A stretch of 64,000 bases of DNA from assembly GCA_029245675.1 (NCBI GenBank), contig JAQWOV010000025.1:1-64000 (forward strand), written 5' to 3'. The notes under the pieces were generated by a model. That model did not search any database, was not told the origin of the DNA, and saw nothing but the letters and a program-made list of their open reading frames with translations. The position numbers and the translations under genes are program-made. Positions within the stretch are counted from its first letter, which is position 1. Each line of letters starts with the position of its first letter. Shown one piece after another: positions 1-64,000 of the stretch. The stretch is from Acidimicrobiales bacterium. GTDB lineage: Bacteria; Actinomycetota; Acidimicrobiia; Acidimicrobiales; MedAcidi-G1.

Positions 1-360
1 AGGGTTATTTATAAGAAATTCAATCATTTTCTCTACGTCACAAGAGTTTTCGCCAGTTCCGCCATATAAACCAGTGGAGTCTGAACTGACAGTTCCAGTT
101 GAAAGTTCTTCAGTTGGCACTTCGAGTGTGTAGTTAGCGAAAGATGGTCCGAAAGGATCAGGTCCTAAAGAGTCGTTGGGTTGATATACATAATCTGTTA
201 CTGGCGATAAGCCATCAAAATTTGCTTCGTCAGAACCTCCGCCTCTAGTAGTGGCGATAACGATTCCAGCGATAAGTGCGAGAATGACGATCACCGCAAT
301 AATTCGGGCGTCACGTCTTTCGAAAGTGTTTTTGAAGAAATCTGTAATTTTTTTGTCCAT
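1..360 (-). CDS. DUF6777-like membrane protein (N-terminal part, cut by window edge)
   Basis: An open frame reads leftwards from an ATG at 358-360 and runs off the window start after 120 codons, so only the N-terminus is visible. About 20 mostly charged residues precede one hydrophobic segment (residues about 23-41, rich in Ile/Val/Ala), which suggests a signal anchor with the rest outside. Near the edge the translation reads LYGGTGENSCD, resembling the LYGGTxxxxxCD signature of DUF6777 proteins of Actinobacteria. No function is known for that family. The next gene is divergent, with a 185-bp gap in which I see no clear regulatory element. The reading frame is solid; the family call is moderate. 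Confidence 0.7.
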   Translation of the reverse strand, partial: MDKKITDFFKNTFERRDARIIAVIVILALIAGIVIATTRGGGSDEANFDGLSPVTDYVYQPNDSLGPDPFGPSFANYTLEVPTEELSTGTVSSDSTGLYGGTGENSCDVEKMIEFLINNP

Positions 361-545
361 AACAGTGTTAACCCCGCTCCACTATTTTCTTAATTCAATG
401 AATCTCTATCTATCACGGTAGAACATTTCATAGGTGTAGATCAAAGTTTTCATGTAATTACGCTTTCTAGTGAGAATTTTTTAGAAGAGTTAGGATCTAA
501 TTGGTTTCCTTTTAAGTGCTTGTTCTAATAGATAAAGGTGAATTA

Positions 546-1130
546 GTGAATAACGAAGAGAAAGAATCTCAAAGTGGGTTGCCGGACAGATCGGGAACTT
601 CTTATAGTTCAGAATTTTTTGAAAGAAATGACTCAAGAACTCCACGGATAGTAAAATTTTTTTTATTCATCTTTCTTTTTGTCGCTTGGACAGGAAGCGC
701 CATTGGCATTTGGTGGGATATCACCCAGATACAAGAAAAGGGCATTTTTGAATTAGTAGATCCCGCATGCGACGAGGAAACCAAAGCGTTTACTAGTGAA
801 ATGTATTTGCAAATAGCCGACTTTGAGTTAGAACTCGCCGCCGACGTTCAAGCAGGGCGGATATCTCAAGCAGCAGCCGATGAGAGAATTGAAGACCTAA
901 AAGGCAGACTTGATAATTATGAAGAAGAATCAGATTGTTACCGTTCTGGAATCATTCTTATAGTAGCTGGGGCCTTCATAGTGATTTCAGTTCCATTAAC
1001 CATTGTTGCTGTAATTAGAGGTCGAAGAAAAGGAAAAACTGACTTTAGCCCACCAAACTCAAAGCGTCGGAAGAAAGAGAGCGATCCTTACAGTGACTTT
1101 GATGATTTTGATAACCCTATATTAAGTTAA
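546..1130 (+). CDS. Small two-pass membrane protein of unknown function
   Basis: The protein has a polar N-terminus, a first membrane segment (FFLFIFLFVAWTGSAIGIW), an acidic predicted-helical loop of about 75 residues with two cysteines, a second membrane segment (IILIVAGAFIVISVPLTIV) and a basic-then-acidic tail. I chose GTG 546 because AAAGGTG lies 5 nt upstream; an in-frame GTG at 516 has no such site. I do not recognise a family. The paired cysteines (PACDEE and SDCYR) flank the loop and could bridge if it faces the outside. It lies 23 bp before the epoxide-hydrolase-like gene and may share its transcript. Confidence 0.6.
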   Translation: MNNEEKESQSGLPDRSGTSYSSEFFERNDSRTPRIVKFFLFIFLFVAWTGSAIGIWWDITQIQEKGIFELVDPACDEETKAFTSEMYLQIADFELELAADVQAGRISQAAADERIEDLKGRLDNYEEESDCYRSGIILIVAGAFIVISVPLTIVAVIRGRRKGKTDFSPPNSKRRKKESDPYSDFDDFDNPILS

Positions 1131-1153
1131 CTCAACAACAGCGAGAAGAAAGA

Positions 1154-2134
1154 ATGTCTACAATCTCTAATATCAAACATCATGATGTTGATGCGTATGG
1201 TTGCCGTATCCACGTGGCGGAAACCGGTGAAGGACCACTGGTTCTTTTTGTTCATGGATTTCCTGAATCATGGTATTCATGGCGCTTTCAACTACCCGCT
1301 TTAGCTGAAGCCGGTTATCGAGCGGCAGCAATAGATGTACGCGGCTATGGATCCTCAGAAGCACCAGAAGCGATAGAAGCATACCGATTGATGGATCTTG
1401 CAGGAGATTGTGCCGGAGTAGTTGAAGCTCTTGGAGAATCAACGGCCACAATAGTTGGGCATGACTGGGGATCACCTATCGCTTCGTCAGCCGCCCAATT
1501 AAGACCAGATGTGTTTACTGCAGTGGCGCTACTTAGCGTCCCATTTTCTCCTAGAAACAGTCATCGACCCACAGACATATTTCGTTTCATTGGAGGAGAC
1601 GAAGAGTTCTATATCGAGTACTTTCAAGAACCAGGTCGTGCTGAAGCAGAAATCGCTGCCAACCCAAAACGCTGGTTAGAAGGATTCTATTTTTCTGCTT
1701 CCGGAGACCGTCCGCCATTAGGGCCCGACGAAAAACCTATGGGGCGTGTTGCACCTGGCGGCCTATTAGGAGACCGCTTTTCATTCTCAACTAAACCATT
1801 GGATTGGATGACAGAAGAAGATTTAAACTTTTACGCCGAAGAATTTGCTAAAGCAGGATTTACTGGCGGGCTTAATCGCTACCGAAACGTCGATCGAGAT
1901 TGGATTGACTTTAGAGCATGGCATGGTGCACCGATTCTTCAACCTTCATTATTTATTGGAGGAGAGAAAGACGGACCCACCATATTAGGTGCTTCAGCCA
2001 TCGCAGGATTTTCAAAGTCTCTTCCCGCTTTACATAGTTCAACAATTCTTCCAGACGTCGGACATTGGATACAACAAGAAGCAGCGGAACAAGTAAACGA
2101 GCTGCTCATCGATTTTCTTCGGACGGTGAACTGA
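1154..2134 (+). CDS. Alpha/beta hydrolase, epoxide-hydrolase-like
   Basis: The 326-residue protein has the layout of soluble epoxide hydrolases. HGFPESW (34-40) forms the oxyanion-hole region, GHDWGS (102-107) carries the nucleophile Asp104, and DVGHW near the C-terminus supplies the catalytic His304. Asp rather than Ser as nucleophile favours epoxide hydrolase or haloalkane-dehalogenase-type chemistry over esterase activity; the HGFPESW form favours epoxide hydrolase. Two lid tyrosines that would activate the epoxide are plausible but I did not place them with confidence. No signal peptide is present, so it should be cytoplasmic. The substrate is unknown. Confidence 0.85.
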   Translation: MSTISNIKHHDVDAYGCRIHVAETGEGPLVLFVHGFPESWYSWRFQLPALAEAGYRAAAIDVRGYGSSEAPEAIEAYRLMDLAGDCAGVVEALGESTATIVGHDWGSPIASSAAQLRPDVFTAVALLSVPFSPRNSHRPTDIFRFIGGDEEFYIEYFQEPGRAEAEIAANPKRWLEGFYFSASGDRPPLGPDEKPMGRVAPGGLLGDRFSFSTKPLDWMTEEDLNFYAEEFAKAGFTGGLNRYRNVDRDWIDFRAWHGAPILQPSLFIGGEKDGPTILGASAIAGFSKSLPALHSSTILPDVGHWIQQEAAEQVNELLIDFLRTVN

Positions 2135-2180
2135 CCATAGCTATTTCTCATTAAGGCTATTTCTGTTCTAGAGTTGGTGA

Positions 2181-4265
2181 ATGGTGGAAGATAAATCAGG
2201 AAAACTGACTCGTTCACTAGCTCTTCGTCATGTGTTCGCTCTCTCAACGGGAGCAATGCTTTCATCGGGACTTTTTCTACTACCAGGAATCGCTGCCGCA
2301 AAAGCTGGACCAGCAGCAATACTTGCTTATTTGATCGCAGGACTTCTTGCTGTTCCAGCAATGCTAAGTGTTTCTGAACTCTCTACGGCTTTACCAAAAG
2401 CCGGAGGGGCATACTATTTCCTCGAGCGAGCGCTTGGACCAGCGGTTGGAACAGTTGCAGGTTTTGGAACGTGGCTGTCACTTGTATTAAAAGATGCTTT
2501 TGCCATGGTTGGCATGAGTGCTTACCTCATCCTTATCTTGGATGTGAATTCAAAAAACCTTGCACTAATTTTGATCGCCTGTTTTACCTTCATCAACGTT
2601 GTCGGATCAAAAGCTAGCGCTTCACTACAACTTGTATTAGTGGCTTTTGTAATTGCAGTAATGGGATGGTTCATCGTTGATGGGCTCTTCGAAGTAAAAA
2701 CTCAAGGTATCGCTGACTCAAATCTTGAACCATTTTTCACTACAGGAGGATCAGGAGTAATGGCTGTAGTTGGTCTCGTCTTTGTTTCTTATGGCGGCTT
2801 AACAAAAGTCGCGAGTGCCGCAGAAGAAGTAGAAGACCCCTCTCTGCGGATACCTCTTGGAATGGCGGCTTCTCTAGGAGTCGCCACATTGTTATACACC
2901 CTCGGTGTACTAATAGCTATTGCCGTTTTACCACCAGAAGAATTACACCAAGACCTTGCTCCAATCCATTCTGCAGCGAAAGCTATTCTCCCACCGTTTG
3001 GCGCCGGACTTGTCGTCATAGCAGCTCTTGCAGCATTTGCTTCCGCGGTTAATGCCGGCATCCTCGCTGCGGCACGTTACCCAATGGCCATGGCCCGAGA
3101 TGGATTACTCCCGAAGAATATGGGGAAAATAAGTAAATTTGGAACCCCAGCCGTCGGGGTGATTATGACCGGCGTCGCTATAGCAATAGTCGTTTTAGTA
3201 TTTGACGCCGAAGCAATAGCGAAACTGGCAAGCGCTTTTGTTCTCTTAACTCTTGGTCTAGTGAATTTAGCTGTTCTAGTTTTAAGAGCTTCTAAAATCC
3301 AATCGTATGCACCTTCATTTCGTGCACCCTTTTATCCGTTCACTCAATTCGCTGGTTTAGCGATTTCGATTTATCTCATTTGGCAATTAGGGCCCACTCC
3401 ACAAATTTTTGTTCTTGTAGTGTCAGTAGTTGCATGGACTTGGCATCATTTCTACGCAAAAGGAAGAACAAAAAGAGCTGGGGCTATACGCCATGTTTTT
3501 GAGAGGTGGGGAAGAGAAGCCGACCGAGGGCTTGATAGAGAAATAAGCGCTGCTATGGCAGGGCATGGCTTACGCGATGCAGACAATTATACAGGCCTTA
3601 TAGCTCGAGCTTCTGTCTTATCTGTTCCAGAAGAGGCTGATATAACTGAGGCAGCAAATCGTGCTGCTGCGGTTTTGTCGCAACAAATTGGTTTAGAGAG
3701 TGAAGAGGTAACGGAACAATTTTTAGAAACTGGATCGTTATGGATTCAGCCATCAAAAGACCATCCAACGGCTACACCGGTCGCTTTTTTCGAAGACATT
3801 GAAAACGACTTCCTAGTTATTGTTCGATCAGCAAAAGGAATTCGTATCCCTTCTTCTTGGGGAGGTTCAGGTGAGCGAGTTAATGCGTTGTTCTTTCTAG
3901 CAGGAACGAATATTAATCCAGGCAGATCTCTTCGTCTTGCAGGCGAGCTAGCACAACATCTACGTGATGGAACTCAAGCGGTGGGTCAAGCTATTGATGA
4001 AGTTGGAGTCAAATCAGCTCTTTTACCAGAGGCAGCATTACGCCAATACACCATTTTCCCAGAAGGCTTGGATTCGGAACTGATTGGTAAACAAATCGGG
4101 GCTATCACGTTGTTAGAAGGAGCAGAAATAACAACAGTGATTCGAGATGGTATTCCTCTCGAAGTTCACGAAGAACTTATTATTGAATCAGATGATCAGA
4201 TAACAGTTTTGGGTCCGTTAGAAACCATGCCGTCAGTTGGTAGCCCACTTCCGGTTATTGAGTAA
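2181..4265 (+). CDS. APC-family permease with EIIA-like and TrkA-C-like cytoplasmic domains
   Basis: The first 420 or so residues are an amino-acid/polyamine/organocation permease with about 12 hydrophobic segments and the family opening SSGLFLLPGIAAAKAGPAA. The remaining 270 residues are soluble. Residues about 465-605 resemble a PTS EIIA type-2 domain, but the usual phosphorylated His is not apparent: the expected place reads HPTATPVAFFED. The last 65 residues (from DSELIGKQIGAITLLEGA to ITVLGP) resemble a TrkA-C ligand-binding domain. The likely role is amino-acid or amine transport gated by a cytoplasmic ligand; the substrate is unknown. The gene ends 7 bp from the convergent LLM gene. 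Confidence 0.85.
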   Translation: MVEDKSGKLTRSLALRHVFALSTGAMLSSGLFLLPGIAAAKAGPAAILAYLIAGLLAVPAMLSVSELSTALPKAGGAYYFLERALGPAVGTVAGFGTWLSLVLKDAFAMVGMSAYLILILDVNSKNLALILIACFTFINVVGSKASASLQLVLVAFVIAVMGWFIVDGLFEVKTQGIADSNLEPFFTTGGSGVMAVVGLVFVSYGGLTKVASAAEEVEDPSLRIPLGMAASLGVATLLYTLGVLIAIAVLPPEELHQDLAPIHSAAKAILPPFGAGLVVIAALAAFASAVNAGILAAARYPMAMARDGLLPKNMGKISKFGTPAVGVIMTGVAIAIVVLVFDAEAIAKLASAFVLLTLGLVNLAVLVLRASKIQSYAPSFRAPFYPFTQFAGLAISIYLIWQLGPTPQIFVLVVSVVAWTWHHFYAKGRTKRAGAIRHVFERWGREADRGLDREISAAMAGHGLRDADNYTGLIARASVLSVPEEADITEAANRAAAVLSQQIGLESEEVTEQFLETGSLWIQPSKDHPTATPVAFFEDIENDFLVIVRSAKGIRIPSSWGGSGERVNALFFLAGTNINPGRSLRLAGELAQHLRDGTQAVGQAIDEVGVKSALLPEAALRQYTIFPEGLDSELIGKQIGAITLLEGAEITTVIRDGIPLEVHEELIIESDDQITVLGPLETMPSVGSPLPVIE

Positions 4266-4272
4266 TCAGAGA

Positions 4273-5190
4273 CTAAGAAACCAATATTTTACGTAGTTCT
4301 GCCATTCCAGTAATTGCTTCTGACGGAGATGAAGCGATGGGAGCAATATTTAAGTCTTTCGCTCCAGATTCAATGAAAGGTTTTAACCACTGAGCGATAT
4401 CGCTGGGGGAACCAACTGGGGAGTATTTTTCAAAGAATGAAAAAGGTGTTCCATAAAAACGTTCCATAGCTGGACCAAGTACTTTTTTTCCTTCTTCGGG
4501 TGTGTCCCCAAAACCAACCCAGATTTGATAACCATGCCGCCAAGCGACGTCAACTCGGCCACTTTCTTTAGCAATTTCTTCAGATCTGTGCACTCCTGCT
4601 GAAAATCTTTCAGGAGAACACCAAGAAGCAAGCCAGCCATCACCAAATAACCCCGTCCGAGCTATCGCGGCATCAGAACGTCCGCCGATAGTGATTGGTA
4701 CTAGGGGAGAAGGAACAGGAAGGATTGAAACGTCTGGAGCAGAATAAAACTCTCCGTAGTGGTTGACTTCTTGCCCTTCAAGAAGAGGTCGTAAAACTTT
4801 CAGAGCTTCATCAGTCCGTCTACCTCGAGTAGCAGGATCTACTCCAACGGCTTCCATCTCATGGCGATCTTCGCCACCTACACCAACTCCGAAGGTAAGG
4901 CGCCCAGGGGAGAGTTCAGACAAAGTAGAGATTTGCCGTGCCACCGTAACGGGATGCCGTAACGCTAATAAATAGACACCCACATAAACGTCAAGAGTGG
5001 GCTGTAGACCTGCCAGCCACGAAACTAGAGTTAACCCGTCAATTCCGCGACCACCTTGGAAAGCGACATGATCAGCGGTAATTAAATGGTCTAGACCTGA
5101 CTCTGCAGCAGACGCCACGTAGTTGACGGCATCGTCATAAGAGGAAAACCCTGAAGGAGGGATCGATAAACCGACTCGTGGACTTTTAAT
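4273..5190 (-). CDS. LLM-class flavin-dependent (probably F420) oxidoreductase
   Basis: The family homology begins at IKSPRVGLSIPPSGF and includes LSPGRLTFGVGVGGEDRHEMEAVG and PITIGGRSDAAIARTG, typical of luciferase-like F420-dependent oxidoreductases. The start is odd. The first in-frame ATG (5311-5313) would overlap the upstream nitroreductase by 128 nt and add 41 unrelated residues. In-frame ATG, GTG or TTG codons are absent from the true N-terminal strand. The ATT at 5188-5190 overlaps the nitroreductase stop and sits where the family begins, so I place the start there. Other readings are the long ATG form or a lost start. Last gene of the four-gene minus operon. Confidence 0.75.
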   Translation of the reverse strand: MKSPRVGLSIPPSGFSSYDDAVNYVASAAESGLDHLITADHVAFQGGRGIDGLTLVSWLAGLQPTLDVYVGVYLLALRHPVTVARQISTLSELSPGRLTFGVGVGGEDRHEMEAVGVDPATRGRRTDEALKVLRPLLEGQEVNHYGEFYSAPDVSILPVPSPLVPITIGGRSDAAIARTGLFGDGWLASWCSPERFSAGVHRSEEIAKESGRVDVAWRHGYQIWVGFGDTPEEGKKVLGPAMERFYGTPFSFFEKYSPVGSPSDIAQWLKPFIESGAKDLNIAPIASSPSEAITGMAELRKILVS

Positions 5191-5854
5191 GTTCGCGATC
5201 TCGTTTCTCGCCGAAGCGGTTCCACGAAGTAATTTTGTCAGCGCTCCTATGGCGTGGCGCCACACCCCATTTACCGGTTGGGTGTCCCAAAGGTAGGAGA
5301 GCGAGTACTTCATACCGGTCCGGAATACTCAGAAGATCACGTACATCGTCTTCGTAAATTCTGTGCAAAGTCGTTAACGAAGTGCCAAGACCTAATGAAC
5401 GTGCGGCAAGCATAAAATTTTGCACCGCAGGGTAAACCGACGCATGAGTTGGACCGACTGGCATTGGACCCTCATCGTCGTGGACCGTCATATCAATTGA
5501 AGGCATTAGAACAAGCACATGGACAGGCACACGTTCAAGGTTCTCTGCCAAATGAACTGTGGCGCGGTTATTGCGCTCCCATCCTTCTCGAACTGCATCA
5601 TTTGGAAATTCTTTTGGTGCAATAACGGTTTCATAGCGTGCCCAACCCTTGCGGTAAATTTCCGCTAATTCAAAACGAAGATCAGGATCCTGCACAATAA
5701 GAAATTGATATGGCTGGATGTTGCCGCCACTTGGAGCTTGCACTGCGGCTTCAAGACAAGTCCAGATATCTTCTTCTGACACAGCTTCTTCGCTGTATCT
5801 TCTCATCGCTCGAGTGGTCATTAACCCTTCAAGCAATCCGATTTCTTTTTTCAT
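5186..5854 (-). CDS. Nitroreductase-family FMN oxidoreductase
   Basis: The 222-residue protein shows the nitroreductase fold signatures: an N-terminal RAMRRYSEE motif for FMN phosphate contacts, APSGGNIQPYQFLIV, and a late GLGTSLTT segment followed by ALLPLGHPTGKWG. Such enzymes use FMN and NAD(P)H to reduce nitro groups, quinones, enones or, in some cases, act in flavin fragmentation. The natural substrate cannot be read from sequence. It lies between an enoyl-CoA hydratase and an LLM oxidoreductase in one minus-strand operon, which suggests a role in ring or unsaturated acyl catabolism rather than detoxification alone. Confidence 0.85.
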   Translation of the reverse strand: MKKEIGLLEGLMTTRAMRRYSEEAVSEEDIWTCLEAAVQAPSGGNIQPYQFLIVQDPDLRFELAEIYRKGWARYETVIAPKEFPNDAVREGWERNNRATVHLAENLERVPVHVLVLMPSIDMTVHDDEGPMPVGPTHASVYPAVQNFMLAARSLGLGTSLTTLHRIYEDDVRDLLSIPDRYEVLALLPLGHPTGKWGVAPRHRSADKITSWNRFGEKRDREH

Positions 5855-5870
5855 GACAGTTCTTTTCTTA

Positions 5871-6659
5871 TTAGTTACCTGTGAACTTTGGTGGCCGTTT
5901 TTCTTTTATAGCCGTTAAAGCTTCTTTATGATCAGCAGACGAAAAAGTAATAGTCTCAAGAGCGGTGGAGAGGTCAAAAGCGGCACCGGCTGTTTGTTTC
6001 ACCCAAGCGTTTATCGATTGTTTCGTGTATTGAACAGCTTGAGGTGCGCCGGCGGCAAGACGTTTTGCCCAACTCAAAGCCGCTGCATGGCAAGCTTCTG
6101 GGTCAGGTGCAGATTCGGTTACTAAACCAATTCGTACTGCTTCTTCAGCAGAGATTGGATCGCCTGTTAAAAGGAAGCGTTTCGCCAGCATCGGTCCGAT
6201 AGCTAATGGCCAAGCAATCACGCCACCGTCTCCGGCAACAATTCCGACTTGGACATGCGGGTCAGCTAACCGTGCAGTCTCTGACATAACAGCAACATCT
6301 GAAAGCAAAGCGATACTTGCACCTAAACCAATAGCGTGTCCCGTTATTGCTGAAACAAGAGGTAGATGGACATCAAGAAGGTCCCAAATTAAAGATTTAC
6401 CATCAAGTCTTATTTCCGCTGACGCCCCTGGCTCACTTAACTCCGGGAACCAAGCAAAGTCTCCACCAGCAGTAAAAGCCTCTTCAGTTCCAGTCAAAAG
6501 AATCGCTCTTGCATCTCTTTCTGCTTGTAAACGAGGGAAAAGATTGGTTAATTCATGATGCATTTTCCCATCAACTTTGTTGAGAGGGTCGCCGTCTTTA
6601 TCAATAGTTACTACTAGTACATCTTCGTCGTAAGCAAAATGAAGGTATTCAAAGTCCAT
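5871..6659 (-). CDS. Enoyl-CoA hydratase/isomerase family protein
   Basis: A crotonase-fold protein of 262 residues. The oxyanion-hole motif AGGDFAWF and the second glycine-rich stretch HAIGLGASIALLSDVAV are clear, followed by VGIVAGDGGVIAWP. At the two positions where classical hydratases carry catalytic glutamates I see Gly/Asp-type residues instead, so simple 2-enoyl-CoA hydration is not assured; isomerase, hydrolase or C-C lyase activity is possible. Upstream and downstream genes on the minus strand are spaced 10-16 bp, consistent with co-transcription with the flavin enzymes. Confidence 0.85.
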   Translation of the reverse strand: MDFEYLHFAYDEDVLVVTIDKDGDPLNKVDGKMHHELTNLFPRLQAERDARAILLTGTEEAFTAGGDFAWFPELSEPGASAEIRLDGKSLIWDLLDVHLPLVSAITGHAIGLGASIALLSDVAVMSETARLADPHVQVGIVAGDGGVIAWPLAIGPMLAKRFLLTGDPISAEEAVRIGLVTESAPDPEACHAAALSWAKRLAAGAPQAVQYTKQSINAWVKQTAGAAFDLSTALETITFSSADHKEALTAIKEKRPPKFTGN

Positions 6660-6668
6660 TTATAAACC

Positions 6669-7823
6669 TCATAGCAGAGTGGTGTCAGTCTCTAGTTCTA
6701 AAGCTAGACGTCCCGTTAATTCGTATATGCGTTGTGCCACCATGGCATGAGTGGAAGATACTTGTCCATCGCGCACAAATTTTTGGAGAGGTTCTCGAAG
6801 GTATATGGCTGTCCCGCCGGCTTCACGTCCAAGCTGAACAAGAGCGTCACTGCATCTTTGGGCAGCATCACAAGCTGCAAGTCGAATGCTCCGACGATCT
6901 TCTATTGTCAATGAGTCACCTGCTGTGGCTCTTTCCCACGCAGTTCCAAGAGTATCTAATAGAAAGGATCGAGAAGATCGAGCGGTTGCTTCAGCAACAG
7001 ATAGAACGGTTTGCCCAGAAGCACGTTCAGCGAGAGTGCGACTTGATCCTTGCGGTTTTTTTAGAGTAGCGATTTCCTTAAATCTTGAAACAGCCCCGTC
7101 TAATAAACCAATAGCAACCGCAGCGACCCCAGCAGCTAAAACTCCGTAGAAAGGAAAGCGCCATTGAGGGCCATCAAGACGAGGGTTAGCGTCAGTTATT
7201 TGAACCCACCGACCTTCAGGAACGAAGGCTTCTGTGGTGCAATAATCGGTTGAACCTGATCCGGCAAGGCCAGTTACGTGCCAATTGTCAAGAAATTCAA
7301 TGTCATCAGGATCCATAAAAACAAAAGGAGCGAATAATCCATCGTCGCGTTTAATGGGTTTTCCATCTTCACCTAAAATTCGAGTTCCTCCTCCAATCCA
7401 GGTGCAGTGTTGAGATCCAGAACCCCATTCCCAAGTTCCGGTTACCGATAGGCCACCATCTACAACCTTTGCTTTACCAACCGGAGCAGCAAAACCCCCT
7501 GTACAAGAGTTACTAGGACCGTATATCAACTCACCATATTCCTCAGGTAAAAATCCAGCCAAGAGAGAAGTCGTACCAGCGATCATGACACACCACCCTG
7601 CGGCACCATCATGGCGCGCTACTTCAGCGATAGAGGTAACAGCAGTTTCTACATCAACTTCTGGCCCCCCAAAACTCGACGGAACAAATAGACGAAAAAG
7701 GCCGGCACTTTGAAGATCAGAAACAACGTCTTTAGGTAATCGCCGTTGTGTTTCAATGGCTTCGGATCGGGCCGATAGGGAAGGACCTAACGAACGAGCG
7801 TTAGCGAGAACATCAATACTCAT
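6669..7823 (-). CDS. Acyl-CoA-dehydrogenase-fold flavoprotein, probably a two-component monooxygenase oxygenase
   Basis: The 384-residue protein starts RSLGPSLSARSEAIETQRRLPKDVVSDL and contains LFRLFVPSSFGGPEVDVETAV, DGAAGWCVMIAG and GTWEWGSGSQHCTWIGGG. This is the pattern of the acyl-CoA-dehydrogenase-fold flavin monooxygenases (HsaA or DszC type) rather than true dehydrogenases, which usually have a catalytic Glu in a C-terminal YGGxGxxxE region not evident here. Such oxygenases need reduced flavin from a partner reductase; the nearby nitroreductase might supply it, which is inference. It is the first gene of the 7.8-to-4.3 kb operon. Confidence 0.8.
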   Translation of the reverse strand: MSIDVLANARSLGPSLSARSEAIETQRRLPKDVVSDLQSAGLFRLFVPSSFGGPEVDVETAVTSIAEVARHDGAAGWCVMIAGTTSLLAGFLPEEYGELIYGPSNSCTGGFAAPVGKAKVVDGGLSVTGTWEWGSGSQHCTWIGGGTRILGEDGKPIKRDDGLFAPFVFMDPDDIEFLDNWHVTGLAGSGSTDYCTTEAFVPEGRWVQITDANPRLDGPQWRFPFYGVLAAGVAAVAIGLLDGAVSRFKEIATLKKPQGSSRTLAERASGQTVLSVAEATARSSRSFLLDTLGTAWERATAGDSLTIEDRRSIRLAACDAAQRCSDALVQLGREAGGTAIYLREPLQKFVRDGQVSSTHAMVAQRIYELTGRLALELETDTTLL

Positions 7824-7886
7824 ATACGCAAACTAGATGAAGACTTTATATTCAGCCAATAGGGGAGTTGATTTTAAAATAAAGTC

Positions 7887-8318
7887 ATGAAATCATTGGG
7901 TATGAAAAAAATTTGTGCCCTACTAATCGTTCTTTTATTCGCTTCCAGCTGCTCTCAAAATAACGTCTTTTCATTAAAAGTTGGCCAATGTTTTGACGAC
8001 TCTGTTATAGGGGAAGAAGTATCCAACATTGATCTTGTTGATTGTGACGAACCACATTTAAATGAAATTTATGCAGTAGCTGAACTCCCTAACGGAGATT
8101 TCCCATTGGTATTTATTGCCGAAGATTCTGCGGAACTTTGCTATAACGCATTTGAATCTTTTGTGAGTCAAGCATATGAGTACTCAATTTATGAAGTTGG
8201 TTTTTTGCACCCCACGAAAGAAACTTGGGACGAATACGACGACCGAGAAGTTGTTTGTTATCTCTATGACATAACTGGTCAAATGAAGACAGGTACGGCA
8301 GCGAACTCCGGTCTTTAG
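7887..8318 (+). CDS. Small lipoprotein with Septum_form-like domain
   Basis: A 143-residue secreted protein. A hydrophobic leader (KKICALLIVLLFASSC) ends in a Cys that could be lipidated. The mature part reads LKVGQCFDDS, VDCDEPHLNEIYAVAELP and later two more cysteines, which matches the Septum_form pattern (VGxCF then CxxPHxxExY) seen in actinobacterial exported proteins. The molecular role of that domain is poorly known. The start may be ATG 7887 or ATG 7902; neither has a strong ribosome site. It ends 11 bp from the convergent FAD oxidoreductase gene. Confidence 0.7.
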   Translation: MKSLGMKKICALLIVLLFASSCSQNNVFSLKVGQCFDDSVIGEEVSNIDLVDCDEPHLNEIYAVAELPNGDFPLVFIAEDSAELCYNAFESFVSQAYEYSIYEVGFLHPTKETWDEYDDREVVCYLYDITGQMKTGTAANSGL

Positions 8319-8329
8319 AGCGATCTGGA

Positions 8330-9706
8330 TTACTTTCTAAGGCTCTCTATAAGCCGGCCACGCCAAGTCAGTTCTCCAGTACGAACTTCAGAATTATCTG
8401 CAGAAACTGCTAACTGCAAGCCAGCATTCAACATAAACCATCGGAACGGTTCAGGAGCCCAGCGGCGTGAACGATGTCCAACAATTGGAAGGTCAGTCCT
8501 TTCAGTTTCCTGCCCAAGTATCAATTCAGCCAGAGTCTGCCCCGCTAATTTTGAAGCAGCTACTCCATCACCAACGTAACCACCAGCAGAAGCCAAACCG
8601 GAGGATTGATCAAAGAGGACTGACGGCCACCAATCACGTGCAATGCCTAAAGGCCCACCCCACCGATGAGTAATTTCAGTATCAGCAAGAACCGGAAATA
8701 GAGATTTCAAAGTAGCGGTATTCGTTTCGTGCACGTTAGATAATTGTTCAGTTTTTGAATCCAGCTTCGACCGAAAAACATATGGCGCCCCTCGACCGCC
8801 AAAAGCTATTCTCCCGTCCGCCGTACGTTGCCCATATATAGTCATGAGTCGAGCATCGCTAAATGTTGGACGATTTGAAAGCCCAATTTCTTCCCAGGCC
8901 TCTTTAGAAATAGGTTCGGTCGCAAACATGAGCGAATATATAGGAGCTACCGCTCTTCGCTGTCCACGTATCTGTCCGGTATACCCCTCTGTTGCTCTAA
9001 CGATGACTTCTGCTTCCAAAGAACCTTTATCTGTAACCACATTTCCCGAACGAATCGCTAAGCAAGAAGTTTCCTCATAAATGGTGACCCCACGACGTTC
9101 ACACGCCTCAGCAAGCCCGCGAACTAAGCGAGTTGGATTTAAAGCAGCTACAGGGGCAAGGAACCGACCGCCAAGAACATTGGTCGCGTTTCCGAGTGAA
9201 CGAGCTTCATCTGGGCCGAGGAAACGAACTTCTTCTTCAGTTAAGCCAAGTTTTTGTCGAGCATTAACAGCAGAGTGAATTCGATCCAGCTGCCCTTTAT
9301 TACGAGCCCAAGCTATTGAGCCGCCTTTCATATAATGGCAGTCAATGTTTTCGTCGTTTGCTATCCGTCCGATATCGTCAACAGCTTTATAAAGAGCACG
9401 CATTTGTCGTAACGCTGCATCCGTTGAAGAAGCTTTGGCGATATCCATTGGGCTGACACCAAATTCTCCTAAGGCCCACCCGCCATTTCTCCCTGAGGCA
9501 CCAAATCCAGCAATGTCTTTTTCTACTACTGCTATTCGCAAAGATGCATCAAGACAACTTAAATGCCAAGCGGTCCATAGTCCCGTGAAGCCACCACCAA
9601 TAATTGCTATATCAACATTTCTGTCCCCGGGTAAAGGTGAACGAGGTGTGAGATCTCCGGGAAAAGTATCGTGCCAAAATGAGAGTTTTCGATAGTTTTC
9701 GCTCAT
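8330..9706 (-). CDS. FAD-dependent oxidoreductase, PuuB/DAO-like (copy 1)
   Basis: The 458-residue protein has an FAD-binding Rossmann motif DIAIIGGGFTGLWTAWHLS near residue 30, VVEKDIAGFGASGRNGGW, and a C-terminal SAGGYVGDGVAASKLAGQTLAELI, as in D-amino-acid-oxidase-type amine oxidases such as gamma-glutamylputrescine oxidoreductase (PuuB). It would oxidise a primary or secondary amine to an aldehyde or imine with H2O2 release. It is 9 bp downstream of a paralogue and divergent from a polyamine ABC importer, so a polyamine or derivative is the likely substrate. No PuuA-type gamma-glutamylpolyamine synthetase is seen here, so free amines may be used directly. Confidence 0.8.
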   Translation of the reverse strand: MSENYRKLSFWHDTFPGDLTPRSPLPGDRNVDIAIIGGGFTGLWTAWHLSCLDASLRIAVVEKDIAGFGASGRNGGWALGEFGVSPMDIAKASSTDAALRQMRALYKAVDDIGRIANDENIDCHYMKGGSIAWARNKGQLDRIHSAVNARQKLGLTEEEVRFLGPDEARSLGNATNVLGGRFLAPVAALNPTRLVRGLAEACERRGVTIYEETSCLAIRSGNVVTDKGSLEAEVIVRATEGYTGQIRGQRRAVAPIYSLMFATEPISKEAWEEIGLSNRPTFSDARLMTIYGQRTADGRIAFGGRGAPYVFRSKLDSKTEQLSNVHETNTATLKSLFPVLADTEITHRWGGPLGIARDWWPSVLFDQSSGLASAGGYVGDGVAASKLAGQTLAELILGQETERTDLPIVGHRSRRWAPEPFRWFMLNAGLQLAVSADNSEVRTGELTWRGRLIESLRK

Positions 9707-9715
9707 AAGTAAATT

Positions 9716-11107
9716 CTAACTGTCGAACCCAATCCCAAATCGGTCAAGTAGCTTAAGCCACAATCCGCGGCGTCCTTCATTGCGATCGGAACGTTTCATC
9801 ATTGAACTAGTTATTTGAACACCTAACCATCGGAAAGGTTCGGGAGGAAACGGGAAAGGGGTTTTTCTCACCATTTCTAATTCAGTGCGTTCAGTGTCAA
9901 TTCCATCAACAAGATCTAAAGCGACTTGAGCACCAAACCTGCTGGCGCCAACCCCCAAACCGGTATACCCGACCGCCCATGACACTTGCCCGTTATGACT
10001 AGATCCCCATGAACAAGAGAATCGTGTAGTGGTGCCAATCGGTCCGCTCCACTTATGTGTAAAAGATAAACCTTCTAGTTGAGGGAAAGTTTCAAAAAAA
10101 TGTTCAGCTAGCATGCCACAAGTTTGATCGTTACTTTCTACTTCAGGGCCCATACGACTTCCAAAATGGTAGTGAGCGTCGTAACCGCCCCAAAGAATAC
10201 GGTTCTCTTTGGTTAGACGGTAGTAATGGAACTGATTTCCACTATCACCAACTCCTTGACGATTCAACCAGTTCAAAGATTCCAACTGAGAGCCTGAAAG
10301 TGGTTCAGAGACAAGAACATGGTCATACACCGGAATTACGTAGCGTCGCATTTTCCTTAGAACCGGATTAAAAGCGTTGGTGGCAACCACAACTCGGTCT
10401 GCAGAGACCTTTCCGCTTTTCGTAGAAACCAATATTTTGTTCCCAGATTTCTCTAGGTCAGCAACTGGAGAATTTTCAAAGATTGTTACTCCAAGTGAAG
10501 TCACAGCATCTTGTAATCCTTTAACTAGTTTCCCAGGGTCAAGCATCAGAGTGCTATCACGATTCCAAAGCCCTGCAAGATAGGTAGGTGAATGGACTTG
10601 TTCCTTAACTGCATGAGAATCAAGAAACTCAACACTCTCCCCAAGACTTCTAGCAAGATTGGCGCTTTCAAGTAGTTGATCTACTTGCCACTGCTCAACC
10701 GCAACAGCCATTTCACCTGTTGCTTCAACATCGCAACCAATATTGTGCCTTCTAATTGTTTCAGCTATTCCGTTAAGGTTCTCCCTGCCAAGCCTCAACA
10801 AAGTAGGCATTTCTTCTGGCCAATGAGACATACCATTTTCGATTCCATGAGTAATTGAGGCATCACAAAATCCGCCGTTACGACTGGAAGCCCCGTAACC
10901 AACTGTTTCCGATTCAAGAATAAAAATTTTACGACCTGGATTTGCCTCACTGGCAAGCAAAGCAGTCCATAAACCAGTAAACCCGCCACCGATAATGACT
11001 AAATCAGCTTCTCCGCTCCCTATCAGAGAAACGGGTTCTTTTGTTCGGGTGTCAAGTTGATCAACCCAAAAAACAGCCTGTTTTGTTTCGGCTAGTGATG
11101 GATGCAT
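9716..11107 (-). CDS. FAD-dependent oxidoreductase, PuuB/DAO-like (copy 2)
   Basis: The 463-residue protein is a paralogue of its downstream neighbour: DLVIIGGGFTGLWTALLAS for FAD, VGYGASSRNGGF, and a C-terminal GYTGLGVGASRFGAQVALDLV. Both have the extra SRNGG segment typical of PuuB-like amine oxidases. It starts at ATG 11105-11107 in a 145-bp divergent region shared with the potA-like gene, which holds two inverted repeats. The two copies have clearly diverged, so they probably handle different amines (for example putrescine versus spermidine or another diamine); that split is inference. Confidence 0.8.
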   Translation of the reverse strand: MHPSLAETKQAVFWVDQLDTRTKEPVSLIGSGEADLVIIGGGFTGLWTALLASEANPGRKIFILESETVGYGASSRNGGFCDASITHGIENGMSHWPEEMPTLLRLGRENLNGIAETIRRHNIGCDVEATGEMAVAVEQWQVDQLLESANLARSLGESVEFLDSHAVKEQVHSPTYLAGLWNRDSTLMLDPGKLVKGLQDAVTSLGVTIFENSPVADLEKSGNKILVSTKSGKVSADRVVVATNAFNPVLRKMRRYVIPVYDHVLVSEPLSGSQLESLNWLNRQGVGDSGNQFHYYRLTKENRILWGGYDAHYHFGSRMGPEVESNDQTCGMLAEHFFETFPQLEGLSFTHKWSGPIGTTTRFSCSWGSSHNGQVSWAVGYTGLGVGASRFGAQVALDLVDGIDTERTELEMVRKTPFPFPPEPFRWLGVQITSSMMKRSDRNEGRRGLWLKLLDRFGIGFDS

Positions 11108-11158
11108 TGTTGTTCCTGCTTTTAAGATCTGTTGTTAGAAAGATAGCGGATTAATTTA

Positions 11159-11185
11159 TTGCCACACCAGTCTTAGAAGTGGCAA
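11159..11185. promoter_or_regulatory. Inverted repeat in the divergent oxidase/potA promoter region
   Basis: TTGCCAC (11159-11165) and GTGGCAA (11179-11185) are perfect 7-bp arms separated by 13 bp. It lies between the start of the FAD oxidoreductase gene and the start of the polyamine importer. It could be an operator or an RNA hairpin in the leader of one transcript. I found no partner regulator gene nearby. Confidence 0.35.
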
Positions 11186-11203
11186 CTTAGAGGCGAAATA
11201 ACT

Positions 11204-11223
11204 AATGTGACGATAGTTACATT
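11204..11223. promoter_or_regulatory. Operator-like dyad AATGTGAC-GATA-GTTACATT
   Basis: Two 8-bp arms with a single mismatch flank a 4-bp centre, 30 bp before the potA-like start codon. The size and symmetry fit a homodimeric repressor site, and the place suits joint control of the divergent amine oxidase and importer genes. A related half-site (GTCACATT) recurs in the dyad at 31735-31751. The regulator is not in the window. Confidence 0.45.
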
Positions 11224-11252
11224 GTCTCTTCAGAAGATTTAAGTGGTTAAAA

Positions 11253-12320
11253 ATGAATGATTCCTCGTCAGCGGTTGAACTAAAAAATGTAGTAAAAAAG
11301 TTTGATGAAGTTACGGCCGTAGATGACCTAGACCTCACCATCGGAGATGGAGAGTTCTTTTCTTTATTAGGACCATCTGGTTGCGGAAAAACAACGACAC
11401 TTCGGATGATCGCCGGACTTGAACTACCAACAGCAGGCTCTGTGTCAATTCATGGAGAAGAGATGGGTTTAAAACCGCCGAATAAGCGTCCGGTAAATAC
11501 AGTGTTTCAAAATTACGCGCTTTTCCCCCATATGACTGTTGCAGGGAATGTTGAATTCGGTTTACAAATGCAAAAAGTTCCAAAGGAAAAACGCAGTGAA
11601 CTTATTGATTGGGCAATCAGTCTTGTTGAAATGGATGGACTTTCACATCGCAAGCCGACACAGCTTTCCGGAGGACAACAACAGCGGGTAGCACTTGCTC
11701 GAGCGTTAGTTAACCGTCCAGAAGTTCTTCTTCTCGATGAACCTCTTGGCGCTCTTGACCTTAAACTCCGACAACAAATGCAAATTGAACTAAAAAACCT
11801 TCAACGTGAAGTAGGTATCACATTTGTTTACGTAACTCATGATCAAGAAGAAGCGGTAACGATGAGTGACCGAATAGGGGTTATGCATGAAGGAAAACTC
11901 TTACAAATCGGAACACCCGAAGATATCTATGAACGCCCAACTACAAGATTTGTTGCCGACTTTATTGGAAGATCAAATTTTCTTGACGCGACCGTTGCTT
12001 CTGAAAATGAGGTGGTTCTATCGAACGGAGATCGACTACAACTTCAATCTGATCATGAAACAGGGGAATCGGTAGCGATAACGGTTCGTCCAGAGCGTCT
12101 AAAAATCCATAAAAAAGGAGAAAGCTCAACTGATCAGCATCAACTTGATGGAATAGTTGAAACAGTCGGTTACTTAGGTAATGCAATTGTGTATTCGGTT
12201 TCTATCGACTGGATGCATCTAGAAGTGAGATCTTCTGAAACTTCAAATAGCCGGTATTCAACAGGCGATGAAGTAACTGTTTCATTTGATCCCCGATATG
12301 TATCAGTGGTCTCGGGGTAA
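11253..12320 (+). CDS. potA: Polyamine ABC transporter ATP-binding protein (PotA-like)
   Basis: Residues about 40-47 form the Walker A (GPSGCGKT), followed by the signature LSGGQQQR, Walker B VLLLDEPLGALD and a switch His in VYVTHDQEEA. After about residue 240 a C-terminal TOBE-like regulatory domain (VAITVRPERLKI) is present, as in PotA and other CUT1/POTA-type ATPases. It should power import of putrescine or spermidine with the permeases and binding protein that follow. The gene heads a four-gene import operon; the intergenic distance to potB is 7 bp. Confidence 0.9.
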   Translation: MNDSSSAVELKNVVKKFDEVTAVDDLDLTIGDGEFFSLLGPSGCGKTTTLRMIAGLELPTAGSVSIHGEEMGLKPPNKRPVNTVFQNYALFPHMTVAGNVEFGLQMQKVPKEKRSELIDWAISLVEMDGLSHRKPTQLSGGQQQRVALARALVNRPEVLLLDEPLGALDLKLRQQMQIELKNLQREVGITFVYVTHDQEEAVTMSDRIGVMHEGKLLQIGTPEDIYERPTTRFVADFIGRSNFLDATVASENEVVLSNGDRLQLQSDHETGESVAITVRPERLKIHKKGESSTDQHQLDGIVETVGYLGNAIVYSVSIDWMHLEVRSSETSNSRYSTGDEVTVSFDPRYVSVVSG

Positions 12321-12327
12321 CTAACTA

Positions 12328-13203
12328 ATGAAGAGAGTGGCTACTCCCGGATTAGAGACCCAAGCAGTTAAAGAAAAGGCGCGCCAAGGGTTCCTCATTG
12401 GACTTCCCTCAATTGTTTACTTAATAATATTTTTTATAATCCCATTGGGTTATGTCATCGCCTATTCTTTCGCGACTCGAAGCCGATCAGGACGAACAGA
12501 ACTTCGCGACTGGAACGTTGATGCTTATGTTCGCCTCGGTGAAGATGTAGTACAAGCTGTGGCCTGGCGCTCTCTTTGGATAGCAGCACTGACCACAGTC
12601 ATCTGTCTTCTTCTGGCGTATCCCTTGGCTTTTTATATTTCAACTCGACGGCCGGTTATCCGCAATTTACTACTAGTAGGAATCATGATTCCTTTCTGGT
12701 CAAATTTCTTGATCCGCACCTATGCATGGAGAGTCTTACTGTCCAGCGATGGTTTATTCACAAAAGTTGTTGAAGGGCTAGGACTTGGTGATGGCCGAAT
12801 ACTGTTTACCAGACCGGCAGTAATTCTTGGCTTGGTTTACGGCTACCTGCCGTTCATGGTTCTACCTCTTTATGCCTCTATTGATCGAATCGACTGGAGT
12901 CTCGTGGAAGGAGCACGGGATTTGTATGCCTCGGGATGGAAAGCTTTTCGTCGAATTGTTTGGCCGCTTTCAAGACCAGGCGTTATTGCAGGCTCAATTC
13001 TTGTTTTCGTTCCTAGCTTCGGAGCCTATGTAACTCCAGCGATACTCGGAGGAAATAAAGAAAGTTTGATGGGAAGCTACATCGTTGATCAATTTATGGA
13101 TGCCCGAAATGGGCCACTTGGATCTTCACTCTCGGTATTGGTCCTTGGAGTCATGCTGATAGGAACAATGATTTATTTCCGACAGGGCGGTAGAAACTTA
13201 TGA
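12328..13203 (+). CDS. potB: Polyamine ABC transporter permease (PotB-like)
   Basis: The 291-residue inner-membrane protein has six hydrophobic segments and the ATPase-contacting EAA loop EGARDLYASGWKAFRRIVWPLSRPG, typical of PotB. A short cytoplasmic N-terminus precedes GLPSIVYLIIFFIIPLGYVI. The stop overlaps the next start by 4 bp (ATGA), so PotB and PotC are probably made in equal amounts by coupled translation. Polyamine specificity is inferred from the operon and the surrounding amine-catabolic genes. Confidence 0.88.
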   Translation: MKRVATPGLETQAVKEKARQGFLIGLPSIVYLIIFFIIPLGYVIAYSFATRSRSGRTELRDWNVDAYVRLGEDVVQAVAWRSLWIAALTTVICLLLAYPLAFYISTRRPVIRNLLLVGIMIPFWSNFLIRTYAWRVLLSSDGLFTKVVEGLGLGDGRILFTRPAVILGLVYGYLPFMVLPLYASIDRIDWSLVEGARDLYASGWKAFRRIVWPLSRPGVIAGSILVFVPSFGAYVTPAILGGNKESLMGSYIVDQFMDARNGPLGSSLSVLVLGVMLIGTMIYFRQGGRNL

Positions 13204-14057
13204 ACAAAGGAGCCGCTCTCTCAACAGCAGAACCCAAAGGTGCAAGCCGATGGGCCTTACGAATGCACTCATTGCTTATTTATGTATTCTTTTATGCCCC
13301 GATAGTTGTTTTGGTTGTTTACTCTTTTAATGATGCTCAATTAGTTGGTGATTGGAGAGGGTTTAGCCTTGGCTGGTATGAGGCGTTTCTTGATAATGAC
13401 AATATTCAAGAATCCATCTGGATTTCAGTAAAAGTCTGCGTTGCTTCAACGGTTATTTCAGTAGTTCTTGGGACAATGGCAGCATTGTCACTTGAACGGT
13501 TCCGCTGGTGGGGTCAAAAAGCATTTGACGCTGTTCTCTACCTCCCAATCATCATTCCTGATGTCACAATGGCTGTAATGATGTTGGCTTTCTTTAACGA
13601 AACATCACAATTGCTGAATTTGATTCCTGGCGTAGACCTTTCTTCAGGTTTAGAAAAGCTTGTTTTTGCGCATGTTGCCTTTAACATTTCATTTGTTTCT
13701 GTTGTTGTACGTGCACGCCTAGCGAACCTTGATGCAACGATGGAAGAGGCAGCATCTGACCTCTATGCCAATCGTTGGCAAACTTTCCGACGTGTCACGT
13801 TGCCGCAGATAATGCCTGGGATCATTGGCGGGGCGCTGTTAGCAATCACTTTGTCACTTGATGACGTGGTGGTTTCAAGTTTTGTTGCTTCGGTAGGAGG
13901 TACGCCAATTTCGGTTTATGTATTTGGCTTGGCAAGAAAAGGAGTCACACCTCTTATCAATGCAGTTTCCGTCGTTATGCTCTCTGCCTCTATGCTGCTG
14001 ATTTTAGCTTCGCTAGGCTTCCAGAGAGCAACTCAGTTCGCAAGAGAAGAAAAGTAA
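13200..14057 (+). CDS. potC: Polyamine ABC transporter permease (PotC-like)
   Basis: The second permease of the importer, 285 residues, with about six membrane spans and the EAA motif EEAASDLYANRWQTFRRVTLPQIMPG. LSLDDVVVSSFVASVGGTPISVYVF near the C-terminus is a conserved PotC/PotI region. It pairs with the PotB-like protein to form the translocation channel. The start overlaps the potB stop. A 71-bp gap separates it from the binding-protein gene, which has its own strong ribosome site. Confidence 0.88.
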   Translation: MNKGAALSTAEPKGASRWALRMHSLLIYVFFYAPIVVLVVYSFNDAQLVGDWRGFSLGWYEAFLDNDNIQESIWISVKVCVASTVISVVLGTMAALSLERFRWWGQKAFDAVLYLPIIIPDVTMAVMMLAFFNETSQLLNLIPGVDLSSGLEKLVFAHVAFNISFVSVVVRARLANLDATMEEAASDLYANRWQTFRRVTLPQIMPGIIGGALLAITLSLDDVVVSSFVASVGGTPISVYVFGLARKGVTPLINAVSVVMLSASMLLILASLGFQRATQFAREEK

Positions 14058-14128
14058 AGCACAAAGAATTATGAGATGTAAGAAGTGTCCAGATAGTGTT
14101 GGGCAAGAACATAAATAGGGAGGAACCT

Positions 14129-15220
14129 ATGAAGAAATGGATAGCGCTGGTAGCTCTAATAGGGGTTTTCAGCATTATGACCGCAGCCTGCGGTAGTGAC
14201 GACGAAACGTCCTCGTTTAAACAGTGTGAAGCTGGAGAAACAGATGGCGATTTGGCATTTTATAACTGGACCGAATACATGGATCCAGATCTCATCACTG
14301 CATTCCAAGACGAATACGGTGTGACAGTAACTGAAGACTTTTACCCATCTAATGAAGAGATGGTGGCCAAAGTACAAGTAGGAAACTCCGGCTATGACAT
14401 GGTAGTTCCCTCGGATTACATGGTCTCAATCCTTATTGAAGAGGGACTGATTCAACCAGTTCAAGAAGCAGCCGTTCCTAACAAAGGAAACGTCGACGCA
14501 TTATTTGCAAATCCACCGTATGACCCAGGTGCAGAATATAGTGCCGCATATCAATGGGGAACCACTGGTATAGGTATTGACATTGGAGTAACTGGAGCAG
14601 ATATTCCTCACACATGGGGTCTTCTCTTTGATGCAGACCTTGCAGAACAATATGGGCTTTCTGGAAAAATCAGCTTGCTGGACGATCCAAGAGAAACTAT
14701 GGGTGCAGCTCTGAAATATTTGGGTTACTCACTTAACTCCACAAGCGATGACGAATTAGCAGAAGCTGAAGCCGTCATTAAAGATGCAGTTAGCCGTGTA
14801 GCCGCTTTTGATTCAGATCAATACAGCGAACTCGTTGTTTCCGGTGAAACAATTGTTGGACACGGATACAGCGGTAACTTCTTGTGGGACTTCGAAGAAG
14901 GTGAAAGCGAATACGACTATTTCGTGCCTGAAGAAGGCGGAACAGTTTGGGTAGACAACATGGCGGTAGTTTCAGATGCGCCACATCCATGCACCGCATT
15001 TACATTCATGAATTTCCTTCTTGATGCAGAAAATGGTGCACAACTAACCAACTTCAACTGGTATGCAAGCCCTAACGGCGCTGCCGTACCATTTATCGAT
15101 CAAGAAGTTCTTGATAATCCGATCATTTACCCACCGGACCAATCAAAACTTGAATACATCGCAGACACAGGAGACTTCGAAATCAACTTCACTGACTCTC
15201 TTACGAGAGCACGAAGCTGA
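14129..15220 (+). CDS. potD: Polyamine-binding lipoprotein (PotD/PotF-like)
   Basis: I start the gene at ATG 14129 because AGGGAGGA lies 5 nt upstream; an in-frame start at 14096 would put charged residues before the leader. MKKWIALVALIGVFSIMTAAC is a lipoprotein signal ending in a Cys. The mature protein begins with a short acidic linker, then LAFYNWTEYMDPDLITAFQDEYG, the hallmark opening of PotD/PotF binding proteins, and SGYDMVVPSDYMV. It should capture putrescine, spermidine or a similar amine outside the membrane and deliver it to PotBC. Confidence 0.9.
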   Translation: MKKWIALVALIGVFSIMTAACGSDDETSSFKQCEAGETDGDLAFYNWTEYMDPDLITAFQDEYGVTVTEDFYPSNEEMVAKVQVGNSGYDMVVPSDYMVSILIEEGLIQPVQEAAVPNKGNVDALFANPPYDPGAEYSAAYQWGTTGIGIDIGVTGADIPHTWGLLFDADLAEQYGLSGKISLLDDPRETMGAALKYLGYSLNSTSDDELAEAEAVIKDAVSRVAAFDSDQYSELVVSGETIVGHGYSGNFLWDFEEGESEYDYFVPEEGGTVWVDNMAVVSDAPHPCTAFTFMNFLLDAENGAQLTNFNWYASPNGAAVPFIDQEVLDNPIIYPPDQSKLEYIADTGDFEINFTDSLTRARS

Positions 15221-15244
15221 TCTAACTATCTTCCCAGGTTTTAT

Positions 15245-15270
15245 CGGCCCTCACCTTCGGGTGAGGGCCG
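15245..15270 (+). terminator. GC-rich hairpin with TTCG tetraloop between potD and an aminotransferase gene
   Basis: CGGCCCTCACC and GGTGAGGGCCG form a perfect 11-bp stem closed by TTCG, and AGGTT/AACCT outside may extend it. No T-run follows, so it may act as a stem that protects the 3' end of the import mRNA or reduces read-through into the downstream aminotransferase gene rather than as a classical terminator. Confidence 0.6.
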
Positions 15271-15306
15271 GAACCTAGGAATAATTAGAAAGAAGCTCTA
15301 AGCGCA

Positions 15307-16671
15307 ATGGAACATCAACGACTAGTTGAATTAGCAGAAGCTCATCTTTGGGGTCACTTCACGGCAATAAATAACAATGTTGACGGAATGCGAATTCTGG
15401 AGAGGGGCGATGGATGCTATTTATGGGACACCGAAGGTAACCGTTACTTCGATGGACTAGCCGGGCTTTTCTTAAGCCAACTCGGACATGGCCGTCCAGA
15501 ATTAGCGAAAGCTGCTGGAGATCAAGCCGCCGTTCTCGGATATTTCCCCATCTGGACTTACGGCCATCCAACAGCTATTGAACTCGCCGCCAAATTGGCT
15601 GAACTCGCTCCCGGAGACATCAACCGTGTTTTCTTCACCACAGGTGGTTCAGAAGCCGTTGAATCTGCTTGGAAACTCGCCCGCCAATATTTCAAACTCA
15701 AAGGACAACCAGAACGCACCAAAGTCATCAGCCGTAATTTGGCCTACCACGGAACCACCATGGGTGCGTTATCAATCACCGGACTTGAATCAATCAAAAC
15801 AATGTTCGAACCTCTTGTACCCGGTGCGATAAAAGTACCAGAAACAAATCATTATCGATGCCCTACCTGTCAAGACGAACCTCATTGCTCGCTCCACGCC
15901 GCTGACGCGATAGAAGAAGCAATCCTTGCCGAAGGACCAGAAACAATCGCCGCAGTTTTCCTAGAACCAATACAAAATGCTGGAGGATGTTTCGAACCTC
16001 CACCCGGCTATTTTCAACGAGTACGAGAAATTTGCGATCAATACGGGGTCTTACTTGTATCTGACGAAGTGATCTGCGCCTACGGTCGTCTCGGTTACAT
16101 GTTTGGATGCGAAAAATATGGGTACCACCCCGACATGATCACAACAGCTAAAGGTTTAACATCGGGGTATGCCCCACTTGGAGCAATGCTGGTAAGCGAT
16201 AAGGTCGCAGAACCTTTTGTCGGCACCGGCGAATCCTTCCTCCACGGAATTACCTTCGCGGGACACCCAGTGAGTTGCGCTGTTGCTCTCGCAAACCTCG
16301 AAATATTCGAAAATGAAAAAATAATCGAACACGTTAAAACCAACGAGACAGCCTTCCGAGCCGCATTAGACAACCTGGCAGACCTGCCAATTGTTGGTGA
16401 CATCAGAGGCGCCGGCTACTTCTACGGCATTGAACTTGTCAAAGACAACACCACTCGCGAGTCATTTAATGCTGAGGAAAGAGAGCATCTTCTCAGAGGT
16501 TTCCTTTCAAATCGACTCCTAGAACTCGGTATGATCTGCCGAGCCGACGACCGGGGTGAACCTGTCATACAACTTTCCCCACCCCTTATTGCTGGCGAGG
16601 AAGAATTTGAATTCATCAACTCAACACTTCGTCAAGTACTTACTGAAGCAATGGCTGAGATGGGTAAATAA
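15307..16671 (+). CDS. Class III aminotransferase, probably acting on polyamines
   Basis: The 454-residue PLP enzyme has GGSEAVESAWKLARQY, AYHGTTMGALSITG, SDEVICAYGRLG and the PLP lysine in TTAKGLTSGYAPLGAML. It transfers an amino group from an omega-amine (for example putrescine or beta-alanine) to pyruvate or 2-oxoglutarate. An unusual Cys-rich insert, RCPTCQDEPHC, lies mid-protein and could bind a metal or simply be a subfamily mark. It follows the importer after the TTCG hairpin, which supports a polyamine role; the exact amine is not decided by sequence. Confidence 0.82.
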   Translation: MEHQRLVELAEAHLWGHFTAINNNVDGMRILERGDGCYLWDTEGNRYFDGLAGLFLSQLGHGRPELAKAAGDQAAVLGYFPIWTYGHPTAIELAAKLAELAPGDINRVFFTTGGSEAVESAWKLARQYFKLKGQPERTKVISRNLAYHGTTMGALSITGLESIKTMFEPLVPGAIKVPETNHYRCPTCQDEPHCSLHAADAIEEAILAEGPETIAAVFLEPIQNAGGCFEPPPGYFQRVREICDQYGVLLVSDEVICAYGRLGYMFGCEKYGYHPDMITTAKGLTSGYAPLGAMLVSDKVAEPFVGTGESFLHGITFAGHPVSCAVALANLEIFENEKIIEHVKTNETAFRAALDNLADLPIVGDIRGAGYFYGIELVKDNTTRESFNAEEREHLLRGFLSNRLLELGMICRADDRGEPVIQLSPPLIAGEEEFEFINSTLRQVLTEAMAEMGK

Positions 16672-16700
16672 TCTAAAATTAAACGTATTTTCAATACAAT

Positions 16701-17906
16701 TTATTTGAGGGCACTCTCCATAGTGTCGAGAATTCGTCCAATTTCATCATCGGAGATGACCAGGGGTGGGCATATTGCAAGACAAGTGCCGATAGGTCGA
16801 ACGATCACACCATTTTTTAACATTTCGTTCCGGGTTGGAACAGAATCACGACCGAGTTCTGCAGCATAAACTGCACCCATCCCTCTCCAAGACTCAATTA
16901 GTCCATCAGAGGCAAGAGCGGCTAGACCTTCAGCAAGTTTCTCACCGACATGGTTCGCTCGTTCTGGAAGCCCTTCTTCTGTCATGATTTCTAAATTCGC
17001 AATTCCTGCAGCACAAGAAGCATGATGCCCGGAATAGGTATAACCAGTTCTTAGCAAAAATTCTGGTTTCTCTAACTCAGCGCAGATATCTCGAGAAACG
17101 ATGACACCAGATAAAGGCAGGTAACCGGAGGTCACTCCTTTAGCGAAAGTCATCAAGTCAGGAGTAACTCCAAAAGCTTGAGCGCCAAACCAATGACCAG
17201 TACGGCCGAAACCACAAATCACTTCATCAAATATCAACAACGCGCCATGCTGATCACAAAGACGACGTAATCCTTCCAAATAGCCATCAACAGGTGGATG
17301 AACTCCGCCTGCGCCTTGCACTGGTTCGGTTAAAACTGCTGCGATTCGATCACCATGTTCTGCAAAAACTTGCGCGGTTGCTTCTAAATCATCGTGGGGG
17401 ACTTCAATGAAATGAGGAACAAGATCTCCCCACCCTTCTCGGTTAGGAGCGATGCCTTGAGCGGAAGTCCCGCCAAAGTTCGTGCCGTGATACCCATTGG
17501 TTCTTTTTACAATGATTTGTCTTTCAGTTTGACCTCGTTGTTGCATAACGACACGAGCAATCTTTAACACAGTGTCGACTGCTTCAGACCCGGAAGAACC
17601 AAGAAAAACACGGCCATCCGGATGAGGGGAACGTTCAACAATCATTTCTGTGATTCGTTCAGCGGGACTATTGGTGAATGGCGGGAAAGTGTTGTATGCG
17701 TGAATTTGAGACATTTGGTTAGTAACAGCTTCCACTATTTTGGTTCGCCCGTAACCAACTTGACATAACCAAAGGTTCGCTAAACCATCTACATAGTCTT
17801 TACCTGAATCGTCAAAGACAATAGAGCCTTCTCCGCGGACAATGTTGACGTAGTCGCTTGCTGCTTGTTCTGGAAGCGAAAATGGATGAAGTAAAGAGTT
17901 GCTCAT
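16701..17906 (-). CDS. Class III aminotransferase
   Basis: The 401-residue fold-type I PLP enzyme shows GSSGSEAVDTVLKIARVV, GYHGTNFGGTSAQG, FDEVICGFGRTG and the PLP lysine in FAKGVTSGYLPLSG. Like the convergent aminotransferase 29 bp away, it belongs to the omega-amino acid and diamine group, but it is too diverged to be a recent duplicate. Its start overlaps the stop of the MFS transporter gene by 4 bp, so the transporter, this enzyme and the agmatinase-like gene form one minus-strand unit. Confidence 0.82.
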   Translation of the reverse strand: MSNSLLHPFSLPEQAASDYVNIVRGEGSIVFDDSGKDYVDGLANLWLCQVGYGRTKIVEAVTNQMSQIHAYNTFPPFTNSPAERITEMIVERSPHPDGRVFLGSSGSEAVDTVLKIARVVMQQRGQTERQIIVKRTNGYHGTNFGGTSAQGIAPNREGWGDLVPHFIEVPHDDLEATAQVFAEHGDRIAAVLTEPVQGAGGVHPPVDGYLEGLRRLCDQHGALLIFDEVICGFGRTGHWFGAQAFGVTPDLMTFAKGVTSGYLPLSGVIVSRDICAELEKPEFLLRTGYTYSGHHASCAAGIANLEIMTEEGLPERANHVGEKLAEGLAALASDGLIESWRGMGAVYAAELGRDSVPTRNEMLKNGVIVRPIGTCLAICPPLVISDDEIGRILDTMESALK

Positions 17907-19105
17907 TCGAAAGGTCTCCTTAATTTTTCGATAGGTACGCCTGGGCGCACCGGTTTAAGATCCTCTGGTTTAGTAAATATGTATCCCAGTATTAATAAGA
18001 TCATCATAGAAAATCCTGTAATAAGCCAAGCCAAGGTGTCTCCATACGAACTATAAATTGCGGCCAGCCCGAGAGAAGCCACGGCTCCAGTACCTACTTC
18101 AACTGCAGTCATTAAACCCTGCGCTGCAGCTTGGCGATCTTCCGGCACAGCTGCAGAGACAAGCATGGAAGCAGCGGAAAAACCAAAACCTTCTAAAACT
18201 CCATTGAAAAAAGCAAGGCCGATCAAAATCCCTAAGCCAGGTACAAATCCATAGAACAAAACAACTACAGCGTGGATCATCCATATGGAAACAGACCATC
18301 GGCGCGCCCCATATTTTTGAGCCAAAGTCCCCCCAAGTGGGGACAAAACGGCAATAGGTAAAGCAACAATAGTAAGAGATAGGCCAATAAAGGATTGAGA
18401 GGCTCCACGATGATCCAACTCAAGCACCCATATCGCTTCAAAAGCTCCAATTAAAACAAACATTGCCATGGTTATCAGAAGAGCCCCGTTTAAGCGTTTA
18501 ATGCGAAGAAGACCATTTAGCCCTTTTCTCGCTTCGTCTTTTTCTGCTGTATCGGGTTGAACCTTGAACGTTGTCGGAAGTAAAAAGAATAAAAGAATAG
18601 CAATGCCTATAAAAGCAAATCGCCAACTTATTAATGCTGAGAGTGCAGTTACGACAAGTGGGGCAGTCATGAAACCAGCCATGTCGGCAGCCCCCATACG
18701 CCCTAAATTCCGGCCTATGCGTTCAGGGTCGGCGACAATAACAGTTCGTTTCGCTGCCGGATACGCGCTGCCAAGTGCAAGGCCGTACGCTCCACGCCCA
18801 ACTAAATAGTGCCAAAGGTCTTGCCCGATAGAAAGAGTGATCAGAGATAAAATTCCTAGCGTCAAAGCGGCTCGTAGCATTAAGGGAGCGTGCCCGCGAT
18901 CAGCCATAGGTGCTGTTACCAGACTGGCTACGAAAGCAGCAGCGAAGCCGCATGAAATGGTTATTCCAATATCAAAGTCAGAAAAACCTAGATCGTTTTT
19001 TAATTCAGCGACAAGAGCAACGATGCCCCCGAGACCAACAGACATTCCATAAAGAATGCAGTAGTAAGGAAGTAGTTTTGTTTCGTTTTGAGTCGTTTGA
19101 TTCAT
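17903..19105 (-). CDS. MFS transporter
   Basis: A 400-residue, twelve-span major facilitator. The A-like motif appears as APMADRGHAPLMLRAAL between early helices, and the second half starts near residue 200 after a short charged loop (DTAEKDEARKG). The substrate is unknown. Its position between an agmatinase-like gene and an aminotransferase gene, with 0-4 bp spacing, suggests uptake or export of a guanidino compound, amine or amino acid product. Confidence 0.85.
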   Translation of the reverse strand: MNQTTQNETKLLPYYCILYGMSVGLGGIVALVAELKNDLGFSDFDIGITISCGFAAAFVASLVTAPMADRGHAPLMLRAALTLGILSLITLSIGQDLWHYLVGRGAYGLALGSAYPAAKRTVIVADPERIGRNLGRMGAADMAGFMTAPLVVTALSALISWRFAFIGIAILLFFLLPTTFKVQPDTAEKDEARKGLNGLLRIKRLNGALLITMAMFVLIGAFEAIWVLELDHRGASQSFIGLSLTIVALPIAVLSPLGGTLAQKYGARRWSVSIWMIHAVVVLFYGFVPGLGILIGLAFFNGVLEGFGFSAASMLVSAAVPEDRQAAAQGLMTAVEVGTGAVASLGLAAIYSSYGDTLAWLITGFSMMILLILGYIFTKPEDLKPVRPGVPIEKLRRPFE

Positions 19106-20062
19106 CTAATCTCGATAATTTACACCTGGCAGTACACAAAGCATTTCATATACAAGGTTTGCTGCCGTCAAACTCGTTAATCCACTAACGTCATAAATAG
19201 GAGCGACTTCAACAAGGTCGCATCCCACCAAATTCAATCCTTTACAGCCCCGAATTATTTCAAGCCCTTGAGGCACTGTTAAGCCACCAATTTCTGGTGT
19301 TCCCGTCCCCGGAGCAAATGAAGGGTCAAGACCATCGATATCAAAACTCAGGTAAACAGGTCCTTCGCCGAGTTGTTCCCGTATTTCGGTCATTAGCGGA
19401 TTGAGGCTTTTCCCCCAACACTCTTCTGCTTGTACAACCCTGAAACCTTGCTCGCGTGGCCAGTCAAAGTCATCGGCCGCATATCCAGTTCCTCGTACTC
19501 CGATTTGGGCTACTCGATTCGGGTCTAACAGTCCTTCTTCAACTGCTCGACGAAACGGTGTTCCGTGAGCAACTTTTGCTCCAAACATCGTGTCGTTAAT
19601 GTCTGTATGCGCATCGACATGGATTAATCCAACTGGGCCATGTTTTTTTGCCATTGCTCGCAAAATTGGTAACACAATTGTGTGATCGCCTCCTAAAGAA
19701 GCGGTAATTACGTCATGGGTTAACAGCTCAATGAAATGATCTTCTATTTGTTCTACTGCAGCAGATAAATCAAATGGGCTAGAGGCAACGTCGCCAGTGT
19801 CATCAATTTTCAAACTGTCAAATGGGGCAGCTCGTGTTGCCATGTTGTAGGGACGAAGAAGTACAGACTCGTCGCGAATTCCACGTGGGCCAAAACGTGC
19901 GCCAGGACGGTTTGAGGTCCCAATATCAAAAGGGACACCAACAACGGCTACGTCTAAATCGTTGAGACTGGTATCTCCTGGAAGCCGCATAAATGTAGCG
20001 ATGCCCCCGAATCGTGGCATTTGGTTTCCTCCGAGAGGCTGAGGATTCGAATTTTCAACCAT
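19106..20062 (-). CDS. Agmatinase-like ureohydrolase
   Basis: The manganese-binding motifs of the arginase/agmatinase family are intact: GGDHTIVLP, DAHTDIND and SFDIDGLDPSFAPGTGTPE. The reaction would be hydrolysis of agmatine (or a related guanidino acid such as guanidinobutyrate) to an amine and urea, feeding putrescine into the neighbouring catabolic genes. I place the start at ATG 20060-20062, which has AAGGA at a good distance; the longer frame to 20173 would overlap the divergent acyl-CoA dehydrogenase start. The family often has mixed specificity, so no gene symbol is given. Confidence 0.85.
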   Translation of the reverse strand: MVENSNPQPLGGNQMPRFGGIATFMRLPGDTSLNDLDVAVVGVPFDIGTSNRPGARFGPRGIRDESVLLRPYNMATRAAPFDSLKIDDTGDVASSPFDLSAAVEQIEDHFIELLTHDVITASLGGDHTIVLPILRAMAKKHGPVGLIHVDAHTDINDTMFGAKVAHGTPFRRAVEEGLLDPNRVAQIGVRGTGYAADDFDWPREQGFRVVQAEECWGKSLNPLMTEIREQLGEGPVYLSFDIDGLDPSFAPGTGTPEIGGLTVPQGLEIIRGCKGLNLVGCDLVEVAPIYDVSGLTSLTAANLVYEMLCVLPGVNYRD

Positions 20063-20149
20063 TATTTTCCTTAAATTTCCATTTCCCAATAGATCCATCA
20101 TCCTAGTTCCAGCCAAGCAAAGAATAAGTTTCTGTGACAAGATCGTCTT

Positions 20150-21289
20150 ATGTTGGAATTCACAGATGAACAAGAATCATTTCGTTCTGTTGTGAGAGAA
20201 TTTGCTGAATCCGAAATAAGACCCTACGCAGAAGAATGGGACCGTGAACACAAATTCCCAACACCTACTGTTCAAGCGATGGGAGAACTTGGCTTATTTG
20301 GGCTCATGTTCTCGGAAGAGTGGGGCGGAGCTGACGCTGGTCTAATCACACAATGTTTAGCTATTGAAGAAATAGGCCGGGTAGATCAGTCCATGGGGAT
20401 CACCCTTGAAGCTGCAGTATCACTTGGTGCTCGACCAATAGCTGAATACGGAACAGATGATCAGAAAACACAATGGTTGCCGGATTTGGTTTCTGGGCAA
20501 CGGCTTGCTGCGTTTGGGTTGACAGAACCAGATGGAGGTTCAGATGCTGGCGCTACGGCTACACGAGCGGAACAGGAAAAAGATGATTGGGTTATCAATG
20601 GCTCAAAAACATTTATAACTAATTCCGGCACGGATATCACGTCGCTGATTACGGCTACCGCTCAAACCCAAGAAGGTATTTCCTCAATAATTATTCCTTC
20701 AAACACTGAAGGGCTCATAGTGGAGCCGCCTTACAGAAAGATGGGGTGGCATGCTTCCGACACACATGGGTTAATTTTTCAGGATTGTCGAGTGCCCAAG
20801 GCGAACATCCTTGGCAAACCTGGCCGAGGTTTTGCTCAATTCCTTTCAACGCTAGATGATGGGAGAGTAGCGATTGCTGCGCTTGCAGTAGGACTGATTG
20901 CTGCTTGCCTTGAAGAGTGTGTGACTTACGCCAATGAACGTAACGCATTTGGTAAACCCATCGGCTCTTATCAAGCAGTTGCATTTAAATGTGCCGATAT
21001 GGCTACATCTCTAGAAACAGCGAGACTCGCTACTTACCATGCTGCCGGGTTACGTGACGCCGGAAAACCGTTTAAACGAGAAGCCGCTATTGCGAAACTT
21101 CATGCAACAGAAGCTGCTGTAAGCGCGACGAGAGAAGCCACTCAAATTTTTGGCGGCTACGGATTCATTGATGAGACCCCTGTTGCTCGTTATTACCGTG
21201 ACGCAAAAGTTCTGGAAATTGGTGAAGGAACTAGTGAAATACAGCGCATAGTTATCAGCAGAGAGCTTGGTTTAGGAGAACTTGGGTAG
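20150..21289 (+). CDS. Acyl-CoA dehydrogenase
   Basis: The 379-residue flavoprotein has the acyl-CoA dehydrogenase layout: helical N-domain, FGLTEPDGGSDAGATAT, NGSKTFITNSG, and the late FGGYGFIDETPVARYYRDAKVLEIGEGTSEIQ. The catalytic base is probably the Glu of the EIGEGTSE region. It oxidises a short or branched acyl-CoA using FAD and passes electrons to ETF. It begins 87 bp from the divergent agmatinase-like start and leads into the kynurenine genes after 46 bp, so it may handle a CoA product of that pathway; this link is inference. Confidence 0.88.
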   Translation: MLEFTDEQESFRSVVREFAESEIRPYAEEWDREHKFPTPTVQAMGELGLFGLMFSEEWGGADAGLITQCLAIEEIGRVDQSMGITLEAAVSLGARPIAEYGTDDQKTQWLPDLVSGQRLAAFGLTEPDGGSDAGATATRAEQEKDDWVINGSKTFITNSGTDITSLITATAQTQEGISSIIIPSNTEGLIVEPPYRKMGWHASDTHGLIFQDCRVPKANILGKPGRGFAQFLSTLDDGRVAIAALAVGLIAACLEECVTYANERNAFGKPIGSYQAVAFKCADMATSLETARLATYHAAGLRDAGKPFKREAAIAKLHATEAAVSATREATQIFGGYGFIDETPVARYYRDAKVLEIGEGTSEIQRIVISRELGLGELG

Positions 21290-21335
21290 CGCTTTAAATG
21301 AGAAAGAACGAAACAGTTGATCAAAAGGGGAGAAG

Positions 21336-21758
21336 ATGACTGAGAATGCTGCAGTGCTTCCCGATAGGCCAGAACCTAAGGGAAGGTATCCGCATTATCG
21401 AAGAGCAGGAGACTTCATATTTGTCTCTGGAACCACTTCTCGCCGCCCCGATAACACATATGTCGGAGCGATAGAAAATGAATCCGGGCAAGTAGAGCTT
21501 GATATAAAAGCGCAAACACGTGCGACAATAGAGAGCATTGGAAGCATCCTTAATGCAGCTGAAGCGACCCTTGAAGACGTGGTACAAATATCAACGGTTC
21601 TTATCGATATGAAAGATTTTGAGGGGTATAACGAGGTGTATGGCGAGTTCTTTGATGAGTCAGGACCTGCTCGGACTACAGTTGGCATTAACCAACTACA
21701 TCACCCGCATCTCCTGATCGAGATAACAGCAACCGCTTACAAGCCACAGCCAAACTAG
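21336..21758 (+). CDS. RidA/YjgF family protein, probable 2-aminomuconate deaminase
   Basis: A 140-residue RidA-fold protein starting after a clear AGGGGAGAAG-type ribosome site. It has the core pattern GDFIFVSGTTSRR and a late HPHLLIEITATAY. Generic RidA proteins hydrolyse reactive enamines, but the nitrobenzoate/anthranilate pathway 2-aminomuconate deaminases (NbaF/AmnD) are of the same fold and size. Because the next three genes are 3-hydroxyanthranilate dioxygenase, ACMS decarboxylase and kynureninase, I infer the deaminase role. The typical RidA arginine is not obvious by eye. Confidence 0.78.
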   Translation: MTENAAVLPDRPEPKGRYPHYRRAGDFIFVSGTTSRRPDNTYVGAIENESGQVELDIKAQTRATIESIGSILNAAEATLEDVVQISTVLIDMKDFEGYNEVYGEFFDESGPARTTVGINQLHHPHLLIEITATAYKPQPN

Positions 21759-21766
21759 GGATCGCA

Positions 21767-22306
21767 ATGCCTTCAATTCATAACATGAAAGCAATAAATA
21801 TCCAAGCGTGGATAGATGAGCATCGCGAAATCTTAAAACCTCCCGTAGGAAACAAATTGATTTGGGATGACGGAGAGTTAATGGCATTTATTGTGGCCGG
21901 ACCAAACGAACGAACGGATTATCACGACGATCCCGTAGATGAATTCTTTTACCAGATTGAAGGCAACATGATTCTTCGTGTGATCGAAGAAGCAGGTCAA
22001 CCTCCACTAGATATCGAAATTAAAGAAGGGGAGATATTTTTTCTCCCCGCTCACACTCGCCATTCACCACAACGACCCGAACCCGGAAGTATCGGATTGG
22101 TAATCGAACCAGCTCGACCTCCAGATGGTGTTGAAGCATTTGAATGGTATTGCCCCAAATGTTATGACCTTGTTTACCGAGTTGAAGTTGTAGTCAAATC
22201 AATCGTAGATGACCTTCCTCCGATATTTGATGCCTTCTATAGCGATGAAGAGAAACGAACCTGTAACTCATGCGGGCATTTGCACCCTTCACGAGAGAAA
22301 TCTTGA
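21767..22306 (+). CDS. nbaC: 3-Hydroxyanthranilate 3,4-dioxygenase
   Basis: The cupin enzyme opens the ring of 3-hydroxyanthranilate to 2-amino-3-carboxymuconate semialdehyde. Its iron ligands are visible as His53 and Glu59 (HDDPVDEFF) and His99 in TRHSPQRP. The C-terminal rubredoxin-like pair of CxxC motifs (YCPKC and CNSC) typical of bacterial homologues is complete. The 179-residue length is normal. It is 8 bp after the RidA-type gene, and its stop overlaps the likely TTG start of the decarboxylase. Confidence 0.93.
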   Translation: MPSIHNMKAINIQAWIDEHREILKPPVGNKLIWDDGELMAFIVAGPNERTDYHDDPVDEFFYQIEGNMILRVIEEAGQPPLDIEIKEGEIFFLPAHTRHSPQRPEPGSIGLVIEPARPPDGVEAFEWYCPKCYDLVYRVEVVVKSIVDDLPPIFDAFYSDEEKRTCNSCGHLHPSREKS

Positions 22307-23301
22307 AAATAGATACCCACGCCCATTTTTTCCCAACTATCGGAAAAGAAGAAGCAGAATCGTTCATGTTTGCCAAGCCGCCATGGTTAAACATCAATGG
22401 CGATGATTCAGCCATGATGATGGATGGAGATACGGAGTACCGTTTGGTGCAATCACCTCTATGGGATCCGGTCGACCGTCTGAAAGAGATGGACGATAAT
22501 GAAATAGACGTTCAAATTATTTCACCCACCCCACTTCTATTCTCTTACACCTCTGATCCAAAAAATGTGGCGCGCTGGTCAGCACGAATCAATGACTTTG
22601 GAGCAGCATCCTGTGAAGCCAACCCTCAAAGGCTTTATTCCCTATGTCAGGTTCCTCTTCAAGATATTGACCAAGCCCGCGTAGAAGTATCTCGCTCAAT
22701 GGCCGCTGGCCACGTGGGAGTACATCTCGGGACACATGTAAATGGAAGAAATTTTGACGATCCAGAAATGATTCGTTTCCTCCACTACTGCGCCACAGAG
22801 GGAATTCCAGTACTTATACATCCGTGGGACATGATGGCCCCAGAAAGAATGCCTAAATACATGCTTCAATGGCTTGTAGGCATGCCTGCTGAAACACATT
22901 TATCAATTCTTTCTCTGATTCTTTCCGGAGCGTTTGAACGGCTCCCAACAGATTTAAAAGTATGTTTCGCTCACGGGGGCGGCAGTTTCGCCATGCTGCT
23001 AGGAAGACTAGACAATGCATGGCATCGCCACGAACTCGTTCGCCAAGACTGCCCACGTCCTCCATCTGAGTATGTTGAAAGATTCAGTGTTGATTCAGCA
23101 GTCTTTGACGACAAAACGCTCCGATTCCTTCTTGACGTAATGGGCGACACAAGAGTCATGATGGGCTCGGACTACCCATTTCCTTTAGGAGAGATCCATC
23201 CCGGTGAGATGATTAAGAATTCAGAATTGATTGATGATGCGACTAAGCAGACCGTGTTATGTGACAATGCAGCAAACTTTTTTGGGATAACAAATGACTA
23301 A
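22303..23301 (+). CDS. nbaD: 2-Amino-3-carboxymuconate-6-semialdehyde decarboxylase (ACMSD)
   Basis: An amidohydrolase-fold decarboxylase with the zinc motif THAHFFP at its N-terminus, HPWDMMAPERMP in the middle, FAHGGGSFAMLLGR and the metal Asp in MMGSDYPFPLG. It removes CO2 from the dioxygenase product to give 2-aminomuconate semialdehyde. I prefer TTG 22303, which overlaps the upstream stop (TTGA) and puts the metal motif at the very N-terminus as in the family; ATG 22270 would add 11 residues inside the upstream gene. It overlaps the kynureninase start by 8 bp. Confidence 0.92.
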   Translation: MKIDTHAHFFPTIGKEEAESFMFAKPPWLNINGDDSAMMMDGDTEYRLVQSPLWDPVDRLKEMDDNEIDVQIISPTPLLFSYTSDPKNVARWSARINDFGAASCEANPQRLYSLCQVPLQDIDQARVEVSRSMAAGHVGVHLGTHVNGRNFDDPEMIRFLHYCATEGIPVLIHPWDMMAPERMPKYMLQWLVGMPAETHLSILSLILSGAFERLPTDLKVCFAHGGGSFAMLLGRLDNAWHRHELVRQDCPRPPSEYVERFSVDSAVFDDKTLRFLLDVMGDTRVMMGSDYPFPLGEIHPGEMIKNSELIDDATKQTVLCDNAANFFGITND

Positions 23302-24595
23302 CACCTTTAATAATTCTCTTGAATGCGCTCAACAGTTAGATCAAGAAGACCCCTTGGCTTCTCTCCGAGACGAATTCGAAATGACCGTAACTCCGAACGG
23401 TGAAGAGGAGATATATCTAGTTGGAAACTCTTTAGGGCTTCTTCCCTTATCTTCCCGAGATTATATGAATGCAGAAATGAATAAATGGGGAAGGCTCGGG
23501 GTGCGTGGACACGCAGGAACTGATCGTGAGCTTGATCATCCATGGTCTTCTTATCATGAACCTATAAATGAACAAATGGCGGCGTTAACGGGGGCTAAAC
23601 CCGAAGAGGTTGTAGTAATGAACGGCTTGACGGTCAACCTTCATCTCATGATGGTGACTTTTTATCGCCCGGATGAGAAAAGGTACAAAATCCTTATCGA
23701 AGGACATGCTTTTCCCTCTGATCATTTCGCCGTTGAATCTCAGATACGCCACCATGGCCTATCTTCAGAAGACGCTCTTGTCGTAGTGAATCCCCGTCCA
23801 GGTGAAGAACTTATTCGATATGAAGATATTGCTGCGCTAATAGAAGAACACCAAGATGAACTCGCTCTCGTTTTACTTCCTGGAATTCAGTATTACACCG
23901 GACAAGTTTTCCCGATGGCTGACATTGTTGAACTTGGACATCAAGTTGGAGCCATTGTCGGGTTTGATCTTGCCCATGCTGTCGGCAACATTCCGCTGGA
24001 ACTACATGACTGGTCCGCAGATTTTGCAGTTTGGTGCAACTACAAATACGTGAATGGCGGTCCAGGAGCTATAGCTGGATGTTTTGTTCATGAACGGCAT
24101 CTCAACAAACCAGACATCAACCGATTTGAAGGATGGTGGGGAACAAACACGGAAACCAGATTCGAAATGGAAACCGTATTCGATCCGATTTCTACGGTAG
24201 ACGCGTGGCAACTTTCTTGTTCCTCCGTATTTTCCATGGTTCCTATGAGAGCGGCATTAAATGTTTTCGATCTCGCTGGAGGTATGACGGCGTTAAGGGA
24301 AAAAAGTGAGAAACAAATCCGATATTTAGATTTTCTTTTAGAAGAAAATCTTTTAGACGAAATAGAAGTTATTACTCCGAAGGATTTACAAGAACGCGGA
24401 TGCCAATTCTCTCTACGGGTCGTAGCGGAAGGTAAAGAAGGTCAAGACGTTTTCCACGAACTTGAAGAATCCGGAGTGTCATGCGACTGGAGATACCCCG
24501 ATGTCATACGAATCGCCCCAGTTCCTCTTTACAATTCTTTTACTGACATTTTCCGTTTTGTGGAAATATTAAAAACAATTTTGAGGCCTGAATGA
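23294..24595 (+). CDS. kynU: Kynureninase
   Basis: The 433-residue PLP hydrolase cleaves kynurenine or 3-hydroxykynurenine to anthranilate or 3-hydroxyanthranilate plus alanine. LVGNSLGLLPLSSRDYM at the N-terminus, NGLTVNLHLMMVTFY, FDLAHAVGNIPLELHDW and the PLP-lysine motif CNYKYVNGGPGAIAG are diagnostic. It supplies the substrate of the dioxygenase two genes upstream. Tryptophan dioxygenase, kynurenine formamidase and kynurenine monooxygenase are not in this window, so the upper pathway must lie elsewhere or kynurenines come from outside. Confidence 0.93.
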   Translation: MTNTFNNSLECAQQLDQEDPLASLRDEFEMTVTPNGEEEIYLVGNSLGLLPLSSRDYMNAEMNKWGRLGVRGHAGTDRELDHPWSSYHEPINEQMAALTGAKPEEVVVMNGLTVNLHLMMVTFYRPDEKRYKILIEGHAFPSDHFAVESQIRHHGLSSEDALVVVNPRPGEELIRYEDIAALIEEHQDELALVLLPGIQYYTGQVFPMADIVELGHQVGAIVGFDLAHAVGNIPLELHDWSADFAVWCNYKYVNGGPGAIAGCFVHERHLNKPDINRFEGWWGTNTETRFEMETVFDPISTVDAWQLSCSSVFSMVPMRAALNVFDLAGGMTALREKSEKQIRYLDFLLEENLLDEIEVITPKDLQERGCQFSLRVVAEGKEGQDVFHELEESGVSCDWRYPDVIRIAPVPLYNSFTDIFRFVEILKTILRPE

Positions 24596-25221
24596 GTCAC
24601 GACCAGTACCGTCACGAACATGACAAGAAACTGAAAGCTAAATTTCATTGGCTAACTAAAATAAGAAAATTTTGGCAATCAGACATTAACCGTGCCACTT
24701 TGCAATTAGTCGAAATCAAACCTGGAGAAACGGTTATAGACATTGGAGCAGGTATGGGTCCCGCCACGGTCGCTGCGGCACGTCAAGGAGCAAAAGTAAT
24801 AGCGGTAGAACCCTCATCTTTTATGAGAACAATTCTTTCCATAAGACGGTTAGGACAAAAAGCTCGTAGTCAAATAGTTGTCGCAGATGGAGTAGCTGAA
24901 ACCCTGCCAGTAGAAGATAAAACAATTGATGCGGTATGGACAGTGAACGCTGTTCATCATTGGGTAGACCTTGAAGCCGCTTTTGATGAACTAGCCCGGG
25001 TATTAGCTCCTGGTGGACGCATCGTGTTATTAGACGAAGATTTCACCCACTCTGATCATCCTCTTCACGCAACACATCATGGTCACGAAGACGAATTAAC
25101 AAATGTTTACGTAGATGAAATAGCGGAAGCATTAACTGCTCGAGGAGTACATGCCACTGGTCAACTCACCACAGCAGCTGGAGTGCCGGTGAAATTAATT
25201 AGAGGAGTGCGAACTCCGTAG
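24592..25221 (+). CDS. Class I SAM-dependent methyltransferase
   Basis: The 209-residue protein has a class I methyltransferase core. Motif I is VIDIGAGMGPATVAAAR, an acidic residue follows in VIAVEPSSFM, and the post-I region DAVWTVNAVHHWVDLEAAFDELARVLAPGGRIVL is a Methyltransf_11-type signature. Its ATG overlaps the kynureninase stop by 4 bp, so it is translated with the kynurenine genes. It might methylate a pathway intermediate or a toxic aromatic thiol or phenol, but nothing in the sequence tells the acceptor. Confidence 0.82.
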   Translation: MSHDQYRHEHDKKLKAKFHWLTKIRKFWQSDINRATLQLVEIKPGETVIDIGAGMGPATVAAARQGAKVIAVEPSSFMRTILSIRRLGQKARSQIVVADGVAETLPVEDKTIDAVWTVNAVHHWVDLEAAFDELARVLAPGGRIVLLDEDFTHSDHPLHATHHGHEDELTNVYVDEIAEALTARGVHATGQLTTAAGVPVKLIRGVRTP

Positions 25222-25244
25222 AAAGTTGAATTTAGAACGCATGT

Positions 25245-26450
25245 TCAGGGATTGGGCGGTATTTCTACTTTGGTGAAAATTAAAGTACCGGCTTTTGAGT
25301 TGTGGCTTACGATGATTGGATTGCCGGTGTCACTAATTGCTATTTTTGGTAAAGCTCCTATGTTGCCAGAGAGGCCTAGGCTCCTTTTTGCACCAGTTGA
25401 GCACTTAGAGTCATTACAGACATATATTTCTAAATTCAGATTTGAGACGTTGTAGTAGGAGACGACTGGATTTCCGTCATTATCGATTGCAAGTGAAGAG
25501 TAGTTGCCTACATCGCCGAGAGATGCAAGAACCTTGTTGGTGCCAGTCAGACATGCCGCATCTGCACAGACGTATAGTTCTAAATCATGTTCTGTGTAGT
25601 CGTAATGGGCGATGATTGGGTTACCGCCATCACCGATTACTACCGATGGCCATTTGCCAGTGTCTGCAGTAGTTTCCAGTACCGTATTTGTACCGGTTGA
25701 ACATACTGCGTTGTCACAGACGTATAGTTCTAAATCACCGTATGAGTCGTCGTGATGGGCTATTACTGGGTTGCCGTTATCACCGATTGCAACTGACGAA
25801 AAATAACCTACGTCTCCGATAGTTTCAAGGGTCGTATTTGTGCCGGCTGAGCACTTAGAGTCATCACAGACATAGAGTTCTAAATCCTGGTGTAAGGCGT
25901 CATAGTGGGAAATAACTGGGTTACCACCATGGCCGATCGCTAGTGAAGGAAATTTGCCTACGAAGTCACCGGTTTCAAGGGTTACGTTTGTGCCGGCTGA
26001 GCATTTAGAGTCATCACAAATGTACAGATCTAAATGAAAGTCCCAGGGTCTACCTTCGACAACTTGGTCGTGGTGAGCTATTACTGGGTTACCGTCATCA
26101 CCGATTGCAACCGATGAGAACGAACTCGCACCGTCGATGACTTCAAGAACCCGATTTGTACCGGTAGAACACTGAGAATCGTCACATATGTATAACTTCA
26201 GGCTCTGGTTGGTGGCGTCATAGTGAGAGATAACTGGATTGCCATCATCACCAATCGCAATTGATGGCCATTTACCTCCAGCATCTGTGATTTCGAGACT
26301 TGTGTGGTGTGTAGCTGACACAGAAAAAGTTGAAATGACAGTGGTAGTTGGGGCGGTGATGGTTGTTGTAAGGGTGATTGAGGTACGGGTATTTCCGCAG
26401 GCACCGGTAAGAATGGTTACACACACCAGCGTTTCAATCAGTTTCCTCAT
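25245..26450 (-). CDS. Exported repeat protein, probably a seven-bladed propeller lipoprotein
   Basis: A signal-like N-terminus with a candidate lipid Cys (ILTGAC, Cys18) leads into a Thr-rich linker and then about seven homologous units of roughly 49 residues (residues 52-394). Each unit carries SxAIGDDGNPVIxHYD and ends LxLYVCDDSKCSxGTN; the first six have a CX4C pair, the last lacks it. Seven similar beta-rich units fit a closed propeller, with cysteines bridging each blade. I know no function for it. It is convergent with the methyltransferase gene and downstream of nothing obviously related. Confidence 0.65.
   Translation of the reverse strand: MRKLIETLVCVTILTGACGNTRTSITLTTTITAPTTTVISTFSVSATHHTSLEITDAGGKWPSIAIGDDGNPVISHYDATNQSLKLYICDDSQCSTGTNRVLEVIDGASSFSSVAIGDDGNPVIAHHDQVVEGRPWDFHLDLYICDDSKCSAGTNVTLETGDFVGKFPSLAIGHGGNPVISHYDALHQDLELYVCDDSKCSAGTNTTLETIGDVGYFSSVAIGDNGNPVIAHHDDSYGDLELYVCDNAVCSTGTNTVLETTADTGKWPSVVIGDGGNPIIAHYDYTEHDLELYVCADAACLTGTNKVLASLGDVGNYSSLAIDNDGNPVVSYYNVSNLNLEIYVCNDSKCSTGAKRSLGLSGNIGALPKIAISDTGNPIIVSHNSKAGTLIFTKVEIPPNP
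25269..26297 (-). repeat. Seven tandem coding repeats of about 147 bp
   Basis: The units encode the propeller-like blades of the surrounding gene. Adjacent units share long similar stretches at DNA level, for example around the codons for LYVCDDSKCS and for AIGDDGNPVI, so they probably arose by tandem duplication within the gene. The second unit has an extra nine-residue or so insert. Confidence 0.75.
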
Positions 26451-26491
26451 AAGGGCAAATTATGGCGTAAGTTATTTGAAAGATGGTTAGA

Positions 26492-27904
26492 TCAGGTGAC
26501 TGGGTTAATAGGGGTGAAAATTCCTAGTTGACTTTCAATATCTTCCGCAGCGCTAAGTGCTAAGTCGTCCCGCCATCTATCTGATACACATTGCACACTT
26601 TGAGGCAACCCGTCAGCGGTCCCCACCGGCACAGAAGCGGCAGGAAGATTCAAAATGTTCGGAGGCAAAATACACGCAAGCAAATCCCTCATCCAATCAG
26701 TTTCCGGATTCGCTATATCCGCATCATGTATAAAGGGTTTACTGGTCCACGTCGGCATAATCAGCACCGGATAGTCAACAAAGAAGTGGCTCCACAGGCG
26801 ACTTAAACGCACATACTCGGTATGGACAACTGTGGACGACATTTGATCAGACGGATATTCGTTGGCCAGATTCATGAGACTATTGATCAATTCTTCGCTC
26901 ATGACAAGTTTCACTACTTCTAGAGACTCTTCAAGCACTGTGCCAATGAGATCATTTGACATTAGGTGAGCCCAAACTATTCCACATTGCTCTATCTCAG
27001 GTGGTACGGCTTCAACGACTTCCCATCCGGCTGCTTCTAAAGCCGCAACGGCTTTATCTACACCATCAAGTACCCATGGATCACAGTCAACTCCAGGGAC
27101 CTGTCTTAAAACTGCTGCCCTTTTTGCTGCTTCTGGGCCTTCTAAAGCAACGGTAACTGAACGTGGGTCACGCGCATCACGACCATTAAGTACCGCCATT
27201 CCTGTCCAAAGATCAGAAACTGAACGGGCCATGGGCCCGTCTGTGCACATCATCCAAGCTGGTAGGCCAATATTTTGATCTTCAGCAAAAGAGCTAAACC
27301 AAGGAACACGACCATGCGTAGGTTTCAAAGAGGTAATTCCACAACAGAAAGCCGGGTTCCTTACTGAGCCTCCAATATCGTTCCCTAGTCCAAAAGGAGA
27401 CATTCCAGATCCAATAGCTGAACCTTCACCGCCGCTAGAACCTCCGGCGGTCAAATCTGGATGCCAAGGGTTACGAGTTAAGCCATGCAAAGGGTTATTG
27501 GTGCTTACACGCAACCCAAGCTCTGGAAGATTGGTTCGAGCTAAGGCGACTGCCCCAGCATTACGCATACGTTCCACTATCGGGGCATCAACAGTAGAAA
27601 TACGATTAGCGAAGATTGGTAAACCCTGAGTGGTAGGAGTGTTAGCAGTATCAATATTTTCTTTAATAGTGAAAGGCACCCCATGGAAGGGGCCAAGTTC
27701 GTCTCCAGCCATAACCGCAGCATCAGCGTTTGCGGCATCAGCCCGAGCTTCTTCCTCCAAAACCTTTGTTACTGCATTAAGATGCCCGTTAACTTCACCG
27801 ATACGGTTTAAATGAGCATCAATAACTTCACTACTAGAGGCTTCTTTTGAAGCGATAAGATTTGCAAGTTCTGTTGCCGTACACTGCCATAGTTCTTTAG
27901 TCAT
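26492..27904 (-). CDS. Amidase (amidase-signature family)
   Basis: The 470-residue protein contains the Ser-cisSer-Lys machinery: Lys in PFTIKENIDTANTPTT, the glycine-serine core GGSSGGEGSAIGSGMSP and the nucleophile Ser in NDIGGSVRNPAF. It would hydrolyse a carboxamide to an acid and ammonia. The C-terminal domain lacks features that mark GatA, and no gatB/gatC genes are near, so a catabolic amidase is more likely. Placed between a repeat lipoprotein and a divergent hydrolase, its substrate is unknown. Confidence 0.88.
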   Translation of the reverse strand: MTKELWQCTATELANLIASKEASSSEVIDAHLNRIGEVNGHLNAVTKVLEEEARADAANADAAVMAGDELGPFHGVPFTIKENIDTANTPTTQGLPIFANRISTVDAPIVERMRNAGAVALARTNLPELGLRVSTNNPLHGLTRNPWHPDLTAGGSSGGEGSAIGSGMSPFGLGNDIGGSVRNPAFCCGITSLKPTHGRVPWFSSFAEDQNIGLPAWMMCTDGPMARSVSDLWTGMAVLNGRDARDPRSVTVALEGPEAAKRAAVLRQVPGVDCDPWVLDGVDKAVAALEAAGWEVVEAVPPEIEQCGIVWAHLMSNDLIGTVLEESLEVVKLVMSEELINSLMNLANEYPSDQMSSTVVHTEYVRLSRLWSHFFVDYPVLIMPTWTSKPFIHDADIANPETDWMRDLLACILPPNILNLPAASVPVGTADGLPQSVQCVSDRWRDDLALSAAEDIESQLGIFTPINPVT

Positions 27905-27951
27905 TCACACAACATAGTCAAAATACACCGACAACGTTAAAAGGGGGCGAA

Positions 27952-28830
27952 ATGCCACAAGCCGAAGCCAACGGATTAACAATCGAATACGACACTTTTG
28001 GAGACGAAACCGCCCCTCCTGTTCTCTTCATTATGGGTTTTGGAGCCCAAATGACTGCATGGCCAGAAGAGTTCCTCCAACAATTCTCCGACCAAGGCCA
28101 CCATGTAATTCGATTCGACAACAGAGACATAGGATTATCCACCCACCTCGATCACCTTGAACCGCCTGACATGGCTGAACTTTTCCTGGCCGCTTTTCAA
28201 GGAGGAGAGATTCAAATACCTTATTCTTTAAGCGATATGGCAGATGACGCCGTTGGACTCCTTGATGCCCTCGGACACGAAACAGCACACATTGTTGGTG
28301 GGTCAATGGGAGGGATGATTGCCCAACGTCTTGTCATTAATCACCCTCACAGAGTCCGGTCATTAACTTCGCTCTTTTCCATGCCGCGCCTCATCCTTGG
28401 AACCAATGAATCAACCCAAGCTCTACTTGCTGAAGACCCAGGAACTTATGAAAAACGTATCGAAGTAGCTGTAGAGACAGCCCGGTCTTTTTCTGGTGGT
28501 GGGTTTCCTTTTGACGAAGAAGAAACTAGGCAACACATGATTGAAGCAATGGAGCGTTCATGGCACCCAGAAGGGCAAGCGCGTCATGGTGCAGCCATTA
28601 TTGCTGATGGTGACCGAACCGAAGAACTTCGAAAAGTTCAAACCCCTACTCTTGTTATTCATGGAACGACAGACCCATTAGTAGTTCCAGAGGGAGGGCA
28701 AGAAACCTATGATGCAATACCTGACGCCAAAATGCTTTGGATTGAAGGTATGGGCCATGAACTACCTGAAGGAGCTTGGCCAGAAATGCTTCAAGCAATA
28801 ACTGACCTTGTCTCGTCTGTCGAAAAATAG
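27952..28830 (+). CDS. Alpha/beta-fold hydrolase
   Basis: A 292-residue serine hydrolase with the oxyanion segment IMGFGAQM, RFDNRDIGLST and the nucleophile elbow GGSMGGM. The acid and His lie in VIHGTTDPLVVPEGG and EGMGHELPEG. The arrangement resembles esterases and enol-lactone hydrolases of the same superfamily. It starts 47 bp from the divergent amidase start and stops 7 bp before the convergent aldehyde dehydrogenase gene. The substrate is not evident. Confidence 0.85.
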   Translation: MPQAEANGLTIEYDTFGDETAPPVLFIMGFGAQMTAWPEEFLQQFSDQGHHVIRFDNRDIGLSTHLDHLEPPDMAELFLAAFQGGEIQIPYSLSDMADDAVGLLDALGHETAHIVGGSMGGMIAQRLVINHPHRVRSLTSLFSMPRLILGTNESTQALLAEDPGTYEKRIEVAVETARSFSGGGFPFDEEETRQHMIEAMERSWHPEGQARHGAAIIADGDRTEELRKVQTPTLVIHGTTDPLVVPEGGQETYDAIPDAKMLWIEGMGHELPEGAWPEMLQAITDLVSSVEK

Positions 28831-28837
28831 AAGCAGC

Positions 28838-30262
28838 CTAGGGCTGCATAATAATTAGTCGCTCCTCAGTCATTTCCTTCACCGCGTAAGCTGGCCCTTC
28901 GCGAGTATTTCCTGAATCACGTATACCGCCGTAAGGCATATGGTCTGCTCGCCACGACGGCACTTCATTAATCGTGACCCCGCCAAAATCGAGAACATCC
29001 GCAGCCCGCAGAGCCTTACTTAAATCATTGGTAAACACTCCCGCTTGTAAACCATAAACAGTGTCGTTAGAGCGACTTAACGCTTCTTCAAAATCTGTGT
29101 ACGTAGCTACACCAACCACTGGACCGAAAACTTCCATACAAGAAACTTTCATCTCTGGCGTTATGCCAGTAAGAACAGTGGGAGAGAGAATTCCGTTTTC
29201 TCCTACTTCTCCGCCACAAGCAACTTCAGCACCTTCTTTAACAGCTTCAGATATCCAAGCGGCAACTCGTTCAGTTGAATCGCCATCAATCAAAGCAGTA
29301 ACTTCAGTTCCGTCATCAGAAGGATCACCGACAATCACACTTCTTGCAGTATCGACAAGTTCAGCAGTGAACTCTTCAACAATGTCAGCATGAACATAAA
29401 TTCGTTGAGTAGAGATACAGGTTTGCCCCGAATAACCAAAGATCGCTCCTCGGAGTTTTGCCACTACAGCAGCAACATCAACATCTGGTTCAATTACCAC
29501 CGGAGAGTTATTTCCCAACTCAAGAGATACTCGTTTCCTCGGGGCATCAGAGCGAATACCCCAGCCCACCTCTGGAGAACCCGTAAAAGTAATCATCGCG
29601 ACATCTTTATGTTCAACAAGATGACTTGCAGTAGAACCACCACAAGTAATGACATTCAACCATCCGGCAGGTAGACCACATTCTTCAATCAAAACTTCCC
29701 CTAAAAGAATCGCAGTAAGAGGGGTAGAAGATGCAGGTTTGAGAACAATAGGGCATCCGGCAGCAATCGCAGGAGCGACCTTATGGCAAACCAGATTCAA
29801 CGGGAAATTAAAAGGAGAGATAGCGCCCACCACTCCAATAGGAACTCTTTTAACCCAACCGGTTTTACCCACTCCAGCTGAACTGGCATCCATAGTGATT
29901 AACTCACTATTCATCGTGCGCGCTACCGCAGCGGAGAATCTGGCAGTATCGATAGCTCGACTCACTTCACCTCGAGCTAAAAGAATCGGTTTAGCTGCCT
30001 CCGCGGAAAGTAACTGAGCAAACTCTTCAGAACGAGCCGTAAGTCTCTCCGCAAGCCGATCCAGAATCGCGGCACGTTCATGTGTAGGAACCAACCCACC
30101 CTCAAGAGTTGATTTCGCTACTTCAACCGCCTGATCAATATGGGCAGAAGAGGCTTCTGGAACTGTTCCCAGAACCCGTCCATCAAAAGGTGAACAAACC
30201 TCAATAGCGTTTTCGGTATCAAGACGTTCGTCGCCCACAATCATTAAATGATGAGAAGACAT
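28838..30262 (-). CDS. NAD(P)-dependent aldehyde dehydrogenase
   Basis: The 474-residue enzyme has the family's AISPFNFPLNLVCHKVAPAIAAGCPIVLKPAS, the general base Glu in VSLELGNNSPVV and the nucleophile Cys in SGQTCISTQRIYV. It oxidises an aldehyde to an acid. Two pathways nearby produce aldehydes: amine oxidation of polyamines and formation of 2-aminomuconate semialdehyde after the ACMS decarboxylase. It could serve either, and sequence alone does not decide. It is transcribed alone. Confidence 0.88.
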   Translation of the reverse strand: MSSHHLMIVGDERLDTENAIEVCSPFDGRVLGTVPEASSAHIDQAVEVAKSTLEGGLVPTHERAAILDRLAERLTARSEEFAQLLSAEAAKPILLARGEVSRAIDTARFSAAVARTMNSELITMDASSAGVGKTGWVKRVPIGVVGAISPFNFPLNLVCHKVAPAIAAGCPIVLKPASSTPLTAILLGEVLIEECGLPAGWLNVITCGGSTASHLVEHKDVAMITFTGSPEVGWGIRSDAPRKRVSLELGNNSPVVIEPDVDVAAVVAKLRGAIFGYSGQTCISTQRIYVHADIVEEFTAELVDTARSVIVGDPSDDGTEVTALIDGDSTERVAAWISEAVKEGAEVACGGEVGENGILSPTVLTGITPEMKVSCMEVFGPVVGVATYTDFEEALSRSNDTVYGLQAGVFTNDLSKALRAADVLDFGGVTINEVPSWRADHMPYGGIRDSGNTREGPAYAVKEMTEERLIIMQP

Positions 30263-30381
30263 AGAAACTCCTTATCTGTCTCTCTGCTTATAACTCCATT
30301 AGAAACTTACCGCCAGAAAGAGATATAAGACCTCTCGGAGCCAGTAATTAACTCCAATCAAACATTAGATAATGTCTTCAT

Positions 30382-31725
30382 ATGGTGACCCCAGCTCCAG
30401 ACTCAGCATTTTTTCCACCAAGAGAAGGAAATGCCGTCACTCCGCTCATTGACGGTGGCGTGGCGTTTGATCAGATTGCTTCAACAATTGAATCAGCTAC
30501 TTCTTCTCTCTGGGTCTGTGTCGCATTCCTAGAAACAGAAGCAACTTTCCCTAACGGAAGAGGAACCTTCTTTGATTTACTAGATGACGCTGCATCTCGA
30601 GGACTAGATGTAAGGGCACTCATTTGGCAACCCGAGGGACCCTCTGCTGAAGCTGACGACACCCTATGCGCCGACGCCAAAACTGCAGAAACATTGTCCA
30701 GAAGAAATACAGGATGGCAAGCGCGCTGGGATGCCGTCGGAATCAATTGCCAGCATCAAAAAGTTTGGCTTATAGACGCGGGCACACCAAACGAAACCGC
30801 TTTTGTTGGCGGAATCAACATCACCCAAGGCTCAATGGCAAACCGAACCCACGAAGAACCTACTTTTGGAGAACGCAACGAAAGATACTCAAACATCCAC
30901 GACATTCACTGCCAAATACAAGGACCAATCACCAACGACGTCCACCAAAATTTTGTTATGCGCTGGAACAACGCATCAGAACAAAATAAAGAAAATGGAA
31001 GTTGGCCAAAGAACAAAACCAAAGACCTTCTAAAAGCAGACAAGATTGCTTCAAACGCTGGGAACGTAAAAGCTCAGATAACTCGAAGCATTCTTCCCGA
31101 CCTTTATTCTGAAATGCCCGACGGGGAAAACAGTGTTCGACAACAGTATCTAGAAGCCATAGCAGCAGCGGAAAATTACGTTTACTTTGAGAACCAAATT
31201 TTCTTAAGCAGAGCTTGTTTAGAAGTCATACACGGGGTGCTCGAAAAAGGAATACCCGTACTTGCCGTAGTCCCGGCAGACCCTATGCCCGAACTATCAG
31301 CAGCTAGATCACACCCGGGTATCGCTGCTGGCTATGAAGCATTAGAAAAATGTGGCGAATACCCAAACTTTTGCCTAGCGGCCCCCGCAGCGTTACGGCC
31401 GTGGGGTTATGAAGAAATATATGTCCACTCAAAAGCAGCAGTTATCGATGACACTTGGGCAACGATTGGTTCAACAAATCTTGTTTTCTCCTCATTTCAA
31501 GGAGACACAGAAATGAATGTTTCATTCTGGGACAACCTCACCACACGTACATTTCGTACTCAACTCTTTGATGAGCATGGGGGATTTTCCTCTGGTCAAT
31601 ATGACGGACGGGAAGCACTTGAAGAGTTAATCAAAATAGCTCACCAAAACAGAAGTAAACGGGAAGAAAATCAGCCTTTACAAGGATTTATTTATGCCAT
31701 TGATCCAAAGAATTGGGCCAAATAA
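30382..31725 (+). CDS. Phospholipase D-superfamily protein
   Basis: Two HKD half-sites are present in one chain of 447 residues: HQKVWLIDAG with GGINITQGS after it, and HSKAAVIDDTWATIGSTN. Together they form the bilobal active site of phospholipase D, cardiolipin synthase and related phosphodiesterases. There is no signal peptide or membrane span, which argues against a typical cardiolipin synthase; a cytoplasmic phospholipase or transphosphatidylase is more likely. It precedes rmuC by 44 bp with a small dyad between. Confidence 0.85.
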   Translation: MVTPAPDSAFFPPREGNAVTPLIDGGVAFDQIASTIESATSSLWVCVAFLETEATFPNGRGTFFDLLDDAASRGLDVRALIWQPEGPSAEADDTLCADAKTAETLSRRNTGWQARWDAVGINCQHQKVWLIDAGTPNETAFVGGINITQGSMANRTHEEPTFGERNERYSNIHDIHCQIQGPITNDVHQNFVMRWNNASEQNKENGSWPKNKTKDLLKADKIASNAGNVKAQITRSILPDLYSEMPDGENSVRQQYLEAIAAAENYVYFENQIFLSRACLEVIHGVLEKGIPVLAVVPADPMPELSAARSHPGIAAGYEALEKCGEYPNFCLAAPAALRPWGYEEIYVHSKAAVIDDTWATIGSTNLVFSSFQGDTEMNVSFWDNLTTRTFRTQLFDEHGGFSSGQYDGREALEELIKIAHQNRSKREENQPLQGFIYAIDPKNWAK

Positions 31726-31734
31726 ATGAACATA

Positions 31735-31751
31735 GAATGTGTGTCACATTC
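31735..31751. promoter_or_regulatory. Perfect dyad GAATGTG-TGT-CACATTC before rmuC
   Basis: Seven-bp perfect arms with a 3-bp centre, 10 bp after the phospholipase D-like stop and 18 bp before the rmuC start. It may be an operator, or a small hairpin ending the upstream transcript although no T-run follows. Its right half contains GTCACATT, matching the left arm (as reverse complement) of the dyad at 11204-11223. Confidence 0.4.
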
Positions 31752-31769
31752 ATGGTTTAAGGTGACGGT

Positions 31770-32939
31770 ATGGAAATAGTTGCAATCATCTCGTTAGTAG
31801 TCGCGGTAATAGCTGTCGTCTGGGCAGTTCGACAACCAGCAAAAACAGAAAATGCTGCCTCAAGCCCACCGGATAACGCAGCGTTGGCTCAACACATCGC
31901 CGCAGAAGTAAAAACTCAAGTATCTGAAGCTGCCACCACTGCGTTGAACGCAAACAATGAGACATTCTTGGCATTAGCAGATGAAAAAATGAAAAATCTG
32001 CAAGCCCCCCTTGATACCCAAATGAAGAAACTCGGAACTGAAATAGAAAAACTCGAAGCCTCAAATAAAACTCGTAAGGGTGCAGTAGATCAACTAATGA
32101 CCAGTCTTGGTACTCAAATATCAGAGTTGCATACAACAACTAACACACTCAGCACTGCTCTTCGTTCTCCAACGTACCGGGGGTCCTGGGGAGAGCAGCA
32201 ACTCCGAAATGTCATTGAAATGGCGGGTATGGTCCAATACTGCGATTTTGAAGAACAGGCACACGGAGAGAATCGTGAAGGCAATGTAGTACGTCCTGAT
32301 GTTCGAGTTCGACTACCAAATGGCGCCCATTTAGCCATTGATGCTAAAACACCGTATGAGCATTATGCCCTTGCGCAAGAAGCTACGGACCAAGAAACAG
32401 TAGATCTCGAATTTAAGAAACATGCTGCCGATTTAAAAAGCCACGTAGACGCTTTGGCTTCAAAAAAATACTGGGAACACAACGATGGACCAGCTCCAGA
32501 GTACGTGATCCTATTTGTTCCAGGTGAATCGTTCCTTGCTGATGCGGCTCGAGCTAGACCTCAACTACTCGAAGAAGCAATGAAAAAAAGAGTTCTCTTA
32601 GCTTCACCAGTTAACCTCCTCGCATTACTTTGGGCGGTGCATCAAGGATGGCAAGAAGCGAAAGTCTCTGAGAGCGCTAGAGATGTTGCTGAACTCGGGA
32701 AAGAACTTTATGAAAGAGCCGGTGTTTTGATTGGTCACTTTGCAACAACCGGAGCCAGACTTAAATCTGTTGTTGATGCTTTCAATAAACTCGTCGGATC
32801 ATTTGACAGCCGCTTTATGCCACAACTCAGGAAATTCAATGATCTCGGCGTAGGGGGTAAAGAGCTTGATAACCCATCTGGCATCGAAGCAACGCCACAA
32901 CTACCTCAGGCCGAAGAGCTGGAAAACTCTGGAGACTAA
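31770..32939 (+). CDS. rmuC: DNA recombination protein RmuC
   Basis: An N-terminal membrane anchor (VAIISLVVAVIAVVWAV), a coiled-coil region to about residue 125 and a nuclease-like core make the standard RmuC layout. GSWGEQQLRNVIEMAGM and VRPDVRVRLPNGAHLAIDAKTPYEHY (with the PD-(D/E)xK-like D...DAK residues) are diagnostic. RmuC limits inversions at short inverted repeats in E. coli. AAGGTGA lies 7 nt before the start. The last 23 codons and the region after the stop are present again in diverged form at 34355-34470. Confidence 0.92.
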   Translation: MEIVAIISLVVAVIAVVWAVRQPAKTENAASSPPDNAALAQHIAAEVKTQVSEAATTALNANNETFLALADEKMKNLQAPLDTQMKKLGTEIEKLEASNKTRKGAVDQLMTSLGTQISELHTTTNTLSTALRSPTYRGSWGEQQLRNVIEMAGMVQYCDFEEQAHGENREGNVVRPDVRVRLPNGAHLAIDAKTPYEHYALAQEATDQETVDLEFKKHAADLKSHVDALASKKYWEHNDGPAPEYVILFVPGESFLADAARARPQLLEEAMKKRVLLASPVNLLALLWAVHQGWQEAKVSESARDVAELGKELYERAGVLIGHFATTGARLKSVVDAFNKLVGSFDSRFMPQLRKFNDLGVGGKELDNPSGIEATPQLPQAEELENSGD

Positions 32940-32984
32940 TTGTGTTTTAACCTCATCAACTTAAGGTGATGACATACTGAGAAG

Positions 32985-34295
32985 GTGAAGAGGGTAGTTG
33001 CTGTCTCAGTTTTTGCGCTTTTGTCAATGGCATGCAGCAACAAGACAGAACCCTTTAATGAAATTTCAACGGCAAGTTTTGAGACGACAGCTCCGATTGT
33101 AAAGACGACAGCTCCGGTTGCTGAGACGACAACTCCGGTTGCAGTGACGACAATACCTCAAACATTAGAGAACCCATATCAAGGCTATATAAGCGGCCTT
33201 TATAACGATCCAGCAGTTTGGCTTTGCTGGCCAGGCGTTGATGATGCTTGTGAACGTGATCAAACAGCAACAGCTATTTATCCTGATGGAACATCTGAAG
33301 TAATTTCTTTTGAAAAGACCTCAGAATCCGCAGTTGATTGTTTTTATGTTTACCCCACAACAAGTGGAGACATGACTCCAAATAGTGACTTAATTCCTGC
33401 ATCGACAGAAGAAATTTCTACCGCATGGGTTCAAGTTTCTCGCTATAGCCAAGTATGTGACATATATGCCCCGATGTATCGACAAAAAACTAAGGCAGGT
33501 ATTTCCGGAGCTGTCGAGGTTCCAGAAGACGACTTAATAGGGGGTCCGGGTACAACTGGCTTCGAAATTGCCTATGAAGATGTTGCTGATGCCTTCAAGC
33601 ATTACATAGCAAACACAAGCCAAGAGCGTGGCTTCATCCTGATTGGACACTCTCAGGGTGCAGCAATGTTGGCGGAGCTGCTTAAAAGAGAAATTGATCA
33701 AAATCCGTTACTTCGAACCCGTCTAGTTTCCGCTCACCTTTTGGGAGGAGCGCATATAGATCAAAGCAGTAGCGAATTTGAAACAATTTCTGGTTGTAAA
33801 GATGCAAATGAGATTGGTTGCATCATTGCGTATAACACTTTCCGTATTGATGCTCTTCCTCCTTCTAATTCATGGTTCGGCCGTACATGGCATGATGCCT
33901 CGTGGAAAGATCAAGATATTTCCTGGGGAAACATCTCTTGGGATGAAGTTGTATCTAATCCTTCACTATGCGTTAACCCTGGAAATTTTGGTTCCGGTAA
34001 AGCAGAGTTAACACCATATTTTTTCCCCAATGAAGACATGGAACAGGTTTTTGAAATAACGACAACTTGGGTGACGTATCCGGGTTTACTCACTGGCGAA
34101 TGCATAAATGATGGAACGTTTGGCTATCTGTCTGTTGAGATTTTGGCTGATTATGAAGACCCTCGTGCAAGCAAAATTGTTGGAGATTTTGATCCTCAGT
34201 ATGGGTTACATGGGGTGGATATGAATATTGCTTTAGGAAATTTAATAACTGCAGCTGAAACCCAATCTATTTCTTACTTGGCTTCTAGACCCTAG
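32985..34295 (+). CDS. DUF3089-domain lipoprotein, putative secreted alpha/beta hydrolase
   Basis: A GTG start opens a lipoprotein leader (VVAVSVFALLSMAC) followed by a Thr/Pro-rich linker built on 7-residue repeats and a DUF3089 domain. That family is alpha/beta-hydrolase-like: the predicted nucleophile is Ser in GFILIGHSQGAAM, and CFYVYPTTSGD is the usual opening. It should act outside the membrane as an esterase or lipase-like enzyme on an unknown substrate. Its 3' end lies 13 bp before the left 48-bp direct repeat. Confidence 0.82.
   Translation: MKRVVAVSVFALLSMACSNKTEPFNEISTASFETTAPIVKTTAPVAETTTPVAVTTIPQTLENPYQGYISGLYNDPAVWLCWPGVDDACERDQTATAIYPDGTSEVISFEKTSESAVDCFYVYPTTSGDMTPNSDLIPASTEEISTAWVQVSRYSQVCDIYAPMYRQKTKAGISGAVEVPEDDLIGGPGTTGFEIAYEDVADAFKHYIANTSQERGFILIGHSQGAAMLAELLKREIDQNPLLRTRLVSAHLLGGAHIDQSSSEFETISGCKDANEIGCIIAYNTFRIDALPPSNSWFGRTWHDASWKDQDISWGNISWDEVVSNPSLCVNPGNFGSGKAELTPYFFPNEDMEQVFEITTTWVTYPGLLTGECINDGTFGYLSVEILADYEDPRASKIVGDFDPQYGLHGVDMNIALGNLITAAETQSISYLASRP
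33083..33157 (+). repeat. Three and a half tandem 21-bp coding repeats
   Basis: Units starting GACGACAGCTCCG at 33083, 33104 and 33125, plus a partial unit, encode TTAPIVK, TTAPVAE, TTTPVAV and TTIP. They make the flexible linker between the lipid anchor and the hydrolase domain. Such repeats can change copy number by slippage, altering linker length. Confidence 0.75.
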
Positions 34296-34308
34296 TCTTC
34301 TAGCTTTC

Positions 34309-34356
34309 AGTGCTCACGAACTTGCTAATTAGGGCCTATGGGAATAACAATACAAG
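34309..34356. repeat. Left 48-bp direct repeat of the GC-rich island
   Basis: From AGTGCTCA to ACAATACAAG this sequence recurs at 45593-45640 with one mismatch (C at 34317, A at 45601). On the left it is followed at once by the rmuC tail copy, on the right by host DNA. The sequence contains no obvious dyad of its own. It marks the insertion target or the crossover site. Confidence 0.9.
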
Positions 34357-34424
34357 AGCTTGATAACCCATCTGGCATTGAAGCAACGCCACAACTACCT
34401 CAGGGTGAAGAGTTGGAAGACTAA
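34338..34424 (+). other. Chimeric 28-codon ORF across the island junction
   Basis: An ATG inside the direct repeat (34338) reads MGITIQ and continues in frame into the copied RmuC C-terminus (ELDNPSGIEATPQLPQ...EELED) to a stop at 34422-34424. AGGG lies just upstream but at short spacing. It is probably an accident of the junction; the preserved rmuC frame is only a one-in-three coincidence. Confidence 0.3.
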
Positions 34425-34470
34425 TTGCATTTTAACCTCATCAACTTAAGGTGATGACATACTTAGAAGA
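34355..34470 (+). pseudogene. rmuC: Diverged copy of the rmuC 3' end and its downstream spacer
   Basis: The sequence matches 32861-32984: the last 23 codons of rmuC, the stop and the spacer up to the next gene's start. There are several substitutions (for example GGCATC to GGCATT, CCGAAGAGC to GTGAAGAGT) and a 9-nt in-frame deletion that removes three codons before the stop. Similarity ends around 34470, where the GC-rich DNA begins. The in-frame pattern suggests the copy evolved as a working gene end, probably in a related strain, before arriving here. Confidence 0.85.
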
Positions 34471-34473
34471 AGC

Positions 34474-35496
34474 TCATGGCGCGAGTTCGGCTTCGACCAT
34501 CGGCCGGACTTCTTCGGTGAGGCGTTCCCAGGATCTGATGATGCCGTCGACTCGGGGAACGTCGCGGTAGGCCGGGCCAGGACCCAGGATCGAATTGATG
34601 ATCACTTGATCGATGCCGAGTTCGGCTTGTGCGACGATCTCTTCGGCGATGACCTCGGGAGGCCCGACCAGCATGCGCTCGTACTCCGCTGCGTAGTTCG
34701 TGAGGTACTCGTGGCCGGTCGCGTAGACCTCGCTGCCCAGCCGCTTGAGCTCCTGGTCAATGTCGACGGCGCCGCCGTCGGTGATCCACACGGTCAGACA
34801 GCGGGAGTATTTGAGCCGAGCTGGGTCCCTGCCGATGTCGCTGCACAGGCCCTGGACCTGGTCGATAGTGGCTCGGACGTCGTCGTCCTGCTTCGAGTAG
34901 AAGTTCACGCCGTCGGCGTGACGCGCGGCGACTCGCGGCATGACCTTTCTTCCAAACACGAGACCGACCCAGATCGGGGGATGAGGGGCCTGGATCGGTT
35001 TCGGCGCGAGGTTGGCCTCCTTGAGGTGGTAGTGGGTGCCGTCGTAGGTGACCGACTCCTGGGTCCAGAGCGCCTTTATGATGTCGAGCTCCTCTTCGAG
35101 GATAGCGATGCGTTCGGCCGGAGTGGGGAACCGGAGCCCCCAGGGTTCGTATTGGTGGGGTTCGTCTCCTGGGCCCATGCCAACGTCGAGCCGCCCACCG
35201 CAGGTGTTGTCGAGCGACGCAGTCATCTTGGCGAACACGCTGGGGTGGCGCCGTCCCATTGGCGTCACCAGCGGGCCCAGTCGGATTCGCGATGTGGCTT
35301 CGCCGAGCGCACCGAGGACACTCCATGCGTCGTAGGAGGCCGCGGTGGGTTGCCACGGCACGGGTCCCACGACGTTGTCGTGGATCCACATTGAGTGGAA
35401 GCCCAGCCGTTCGGCCTCGGTGGCCATCCTTCGGACGTCGATCCAGGTGGTGTCCACCGGGATGAGATAGACGTCGAATTTGGGGACTTCAGGCAT
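34474..35496 (-). CDS. LLM-class F420-dependent oxidoreductase (island copy 1)
   Basis: The 340-residue protein has the LLM pattern: AERLGFHSMWIHDNVVGP, IRLGPLVTPMGRRHPSVFAKMTASLDNTCGGRLDVGMGPGD, TPAERIAILEEELDIIKALW and PPIWVGLV. Enzymes of this fold use F420 or FMN to oxidise or reduce alcohols, enones and ring compounds. It resembles the second island LLM (44154-45125) more than the host copies, so the two are likely paralogues. It is 20 bp downstream of the TetR gene and shares its transcript. Its stop lies within a few bases of the composition boundary. Confidence 0.88.
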   Translation of the reverse strand: MPEVPKFDVYLIPVDTTWIDVRRMATEAERLGFHSMWIHDNVVGPVPWQPTAASYDAWSVLGALGEATSRIRLGPLVTPMGRRHPSVFAKMTASLDNTCGGRLDVGMGPGDEPHQYEPWGLRFPTPAERIAILEEELDIIKALWTQESVTYDGTHYHLKEANLAPKPIQAPHPPIWVGLVFGRKVMPRVAARHADGVNFYSKQDDDVRATIDQVQGLCSDIGRDPARLKYSRCLTVWITDGGAVDIDQELKRLGSEVYATGHEYLTNYAAEYERMLVGPPEVIAEEIVAQAELGIDQVIINSILGPGPAYRDVPRVDGIIRSWERLTEEVRPMVEAELAP

Positions 35497-35516
35497 GTCG
35501 GCACCTCACCGGGTGG

Positions 35517-36206
35517 TCAGCTTGGGGTCGCGTTCGCCGCTGCGATGACGGCATCGAGCGCTGTAGGATCGGCGAGTAGCGACGCGAGGGCAGCGCTGGC
35601 GACATGGTGTGCGGCGCGTTCAGGATCGAGGCTGCCACCGGGTTCGAACCACCACGCAAGGCTCTCGACGAGGCCAAAGGTGGCGCTGAGCGCGAGCTCG
35701 GGGTCGATCGGCGAGAACGTCCCCGAGTCGATGCCGGCCTGGATGCTGGACCGGTAGAGGTCCTTGAGCTGGTCGCGTCGTTCCCAGAAGTCGATGAAGT
35801 CGGTGTCGCGGGCCTCAGGAAGCAGCATCAAGCTGGCCAGGTTCTGGTCTCCGCCGGCGAGGTTTGTGCAGTCGGTCTTGAGAAGCAACCACAGCCGGAT
35901 CTCGGGGTCGACGTTCTCGTCCAAGCCCTCGAGAGCGCCGAGCGCCGCGTCGAGGGTGCGGTCGAGCAGCTCGTGGAACATGTCCTTCTTGCGCTCGAAG
36001 TAGTGACTTAGTGAGCCCTGGCGCAGTCCGGCGGCTGCCGCGATCTGGCGCGTGGTTGTCGCGGTGAAGCCCTGCCGGAGGAAGAGATTGGCGGCCGCCG
36101 TGAGGATCTGCTCGCGCACGTCACCGTCGGGGGTCCGTCCGCTGGCGCGGGGCCTACCTACTGGCCTGCGGACCTCGAGGTCGTTGTTGAGAGTTGACGA
36201 GTCCAT
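35517..36206 (-). CDS. TetR-family transcriptional regulator
   Basis: The N-terminus reads REQILTAAANLFLRQGFTATTTRQIAAAAGLRQGSLSHYFERKKDMFHELL, a full TetR helix-turn-helix (residues about 29-80), followed by an all-helical ligand domain. It faces the importer genes across a short AT-rich divergent region, so it likely represses them and itself until the substrate or its CoA ester binds. This is the only clear transcription factor in the window. Confidence 0.92.
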   Translation of the reverse strand: MDSSTLNNDLEVRRPVGRPRASGRTPDGDVREQILTAAANLFLRQGFTATTTRQIAAAAGLRQGSLSHYFERKKDMFHELLDRTLDAALGALEGLDENVDPEIRLWLLLKTDCTNLAGGDQNLASLMLLPEARDTDFIDFWERRDQLKDLYRSSIQAGIDSGTFSPIDPELALSATFGLVESLAWWFEPGGSLDPERAAHHVASAALASLLADPTALDAVIAAANATPS

Positions 36207-36284
36207 GTGCGAAGGTTATCATACGTTTAATTATTTAATTCGTTTGCACGAAAGATATTCTGTCGTGCCGGAAGGATGAAGACC
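36207..36284. promoter_or_regulatory. Divergent AT-rich promoter region of the island
   Basis: Between the TetR start and the binding-protein start lies a short stretch that is AT-rich against its GC-rich surroundings. It includes AATTATTTAATT (perfect 5-bp arms around TT), a candidate TetR operator. GGAAGG at 36270-36275 is the ribosome site of the binding-protein gene. I cannot assign -35/-10 boxes with confidence. Confidence 0.4.
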
Positions 36285-37574
36285 ATGAAAACCATGAAAA
36301 CCGCGAAACAGTGGCGATTCGTTCTCGCGATCGTCGCAGTGTTCACCCTGTTCGCTGCTGCGTGCGGCAACGACGATGATGCAGGTATAACTACTGCTGC
36401 TCCGGCAGAGACAACTGCTGCTGCTCCGGCAGAGACAACTGAAGCGCCCGCTACTACGGCCGTTGAATTGGAGCCCGTGAAGATCGGCTTTGACTCACAG
36501 GAAGAGGAGCTGTTCTCGATCATCGAGGCCCGGATGGCTGCCGAAGCGACCGTCGCGTACATCAACGCCGAGCTTGGCGGCGTGGATGGCCACCCGATCG
36601 AGCTGATGGTCTGCACCTCGGGCGACGGGCCTGAGGGCTCGGTCGCGTGCGCTCAGGAGTTTGTGAACGACGACGACATCATGGTCATGTTGACGTCGAG
36701 CTTCTCGAGCAATGAAGCCTCAGAGGTCACCGTGCCGGCCGGGCTACCGATGCTGGCGCTCGCCAACCTCCCTGACGATTGGCAGCGAGAGACCGAGTGG
36801 ATCATGGATCCGGGCTTCTTGGGACTAATGCAGGGCCCAGTGGACTACGCGGCCGACGTTCTCGAGGTCGGTTCGATGGCGATCATCTGCGCTGACGACC
36901 CGTTCTTCCTGGAGGCGTGCGACGCAGCATCGGGCTTTGCGACTGCGGCGGGGATGGACGTGTTCGACGTGACTCCGGCCGGGTTCGAACAAGCTGACTT
37001 CACCGGCGTGGTCACCGCGTCGAACGCCGCCGATGCGGACAGCATCCTGATCGTCGTCGACGGCTCGCAGTGCGCCCCACTGGCTGATTCGCTGGCGGCG
37101 CTGTCGGTGGAGGCAACAGCACTGACCGTTGACACGTGTGCCTTTCAGGATGTAGTGGCTGGGGGAGCACTGGATGGCTGGCTGGTGTTTGGCGCGAGCG
37201 CCTTGCCCGTCGATCCGTCGCTGGCGACTGCGGAGGTCCTCGAGGGTCAGCGGATCATTGCCGAGTACGGCTCGAGCGATGCCGAGTTGTTCGGTCTCGC
37301 CGGCTGGGCGGTGGCCAATGTCCTAGCTACGCATGACGCGCTGGAGCGAGTCGGGTTCGACAACCTGAGCCGCGAGAGCGTCAACACGGCTCTGGGTGAG
37401 ACGCAGCTCGAGTTGGGCTGGTATTCCGACATTTCCTGCCCCGGTCCGGACACTTTCCCGGGCGCCTGCGTCGCTTCGGTGCTCGTGCTCGAGGTGGTGG
37501 GGGAGACCATGGAGTTCGTGAGCGTGGCCCCGATCAACTTCTCGGAGCTCTCGGAGTTCTCGGACCTCGGCTGA
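36285..37574 (+). CDS. Liv-type ABC transporter substrate-binding lipoprotein
   Basis: Three in-frame ATGs nine nt apart (36276, 36285, 36294) begin the gene; 36285 has the best distance from GGAAGG. The leader FVLAIVAVFTLFAAAC ends in a lipid Cys, then a Thr/Ala/Pro/Glu linker with an exact duplicated segment leads to the type I periplasmic-binding fold (VKIGFDSQEEELFSIIEARMAAEATVAYINAELGGVDGHPIELMVC). This is the branched-chain amino acid, urea or aromatic acid receptor family. The ligand is unknown, but the oxidative genes downstream make an organic acid or aromatic compound more likely than leucine. Confidence 0.87.
   Translation: MKTMKTAKQWRFVLAIVAVFTLFAAACGNDDDAGITTAAPAETTAAAPAETTEAPATTAVELEPVKIGFDSQEEELFSIIEARMAAEATVAYINAELGGVDGHPIELMVCTSGDGPEGSVACAQEFVNDDDIMVMLTSSFSSNEASEVTVPAGLPMLALANLPDDWQRETEWIMDPGFLGLMQGPVDYAADVLEVGSMAIICADDPFFLEACDAASGFATAAGMDVFDVTPAGFEQADFTGVVTASNAADADSILIVVDGSQCAPLADSLAALSVEATALTVDTCAFQDVVAGGALDGWLVFGASALPVDPSLATAEVLEGQRIIAEYGSSDAELFGLAGWAVANVLATHDALERVGFDNLSRESVNTALGETQLELGWYSDISCPGPDTFPGACVASVLVLEVVGETMEFVSVAPINFSELSEFSDLG
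36396..36440 (+). repeat. Duplicated 21-bp coding unit in the binding-protein linker
   Basis: GCTGCTCCGGCAGAGACAAC plus T occurs at 36396-36416 and again at 36420-36440, separated by GCT. It encodes AAPAETT twice, the flexible linker after the lipid anchor. The host DUF3089 lipoprotein has an analogous repeat-built linker. Confidence 0.75.
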
Positions 37575-37617
37575 TCCACTAGGATCCGCTAGTGCATTGT
37601 CATAGGTCGCGGCCGTC

Positions 37618-39684
37618 GTGACCATTTACATACAGTTCCTCCTGATCGGCATCGGTACAGGCGTGATCATTGGGGCGCTGGCGGTTGGTCTCACTCTGTC
37701 CTTTCGTGCATCGGGGGTGATCAATTTCGGTCATGGCGCCATCGCGACCTATGTCACCTATGTGTACGTCGCGATGCGCCAGGACGGTGAGTACCCGATC
37801 CCCCCGTTACCGAACCCGATCGCGATGTTGTTCGGTATCCTCAACTGGTTCGGCGCCGATCTCGATGCACCAGACATACCCACAATTATCGACGTCGGGG
37901 ACGGCACGTCGATTGCTATCGCGGTGCTGGTCGCGATGGCGACCTCGGTTCTGCTCGGGTTGGCAGCGCACTTCCTTGTGTTCCGGCCGCTGCGTTACGC
38001 TCCACCCACCGCGAAGATTATGGCGTCGATCGGCATCTTGTTGACGCTGCAGGCGATCGTCGTGCTCCGGTTCGGTGCACGAGCTAGGCGCGTGGAGTCG
38101 CTGCTTCCCAACGAGACCGTGTCCGTGGTCGGCACGGACATCCCTCGTGACCGCTTCGTCTTGTTGGCATTGCTCATCGTCATCACGATCGCACTGTGGG
38201 CGGTGTTTCGATACACCCGCTTCGGGGTTGCGACCAGAGCAGCCGCGGAGAACGAGGAAACCGCGACGTTGTTGGGTTATTCGGCGGACTTCCAAGCTGG
38301 CATCAGCTGGGTTGTTGCCAGCATGATCGCCGGCGGTGTCGGGATCCTCGTGGCATCGATCACCGGGCTTACGCCATCTCGGCTGACGTTGCTCATTGTG
38401 CCTGCGGTGGCGGCTGCGCTCGTTGGGGCCTTCTCATCGTTTTGGACCTCGGCGCTTGTGGGGGTCGCGATCGGCATGTTGCAGAGCTTGATTTTCATTC
38501 TCGAGCAGCGCCAGGACTGGGTCCCCGACCTGGACCTGGCCGAGGTGTTGCCGCTGGTGTTGATCGGGGTGGCCATGTATGTCCGCGGGAACGTGATCCC
38601 GGGTCGGGGCACGAGCAGAGCAGAGCGACTCCCGCTCGCGTACGCCGATCCGATCAGGCCCGGACTGGTGGTGGCGGGAGTTCTGATCATGGCCGCGGCG
38701 GTGACCTGGCTTCCGTTCGAGTACCGGAACGGGTTGAACAATTCCATGATCGGCGTGATGTTGGCCCTGAGTCTGGTGGTCGTTGTCGGATACGTAGGAC
38801 AGGTCTCGCTGGCACAGGTTGCGCTTCAGGGCATCGCAGCCTTCGCTATCGGCTCGTATGTCACCGAGGCCGGTATCCCGTTCCTGATTGGGTTTCCGCT
38901 GGCGGTCGCCACCTCGGCCGTGTTCGGCCTCGTAGTGGGGCTTTTTGCGTTGCGTACTAGGGGCTCGAGCCTGGCGATCGTGACGCTCGCGGCCGGGATC
39001 GCGATCGAGGCGATGCTGTTCCGACGGGACGGGTGGTTTGGATCGTCGGCTCGAGGTCGTGCGGAGGCGCCGTCGCTGTTCGGGTTCGAGTTCGGGGCAG
39101 CGTCGGACTTTTTCCTTGGCGACGACAAGCAACCCTCCCCAGCGCTCGGTGTCTTGATACTGGCGGTCACCGCAGCGGCGTGCCTGTTGGTCGCGCTCGT
39201 GCGCCGAAGTCCGACCGGCGAGCAGATGCTCGCGGTGAGAGCGAACGAACGGGCCGCGGCCGCGGCGGGGGTCGATGTGGCCCGAATCAAGCTCTTGGCG
39301 TTCAGCATGAGCGCGGCGCTGGCTGGCGCGGCTGGCGGGTTGAAGGCCTCTCAACTCGGATCATTTCAGGCAGATTCGTTTGGCTTCGTCGCCTCGCTCG
39401 TGTTGATCGCCTATGCCTACCTTGGGGGCATCAGCACGGTCAGCGGCGCCCTCTGGACCGGGACGCTGGTGGGAACTGGTGTTGGCACTGTGTTCGGCGA
39501 AGAGTTCATTCTTCTGGGCCGGTACGAGACGTACATCGCAGGCACGTTCCTGATCCTCGAGCTGGCATTCGACGCCGACGGCATTGCGGGGTCCACGCGG
39601 CGGTTCAAACGCTACGTCGTTGGTCGTTCCAGAGAGTTCTGGGCGCGAAAACACTCCCGACCCGAAGAGGCGGTATCGCTATGA
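37618..39684 (+). CDS. Fused LivH-LivM branched-chain-type ABC permease
   Basis: The GTG-started 688-residue protein joins both permease subunits in one chain. Residues about 1-310 are LivH-like (TLSFRASGVINFGHGAIATYVTYVYV); residues about 345-640 are LivM-like (YVGQVSLAQVALQGIAAFAIGSYVTE and FSMSAALAGAAGGLKA). The usual two proteins of about 300 residues each are thus covalently coupled, a form known in some actinobacteria. It overlaps the ATPase start by 4 bp. Confidence 0.9.
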   Translation: MTIYIQFLLIGIGTGVIIGALAVGLTLSFRASGVINFGHGAIATYVTYVYVAMRQDGEYPIPPLPNPIAMLFGILNWFGADLDAPDIPTIIDVGDGTSIAIAVLVAMATSVLLGLAAHFLVFRPLRYAPPTAKIMASIGILLTLQAIVVLRFGARARRVESLLPNETVSVVGTDIPRDRFVLLALLIVITIALWAVFRYTRFGVATRAAAENEETATLLGYSADFQAGISWVVASMIAGGVGILVASITGLTPSRLTLLIVPAVAAALVGAFSSFWTSALVGVAIGMLQSLIFILEQRQDWVPDLDLAEVLPLVLIGVAMYVRGNVIPGRGTSRAERLPLAYADPIRPGLVVAGVLIMAAAVTWLPFEYRNGLNNSMIGVMLALSLVVVVGYVGQVSLAQVALQGIAAFAIGSYVTEAGIPFLIGFPLAVATSAVFGLVVGLFALRTRGSSLAIVTLAAGIAIEAMLFRRDGWFGSSARGRAEAPSLFGFEFGAASDFFLGDDKQPSPALGVLILAVTAAACLLVALVRRSPTGEQMLAVRANERAAAAAGVDVARIKLLAFSMSAALAGAAGGLKASQLGSFQADSFGFVASLVLIAYAYLGGISTVSGALWTGTLVGTGVGTVFGEEFILLGRYETYIAGTFLILELAFDADGIAGSTRRFKRYVVGRSREFWARKHSRPEEAVSL

Positions 39685-40436
39685 GTTCGCCGGTATTGAC
39701 CACCGACGGGTTGAGGGTGAGCTTCGGCGGCGTGCATGCTCTGACCGGCGTCTCGATAGACTGCCGCGTCGGTGAGCTCACTGGCCTCATTGGGCCCAAC
39801 GGCGCCGGGAAGACGACCTTCATCGACGCCGTTACCGGGTTTCTACCAGCGAATGCGACCGGCAGCGTACGCCTCGATGGCAACGAGGTCACCGGTTTAG
39901 CTCCGCATGTGGTGAGCCAACGTGGCTTGAGCCGGACTTGGCAATCCGGTGAGTTGTTCGAAGACATAGACGTGGCCGCGAACCTGTCGGTTGCAAGCGA
40001 ACCACTGTCGCTACGCCGTGGCCTCACCGGCCTGTGGCGTAATGATCGCTGCGACCGGATCGATGAGGTGCTCGAGCAATTCGACCTCACCTCGGTCGCG
40101 GATCGTCTGCCTCAGGAGCTCTCGCAAGGCCAGCGCAAGATGGTCGGCATCGCGCGGGCGCTGGTGACCCAGTCACGAATCGTCTTGTTGGACGAGCCGG
40201 CGGCGGGGCTCGACCGAAATGAGACCCGGTGGCTCGGCGAACGACTGCGTGACATGGTCGAAGCGGGAGCGTCGCTGATGCTCGTCGATCACGACATGGA
40301 CCTGGTATTGTCGGTGTGCGACCGCATCCACGTGCTCGAGTTCGGCAGCCTGATCGCCACGGGGACCCCAAGCGAGATCCGTAGCGACCGGCGAGTGATC
40401 GAGGCCTACCTCGGCGAGGGAAGTGCGTCGAGATGA
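39681..40436 (+). CDS. livG: ABC transporter ATP-binding protein (LivG-like)
   Basis: The true start is ATG 39681, overlapping the permease stop (ATGA); a longer in-frame reading that begins inside the permease gene is spurious. Walker A GPNGAGKTTF, signature LSQGQRKM, Walker B IVLLDEPAAGLD and the switch His in LVDHDMDLV are all intact in 251 residues. SQRGLSRTWQSGELFEDIDVAANL is the LivG-specific region that contacts the permease. It works with the LivF-like ATPase. Confidence 0.92.
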   Translation: MSSPVLTTDGLRVSFGGVHALTGVSIDCRVGELTGLIGPNGAGKTTFIDAVTGFLPANATGSVRLDGNEVTGLAPHVVSQRGLSRTWQSGELFEDIDVAANLSVASEPLSLRRGLTGLWRNDRCDRIDEVLEQFDLTSVADRLPQELSQGQRKMVGIARALVTQSRIVLLDEPAAGLDRNETRWLGERLRDMVEAGASLMLVDHDMDLVLSVCDRIHVLEFGSLIATGTPSEIRSDRRVIEAYLGEGSASR

Positions 40437-41152
40437 CTGAGACGCTGCTGGATGTGCGCGGCCTCCATGCTGGTTATGAGGGGGTTGCCGTCGTCCGGGA
40501 CCTCACCATGCACGTGAACGCAGGTGAGATAGTTGCGCTGTTGGGGGCCAATGGCGCTGGCAAGACAACGACACTTCGCACGATCTCTGGGCTCGTCGAC
40601 CGCTACGGCGGTGAGGTTACCGTGCTCGGAGGCCCAGTACCAAAGTTGCGACGCGCCTATGAGGTTGCGCGTCGGGGGATGGCACACGTTCCCGAGGGTC
40701 GCGGCGTGCTCGCAGAGCTCACCGTACGAGAGAACCTGTTCCTAGCCAAGCGGCGTGGCGAGGTAGACTACGACCATGCGTTGGACTACTTCCCTGCACT
40801 GGGCAAGCTCATCGACCGCCAGGCAGCGCTCCTGTCGGGCGGAGAGCAGCAGATGCTCGTCGTGGCCCGGGCGATTCTCGGCGACCCGAAACTCCTCGTG
40901 ATCGACGAGTTATCGCTCGGTCTTGCTCCGATCGTAGTCGCCGAGCTGATACCCATCGTCCGGCGCTTCGTCGAAGAAACCGGCGCAGGCGCGTTGCTGG
41001 TCGAGCAGTATGCCGAGATGGCCCTTACACACTCTGACCGGGCCTATGTATTAAGGCACGGAGATCTGGTGCTCGAGGGCACCGCAGCGGACCTGTTGGC
41101 CGATCGGAGCCGGCTCGACGCGGCCTACCTGGGCGGAGGCGAGACCGAGTGA
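40433..41152 (+). CDS. livF: ABC transporter ATP-binding protein (LivF-like)
   Basis: The second ATPase, 239 residues, has Walker A GANGAGKTTT, the LivF mark RGMAHVPEGRGVLAELTVRENL, signature LSGGEQQML and Walker B LLVIDELSLGLAP. The switch residue is in LVEQYAEMAL, where LivF usually has Gln rather than His, as here. It starts inside the livG stop (ATGA) and its own stop overlaps the next start (GTGA), so the operon is translationally coupled throughout. Confidence 0.92.
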   Translation: MTETLLDVRGLHAGYEGVAVVRDLTMHVNAGEIVALLGANGAGKTTTLRTISGLVDRYGGEVTVLGGPVPKLRRAYEVARRGMAHVPEGRGVLAELTVRENLFLAKRRGEVDYDHALDYFPALGKLIDRQAALLSGGEQQMLVVARAILGDPKLLVIDELSLGLAPIVVAELIPIVRRFVEETGAGALLVEQYAEMALTHSDRAYVLRHGDLVLEGTAADLLADRSRLDAAYLGGGETE

Positions 41153-41394
41153 GTATCGACACCTTCCTCGCAACTGTCGGCGTTTCTATTCTGCTCATCG
41201 CCTTCGTGTTGAACCTCCGCGGCTTGCTCACCCCGACCGACATCCGGTATCAGGCGATGAACGCGGTGGGATCCGGACTGGCCTGCGTTGCCTCGATCAT
41301 GATCGGGTTCTTCCCGTTCGTCGTGCTCGAAGGCGTGTGGTTCGTCGTTGCGGCGAGCGCGTTGCTGGGCCTGCGGTGGGCGGCACGGTCGTGA
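41149..41394 (+). CDS. Small CBU_0592-like membrane protein
   Basis: An 81-residue protein with three hydrophobic segments. DIRYQAMNAVGSGLACVASIMIGFFPFVVLEGVWFVVAAS resembles the CBU_0592 domain (YQxLNxxGxxx... PxxxLNxxW), which has no known biochemical function. GTG start with a 4-bp overlap to livF, and the downstream MBL gene overlaps its stop in the same way. Being locked into the operon, it may help the importer or anchor a soluble enzyme; that is inference. Confidence 0.7.
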   Translation: MSIDTFLATVGVSILLIAFVLNLRGLLTPTDIRYQAMNAVGSGLACVASIMIGFFPFVVLEGVWFVVAASALLGLRWAARS

Positions 41395-42203
41395 GGCGGC
41401 GACTCCAGCTGGACCGCGTCGACAATTGGTGGACGCAGCGGCGCATCAGTGAGCGGATCACGCTACTCAGCGAACCCCACGTCACGGAGTTCCTCCGCTG
41501 CAACGTCTGGCACATCCGAGGACAGAACTGCGATCTCGTCGTCGACACGGGCCTAGGCCTCGCGCCATTGGTGCCGCTGCTCGATTTGTCTGAACACTCC
41601 CAAGTAGTAGTGGTGCTGACCCACACCCACGCCGACCACGCTGGAGGATGGGACGAGTTCGACGAACGATACGTTCATCATCTCGAGGCCCATCACCTCG
41701 ACCCTCAGACTGGGGCACCAGACCTCGACACATTATGGGCAGCCGCTCTCGAGGAAGCCGAGCACGAGCACATGAGCGACGCCGGCTACGACATCCCCGA
41801 CTGCTTCGTGACCGCACTCCCCGCCGGATTTCCCGACGTCGAGACGTTGCCATTTCGGCCAGCGACGGCCACCCGTCTGCTCGACGAAGGTGACCGAATC
41901 GACCTCGGCGACCGAGCGTTCGAGATCCTGCATCTCCCGGGACACTCGCCAGGCAGCATCGGCCTCATCGATCGAGACGCGAGGCTCCTGATTTCGGGCG
42001 ACGCAATCTACGACGGCCCGCTCCTCGACGGGCTCCCGGGAAGCGACATCAGCGCCTACCTCCACACCATGGACCGGCTTCGTGGCCTCGATGTCGAACT
42101 GACGCTGCCCGGCCATGGCGAACCCTTCGGCGGCGAACGCCTCCACGCCATCGCCGCCGAGTACCTACGCAAGCCCACGAACCCGAAAGACGCCCATCCA
42201 TGA
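41391..42203 (+). CDS. MBL-fold metallohydrolase
   Basis: I place the start at GTG 41391, overlapping the previous stop (GTGA); an upstream in-frame ATG lies inside that gene. The metal site is THTHADHAGG (HxHxDH), with the later His ligands in ILHLPGHSPGSIGL and TLPGHGEP and the bridging Asp in LLISGDAIYDG. Metal-binding residues therefore look complete. The family includes lactonases, thioesterases, glyoxalases and quinolone-type ring hydrolases, and the 270-residue length suits a lactone, thioester or amide hydrolase. It is a plausible later step in the island pathway. Confidence 0.87.
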   Translation: MRRRLQLDRVDNWWTQRRISERITLLSEPHVTEFLRCNVWHIRGQNCDLVVDTGLGLAPLVPLLDLSEHSQVVVVLTHTHADHAGGWDEFDERYVHHLEAHHLDPQTGAPDLDTLWAAALEEAEHEHMSDAGYDIPDCFVTALPAGFPDVETLPFRPATATRLLDEGDRIDLGDRAFEILHLPGHSPGSIGLIDRDARLLISGDAIYDGPLLDGLPGSDISAYLHTMDRLRGLDVELTLPGHGEPFGGERLHAIAAEYLRKPTNPKDAHP

Positions 42204-42952
42204 AGACCGCCACCCACGCCGACCGCCCAGACCTGCTAGCACAGTTCGAATCCATGGAGTCGGGCGCCTTCCCCACCTTCATGCTCCACGACTCTGTCTG
42301 GAACAACCACTGGCCACTCATCCTCGACGCCTTCCCAGAGTTGCAACTCTACGTCATCGACGAAGACACCCTCGCCGGTGTCGCGAACACCGTCCCGATC
42401 GCATGGGATGGCTCGATCGACGATCTGCCGGCGAGCGAACACGACGTCTTGTCCAGAGCACTGCGCGACCGCGACGAAGACAGAACGCCAAACACCCTCG
42501 TTGCCATCCAAGTAGCCGTTGCCGACGCATACGCAGGCACCGACGCCACACGGTTCGCGATTCAGCAAGCGAAGGGGCTGTGCGCCGACCGAGGGATCGA
42601 TCACCTCATCGCTCCGGTCCGACCCACGTTGAAGCACCTGTACCCGACCATCGAATTCGCCCGCTACATCGACTGGCACCGGCCTGACGGGCTCCCTTTC
42701 GACCCTTGGATCCGAACTCAGGTCCGCGGTGGAGCGCGTCGCCTCGCGGTCTGCGCTGAACCGATGACGTTCGAGGGCACCGTCGGGGACTGGGAGTCTT
42801 GGACCGGACTTACGCTCCCCGAAAGCGGCGATTACGTCATTGACGGCGCGCTGGAGTTGCTCTCCGTCAATGTCGAGGCCGATCACGGTCGCCTCAAAGA
42901 ACTCAACGTCTGGTACTGCTACGACATCACGGCCGAGGAGGCCCTCCGATGA
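42200..42952 (+). CDS. GNAT-like protein of unknown substrate
   Basis: The 250-residue protein has a plausible acetyltransferase fold: LQLYVIDEDTLAGVANTVPIAWDG early, and AIQVAVADAYAGTDATRFAIQQAKGLCADRGIDHLIAPVRPTLKHLYP, where the last part resembles GNAT acceptor regions. The classical acetyl-CoA Q/RxxGxG/A loop is not clear by eye, so catalytic activity is uncertain. Both ends overlap neighbours by 4 bp (ATGA). It might modify a pathway acid or amine, or bind a CoA ester. Confidence 0.55.
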   Translation: MKTATHADRPDLLAQFESMESGAFPTFMLHDSVWNNHWPLILDAFPELQLYVIDEDTLAGVANTVPIAWDGSIDDLPASEHDVLSRALRDRDEDRTPNTLVAIQVAVADAYAGTDATRFAIQQAKGLCADRGIDHLIAPVRPTLKHLYPTIEFARYIDWHRPDGLPFDPWIRTQVRGGARRLAVCAEPMTFEGTVGDWESWTGLTLPESGDYVIDGALELLSVNVEADHGRLKELNVWYCYDITAEEALR

Positions 42953-44154
42953 CCGACCCCGCGCCCCTGCTCACTGACGCGGAGCTCGCCGCCCTCCGGG
43001 CCCCGATCGAGACCGCCCGTACCCTCCCGCGGCGGGCCTTCACCTCTGAGGAGTACTTCGATCGCGAGCGCCGCCGCATCGCAGAGCGCAACTGGCTTGC
43101 GGCCTGCTTCGGCGATGAGATTCCGGACGCTGGCGACGCCCGCCCCATCGACCTTTGGGGCTTACCCATCGTCGTAGTGCGCGATCGGAGTGGAGTGCTT
43201 CGTGCGTTCCACAATGTCTGCGCCTACGACGGATGCCCGGTTCTCACCGAGAACGTGCAAGGCGCTGAGGCGCTCACCGCGGCATACCACGGCTGGTCCT
43301 ATAGCCTCGACGGTGAACTCGTTGATGCACCGTTCTGGGCTGGCCCACCCGGCAACGCTGCGGACAGCGTCGCCCCGGAACATCGTCGACTCGTCGAGAT
43401 CGGCATCGCCGAGGCGGTTGGCATTGTCTTCGTGGACCTCTTCCCAGACGTAGCGAAGCCGGCTTTCGATGATCACGTCGCTCCGCTGCTGGCTTTGCTG
43501 GATCAGGTTGCCGTCGATGACCTTCGACTCGCGCGTGGGAGCGATGGAGAGCCTGACGTCTTTGAGGCGTCCATCCGAACAAACTGGAAGACCTTCGTTG
43601 AGAACGACTGTCTCAACATCCTGCACGAATCCTTCACCCACGACCTGTATCGTGCCAGCCCTGAAGTACCTCGGGTGACTCCCGATGGGAGCGCGCGGTT
43701 CAAGGCCGAATGTGACGGCAACGTCATGGGCTTCTCCTACGCCGAGACCGACGTTGTCGCGACCTACCCCGAGATCGACCTGCCCGACATTGGAACGTCG
43801 GGCCCTCTGACCCGAGGGCTGTTCGCCCAGCTCTATCCCAACGTTTCGATCGCGATGATACCGACGATGATCGCGCCCGTCCTGCAGTTCCCCGAACGCG
43901 CTGGGTTGACCAGGGTGCGGGGAGCGTCGTTGGTGCACCTCGACGTTGCCGGCCCCGCCCATGCAGCTGCACGAGCAACAGCCAACGACGTGTTCGCAGA
44001 TGCGGCAGCCGAAGACATCGTCGTAGTCGAAGGAATTCAGGCGGTGCGGGCGTCCCCAGCCCGAGATACCGGGTTCTACTCGCCATTCTGGGACCGGCCT
44101 CACTATGAGTTCTCCAAGCGGGTCGCTGCGGATCTCGAGCGCGAGCACTTCTGA
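42949..44154 (+). CDS. Rieske-oxygenase-family alpha-subunit-like protein with a degenerate Rieske site
   Basis: Overall this is a ring-hydroxylating oxygenase alpha subunit (401 residues). The iron site looks kept: NWKTFVENDCLNILHESFTH gives His226 and His231, and Asp356 fits the carboxylate ligand. The Rieske site is not. The first motif reads C91-A-Y93-D-G, where CxHxG is normal, and the second reads A111-A-Y-H114, where CxYH is normal. One His and one Cys are therefore missing, confirmed codon by codon. The residue that usually bridges the two centres is Asn223. It may be an active non-Rieske iron enzyme, a pseudo-enzyme or one with an altered cluster. Confidence 0.8.
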   Translation: MTDPAPLLTDAELAALRAPIETARTLPRRAFTSEEYFDRERRRIAERNWLAACFGDEIPDAGDARPIDLWGLPIVVVRDRSGVLRAFHNVCAYDGCPVLTENVQGAEALTAAYHGWSYSLDGELVDAPFWAGPPGNAADSVAPEHRRLVEIGIAEAVGIVFVDLFPDVAKPAFDDHVAPLLALLDQVAVDDLRLARGSDGEPDVFEASIRTNWKTFVENDCLNILHESFTHDLYRASPEVPRVTPDGSARFKAECDGNVMGFSYAETDVVATYPEIDLPDIGTSGPLTRGLFAQLYPNVSIAMIPTMIAPVLQFPERAGLTRVRGASLVHLDVAGPAHAAARATANDVFADAAAEDIVVVEGIQAVRASPARDTGFYSPFWDRPHYEFSKRVAADLEREHF

Positions 44155-45125
44155 TGCTCGCGTCGGTACTGCTCGTGGGGTGGGGTTGGTCGACGGCCGA
44201 CTATCTCGACGCGGTCGAAGAGATCGAGCGGCTCGGGTTTCATGCCTGCTACATCGGCGACGATCTCTTCGCTCACCAAGCCGACGTCGACGTTGGAACG
44301 TTTGAGCCTTGGACGATGTTGCCTGCGATGGCAATGCGGACCTCATCGCTACGGCTGGGATCGTTGGTGTCACCGGTGGGGCGCCGCCATCCTGGTCTGT
44401 TCGCCAAGATCACTGCGACGGCCGATCTCATCAGTGACGGCCGGATGATTGTCGGAATGGGCGCCGGCAACGCACCAGCGCAGCAGCGCTCGCTCGGAGT
44501 CCCGTTCGCAACCCCGGCTGAACGCGTCGCGATGTTGGCGGAGGAGCTCGAGGTTCTTCGCTCGTACTGGACAGAGGATCGCACGAACTTCACCGGCGAG
44601 TGGTACACCGTCACCGGCGGGATCTGCGAACCCAAACCGGCGCGGGCCGGGGGTCCGGAGATCCTTCTGGGTGTGCAAGGCGCACGGATGATCGAGCTGG
44701 CGTCAAAGTATGCGGATCGGGTGAACGTTCTTTCAGGTCAGACCCGGCGGATCTCCGAAGTTGTCGATGCTGTCCGCACCAGGGCCGACGCTCATGGGCG
44801 AGCTGGCGATGACATCATCATGAGCCGTCTCGCGACGGTGATCTTGACAGACAGAGCCGCGGACTCGCCGGACGCTCGCTCCGCTGCGATCGAGGCCAGA
44901 GCCGCAGAGATCGGAATGGACCCTGCGACGCTTCGTCACGAGGTCGACGAGTGGATCCACTCTTATGTCGGACCTGTCGACGGCGTCGCTGACTGGGTTC
45001 GAGAATCCACAGACGATGTCGGGCTGGACGAACTCGTGGTGTCGATCGATACCATCGACACCGTTGGATATGACCGCACCATGGCCGGCTTGCGTTCGTT
45101 CGCCGCCGCGCTGGGAGGCGGCTGA
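44154..45125 (+). CDS. LLM-class F420-dependent oxidoreductase (island copy 2)
   Basis: The 323-residue LLM protein shows RLGFHACYIGDDLFA, LRLGSLVSPVGRRHPGLFAKITATADLISDGRMIVGMGAGN and TPAERVAMLAEELEVLRSYW, closely echoing island copy 1. It begins one base into the stop of the Rieske-like gene (TGATG), so the two are coupled. One may supply a reduced or dehydrogenated substrate to the other. F420 use is suggested by subfamily and host lineage, not proven. Confidence 0.88.
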   Translation: MLASVLLVGWGWSTADYLDAVEEIERLGFHACYIGDDLFAHQADVDVGTFEPWTMLPAMAMRTSSLRLGSLVSPVGRRHPGLFAKITATADLISDGRMIVGMGAGNAPAQQRSLGVPFATPAERVAMLAEELEVLRSYWTEDRTNFTGEWYTVTGGICEPKPARAGGPEILLGVQGARMIELASKYADRVNVLSGQTRRISEVVDAVRTRADAHGRAGDDIIMSRLATVILTDRAADSPDARSAAIEARAAEIGMDPATLRHEVDEWIHSYVGPVDGVADWVRESTDDVGLDELVVSIDTIDTVGYDRTMAGLRSFAAALGGG

Positions 45126-45127
45126 CG

Positions 45128-45556
45128 ATGGGTGTTCCCAACGCCGCCCATCCGATCGTGGAGGTGATCCTGGCGTGGTACCTCGGCGGCGACCACGCCG
45201 CCGAGCTCCCTGATCTGTTGTCGCAAGAGGTCGTGACCACGGACTGGATGAGCCCTGGGAAGCAACTGATTGGTCCGGTCGCGTTCGTCGAAGAGATGAT
45301 GGAAGCATCCGCAGTTGCCTTTCCAGACGCCACCGAGGAGATCCTCGCCGTCGTCTTCGACGGCTCGTCGTTGGTCATCCACGGCCGGTTTCGTGCCACG
45401 TTCGCGGCGAGTTACTACGGCGTCGATGCCCACGGCGGACCGCTGGAGTGGGAGATTGTGGACCGGTGGGAGATCGTGAACGGTCTGATCACTGAGGTGA
45501 GGTTCGGTGCGGACACGCGCGCGGCTTGGGCTCAGATCGTGCCTGGCGGCAACTAG
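45128..45556 (+). CDS. SnoaL/NTF2-like protein
   Basis: A 142-residue alpha+beta barrel protein: an N-terminal helix ending AWYLGGDHAAELPDLLS, a middle LIGPVAFVEEMMEASAVAFPDATEEI, and a final sheet with EWEIVDRWEIVNGLITEVRFGAD. This is the SnoaL-like/NTF2 pattern used by small isomerases, cyclases and dehydratases, and also by beta subunits of ring-hydroxylating oxygenases, which share the fold. Given the oxygenase-like gene two before it, a beta-subunit-like role is possible. It is the last gene of the island operon. Confidence 0.72.
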   Translation: MGVPNAAHPIVEVILAWYLGGDHAAELPDLLSQEVVTTDWMSPGKQLIGPVAFVEEMMEASAVAFPDATEEILAVVFDGSSLVIHGRFRATFAASYYGVDAHGGPLEWEIVDRWEIVNGLITEVRFGADTRAAWAQIVPGGN

Positions 45557-45592
45557 ATGTCACGCCGTGGTGGCTCGCCATCGCTGACTTAA

Positions 45593-45640
45593 AGTGCTCA
45601 AGAACTTGCTAATTAGGGCCTATGGGAATAACAATACAAG
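45593..45640. repeat. Right 48-bp direct repeat of the GC-rich island
   Basis: The second copy of the repeat at 34309-34356, 47 of 48 bases identical. It begins just after the composition returns to host-like (about 45585-45592) and is followed by AT-rich host spacer leading to the next gene. An ATG in it (45622) opens a 20-codon frame of no apparent meaning. Confidence 0.9.
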
Positions 45641-45705
45641 TGATAGCCAAATTCCTGTCTTGTCTAAATTTTAAATTTAAATAAAAAATTGAATACGGAG
45701 AAAAT

Positions 45706-46068
45706 ATGAAAGCAAAACTTTTACAGTCTTATGTCAGTAACCGGGCAGCCGATTTACGAGCTGCAACTCTTGTCTACACCGGTGCTTCTGTGGCGACCTT
45801 ATTTCTCATAAGAGACGCTGCCGGTTACGGCGATGAAATGAAAGCAGCCTTAGTAGTAGCGATTGTCGGATTTGGTCTTAATGCATTGGCTTGGCTAGAT
45901 GGCGCTCTTGCAGACATAGCAGCCAGTAGGTCGTCAATGGATGAAGATCTTGCCAATTCTGATATGGGTAAGAACTTCAACAAAGCACCCTTCACCATAT
46001 TTCGAGGGTTGGCAGCAAGCATCGTCATAGCGAATACTGTGGCGCAATCCATAGCTCTTTACGCTTAA
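45706..46068 (+). CDS. Small three-span membrane protein of unknown function
   Basis: The 120-residue protein has hydrophobic segments at about 20-35, 45-65 and 98-118 and a charged loop (ADIAASRSSMDEDLANSDMGKNF) between the second and third. GGAGA lies 8 nt before the ATG. I recognise no family. It is the first host gene after the island and ends with no gap to the convergent amine oxidase gene. Host-like codon use shows it was not part of the insert. Confidence 0.65.
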   Translation: MKAKLLQSYVSNRAADLRAATLVYTGASVATLFLIRDAAGYGDEMKAALVVAIVGFGLNALAWLDGALADIAASRSSMDEDLANSDMGKNFNKAPFTIFRGLAASIVIANTVAQSIALYA

Positions 46069-47442
46069 TTAGAATTGCATTTTTGATAGAACCTGGAGTG
46101 ATGCTTCAAGAGTAGAAGCATCACTCCAGGTCTCTATCGCCGCTGCGGAATCAGCAGTATTGAAACCAACCAGTATGGGTTTCCCGGTCCATGGCATGGC
46201 GTTATACCATTCAACAAAACGCCCTCTATTAGTAGGCATATAACTAATCAAGTCTTTATTGACGTCCCAAAATGGTTCTTCAAATTCCAAAACCACTTTG
46301 TTCATGAGCCCCATACCTAGTCCATCGACAGCAACCTGCTGGCTGTAAGGCAACTCAGGGGAGAATTTCACTGTGTTTGATTGGAGTACGCCAAGAGGGA
46401 GAGTTACTACTACCGAAGCAGCTTCGAAAGACTCACTCTCAGTTGCGACTGTTACTCCTGAACTGTTGTGACTGACTTCAGTAACCTTTGTTGAGAAACG
46501 TATGTCTAGACCGCTCGCTAAATCTTCCATAAAAGGCCCATATCCTGTCGTCGGTACAGCATCTCCGCCTCTAGAAAGAGCTCCTTCGTAAGCAGTCGCC
46601 ATCGCTAAGTCATCAACATGCCCGGCATACCAATGTTCAATTTCGGACACAACAACGTAGTCAAACCATCGCTGTTCTTCTGCACTCAAACCTTCACGGA
46701 TACTTGAAAGTAACGGACCCATCGCGTCAGTAGACGACCTGCCGATTACTGAGTCATAGACGAGGTCGTATAGACGATTCAAACGAGCAGTATTCATACG
46801 CCCCCCGTCAAAATCAAACAAAATCCAGTTCTCGTAATCAGTTGGAACCAGTTCAATGTCAAGTTCTTTTGCACGAGGTGTGAGCACATGAGTGTCAACT
46901 CCATGAAACCAAGAACCACCTAAATCAACTGGGGTACCTTGAAGATTATCGGTCCACGCCCTGCCACCAATTCGGTCGCGACCTTCAAGAACAATGACTT
47001 CACACCCTTCCTTTTGAAGTTGCGACGCTGCCGCCAAGCCGGAGCCACCGGCACCAATAACAAGGCATGAATCAACACCTCGTACCTCTAGAACTTCTTG
47101 AGCAGCACGAAAACCTGACCGCACTGCACCATTCACTGTGGCAGGAAAATCAGATTCAGTCGCCTCTCCGGCCATGAATCTCCGCCCATCAGTAGATCTT
47201 GCTAAATCAAGACGCAGCCTTGGAGAAGAACCTGCCGGAATATAAGAATAAGAACCTTTAGACCAAGGGTCAGAGCCCCAACGGGTGATACGCCAGTCGA
47301 CAACAGAAGGCAGAGAAGAATTATTTAGAGCATCTGAAGAAGTAAGAGGTTTTTTCTCTCCACAACTGGCCCCAAGAGTTACCCCAACGGCAGCGGAACC
47401 TAATAAAAAGTTTCTTCTACTAAGAATTGGAGAAGTCATCAA
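46069..47442 (-). CDS. Flavin-containing amine oxidase, Tat-exported probable lipoprotein
   Basis: The N-terminus has a twin-arginine motif (SRRNFLLGSAAVGVTLGASC) whose Cys may be lipidated, so the folded flavoprotein is exported. CLVIGAGGSGLAAASQLQ binds FAD, followed by VLEGRDRIGGRAWTDNLQGTPVDLGGSWFHG, a monoamine/polyamine oxidase signature. The C-terminal FAD segment often seen as a late GG...G motif is shorter than usual: the protein ends soon after GFNTADSAAAIETWSDASTLEASL, so it may be C-terminally truncated by about 30-60 residues relative to typical amine oxidases. It would oxidise external amines. Confidence 0.82.
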   Translation of the reverse strand: MMTSPILSRRNFLLGSAAVGVTLGASCGEKKPLTSSDALNNSSLPSVVDWRITRWGSDPWSKGSYSYIPAGSSPRLRLDLARSTDGRRFMAGEATESDFPATVNGAVRSGFRAAQEVLEVRGVDSCLVIGAGGSGLAAASQLQKEGCEVIVLEGRDRIGGRAWTDNLQGTPVDLGGSWFHGVDTHVLTPRAKELDIELVPTDYENWILFDFDGGRMNTARLNRLYDLVYDSVIGRSSTDAMGPLLSSIREGLSAEEQRWFDYVVVSEIEHWYAGHVDDLAMATAYEGALSRGGDAVPTTGYGPFMEDLASGLDIRFSTKVTEVSHNSSGVTVATESESFEAASVVVTLPLGVLQSNTVKFSPELPYSQQVAVDGLGMGLMNKVVLEFEEPFWDVNKDLISYMPTNRGRFVEWYNAMPWTGKPILVGFNTADSAAAIETWSDASTLEASLQVLSKMQF

Positions 47443-48506
47443 AGTATTCCACTACGTTGCCCAGCAACAGTAAATAGCCAATTTGCCTGCAAATGAAGAA
47501 CCATCCCGACCTCCGCATTGGCTTGACCTTCAAGAGAGCGAGCCCAAGTGCCTTCTAAAAGTATTCCCAGCTTGTAAGCAGCCAGCACAAACCACCAATC
47601 CATGTCGTCCACTGACAAGCCAGTCAACTCTGCCCAATGATCAATAAGGTTTTTGCGAGTTAAACCACCATGAACTTGCTCAAAAGCCGGTGAAGAACGA
47701 TCAGGATCGTCAGTGTCATACCAAGAAATCAAAAGCCAAGCAAGATCAAGCCGAGGGTCACCAATGGTAGATAACTCCCAGTCAACTAAGGCGGCTAATT
47801 TAGGCTGTTCATAGGATGCAATCACATTTGCATGATGAACATCACCATGAATAATTCGAGGCATAAAATCAGTGGGCTGGTTTCTTTCTAACCATTCACC
47901 AACTTTTTCCACCCCATTAACTTCTGGACCGTTATAGAAATTAAAACTTGAGTAACCCTCTAATTGGCTTCGCCATCTCTCTACTTGACGTTCAATCCAC
48001 TTATCAGGCTTCCCAAAATCCTTTAGCCCGACTGCAAGATGATCGACTTGCGCTAAAGCAGCGATCCCATCAACGATGGAAAGACCTAATTTCCTAAACC
48101 ACTCAGGTTCTGAGGCATAAGGCTCTGGAATTTCACTGAATGGATTAAACCCCTGAATAGGCGCCATCAAATAAAAACAGACTCCGATGATAGAGGGGTC
48201 ATCGCAAGCCGCATAAAAAGCAGGGTGTGGAACATCAGAACCAGACAACGCCTCTAAAACTTTCGCCTCACGCATCATTGTTCGATCATTATGAGGCCTT
48301 GGGTGACGCGGAGGCCGACGTAACACCATCTCAGTGCTGTCTTCACGAGTAACAAGAAAGAGATTATTTTGTGTGCCGCCACTTAATTGCACGCAATCGA
48401 TAATTTCACCTTTTCCAGGAAGATCTGCTTGCAAAATCCAGTCTTGGAGCGAACTCCAATTAAGAAGTCCGTCGCCATCATTTAAATCAGAAGAAAAAGA
48501 ATTCAT
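47439..48506 (-). CDS. Phosphotransferase-family (APH-like kinase) protein
   Basis: A kinase-fold protein with LSGGTQNNLFLVTR (glycine loop), VLRRPPRHPRPHNDRTMMREAKVLEAL (Lys-Glu pair region), the catalytic loop IIHGDVHHANVIA and the metal site LAALVDWELSTIGDPRLDLAWLL. The HGDVHxxN and DWE motifs are intact. It resembles the kinase domain of ACAD10/11-type proteins, which phosphorylate hydroxyacyl-CoAs. I use ATG 48504-48506; a longer frame starting at 48566 adds a basic hydrophobic stretch without support. It overlaps the amine oxidase start by 4 bp. Confidence 0.82.
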   Translation of the reverse strand: MNSFSSDLNDGDGLLNWSSLQDWILQADLPGKGEIIDCVQLSGGTQNNLFLVTREDSTEMVLRRPPRHPRPHNDRTMMREAKVLEALSGSDVPHPAFYAACDDPSIIGVCFYLMAPIQGFNPFSEIPEPYASEPEWFRKLGLSIVDGIAALAQVDHLAVGLKDFGKPDKWIERQVERWRSQLEGYSSFNFYNGPEVNGVEKVGEWLERNQPTDFMPRIIHGDVHHANVIASYEQPKLAALVDWELSTIGDPRLDLAWLLISWYDTDDPDRSSPAFEQVHGGLTRKNLIDHWAELTGLSVDDMDWWFVLAAYKLGILLEGTWARSLEGQANAEVGMVLHLQANWLFTVAGQRSGIL

Positions 48507-48685
48507 AGTACTTTTATAGAGTAGACCGAGTTTCAGAGTTAAATAAATCCGAGTTAAGAATCGCACAAACCGACAAATTCGTATTTAGGGGGTTATTCTC
48601 TTTTGTAAGAGACTTATTCGAGGCTTATCGTGGTTTAAAAGCTTTATTTATTGTCTTTAAATAAGCAAAGTAAGGAGAAAATTCA

Positions 48686-49528
48686 ATGGCAAACGAAGTA
48701 CGTGCTGCGATGGTTCAAACAGGGTGGACTGGTGACAAAGAGTCCATGATAGAGCTGCATGAAAAGTATGTTGAAGAAGCAGCAGCGGCTGGCGCCAAAG
48801 TGATGTGCTTTCAGGAACTTTTTTATGGACCTTATTTCTGCCAAGTTCAAGACGCTGTTTACTATGACTATGCCGAAGCAATTCCTGACGGGCCAACAAC
48901 AAAAAGATTTCAAGAATTGGCTGCTAAACACTCAATGGTTCTAGTGCTCCCAATGTATGAGAAAGAAAAAGAAGGTTTTCTTTACAACACAGCAGCAGTT
49001 ATAGACGCAGACGGTACTTACCTAGGTAAGTACCGCAAAACTCATATTCCACAAGTAAATGGCTTCTGGGAGAAATTTTATTTCCGGCCTGGAAACCTTG
49101 GATATCCAGTATTTGATACCGCGGTTGGAAAAGTAGGAGTTTACATTTGCTATGACCGGCATTTCCCAGAAGGATGGAGAGCTTTAGGTTTAAACGGGGC
49201 ACAAATGGTCTTCAACCCATCAGCCACGAGCCGAGGGCTCTCTCGCTACCTTTGGCAAATTGAACAACCAGCATCTGCAGTTGCCAACATGTATTACGTT
49301 GGAGCCATCAATCGTGTAGGCGTCGAAGACCTTGGCGAAAACGACTTCTATGGAAACACTTACTTTGTGGATCCACGAGGACAATACGTTGGAGAAATTT
49401 GTTCAGACACAGAAGAAGAACTCATAGTTCGAGACCTTGATCTTGACATGGTAGAAGAAGTTCGAAACCAATGGGCCTTCTACAGAGACCGTCGCCCAGA
49501 CCAATATGACCCGCTAGTACAGCCTTAG
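48686..49528 (+). CDS. Beta-ureidopropionase / N-carbamoyl-amide hydrolase (nitrilase family)
   Basis: The Glu-Lys-Cys triad of the nitrilase superfamily is visible: CFQELFYGPYFC, KYRKTHIPQVNGFWEKFYF and YICYDRHFPEG. Plants use the same subfamily as N-carbamoylputrescine amidase, but here the next three genes point to N-carbamoyl-beta-alanine or N-carbamoyl-3-aminoisobutyrate from uracil and thymine. It releases NH3, CO2 and the beta-amino acid. AAGGAGA gives an ideal ribosome site. Length 280 is normal for the family. Confidence 0.88.
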   Translation: MANEVRAAMVQTGWTGDKESMIELHEKYVEEAAAAGAKVMCFQELFYGPYFCQVQDAVYYDYAEAIPDGPTTKRFQELAAKHSMVLVLPMYEKEKEGFLYNTAAVIDADGTYLGKYRKTHIPQVNGFWEKFYFRPGNLGYPVFDTAVGKVGVYICYDRHFPEGWRALGLNGAQMVFNPSATSRGLSRYLWQIEQPASAVANMYYVGAINRVGVEDLGENDFYGNTYFVDPRGQYVGEICSDTEEELIVRDLDLDMVEEVRNQWAFYRDRRPDQYDPLVQP

Positions 49529-49553
49529 TAAAGAATTTGTTGGAGAATAAAGA

Positions 49554-50843
49554 ATGACTACAAATGCGGAGTTACTCAAACGTCATCAAAAAGTCTTACC
49601 TTCTTGGTTAGCGCAATACTATGACCCACCTATTTCCATGGACAAAGGAGAAGGAAGGCACATCTTTGACGTAGAAGGCAACAAATATCTTGATTTCTTT
49701 GGAGGAATACTTACAACAAGCTTGGGATACGACATCCCTGAAATAACCGAAGCACTCAATAAGCAGGTTCCCAAAACGCTTCACTCATCCACTCTTTACC
49801 TTTCAGAGCCAATGATTGAATTAGCCGAACTGATTGCAGACCTTTCAGGCATACCTGATGCAAAAGTGTTCTTCACAACATCAGGAACCGAAGCTAATGA
49901 CGCAGCCCTTCTGTTAGCCACGACACACCGAAGATCAAACCAAGTTCTGGCACTGAGAAACAGTTACCACGGACGATCATTCACAACCATTGCGATCACC
50001 TCGCACAGGTCATGGTCTCCCACCAGCGTCAGCGGCTTATCAGTGAATTATGTACACGGCGGGTATCGTCTACGTAGTCCCTTCCGAGAATTTGAAGACG
50101 ATGCCTATACAGAAGCTTGCGTTGACGACCTGCACCAAGTATTTGACATGATGACATCTGGTGACGTGGCAGCAATGATTGCAGAACCAATCCAAGGAGT
50201 AGGCGGTTTCGCTACACCCCCAGACGGTTTTTTTGGCGCCATGAAAAAAGAGTTAGACAATCGCGGAGTTCTCTTTATCTCTGACGAAGTTCAAACCGGA
50301 TGGGGAAGAACCGGAGATCATTTCTGGGGATACCAAGCCCACGGAATAACCCCCGATATTCTGACCTTCGCTAAAGGAGTAGGCAACGGACTCGCTCTCG
50401 GCGGAGTGATAGCAAGTGCAGAGTTAATGGATTCCTTACCAGGAAATTCAATTTCCACTTTTGGAGGCAATCCAATCAGCAGTGCTGGAGCATTAGCGAC
50501 TATTAGATACATGATCGACCATGACACGCAAGGAAATTCAAAACGTATGGGAGACAGACTGGTCTCACACTTGCAACCAGCAGTTGAAGCTTCGGACACG
50601 GTCGCTGAACTACGAGGACGCGGACTTATGCAAGCGCTTGAAACCGTGCAACCAGGAACACTGGAACCAAATGTTGAAGCAGCAGGTCAGATCATGGAAC
50701 AAGCACGCGCCGCAGGATTATTAATTGGTAAAGGCGGACTTTACGGAAACGTATTACGAATCGCTCCACCAATGACAGTTACAGAAGAAGAAGTTGACAA
50801 AGCGGCTGAAATTCTGGTCGCATGTATTGAAGCATTGGATTAA
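49554..50843 (+). CDS. Class III aminotransferase, probable beta-alanine/3-aminoisobutyrate:pyruvate type
   Basis: The 429-residue PLP enzyme has FFTTSGTEANDAALLLATTH, NSYHGRSFTTIAITS, SDEVQTGWGRTG and the PLP lysine in FAKGVGNGLALGG. It resembles alanine-glyoxylate/3-aminoisobutyrate transaminases. In this module it would convert beta-alanine or 3-aminoisobutyrate to malonate- or methylmalonate-semialdehyde, the substrates of the dehydrogenase two genes downstream. It is 25 bp after the ureidopropionase gene in the same operon. Confidence 0.87.
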   Translation: MTTNAELLKRHQKVLPSWLAQYYDPPISMDKGEGRHIFDVEGNKYLDFFGGILTTSLGYDIPEITEALNKQVPKTLHSSTLYLSEPMIELAELIADLSGIPDAKVFFTTSGTEANDAALLLATTHRRSNQVLALRNSYHGRSFTTIAITSHRSWSPTSVSGLSVNYVHGGYRLRSPFREFEDDAYTEACVDDLHQVFDMMTSGDVAAMIAEPIQGVGGFATPPDGFFGAMKKELDNRGVLFISDEVQTGWGRTGDHFWGYQAHGITPDILTFAKGVGNGLALGGVIASAELMDSLPGNSISTFGGNPISSAGALATIRYMIDHDTQGNSKRMGDRLVSHLQPAVEASDTVAELRGRGLMQALETVQPGTLEPNVEAAGQIMEQARAAGLLIGKGGLYGNVLRIAPPMTVTEEEVDKAAEILVACIEALD

Positions 50844-50865
50844 CTATCCGAACCTAGGGGGACCT

Positions 50866-52278
50866 ATGACAAAGCTAATAAAAAACGGAACAGTGGTTAG
50901 TGCGACAGGGCAACACGCCGCCGACGTCTTAGTAGACGGAGAAACTATTGTTGCAGTGCTGTTACCTGGTACTGATGCTGCGACAGCAGCAGAAGCAGGC
51001 GCAGAGCAAATAATTGATGCCACAGGAAAGTATGTGGTTCCTGGAGGCATTGATGCTCATACACATATGGAGCTTCCCTTCGGCGGAACTAATGCGTCAG
51101 ACACCTTTGAAACTGGAAGTAGGGCAGCAGCCTGGGGGGGAACAACAACAATCATTGATTTCGCTGTTCAACGATATGGAGAGAATGTAAGAGATTCTCT
51201 AGACGAATGGTTTGCAAAAGCTGAAGGTGAATGTGCAGTTGACTATGCCTTCCACATGATTTTAGGTGGAGTAGATGAAGCTGCTCTAAAAGAAATGGAC
51301 ACGTTAGTTGCAGAAGGAATTACGAGTTTCAAACTCTTCATGGCGTATCCCGGTGTCTTTTATAGCGATGACGGTCAAATTCTTAGAGCCATGCAAAAAG
51401 CATCTAACAATGGCGCACTTATATCAATGCACGCAGAGAACGGCATAGCTATAGATGTGCTTGCTGAGCAACATGCTGCACGTGGCGAAACGGATCCTAT
51501 TTATCACGGTATGAGTCGCCCGTCATTACTAGAAGGGGAAGCAACTCATAGAGCTATTCAATTGGCGCTTGTTGCCGGTGCTCCAGTTTATTTCGTGCAC
51601 CTCTCCGCTAGTGAAGCACTTGAAGCTGTTGCAGCAGCACGGAATGATGGACATAACGTCTTTGCCGAGACTTGTCCTCAATACCTCTATCTCAACTTGG
51701 AGGATCATCTTGGAGCACCAGGATTTGAAGGCGCTAAATATGTGTGTTCCTCGCCTCTTCGGACAAAACATCACACTCATCAAAAAGATCTTTGGCAAGG
51801 TCTTCGAACGAACGATCTGTCGATCGTAGCTACTGATCATTGCCCGTTTTGTATGAAAGATCAAAAAGAACTAGGCCTTGAAGATTTCAGAGCAATACCG
51901 AATGGAATTGGCGGCGTAGAACATCGCATGGACCTCATATATCAAGGTGTAGTTATGGGTGAGTTAACTTTGGAACGGTGGGTGGAGACTTGTTCTACAA
52001 CTCCAGCTCGCATGTTTGGTCTGTACCCACAAAAAGGTGTAATTGCGCCAGGCTCTGATGCTGACATTGTCCTATATGACCCTGCAGCTAAGACCACTAT
52101 TTCTGTTGATACTCACCATATGAATATGGATTACTCGGCATATGAAGGATTTGAAGTTGATGGCAAAGTTGACACTGTGATGTCAAAAGGAAAGGTCATC
52201 ATTTCTGATAATGGCTACCACGGCGCTAAAAGCGATGGAAGTTATCTCAAGCGCGGCTTATCCACTTATCTTCATTAA
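50866..52278 (+). CDS. hydA: Dihydropyrimidinase (D-hydantoinase family)
   Basis: The start is ATG 50866, with AGGGGGA 4 nt upstream; the longer frame begins inside the aminotransferase gene. Zinc ligands are seen in GGIDAHTHMELPF, the carboxylated Lys in ITSFKLFMAYPG, then HAENG, YFVHLSASEAL and the Asp in IVATDHCPFC. It opens the ring of 5,6-dihydrouracil or dihydrothymine to the N-carbamoyl-beta-amino acid. The preceding step, dihydropyrimidine dehydrogenase (PreTA), is not in the window. Confidence 0.92.
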   Translation: MTKLIKNGTVVSATGQHAADVLVDGETIVAVLLPGTDAATAAEAGAEQIIDATGKYVVPGGIDAHTHMELPFGGTNASDTFETGSRAAAWGGTTTIIDFAVQRYGENVRDSLDEWFAKAEGECAVDYAFHMILGGVDEAALKEMDTLVAEGITSFKLFMAYPGVFYSDDGQILRAMQKASNNGALISMHAENGIAIDVLAEQHAARGETDPIYHGMSRPSLLEGEATHRAIQLALVAGAPVYFVHLSASEALEAVAAARNDGHNVFAETCPQYLYLNLEDHLGAPGFEGAKYVCSSPLRTKHHTHQKDLWQGLRTNDLSIVATDHCPFCMKDQKELGLEDFRAIPNGIGGVEHRMDLIYQGVVMGELTLERWVETCSTTPARMFGLYPQKGVIAPGSDADIVLYDPAAKTTISVDTHHMNMDYSAYEGFEVDGKVDTVMSKGKVIISDNGYHGAKSDGSYLKRGLSTYLH

Positions 52279-52296
52279 TCCTCTCTAAGGAGTCTC

Positions 52297-53784
52297 ATGC
52301 AACAAATCTCACATTTGATTGATGGCCAAACCGTTGCCGGCACGTCTGGCAACACTACCGCGGTCTATAACCCTGCTACCGGTGAACAAACCGGGACACT
52401 TGATCTTGCTTCTGTTGAAGAAGTAGACCATGCGGTGGCATCATCAAAGAAAGCATTTGAAGACTGGCAAACAGTATCAGTAGCTCAGCGAACAAAACTT
52501 TTATACAACTTTCGTAATCTTGTTGAAGCAAATGCTGAAGAAATAGCGAGACGTTTAACTGCAGAGCATGGAAAAGTAAATAGTGATGCTCAAGGCGAAG
52601 TTGCTCGAGGTTTAGAAAACATTGAATTTTCCTGTGGAGTTTCTGAGGCTTTAAAAGGAACATACACCGAACATGCTTCTACCGGGGTTGATGTATATTC
52701 AGTGCGTCAACCACTCGGAGTTTGTGCAGGAATCACCCCCTTCAACTTTCCCGCCATGGTGCCATTATGGATGTTCCCTAATGCCGTTGCCTGTGGAAAC
52801 ACGTTCGTACTGAAACCATCAGAACGCGATCCTTCTGCTCCTAGATTCATAGTTGAATTAGCTCAAGAAGCAGGATTCCCTCCAGGGGTGGTCAACTTAA
52901 TAAACGGTGACAAGGTAGCGGTAGATCGTCTACTAGAACATTCAGATGTTAAAGCGGTCAGTTTTGTGGGCTCCACTCCGATCGCAAAGTATGTTTACGC
53001 CACTGGGGCAGCACACGGTAAAAGAGTTCAGGCATTAGGTGGGGCAAAGAACCACATGATTGTTCTTCCGGATGCAGACATAGACCTAGCAGCTGATGCT
53101 GCTGTGTCGGCAGCCTACGGATCAGCGGGTGAACGTTGTATGGCTATTTCAGTTGTCGTTGCTGTTGGCGACGTAGCGGACGATTTAGTCGAAGCCATTA
53201 AGAAACGTATTCCAGATTTGAATATAGGGCCCGGAGATAACCCGAGTTCTGAAATGGGTCCATTGATCACGGAAGAACATCGGGATCGTGTAGCGGGATA
53301 CATCGAAACTGGATCAACCGAAGGTGCACAAGTGGTTGTCGACGGCAGAGAACAACAATTTGATGGAGATGGGTTCTTCTTAGGAGCCTCTCTTATCGAT
53401 GACGTCACCACGGACATGACTGTTTACCGCGATGAAATCTTCGGCCCTGTTCTGTCAGTAGTCCGAGTAGACACTTATACCGAAGGTGTAAAAATGATCT
53501 CAGATAACGGGTTCGGTAACGGTGCAGCAATCTTTACCCGCGATGGAGGAGCGGCACGTCAGTTCCAACAAGATGCGGATGCTGGCATGGTAGGAATCAA
53601 TGTGCCGATTCCTGTTCCAGTTGGTTATCACTCATTCGGAGGGTGGAAAGATTCTTTATTTGGTGACACCACAATGTACGGACCAGAAGGACTGCGTTTT
53701 TATACCCGTCCGAAAGTGGTAACAAGTCGTTGGCCTGATCCAGCGACAAGCACTGTTAATTTAGGTTTCCCACAAAACGACTGA
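52297..53784 (+). CDS. mmsA: CoA-acylating methylmalonate-semialdehyde dehydrogenase
   Basis: The 495-residue ALDH-family enzyme has GITPFNFPAMVPLWMFPNAVACGNTFVLKPSE, the Cys in GSAGERCMAISVVV and no catalytic Glu in VQALGGAKNHMIVLPDAD. The ALGGAKNH segment is diagnostic of MmsA, which uses CoA rather than water. It turns malonate- or methylmalonate-semialdehyde into acetyl-CoA or propionyl-CoA, ending uracil or thymine breakdown. AAGGAGT precedes the start. Confidence 0.93.
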   Translation: MQQISHLIDGQTVAGTSGNTTAVYNPATGEQTGTLDLASVEEVDHAVASSKKAFEDWQTVSVAQRTKLLYNFRNLVEANAEEIARRLTAEHGKVNSDAQGEVARGLENIEFSCGVSEALKGTYTEHASTGVDVYSVRQPLGVCAGITPFNFPAMVPLWMFPNAVACGNTFVLKPSERDPSAPRFIVELAQEAGFPPGVVNLINGDKVAVDRLLEHSDVKAVSFVGSTPIAKYVYATGAAHGKRVQALGGAKNHMIVLPDADIDLAADAAVSAAYGSAGERCMAISVVVAVGDVADDLVEAIKKRIPDLNIGPGDNPSSEMGPLITEEHRDRVAGYIETGSTEGAQVVVDGREQQFDGDGFFLGASLIDDVTTDMTVYRDEIFGPVLSVVRVDTYTEGVKMISDNGFGNGAAIFTRDGGAARQFQQDADAGMVGINVPIPVPVGYHSFGGWKDSLFGDTTMYGPEGLRFYTRPKVVTSRWPDPATSTVNLGFPQND

Positions 53785-53801
53785 AAGTAAGGAAAAGTAA
53801 A

Positions 53802-54803
53802 ATGGATTTCGGCATTGTCCTTCAAACTGATCCACCCGCTCAGAAAATCGTGGATCTAACTCAACGATCAGAAGATCTTGGATTCACTTACAGTTACACC
53901 TTCGACAGTCATGTTCTCTGGCAAGAACCCTTTGTGATTTTTAGCGCAATGCTTGCAGCAACAGAAAAGATGATCGTCGGCCCTATGGTTACCAATCCCG
54001 GTACTAGGGATTGGACAGTCATCGCATCTCTTTTCGCAACACTTAATGACATGTATGGTGAACGCACAATATGTGGGATAGGGCGAGGCGACTCAGCGAT
54101 GCGTGTAATTGGTCGTAAACCTTGCACGCTTGCGACACTTGAAGAATCAATGGAAGTGATAAAAGGTCTTGCTGAAGGGGGAACTGTTGAATACAACGGA
54201 ACATCACAAACTTTCCCATGGCGCGAAAACGGATCTTTACCCATGTGGATGGCTGCATACGGACCTAAGGCGCTGTCTCTTTGTGGACGAAAAGCAGATG
54301 GATACATTCTCCAATTAGCTGATCCGCAAATAGCTGAATGGACAATTAAAGCAGTTCGCGACGCAGCAGAACAAGAAGGTCGAGACCCTGAAAAAATAAC
54401 TATTTGCGTTGTAGCCCCCGCCTATGTTGGAGACAACATAGAACATCAGAGAGACCAAGTGCGGTGGTTTGGCGGCATGGTCGGCAACCACGTAGCTGAT
54501 CTAGTGAATCGATACGGCTCAGATAATGCAGCAGTACCTGAAGCGCTCACTGATTACATAGAGGCGCGTAAAGGTTACGACTATTCAGAACATGGACGAG
54601 CAGGTAACTCCCATACAGATTTCGTACCCGATGAAGTTATAGATCGTTTTTGCATCCTTGGAGACAAACAAGCCCACATAGATAAATTGAAAGAGCTTGA
54701 AGAACTAGGGGTAGATCAGTTCGCAATTTACCTTATGCATGATCAACAAGAAGAAACGTTAGAAGCATATGGACGGGACATTATTCCATCCTTTTCGAAA
54801 TAG
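53802..54803 (+). CDS. LLM-class flavin/F420 oxidoreductase (pyrimidine-cluster type)
   Basis: A luciferase-fold oxidoreductase of 333 residues: MDFGIVLQTDPPAQKIVDLTQRSEDLGFTYSYTFDSHVLWQEP, ICGIGRGDSAMRVIGRKP and DQFAIYLMHDQQEETLEAYG. It resembles the CPS_4043-type (TIGR03842-like) group, which is distinct from the other LLMs of the window. Sitting inside the pyrimidine operon, it may reduce or hydroxylate a pyrimidine or beta-keto intermediate. This function is inference. Confidence 0.85.
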   Translation: MDFGIVLQTDPPAQKIVDLTQRSEDLGFTYSYTFDSHVLWQEPFVIFSAMLAATEKMIVGPMVTNPGTRDWTVIASLFATLNDMYGERTICGIGRGDSAMRVIGRKPCTLATLEESMEVIKGLAEGGTVEYNGTSQTFPWRENGSLPMWMAAYGPKALSLCGRKADGYILQLADPQIAEWTIKAVRDAAEQEGRDPEKITICVVAPAYVGDNIEHQRDQVRWFGGMVGNHVADLVNRYGSDNAAVPEALTDYIEARKGYDYSEHGRAGNSHTDFVPDEVIDRFCILGDKQAHIDKLKELEELGVDQFAIYLMHDQQEETLEAYGRDIIPSFSK

Positions 54804-54849
54804 AAACAGATCGTTATTGGTCTCATAGCTATGAAAGAGCAGGCAAGCC

Positions 54850-55434
54850 TTGTTGTTTAGACAAAGAAAAATTTGTGTTTCCATTGAAGAAACTCTTCAT
54901 GACTTCGGACCAGAACCAGGCCGGATGGTATTAAAAGGATCGATAGCCGCCGTAGTCACCAACCCATTCGTCGGAGAATACGTTGAAGACCTGAGTCCAG
55001 CAACCGACGAATTAAGAGAACTAGGTGAACAACTAGGGGCAAAACTGATCCAACACCTTGGGGGAGATTCCGAGGTTATAGACAGTTATGGCAAAGGAGC
55101 CGTAGTTGGATCAGCAGGAGAAATCGAACACGGCGCAATGTGGCATATACCTGGCGGAGGCGGAATGAGAACAGCTTTAGGAAAAGGTGAAGCAATAGTT
55201 CCTTCAACAAAAAAAGTTGGCCCCTTAGGAGCTCGTCTAGATGTTCCATTGACACACCTTGAATGGTCATATGTAGGAAGCCATTATGACGCAATAGAAG
55301 TTGGTGTACCTGATGCTCCTCACCCTGATGAAATGGTTCTTATTTTGGCCATGGCTATTGGCGGACGTACCAATGCACGTTTAGCGGGAGGGTTTGACTT
55401 AAGTGATCGAGGCAATCCAGGGGTACCAGCATGA
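54850..55434 (+). CDS. AA_synth (DUF1185) family protein
   Basis: The 194-residue protein matches the AA_synth family pattern: VSIEETLHDFGPEPGRMVLKGSIAAVVTNPFVGEYVEDLS, GKGAVVGSAGEIEHGAMWH and PTHLEWSYVGSHYDAIEVGVPDAPHPDEMVLILAMAIGGR. Despite its name the biochemical activity is unknown. Start TTG 54850 is the only reasonable in-frame choice; a nearby ATG is out of frame. The stop overlaps the next ATG by 4 bp, which ties it to the pyrimidine operon. Confidence 0.8.
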   Translation: MLFRQRKICVSIEETLHDFGPEPGRMVLKGSIAAVVTNPFVGEYVEDLSPATDELRELGEQLGAKLIQHLGGDSEVIDSYGKGAVVGSAGEIEHGAMWHIPGGGGMRTALGKGEAIVPSTKKVGPLGARLDVPLTHLEWSYVGSHYDAIEVGVPDAPHPDEMVLILAMAIGGRTNARLAGGFDLSDRGNPGVPA

Positions 55435-56321
55435 AAATCGCTTGTATCGGGTTAGGTCGCATGGGCTGGCACATGGCAGCCCACCTTTCTAAAAGTAGCG
55501 ACCACGAAATAGTGGTTTACGACGTTCAATCAGAAACCGGGCAAAAGTGGGCAGCAGTTCATGAAGGGATCGTTGAAGAATCAGTAACTTCGGCAACGAA
55601 AGATTCTGATTTCATCGTGACCTCTCTCCCAGCAGACCGTGAACTCCTAGCTGTAGCTGAAGAAGTCATACCGTCGATTGCTGAAAATGCAGTTTGGATA
55701 GACCATTCAACAACCTCGGCTCAAGCAGCAAGAGACATAGGAACCCGGTTGAGCTCTGTTGGAGCCTGTTTTCTTGACGCCCCAGTTTCTGGTGGAGTAG
55801 TTGGAGCAGAAAACGGAACAATTTCTGTTATGGCTGGTGGAGATAGTGAGGCATTCTCTCGAGCGGAACCAATTATTAACCTTTATTCCGGGCAAGTTCG
55901 ACTAATGGGAGAATTAGGGGCAGGTCAACTAACGAAAATGACAAATCAGATTTGCGTTGTTGGTCTCTGTCAAGCTTTAGCTGAAGGTTTAGATTTTGCT
56001 AGCAGAGCGGGACTAGATGTAGAAAACGTTATCGAAGCAATGCTGCAAGGGTCATCAACATCGTGGCAGATGGAAAACCGAGCTGACAAAATGTCCGCAG
56101 GTGAATATGACTACGGATTCTCTACAGTGCTGATGCGCAAAGATGTAGGTCTCGTTTTAGAAGAAGCAGCAGCAATGAACATCTCACTTCCAGTTACAGC
56201 TCTAGTCAGCCAATTCCTTGCAGACGTTGAATCAATGGGAGGCGCCAACTGGGATTGGTGCAGTTTGATGGAAAGACAACGCGGATTCGCATCGCCTGAT
56301 GATGAGAAGAACAGTAATTAG
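55431..56321 (+). CDS. 3-Hydroxyisobutyrate dehydrogenase-like NAD(P) oxidoreductase
   Basis: Rossmann GLGRMGWHMAAHL (residues about 7-19), substrate motif FLDAPVSGGVVGAENGTISVMAGG and the catalytic Lys in GAGQLTKMTNQICV identify the beta-hydroxyacid dehydrogenase family. Members interconvert 3-hydroxyisobutyrate and methylmalonate semialdehyde, tartronate semialdehyde or similar. In this operon it would balance the semialdehyde pool feeding MmsA. Its length of 296 is typical. The ABC permease follows after 8 bp. Confidence 0.87.
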   Translation: MKIACIGLGRMGWHMAAHLSKSSDHEIVVYDVQSETGQKWAAVHEGIVEESVTSATKDSDFIVTSLPADRELLAVAEEVIPSIAENAVWIDHSTTSAQAARDIGTRLSSVGACFLDAPVSGGVVGAENGTISVMAGGDSEAFSRAEPIINLYSGQVRLMGELGAGQLTKMTNQICVVGLCQALAEGLDFASRAGLDVENVIEAMLQGSSTSWQMENRADKMSAGEYDYGFSTVLMRKDVGLVLEEAAAMNISLPVTALVSQFLADVESMGGANWDWCSLMERQRGFASPDDEKNSN

Positions 56322-56329
56322 AGATAACG

Positions 56330-57196
56330 ATGAAATCAGCAAAAGTGACCCGAGTTTTCTTCACAGTTGTTTTTGTAATTTTTTTCCTTGTCCTCCTTTG
56401 GGAGGGATACAAATGGATGGGCCAACAAACTGATGACCAGTGGCCAGGAACAAACTTTGGTTTACCAGTAGCGACAAATGACACGATCATGCCGCATTTC
56501 GTAGATGTGGTTGGGGAGTTAACAGCAGAAATTCGTGATGGCCAAAGCAGCATGCCTATGTATGCATTTCTATTAAAGAAAGCGTGGTTCACCTTTCAAG
56601 AAGCCGCTATTGGTTTTATTTTGGGGTTGACAATAGGTATGGGTCTGGCTGTTCTCATGTCGCGTTGGAAAGTTTCAGAACGGGGGTTACTTCCCTGGAT
56701 CAATGTTTCTCAAACTATTCCCTTAATAGCATTAGCCCCTGTTGTAGTGACTTGGGGAAGGAACCAAGGTCTACCTGACTTATTTAGCATCTCACTTATC
56801 TCCACTTATCTAACTTTTTTCCCTGTAGCGGTAAGTGGACTTCGCGGGCTGCAGTCACCCGATGCAGCCCACGTTGAGCTTATGCATTCGTATGCGGCGT
56901 CCTGGAGGACAACTTTGTTTAAATTGCGACTTCCTGCAGCTCGACCATATCTATTCCCGGCGTTGAAACTTGCTGGTTCGTTAAGCATCGTTGGGGCAAT
57001 CGTTGGAGAAATATCTATTGGCAGAAAGACAGGATTAGGTCGAGCAATTCTTGAATATGCACTCCGGTATGCCATCTTTCCCGAGAGACTTTATGCCTCG
57101 GTCATAGGAGCAGCTTTCTTAGGACTTATGGTGTTTGGGATGATTAATTTAGCGGAACGATTCTTTATGCGACGCACGAGAGAGGTTGCTTCATGA
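56330..57196 (+). CDS. ABC permease, nitrate/sulfonate/pyrimidine-precursor type (1)
   Basis: A 288-residue permease with an N-terminal span, a hydrophilic external loop of about 80 residues and a BPD-type core (RWKVSERGLLPWINVSQTIPLIALAPVVVTWG and the EAA-like ELMHSYAASWRTTLFKLRLPAARPYLFPAL). It resembles SsuC/ThiX. It pairs with the second permease two genes on, forming a heterodimer rather than the homodimer usual in this group. The next start overlaps its stop by 4 bp. Confidence 0.86.
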   Translation: MKSAKVTRVFFTVVFVIFFLVLLWEGYKWMGQQTDDQWPGTNFGLPVATNDTIMPHFVDVVGELTAEIRDGQSSMPMYAFLLKKAWFTFQEAAIGFILGLTIGMGLAVLMSRWKVSERGLLPWINVSQTIPLIALAPVVVTWGRNQGLPDLFSISLISTYLTFFPVAVSGLRGLQSPDAAHVELMHSYAASWRTTLFKLRLPAARPYLFPALKLAGSLSIVGAIVGEISIGRKTGLGRAILEYALRYAIFPERLYASVIGAAFLGLMVFGMINLAERFFMRRTREVAS

Positions 57197-57975
57197 GTGA
57201 AAAGAATGCAATAAGCATCAATAATGCTGACAAGATCTTTAACGAGGGACGTGACGATGAAGTTGTCGCTTTGTCAAATATCAATCTTGATGTAAAAGAA
57301 GGAGAATTTGTTTCTTTAATTGGCCCTTCTGGATGTGGTAAGTCAACGATGCTGCGCCTTATCGGGGATCTTCTCGAACCCACGCAAGGTTCAGTTGAAG
57401 TATTTGGTAAATCTGCTCATCAAGCTCGAATAGATCAAGACTATGGCATGGTATTTCAGCACGCCGGACTCTTTGATTGGCGTCGGGTCGCCGCCAATAT
57501 TGAACTACCTCTTGAATTGCATGGGTGGTCTAAATCTGATCGAGCTACTCGGTCCCAAGAAATGCTTGATTTGGTAAAACTCCCAGATTTTGGAGGTTAT
57601 TATCCACGTCAATTATCTGGGGGTATGCAACAAAGAGTTTCTATAGCGAGAGCGTTGTCATTCGAACCTAAACTGCTCCTTATGGATGAGCCTTTTGGAG
57701 CTCTCGATGAGATGACTCGTGAGCACATGCAGATTGAGTTATTGAGAATATGGGAAGAAACCGGCACAACAGTGGTGTTTGTGACTCACTCAATACCTGA
57801 AGCCGCTTTTCTTTCAAACCGTGTTGTCGTTCTTTCTCCACGCCCAGGTCAGGTCCATTCGGTTATAGACGTAGATTTAGGGCAGAGGACTGAGAGCACT
57901 CGACAAGATTCAGATTTTTTCAATGCAGCCACTGAAGTCCGGGAAGCGCTCCGAGCAGTAGAGGAACAAGAGTGA
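57193..57975 (+). CDS. ABC ATP-binding protein, NMT1/THI5-associated importer
   Basis: The 260-residue ATPase has Walker A GPSGCGKSTM, the Q-loop in GMVFQHAGLFDWRRVAANIELPL, signature LSGGMQQR, Walker B LLLMDEPFGALDE and switch His in VFVTHSIPEAAFLSN. These are features of the SsuB/TauB/ThiZ group. It energises the two permeases that flank it, and both junctions are 4-bp overlaps. Confidence 0.92.
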   Translation: MSEKNAISINNADKIFNEGRDDEVVALSNINLDVKEGEFVSLIGPSGCGKSTMLRLIGDLLEPTQGSVEVFGKSAHQARIDQDYGMVFQHAGLFDWRRVAANIELPLELHGWSKSDRATRSQEMLDLVKLPDFGGYYPRQLSGGMQQRVSIARALSFEPKLLLMDEPFGALDEMTREHMQIELLRIWEETGTTVVFVTHSIPEAAFLSNRVVVLSPRPGQVHSVIDVDLGQRTESTRQDSDFFNAATEVREALRAVEEQE

Positions 57976-58772
57976 ATTTGGCTACTTTAAAAAGCCGAGC
58001 ATTGGTGCTTTGGCCCCCACTAGCTATTGGTGTTGGAATACTCGCGCTTTGGGAAGGTGCTGTTGTCCTTTTCAAAATACAACAATTTCTTTTACCTAAA
58101 CCTTCATCTATATGGGCTGAGCTTTTAGAAAATTGGGAAGTGCTACGTCACGCTAGTTGGGAAACAGGGAAAATTTCTTTAGGAGGGCTTGCAATCGGAA
58201 TAGTCGCTGGAGTGACTTTCGCCTTCTTTACAACATTGTTTAGGTTTTTGAATGAAGGACTCACCCCATTGGCTGTAGCCGTAAATGCGACACCGATTGT
58301 TGCATTAGCACCAATATTTAATGCCTGGTTTGGAGTTACTGGTTCTGTTAGCAATCAGTTAGTAGTTGCAACAGTGGTCTTTTTCCCCGTGTTCATAAAT
58401 ACGGCAAAGGGATTAACTGAGGTGCATGTTAACGAAATTGAACTTATGAGATCTTATGCAGCAGGAGATTGGACAATTTTAAGGGAAGTCCGGATACCTA
58501 ATGCGTTACCATTTTTTGCTAATGCTCTTCGCGTGGTGGCTCCGCTAGCTGTTATCGCTGCTATTGTCGCGGAGTACTTTGGAGGGCCACAAGATCGTGT
58601 CGGCTATGTCATTACTTGGAATGCAGGATTGGCTCGTTATGACGTCGCGTGGGCCGCTATTGCAGTAGCGTCTGCTTTTGGGCTATCACTGTTTATAGGA
58701 GCACTTCTCATAGAGAGGGTAAGTACCCCGTGGAAATCGGCGGTACAACTTGAAGAAACAACAAAAAAATAA
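57972..58772 (+). CDS. ABC permease, nitrate/sulfonate/pyrimidine-precursor type (2)
   Basis: A GTG-started 266-residue permease with six spans and the ATPase-contact loop ELMRSYAAGDWTILREVRIPNALPFF. FLLPKPSSIWAEL near the N-terminus is a common SsuC/TauC-type opening. It has diverged from its partner permease upstream, consistent with a heterodimer. It ends 9 bp before the binding-protein gene, which has an AAGGAGA site. Confidence 0.88.
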   Translation: MNLATLKSRALVLWPPLAIGVGILALWEGAVVLFKIQQFLLPKPSSIWAELLENWEVLRHASWETGKISLGGLAIGIVAGVTFAFFTTLFRFLNEGLTPLAVAVNATPIVALAPIFNAWFGVTGSVSNQLVVATVVFFPVFINTAKGLTEVHVNEIELMRSYAAGDWTILREVRIPNALPFFANALRVVAPLAVIAAIVAEYFGGPQDRVGYVITWNAGLARYDVAWAAIAVASAFGLSLFIGALLIERVSTPWKSAVQLEETTKK

Positions 58773-58781
58773 GGAGAAACA

Positions 58782-59906
58782 ATGAAACTGAAAAAAACGA
58801 TGCGAGCTTTCGCGTTGTTAACAGCAGTAACACTGTTCATGACCAGCTGTGGTTCTGATGAAGCATCAGTTGGTACAGGGGACTGTGAATCTGTTGACAG
58901 CGTGACATTGCAATTGCAATGGTTTGCTCAGGCACAGTTTGCTGGCTATTACGCAGCCGAAGATGGAGGCATATATGACAATTATTGTCTTGATGTAACC
59001 ATCATGGAAGGTGGCGTGGATATCGTACCTCAGCAACAACTTGCGTCTGGAGCAGCAGACTTTGCTATTTCTTGGGTTCCTAAAGTTCTTGTCTCACTTG
59101 AAGAGGGCATGAATTTAGTGAACGTAGCTCAAGTATTCCAACGCTCAGGGACACTCCAAGTCTCTTGGGCAGATTCAGGCATAAATGAACCAGCTGACAT
59201 GGCAGGAAAAACTGTCGGTAACTGGGGATGGGGTAACGAGTTCGAGCTCCTTGCTGGAGCTCATCGTGCAGGTCTAGATCCTGCTACTGACTTCAACCTA
59301 GTTGGACAAGGTTTTGACATGCTCGGCTTACTTTCAGGTGAAATGGATGCCGTTCAAGCCATGATTTATAACGAATATGCACAGGTGCTAGAAGCAATTA
59401 ACCCTGATACGGGTGAACTGTATACTGCCGATGACATGACAGTTATTGACTGGAATGACGTAGGTACTGCAATGCTTAACGACGCAATCTGGGCTGATGG
59501 AGATCGTCTAGCATCTGATGATGCTTATGCGGATATCACCACCCGTTTTGTAGCAGCTTCTCTTGAAGGTTGGGCTCACTGTAGAGACCATGCTGATGAA
59601 TGCGTTGAATTCGTGTTGAATAACGGTTCAGCACTTGGCGCCTCACATCAGACTTGGCAGATGAATGAAATTAATGCACTTATCTGGCCATCTGAAGGTG
59701 GAGTAGGAATGATTGACGCTGATCTTTGGGCACAAACTGTTGATGTAGCTACAGCAGAAGGAATTCTTGCTGCCGCACCAGGTGATGGTGCTTACACCAA
59801 TGAGTATGCCGAAGCAGCAAACGACATTCTTGACGGTAAAGGCATTAGCACCACAGGAAGCGATTGGACCAGAGCTACTGTGACATTAAACGAAGGTGGC
59901 GAATAG
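58782..59906 (+). CDS. NMT1/THI5-like substrate-binding lipoprotein
   Basis: A lipoprotein leader ending FMTSC is followed by VTLQLQWFAQAQFAGYYAAEDGGIYDNYCLDVTIMEGG, the clear signature of NMT1/THI5-like binding proteins, which carry pyrimidines such as formylaminopyrimidine or hydroxymethylpyrimidine. VPQQQLASGAADFAISWVPKVL continues the fold. Because it closes the dihydropyrimidinase operon, a pyrimidine, hydropyrimidine or carbamoyl amino acid is a plausible cargo. A strong hairpin follows its stop. Confidence 0.9.
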   Translation: MKLKKTMRAFALLTAVTLFMTSCGSDEASVGTGDCESVDSVTLQLQWFAQAQFAGYYAAEDGGIYDNYCLDVTIMEGGVDIVPQQQLASGAADFAISWVPKVLVSLEEGMNLVNVAQVFQRSGTLQVSWADSGINEPADMAGKTVGNWGWGNEFELLAGAHRAGLDPATDFNLVGQGFDMLGLLSGEMDAVQAMIYNEYAQVLEAINPDTGELYTADDMTVIDWNDVGTAMLNDAIWADGDRLASDDAYADITTRFVAASLEGWAHCRDHADECVEFVLNNGSALGASHQTWQMNEINALIWPSEGGVGMIDADLWAQTVDVATAEGILAAAPGDGAYTNEYAEAANDILDGKGISTTGSDWTRATVTLNEGGE

Positions 59907-59918
59907 CCATCTTTACTA

Positions 59919-59951
59919 ATAGGGCGGTCAGTTTTTAACTGACCGCCCTAT
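59919..59951 (+). terminator. Strong hairpin ending the pyrimidine operon
   Basis: AGGGCGGTCAGTT pairs with AACTGACCGCCCT around a TTT loop, and flanking A/T pairs extend the perfect stem to 15 bp. It begins 13 bp after the binding-protein stop. The T-run is inside the loop and no U-tract follows the stem, so it may work as a 3'-end protecting stem or a bidirectional terminator. Confidence 0.75.
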
Positions 59952-60007
59952 AGGTTCATATGATGCTCGCCCGCTTCATTTATAAGTTTCGACCCTAAGA
60001 AGAAACT

Positions 60008-60610
60008 ATGAAGAGGACAGCAGCGATGGTGAGCGGGCTCGTATTTTTTGGATGCGGGCTCGCTTTACTATTTTTGGCAGATCTAGGAGTAGGCCCTTGG
60101 GACGTTTTCCACGATGGCTTAGCTAATCATTTAAATCGTTCACCTGGAACCATCATCATTTCCGTAGGGGTGCTATTACTATTTTTTCTAGTTTTTCTCC
60201 GCCAGCCCTTAGGCCCAGCGACAATATTAAATGTAATAATTATTGGATTAGTGCTGGACCTCATTATGGGATTCGCAGAAACACCTGAATTATTCGGTAT
60301 TCGATTACTCCTAGCAATCGCTTCCCCAATTGTGGTTGGATTCGGTTCAATGCTCTACCTTGGTGCAGGGTTAGGAGTCGGACCAAGAGATGGGCTAATG
60401 ACCGCACTGATTGAACGCGGACACGGAATCGGAAAAGCAAGAACATTAACGGAATCTGTTGCATTTGTAGGCGGAGTTTTACTCGGCGGATCATATGGAT
60501 TAGGAACCCTTATCTTTACTTTCGGAGTTGGACCCGCTTACCAATTTTTCAAACATCGAGTTTGGGCAGGATGGCCGGAATCAACTGGACGGTTTATTTA
60601 TCGTCGATAA
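60008..60610 (+). CDS. YczE/YitT-like membrane protein
   Basis: The 200-residue protein has five hydrophobic segments. The repeated sequence LADLGVGPWDVFHDGL and LGAGLGVGPRDGLMTAL, once in each half, is the hallmark of YczE/YyaS-type proteins and indicates an internal duplication. Their function is unknown, with links to transport in a few Gram-positive species. It stands alone between the terminator and the MFS gene. Confidence 0.85.
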   Translation: MKRTAAMVSGLVFFGCGLALLFLADLGVGPWDVFHDGLANHLNRSPGTIIISVGVLLLFFLVFLRQPLGPATILNVIIIGLVLDLIMGFAETPELFGIRLLLAIASPIVVGFGSMLYLGAGLGVGPRDGLMTALIERGHGIGKARTLTESVAFVGGVLLGGSYGLGTLIFTFGVGPAYQFFKHRVWAGWPESTGRFIYRR

Positions 60611-60653
60611 GCCCGTCTCTCCAATTTGAGGTATTAGCGCCTAGTCTCTTCTG

Positions 60654-62081
60654 ATGCAGGAAACTCCACAAGAAGGTAATTCAGCGCCTCTTGAGCATGT
60701 GGACCGCAGAGCTTGGCTTGCTTTAAGCGTTGCTACGCTCGCTTCTCTGTTAACTGTTATTGATGTCTCAATTGTTAATGTTGCATTTCCATCAATCAAA
60801 AGAGATTTAGGTGCTTCAGCCGCTGGCCTTTCTTGGGTCCTGTCCGGTTACTCAGTGGCGGTAGGCGCTTTTCTGCTTATTTCTGGGCGCTTAGCCGATC
60901 AGCGCGGGCGAAGAAAGTTCTTCCTTATCGGAGTTGCTGTTTTTATGCTTGGTTCGTTCCTTTCTGGAGTCGCTCCTACCCCTGGATTTCTAATAGCAGC
61001 ACGTGTCCTACAAGGTATTGGTTCCTCAATTTTGAGCCCTGCTTCTCTTTCGATGATTTTGCCAGAATTTCCTGCATCACGGCATTCAACTGTGATTGGA
61101 ATATGGGGGGCATCAGCCGCTCTTGGTGCAGCAGTTGGTCCCACGATGGGAGCAATCTTGCTTGACTTGCTTAATTGGCGCTGGATCTTTTTCGTTAACG
61201 TACCTATCGGATTGGTGATCTTTGTTCTTACGCCGAGATTTGTGAATGAGACGAAAGATCCAAATGCAGAACGGCGGTTTGATCTTGTTGGAGTTCCAGC
61301 GGGAACACTTGGAATAGCCCTAATTTTGTTAAGCGTTGTTCAAGGACCTGAATGGGGCTACGCCTCCTTAGAGACAGTATCTATTTCTATTGCAGGACTT
61401 TTACTGTTAGGTCTACTGGTCTACCGATCATCAGTACATCCTTATCCATTGCTTGATCTTCAACTATTTCGGTTACGTGCTTTTTGGTCCGCTGCGGTAG
61501 GGCAAACTCTTTTCTCAACAGCCTTCATTGCCACTGTTCTCTTCAACACGCTTTTACTTCAAGACCTTTGGGGCTGGTCTCCTCTGGCAGCCGGTTTCGG
61601 AGTGGTGGCTGGACCCTCTCTTGCCGCAATCCTTGGAGGACCGATTGGCTCAATTGCAGACAAAGTCGGACACAGGACACTTATAACTATCGGAGGTATC
61701 TCAGGAACACTTAGCATTTCATGGCTTTTACTCACTGTAGGCAATGAGAGTAATTACCTAGTCTCAGTTTTGCCCGCCCATTTGTTACTTGGCGTTGCTG
61801 TAGCGTGCTCATTTGCAACATTTAGTTCCATGGGGCTAAAGCTCGTTCCAGAAAACCGATTTGCGACTGCAAGTGCAACACTTAGAACTGGATCTGCAAT
61901 CGGTTTTGCTGCCGGAGTTGCTATTGCTATAACTATCGCATCAACTACTGCTAATCGCGGGCAACTTGAGTCATTCCGTTACGCCTGGGCGTTTATGGCA
62001 TGCACGTTCTTCGCTGGAGCTTTTTTCTCAAGAATCGCTTGCCCTTCTCGGGAAGAACTTAAGCAGGCGAGCCTAAATTAA
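60654..62081 (+). CDS. MFS drug efflux transporter (DHA2, 14-span type)
   Basis: The 475-residue transporter has LLTVIDVSIVNVAFPSIKRDLGAS (motif D1 in helix 1), the A motif GRLADQRGRRKFFLIG and motif C ALGAAVGPTMGAILLD. These mark DHA2 drug:proton antiporters such as EmrB. The host may use it for toxic small molecules. The 3' end overlaps the convergent P450 gene by 23 bp, so the two mRNAs share an antisense tail. Confidence 0.9.
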   Translation: MQETPQEGNSAPLEHVDRRAWLALSVATLASLLTVIDVSIVNVAFPSIKRDLGASAAGLSWVLSGYSVAVGAFLLISGRLADQRGRRKFFLIGVAVFMLGSFLSGVAPTPGFLIAARVLQGIGSSILSPASLSMILPEFPASRHSTVIGIWGASAALGAAVGPTMGAILLDLLNWRWIFFVNVPIGLVIFVLTPRFVNETKDPNAERRFDLVGVPAGTLGIALILLSVVQGPEWGYASLETVSISIAGLLLLGLLVYRSSVHPYPLLDLQLFRLRAFWSAAVGQTLFSTAFIATVLFNTLLLQDLWGWSPLAAGFGVVAGPSLAAILGGPIGSIADKVGHRTLITIGGISGTLSISWLLLTVGNESNYLVSVLPAHLLLGVAVACSFATFSSMGLKLVPENRFATASATLRTGSAIGFAAGVAIAITIASTTANRGQLESFRYAWAFMACTFFAGAFFSRIACPSREELKQASLN

Positions 62082-63282
62082 TTGGAAAAGTTTCTCTACC
62101 GCGAAGGATTACTCGACCGTTATAAGTTGGTTCACCGTTGAAATCAAGATCAGGGAAACGCCGAACTAAATTAGCGACAGCAATCTCTCCTTCCATTCTT
62201 GCTAAAGCTGCACCTAAACAGTGATGGATGCCATTTCCGAAAGAAAGATGGCGTGAGGCATCTTTTCTTTTAACGTCTAGCTCGCCGGCAGTTGGGCCCC
62301 AGAAAATTTCGTCATGATTCGCGCTGCCAAGAGAGGTGAGTATCGTTTCTCCTGCTTCAATTTCCACTCCACCAACTATCGTCTCTTGGGTAAGTGTTCT
62401 TCCAGAATTTTGTACCGGGCTGTCATAACGAAGAAGTTCGTCAACCATAGTTCCATCTACAGATTCGTCTTCTCGGATTACTTGTAGTTGGTCTGGGTTA
62501 TTTAGCAGAGCATGGGTTCCGTTTCCAATCAAATTGACAGTTGTTTCATGCCCAGCAATGAATAAAAGACCAGTCATTGAACGAAGCTCTTCTTCTGAAA
62601 GCCTGTCTTCTTCTTCCTCGGCTTCAATGAGCGCAGTAAGAAGGTCATCTTTTGGGTATTTTCTTTTATGAGCTATGGCATCGCCAAGGTACTGATCCAT
62701 ATACGTCCCACCTGAGACAGCATCAGCAACTTCTTCTGGCGTCAAGAACGGTTCCAGTGTTTTACTGAGAGCCTGAGACCATTCTCTCACCATTGTCATA
62801 TCAGTATCTGGCAAGCCAAGCATTTGGTGAATGACCGCAAAAGGGATAACAAATGCATACTCGCTCATGAGATCTATCTCTTGAACTTCTGTTAGTTCAT
62901 CAAGTAATTCGTTCACGATGGTTGTTGTTTGCTCGCGCATCCGTGAAATGGATCGTGGGGTAAAAGTACGCTGAACTAAACCTCTAAGACGAGTGTGGTC
63001 TGGTGGGTCAAGACCAAGCAGAGACGGCCCGCGACCTTCGGTTCTTTCTGCCAAAGGTTGCATGTGTTCTGGCAAGGTGCTGGCATCGCGTCGCCCCTGC
63101 ATTGAAGTCGTTGGATCGCGAAGAACTTGAAAAGCGTCGTTGTACCGAGAAACCATTAAAAGACCATTTGCGGTTCGATGAATTGGATCTTCTTTACGGA
63201 GTCGCGCGTAAGTTGGGTAAGGATTGATAACAAACTCTTCATCAAAAGGATTCCAAGTCGGAGCCGCATCTAGGTCTGTCAT
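62059..63282 (-). CDS. Cytochrome P450
   Basis: The 407-residue soluble P450 has the I-helix oxygen motif FIAGHETTVNLI, the ExxR of ELLRYDSPVQ and the heme loop FGNGIHHCLGAALAR with the Cys ligand at about 355. No membrane anchor is present, as expected for bacterial class I enzymes. It needs a ferredoxin and reductase, neither of which is encoded nearby. LGLDPPDHTRLRGLVQRTFTPR is a typical bacterial CYP feature. The substrate is unknown. Confidence 0.93.
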   Translation of the reverse strand: MTDLDAAPTWNPFDEEFVINPYPTYARLRKEDPIHRTANGLLMVSRYNDAFQVLRDPTTSMQGRRDASTLPEHMQPLAERTEGRGPSLLGLDPPDHTRLRGLVQRTFTPRSISRMREQTTTIVNELLDELTEVQEIDLMSEYAFVIPFAVIHQMLGLPDTDMTMVREWSQALSKTLEPFLTPEEVADAVSGGTYMDQYLGDAIAHKRKYPKDDLLTALIEAEEEEDRLSEEELRSMTGLLFIAGHETTVNLIGNGTHALLNNPDQLQVIREDESVDGTMVDELLRYDSPVQNSGRTLTQETIVGGVEIEAGETILTSLGSANHDEIFWGPTAGELDVKRKDASRHLSFGNGIHHCLGAALARMEGEIAVANLVRRFPDLDFNGEPTYNGRVILRGRETFPINLGSPA

Positions 63283-63327
63283 GACATTAAGCGTATAACT
63301 AGAAGCGATTCGGAGGCTAAGCGGGGT

Positions 63328-64000
63328 TTAAGAAGAAAGTTTCTTCAAAGCCTTTTTACGCCACTCCTCAGTCGTATCTACTGAATTGAAAGTAAAACAA
63401 TGGACTCCACTAATTCCGAGCTCTTCAGCTTGACTGGATAGCGGCGCTAGTAGCTTGTTTGGATCATATTTTCCAGGCGAAAGAAGGCGTAAAGCTGTGG
63501 ACCGATTTTTTTTCAGAAAGCGAGTTGAATGACCAATACCTAAACGTAAAGAAATTGACAGTAATCTCTTTGTATCTACAGCACCAGGAACTCCCAGATG
63601 GCATGGCAAAGTAATTCCTGCCTTCCTTTTCTTCTCCAGCCACTCAGCTATTTTGTTGGCATCAAAACACATTTGTGTTGCGATGTATCCTTCGCACCCA
63701 GCAGCAAGAATAAGTTCCTGCTTTTCAAGTAAAGCCGCATCTAGCGAAGAATCAGGAATATCAGCATGACCGTCAGGATAAGACCCTATTCCGACAGTAG
63801 TTATGTCTGGTTTTCTCTCAAGAAGTGATCGAAGAAAACTAGTTGCATCATAAAATGGTCCGCGCTGGTCAGCGTCACCGCCAACAACGAAAATAGTTTG
63901 AATTCCCTGCTCTTTGACACGACTCGCTATTCGGTCAACGTGCTCTTCGCTTTCAACCATGCGAGCAGCAAAATGAGGAATGGTGATATGTCCTTCTGCT
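63328..64000 (-). CDS. Methylenetetrahydrofolate reductase-like protein (cut by window edge)
   Basis: The frame stays open to the right edge: upstream of the ATG at 63960 it reads HITIPHFAAR and continues, matching the PHLAAR motif of the MetF/MTHFR barrel, so the real start lies outside. IFVVGGDADQRGPFYDA, GYIATQMCFDA and PCHLGVPGAVD follow, as in FAD-containing MTHFR. It reduces 5,10-methylene-THF to 5-methyl-THF, or acts as a catabolic variant. A short form starting at 63960 is unlikely. Confidence 0.88.
   Translation of the reverse strand, partial: AEGHITIPHFAARMVESEEHVDRIASRVKEQGIQTIFVVGGDADQRGPFYDATSFLRSLLERKPDITTVGIGSYPDGHADIPDSSLDAALLEKQELILAAGCEGYIATQMCFDANKIAEWLEKKRKAGITLPCHLGVPGAVDTKRLLSISLRLGIGHSTRFLKKNRSTALRLLSPGKYDPNKLLAPLSSQAEELGISGVHCFTFNSVDTTEEWRKKALKKLSS

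Follow-up and report, generated by a model that had tools for sequence, protein, structure and literature searches.

A copy of the rmuC 3' end of sister-species type marks a probable recombination scar in a variable interval of an Acidimicrobiales chromosome

The DNA under study (the window, 64,000 nt) is contig C24 of an Acidimicrobiales assembly (G000) made of 33 contigs, 1.87 Mb long and 94% complete. It hosts the genome's own intact rmuC gene (31770-32939, plus strand, 389 aa; Pfam RmuC, 3.8e-83), relatives of which occur in 34 of 48 genomes of the family. On the same strand rmuC is followed by a DUF3089 gene (32985-34295; Pfam PF11288, 4.8e-45) and by the left copy (34304-34356) of a 53-bp direct repeat. 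Comparison of the repeat, the resident rmuC and the rmuC of a relative (G001) showed that the last three bases of this unit, AAG (34354-34356, plus strand), overlap the start of a 115-nt copy of the rmuC 3' end (34354-34468, plus strand). An 11.1-kb cluster of genes with about 63% GC (34469-45587) comes next, and is closed by the right copy of the repeat (45588-45640, plus strand). The gene order of the genus resumes with a small gene lacking Pfam matches (45706-46068, plus strand, 120 aa), which is next also in G001 and in another relative, G005. The overall order is rmuC-DUF3089-repeat, then rmuC tail-cluster-repeat.

The rmuC-tail copy is a genuine feature, and the lineage from which it derives has been identified. 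A sequence-only reading of this DNA had noticed a diverged rmuC end carrying an in-frame 9-nt deletion, and this has been confirmed, with coordinates agreeing within 1-2 nt. A repeat finder returned two overlapping pairs (32860-32928 with 34354-34422, 93% identity; 32922-32984 with 34407-34469, 87%), and a targeted search of the DNA located 3' of rmuC gave a single match (125 alignment columns, 87.2%, E 7e-33). The copy differs from the resident rmuC by 7 substitutions and one in-frame gap of 9 nt, near 34417/34418. Its translation, ELDNPSGIEATPQLPQGEELED-stop, is in the rmuC frame and retains the stop. Exactly at its right end the GC content steps from 0.41 (34357-34468) to 0.63 (34469-34600). 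Comparable rmuC-tail copies 3' of rmuC are missing in 19 other loci of the family.

The copy was compared with the genomes of the genus, seven besides G000, each representing one species. The closest match is the native rmuC of G001, an intact gene (386 aa) with the identical 9-nt deletion; aligned without gaps, it agrees with the copy at 113 of 115 positions. At the eight variable columns of the stretch the copy sides six times with G001 against the resident rmuC, once with the resident rmuC, and has one private base; the sole column shared with the resident gene, 34358, is at the left edge. G005, a similarly close relative, has a different rmuC end again, devoid of the 9-nt deletion. Since an intact native gene of G001 has the same deletion, this is an allele inherited from a relative, and not the result of decay in place. 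The earlier suspicion that an in-frame loss is unlike decay in place is thus borne out.

In the family, the locus has a conserved frame, made of PLD-rmuC at one end, and of a CN-hydrolase gene and its neighbours at the other. The interval between rmuC and the CN-hydrolase gene varies, ranging from 0.14 kb (G009, G016) up to 15.7 kb in the window; in other members of the family it measures several kb, and includes amine oxidase and/or phosphotransferase genes. In G005, about 300 bp separate rmuC from the 120-aa gene, and neither DUF3089 nor the cluster is found here. In G001, rmuC' (the allele with the deletion) is followed by DUF3089 and by 23 nt, after which come the terminal 98 bp of the cluster, the 53-bp repeat and, finally, the 120-aa gene. 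The cluster remnant corresponds to 45490-45587 of the window (plus strand), and is identical at 96 of 98 positions to 6197-6294 of the G001 locus (L016). The 23-nt filler which joins DUF3089 to the remnant (L016, 6174-6196) has no match in the window. The repeat of G001 is followed by 21 unknown bases (N), which calls for some caution on this assembly. In G003 and G004 (L018 and L019) the DUF3089 gene, the repeat and about 60 bp beyond it lie together at an unrelated place, with no rmuC tail and no cluster; the gene and its 3' flank therefore seem to move as one block.

It had also been proposed that the copy comes from a relative in which rmuC directly precedes the island. A relative with the deletion exists, G001, but the direct order does not occur in it, because the DUF3089 gene and the 23-nt filler are interposed and the cluster is for the most part absent; an rmuC' with the complete cluster immediately behind it, the form expected of a donor, has been detected in none of the genomes. 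Yet, because the last 98 bp of the cluster persist at the same spot in G001, the rmuC-tail copy and the GC-rich cluster are linked in the G001 lineage.

Clear families could be assigned by Pfam/NCBIfam to 10 of the 11 genes of the cluster. They encode a luciferase-like oxidoreductase, a TetR regulator, an ABC transporter of the branched-chain amino acid/urea type (binding protein, fused permease, two ATPases), a metallo-beta-lactamase-fold protein, a Rieske oxygenase, a second luciferase-like oxidoreductase and a SnoaL-like protein; the remaining gene encodes an unknown protein. The whole reads as a transferred metabolic cluster and, as judged from these families, it likely serves to take up and oxidise an organic compound. 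The GC content stays high up to 45587. From one luciferase-like gene to the other, gene order is shared with three Acidimicrobiales genomes (L046-L048), at about 65-75% DNA identity, and the gene without family has its best relative, at 62% identity, in a different family of the order. Within the family of the window, by contrast, the cluster as a whole has no counterpart, and the matches retrieved were short and weak, the genus-level pieces aside; the DNA from 41330 to 45600 matched only the window itself among 395 genomes of the class at 1e-50. On the basis of GC content and relatives, we infer that the cluster was acquired at an earlier time from another Acidimicrobiales family.

Both halves of the window order look like complete cargo versions of one spot, each with an rmuC end on the left and a repeat on the right. 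The copy would be the left edge of the locus version of a sister lineage, and the arrangement is probably the result of two haplotypes joined in tandem, by one illegitimate junction and homologous closure. In the model proposed, a single exchange, later than the arrival of the cluster from another family of the order, would have joined a chromosome segment rmuC-DUF3089-repeat, in which DUF3089 is the cargo of the first haplotype, to a segment rmuC' tail-cluster-repeat. The illegitimate join would have connected the end of the repeat to a position in rmuC' some 70 nt short of its end, using the 3-nt AAG overlap. The other side would have been closed by ordinary homologous recombination, with the repeat or the flanking genes as anchor; both offer homology for such joining. 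A crossover in the right repeat and the genes beyond would make the cluster DNA the incoming partner. Alternatively, a crossover in rmuC and the genes before it would make the DUF3089 DNA the incoming one, and the old rmuC' end would have been left stranded.

Most of the weight for an origin of G001 type lies with the shared deletion and the linked substitutions. Identity levels add to this. The copy and the cluster end are identical to G001 at 209 of 213 positions, the adjacent 2.5 kb at 93.2% (Fisher p = 0.003), a difference that favours transfer after the species split, although equally high identity also occurs further out. Along the left side identity between the two genomes ranges from 88 to 99.6%, along the right side from 90 to 98.6%, values that would suit either half as the incoming one; the figure of 98% is therefore suggestive, not decisive. 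Replacement flexible genomic islands are expected to show a raised substitution rate at their boundaries; in plain percentages, identity here is 88-95% beside the junctions (32845-34303 and 45588-45987) and mostly 96-99% further out (28095-30094 and 46088-47157), yet 91-96% also at 30345-32844.

The sequence-only reading had suggested that either a circular molecule or a homologous exchange had carried rmuC tail, island and repeat. The exchange, with a homologous anchor and one illegitimate junction, makes the simpler account; a circle could have served, but is unneeded. A circle that arose in a relative, included the rmuC' tail, the cluster and the repeat, and entered the chromosome through a single crossover within the 53-bp repeat would account precisely for the order seen, two repeat copies included, and these differ in their first 14 nt only. 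Its closing, however, needs the same illegitimate joint plus an extra step. No integrase or transposase is found among the cluster genes by Pfam/NCBIfam, no recombinase or replication gene is at hand, and the 11.5-kb stretch matches nothing in plasmid and phage collections. The repeat copies themselves add a mild argument. They are 94% identical, all three mismatches fall within the first 14 nt, and at these sites the right copy sides with G001; their last 39 nt are identical to each other and differ from G001 at 2 sites. The 3' parts of both copies, on the evidence of these five sites, seem to be of recipient type; had a circle come from a G001-like donor, the left copy would tend to have a donor-type half. 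We regard the circle as unlikely. Somewhat less credit still goes to the view that the tandem is old, and that rmuC-DUF3089-repeat-rmuC tail-cluster-repeat was already present in the common ancestor of G000 and G001. According to this view, G001 deleted the middle, and the rmuC end of G000 changed later. The G001 sequence of DUF3089, filler, last 98 bp of the cluster and repeat is indeed what a deletion within the window's arrangement would produce. Yet replacement of the G000 rmuC end is required, and the tail and the cluster end are closer between the two genomes than the adjacent 2.5 kb, though they are non-coding or truncated in one of them.

Strain mixing is common at variable spots of metagenomes, and contigs of two strains could have been joined by the assembler at the 53-bp repeat, which has 39 identical nt on its 3' side. 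The joint to the rmuC tail is located beyond the repeat, however, and its 3-nt overlap is too short for assembler use. The left junction is present in one assembly only, but the junction between cluster end and repeat recurs in a second, separate one (G001), and both flanks exhibit the gene order expected for the genus. An artefact is thus improbable to a marked degree. An integrative element inserted at the rmuC 3' end was also considered and rejected, because what lies between the two gene ends is DUF3089 with the repeat, and not the cluster, and because the cluster lacks an integrase gene. The window has no tRNA genes.

The tandem joining of two haplotypes may be compared with known systems. 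The arrangement resembles the outcome expected of homology-facilitated illegitimate recombination, a process known in Streptococcus pneumoniae, Acinetobacter baylyi and Pseudomonas stutzeri, in which illegitimate joints mostly feature overlaps of 3-10 bp (PMC3240628). As in that process, one side is fit for homologous joining, and the other is a short-overlap joint, AAG being at the lower limit of the range; by our own estimate, 3-nt overlaps are found by chance in about 1 of 20 random joins. In contrast to that process, loss of resident DNA is not evident relative to G001 and G005, which need not be the parent haplotypes, and about 11 kb have been gained, compared to an average of about 1 kb. 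The process further involves RecA and the uptake of linear DNA. Usual components of natural transformation are comEC and dprA; both are present in G003 and G004, and undetected in 6 of the 8 genus members, G000 and G001 included, which counts against the model. It would be a long shot to suppose that one-sided recombination, acting repeatedly in bacteria devoid of the usual transformation genes, stacks several versions of cargo in tandem at the spot between rmuC and the CN-hydrolase gene, and that the genus consequently has an undescribed route of DNA uptake or transfer.

Stranded 3' ends pushed behind new cargo have been described in Vibrio T6SS arrays and Rhs loci, where displaced 3' ends and orphan immunity genes are found (PMC5361080). 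Here too cargo follows a conserved gene, and the 3' end of the old gene is stranded downstream, but in the window the gene whose end was left behind is a conserved chromosomal one, and the cargo is a cluster for transport and oxidation. Replacement flexible genomic islands of aquatic prokaryotes are exchanged at one locus via homologous recombination (PMC4033161). Similarly, the site described in this work is a single one, flanked by conserved genes, and hosts different cargo in close relatives. Whereas in those islands one version replaces the other, the window holds both in tandem in one chromosome.

The feature, in short, is a recombination scar, well marked and of an already known kind, at a spot that varies in the family; it is no new genetic element. 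It is a clear footprint of gene-cluster trading among uncultured bacteria. Diagnostic sites sufficient to name a donor lineage rarely survive in such scars; here the 9-nt deletion and the linked substitutions do. The scar also shows how a cluster from another family could pass between sister species without mobile-element genes of its own.

A minor observation concerns the substrate-binding gene of the cluster. The linker after its lipid-attachment site (36375-36472) has about 95% DNA identity to the linker of a genus-native amino-acid-binding lipoprotein gene (contig C20 of G002, contig C25 of G007), with shorter matches in contig C2 of G000, C15 of G001 and C16 of G005. It contains an internal duplication of about 24 nt, and outside it the gene resembles those of other Acidimicrobiales. 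The segment looks like a host linker grafted into an incoming gene.
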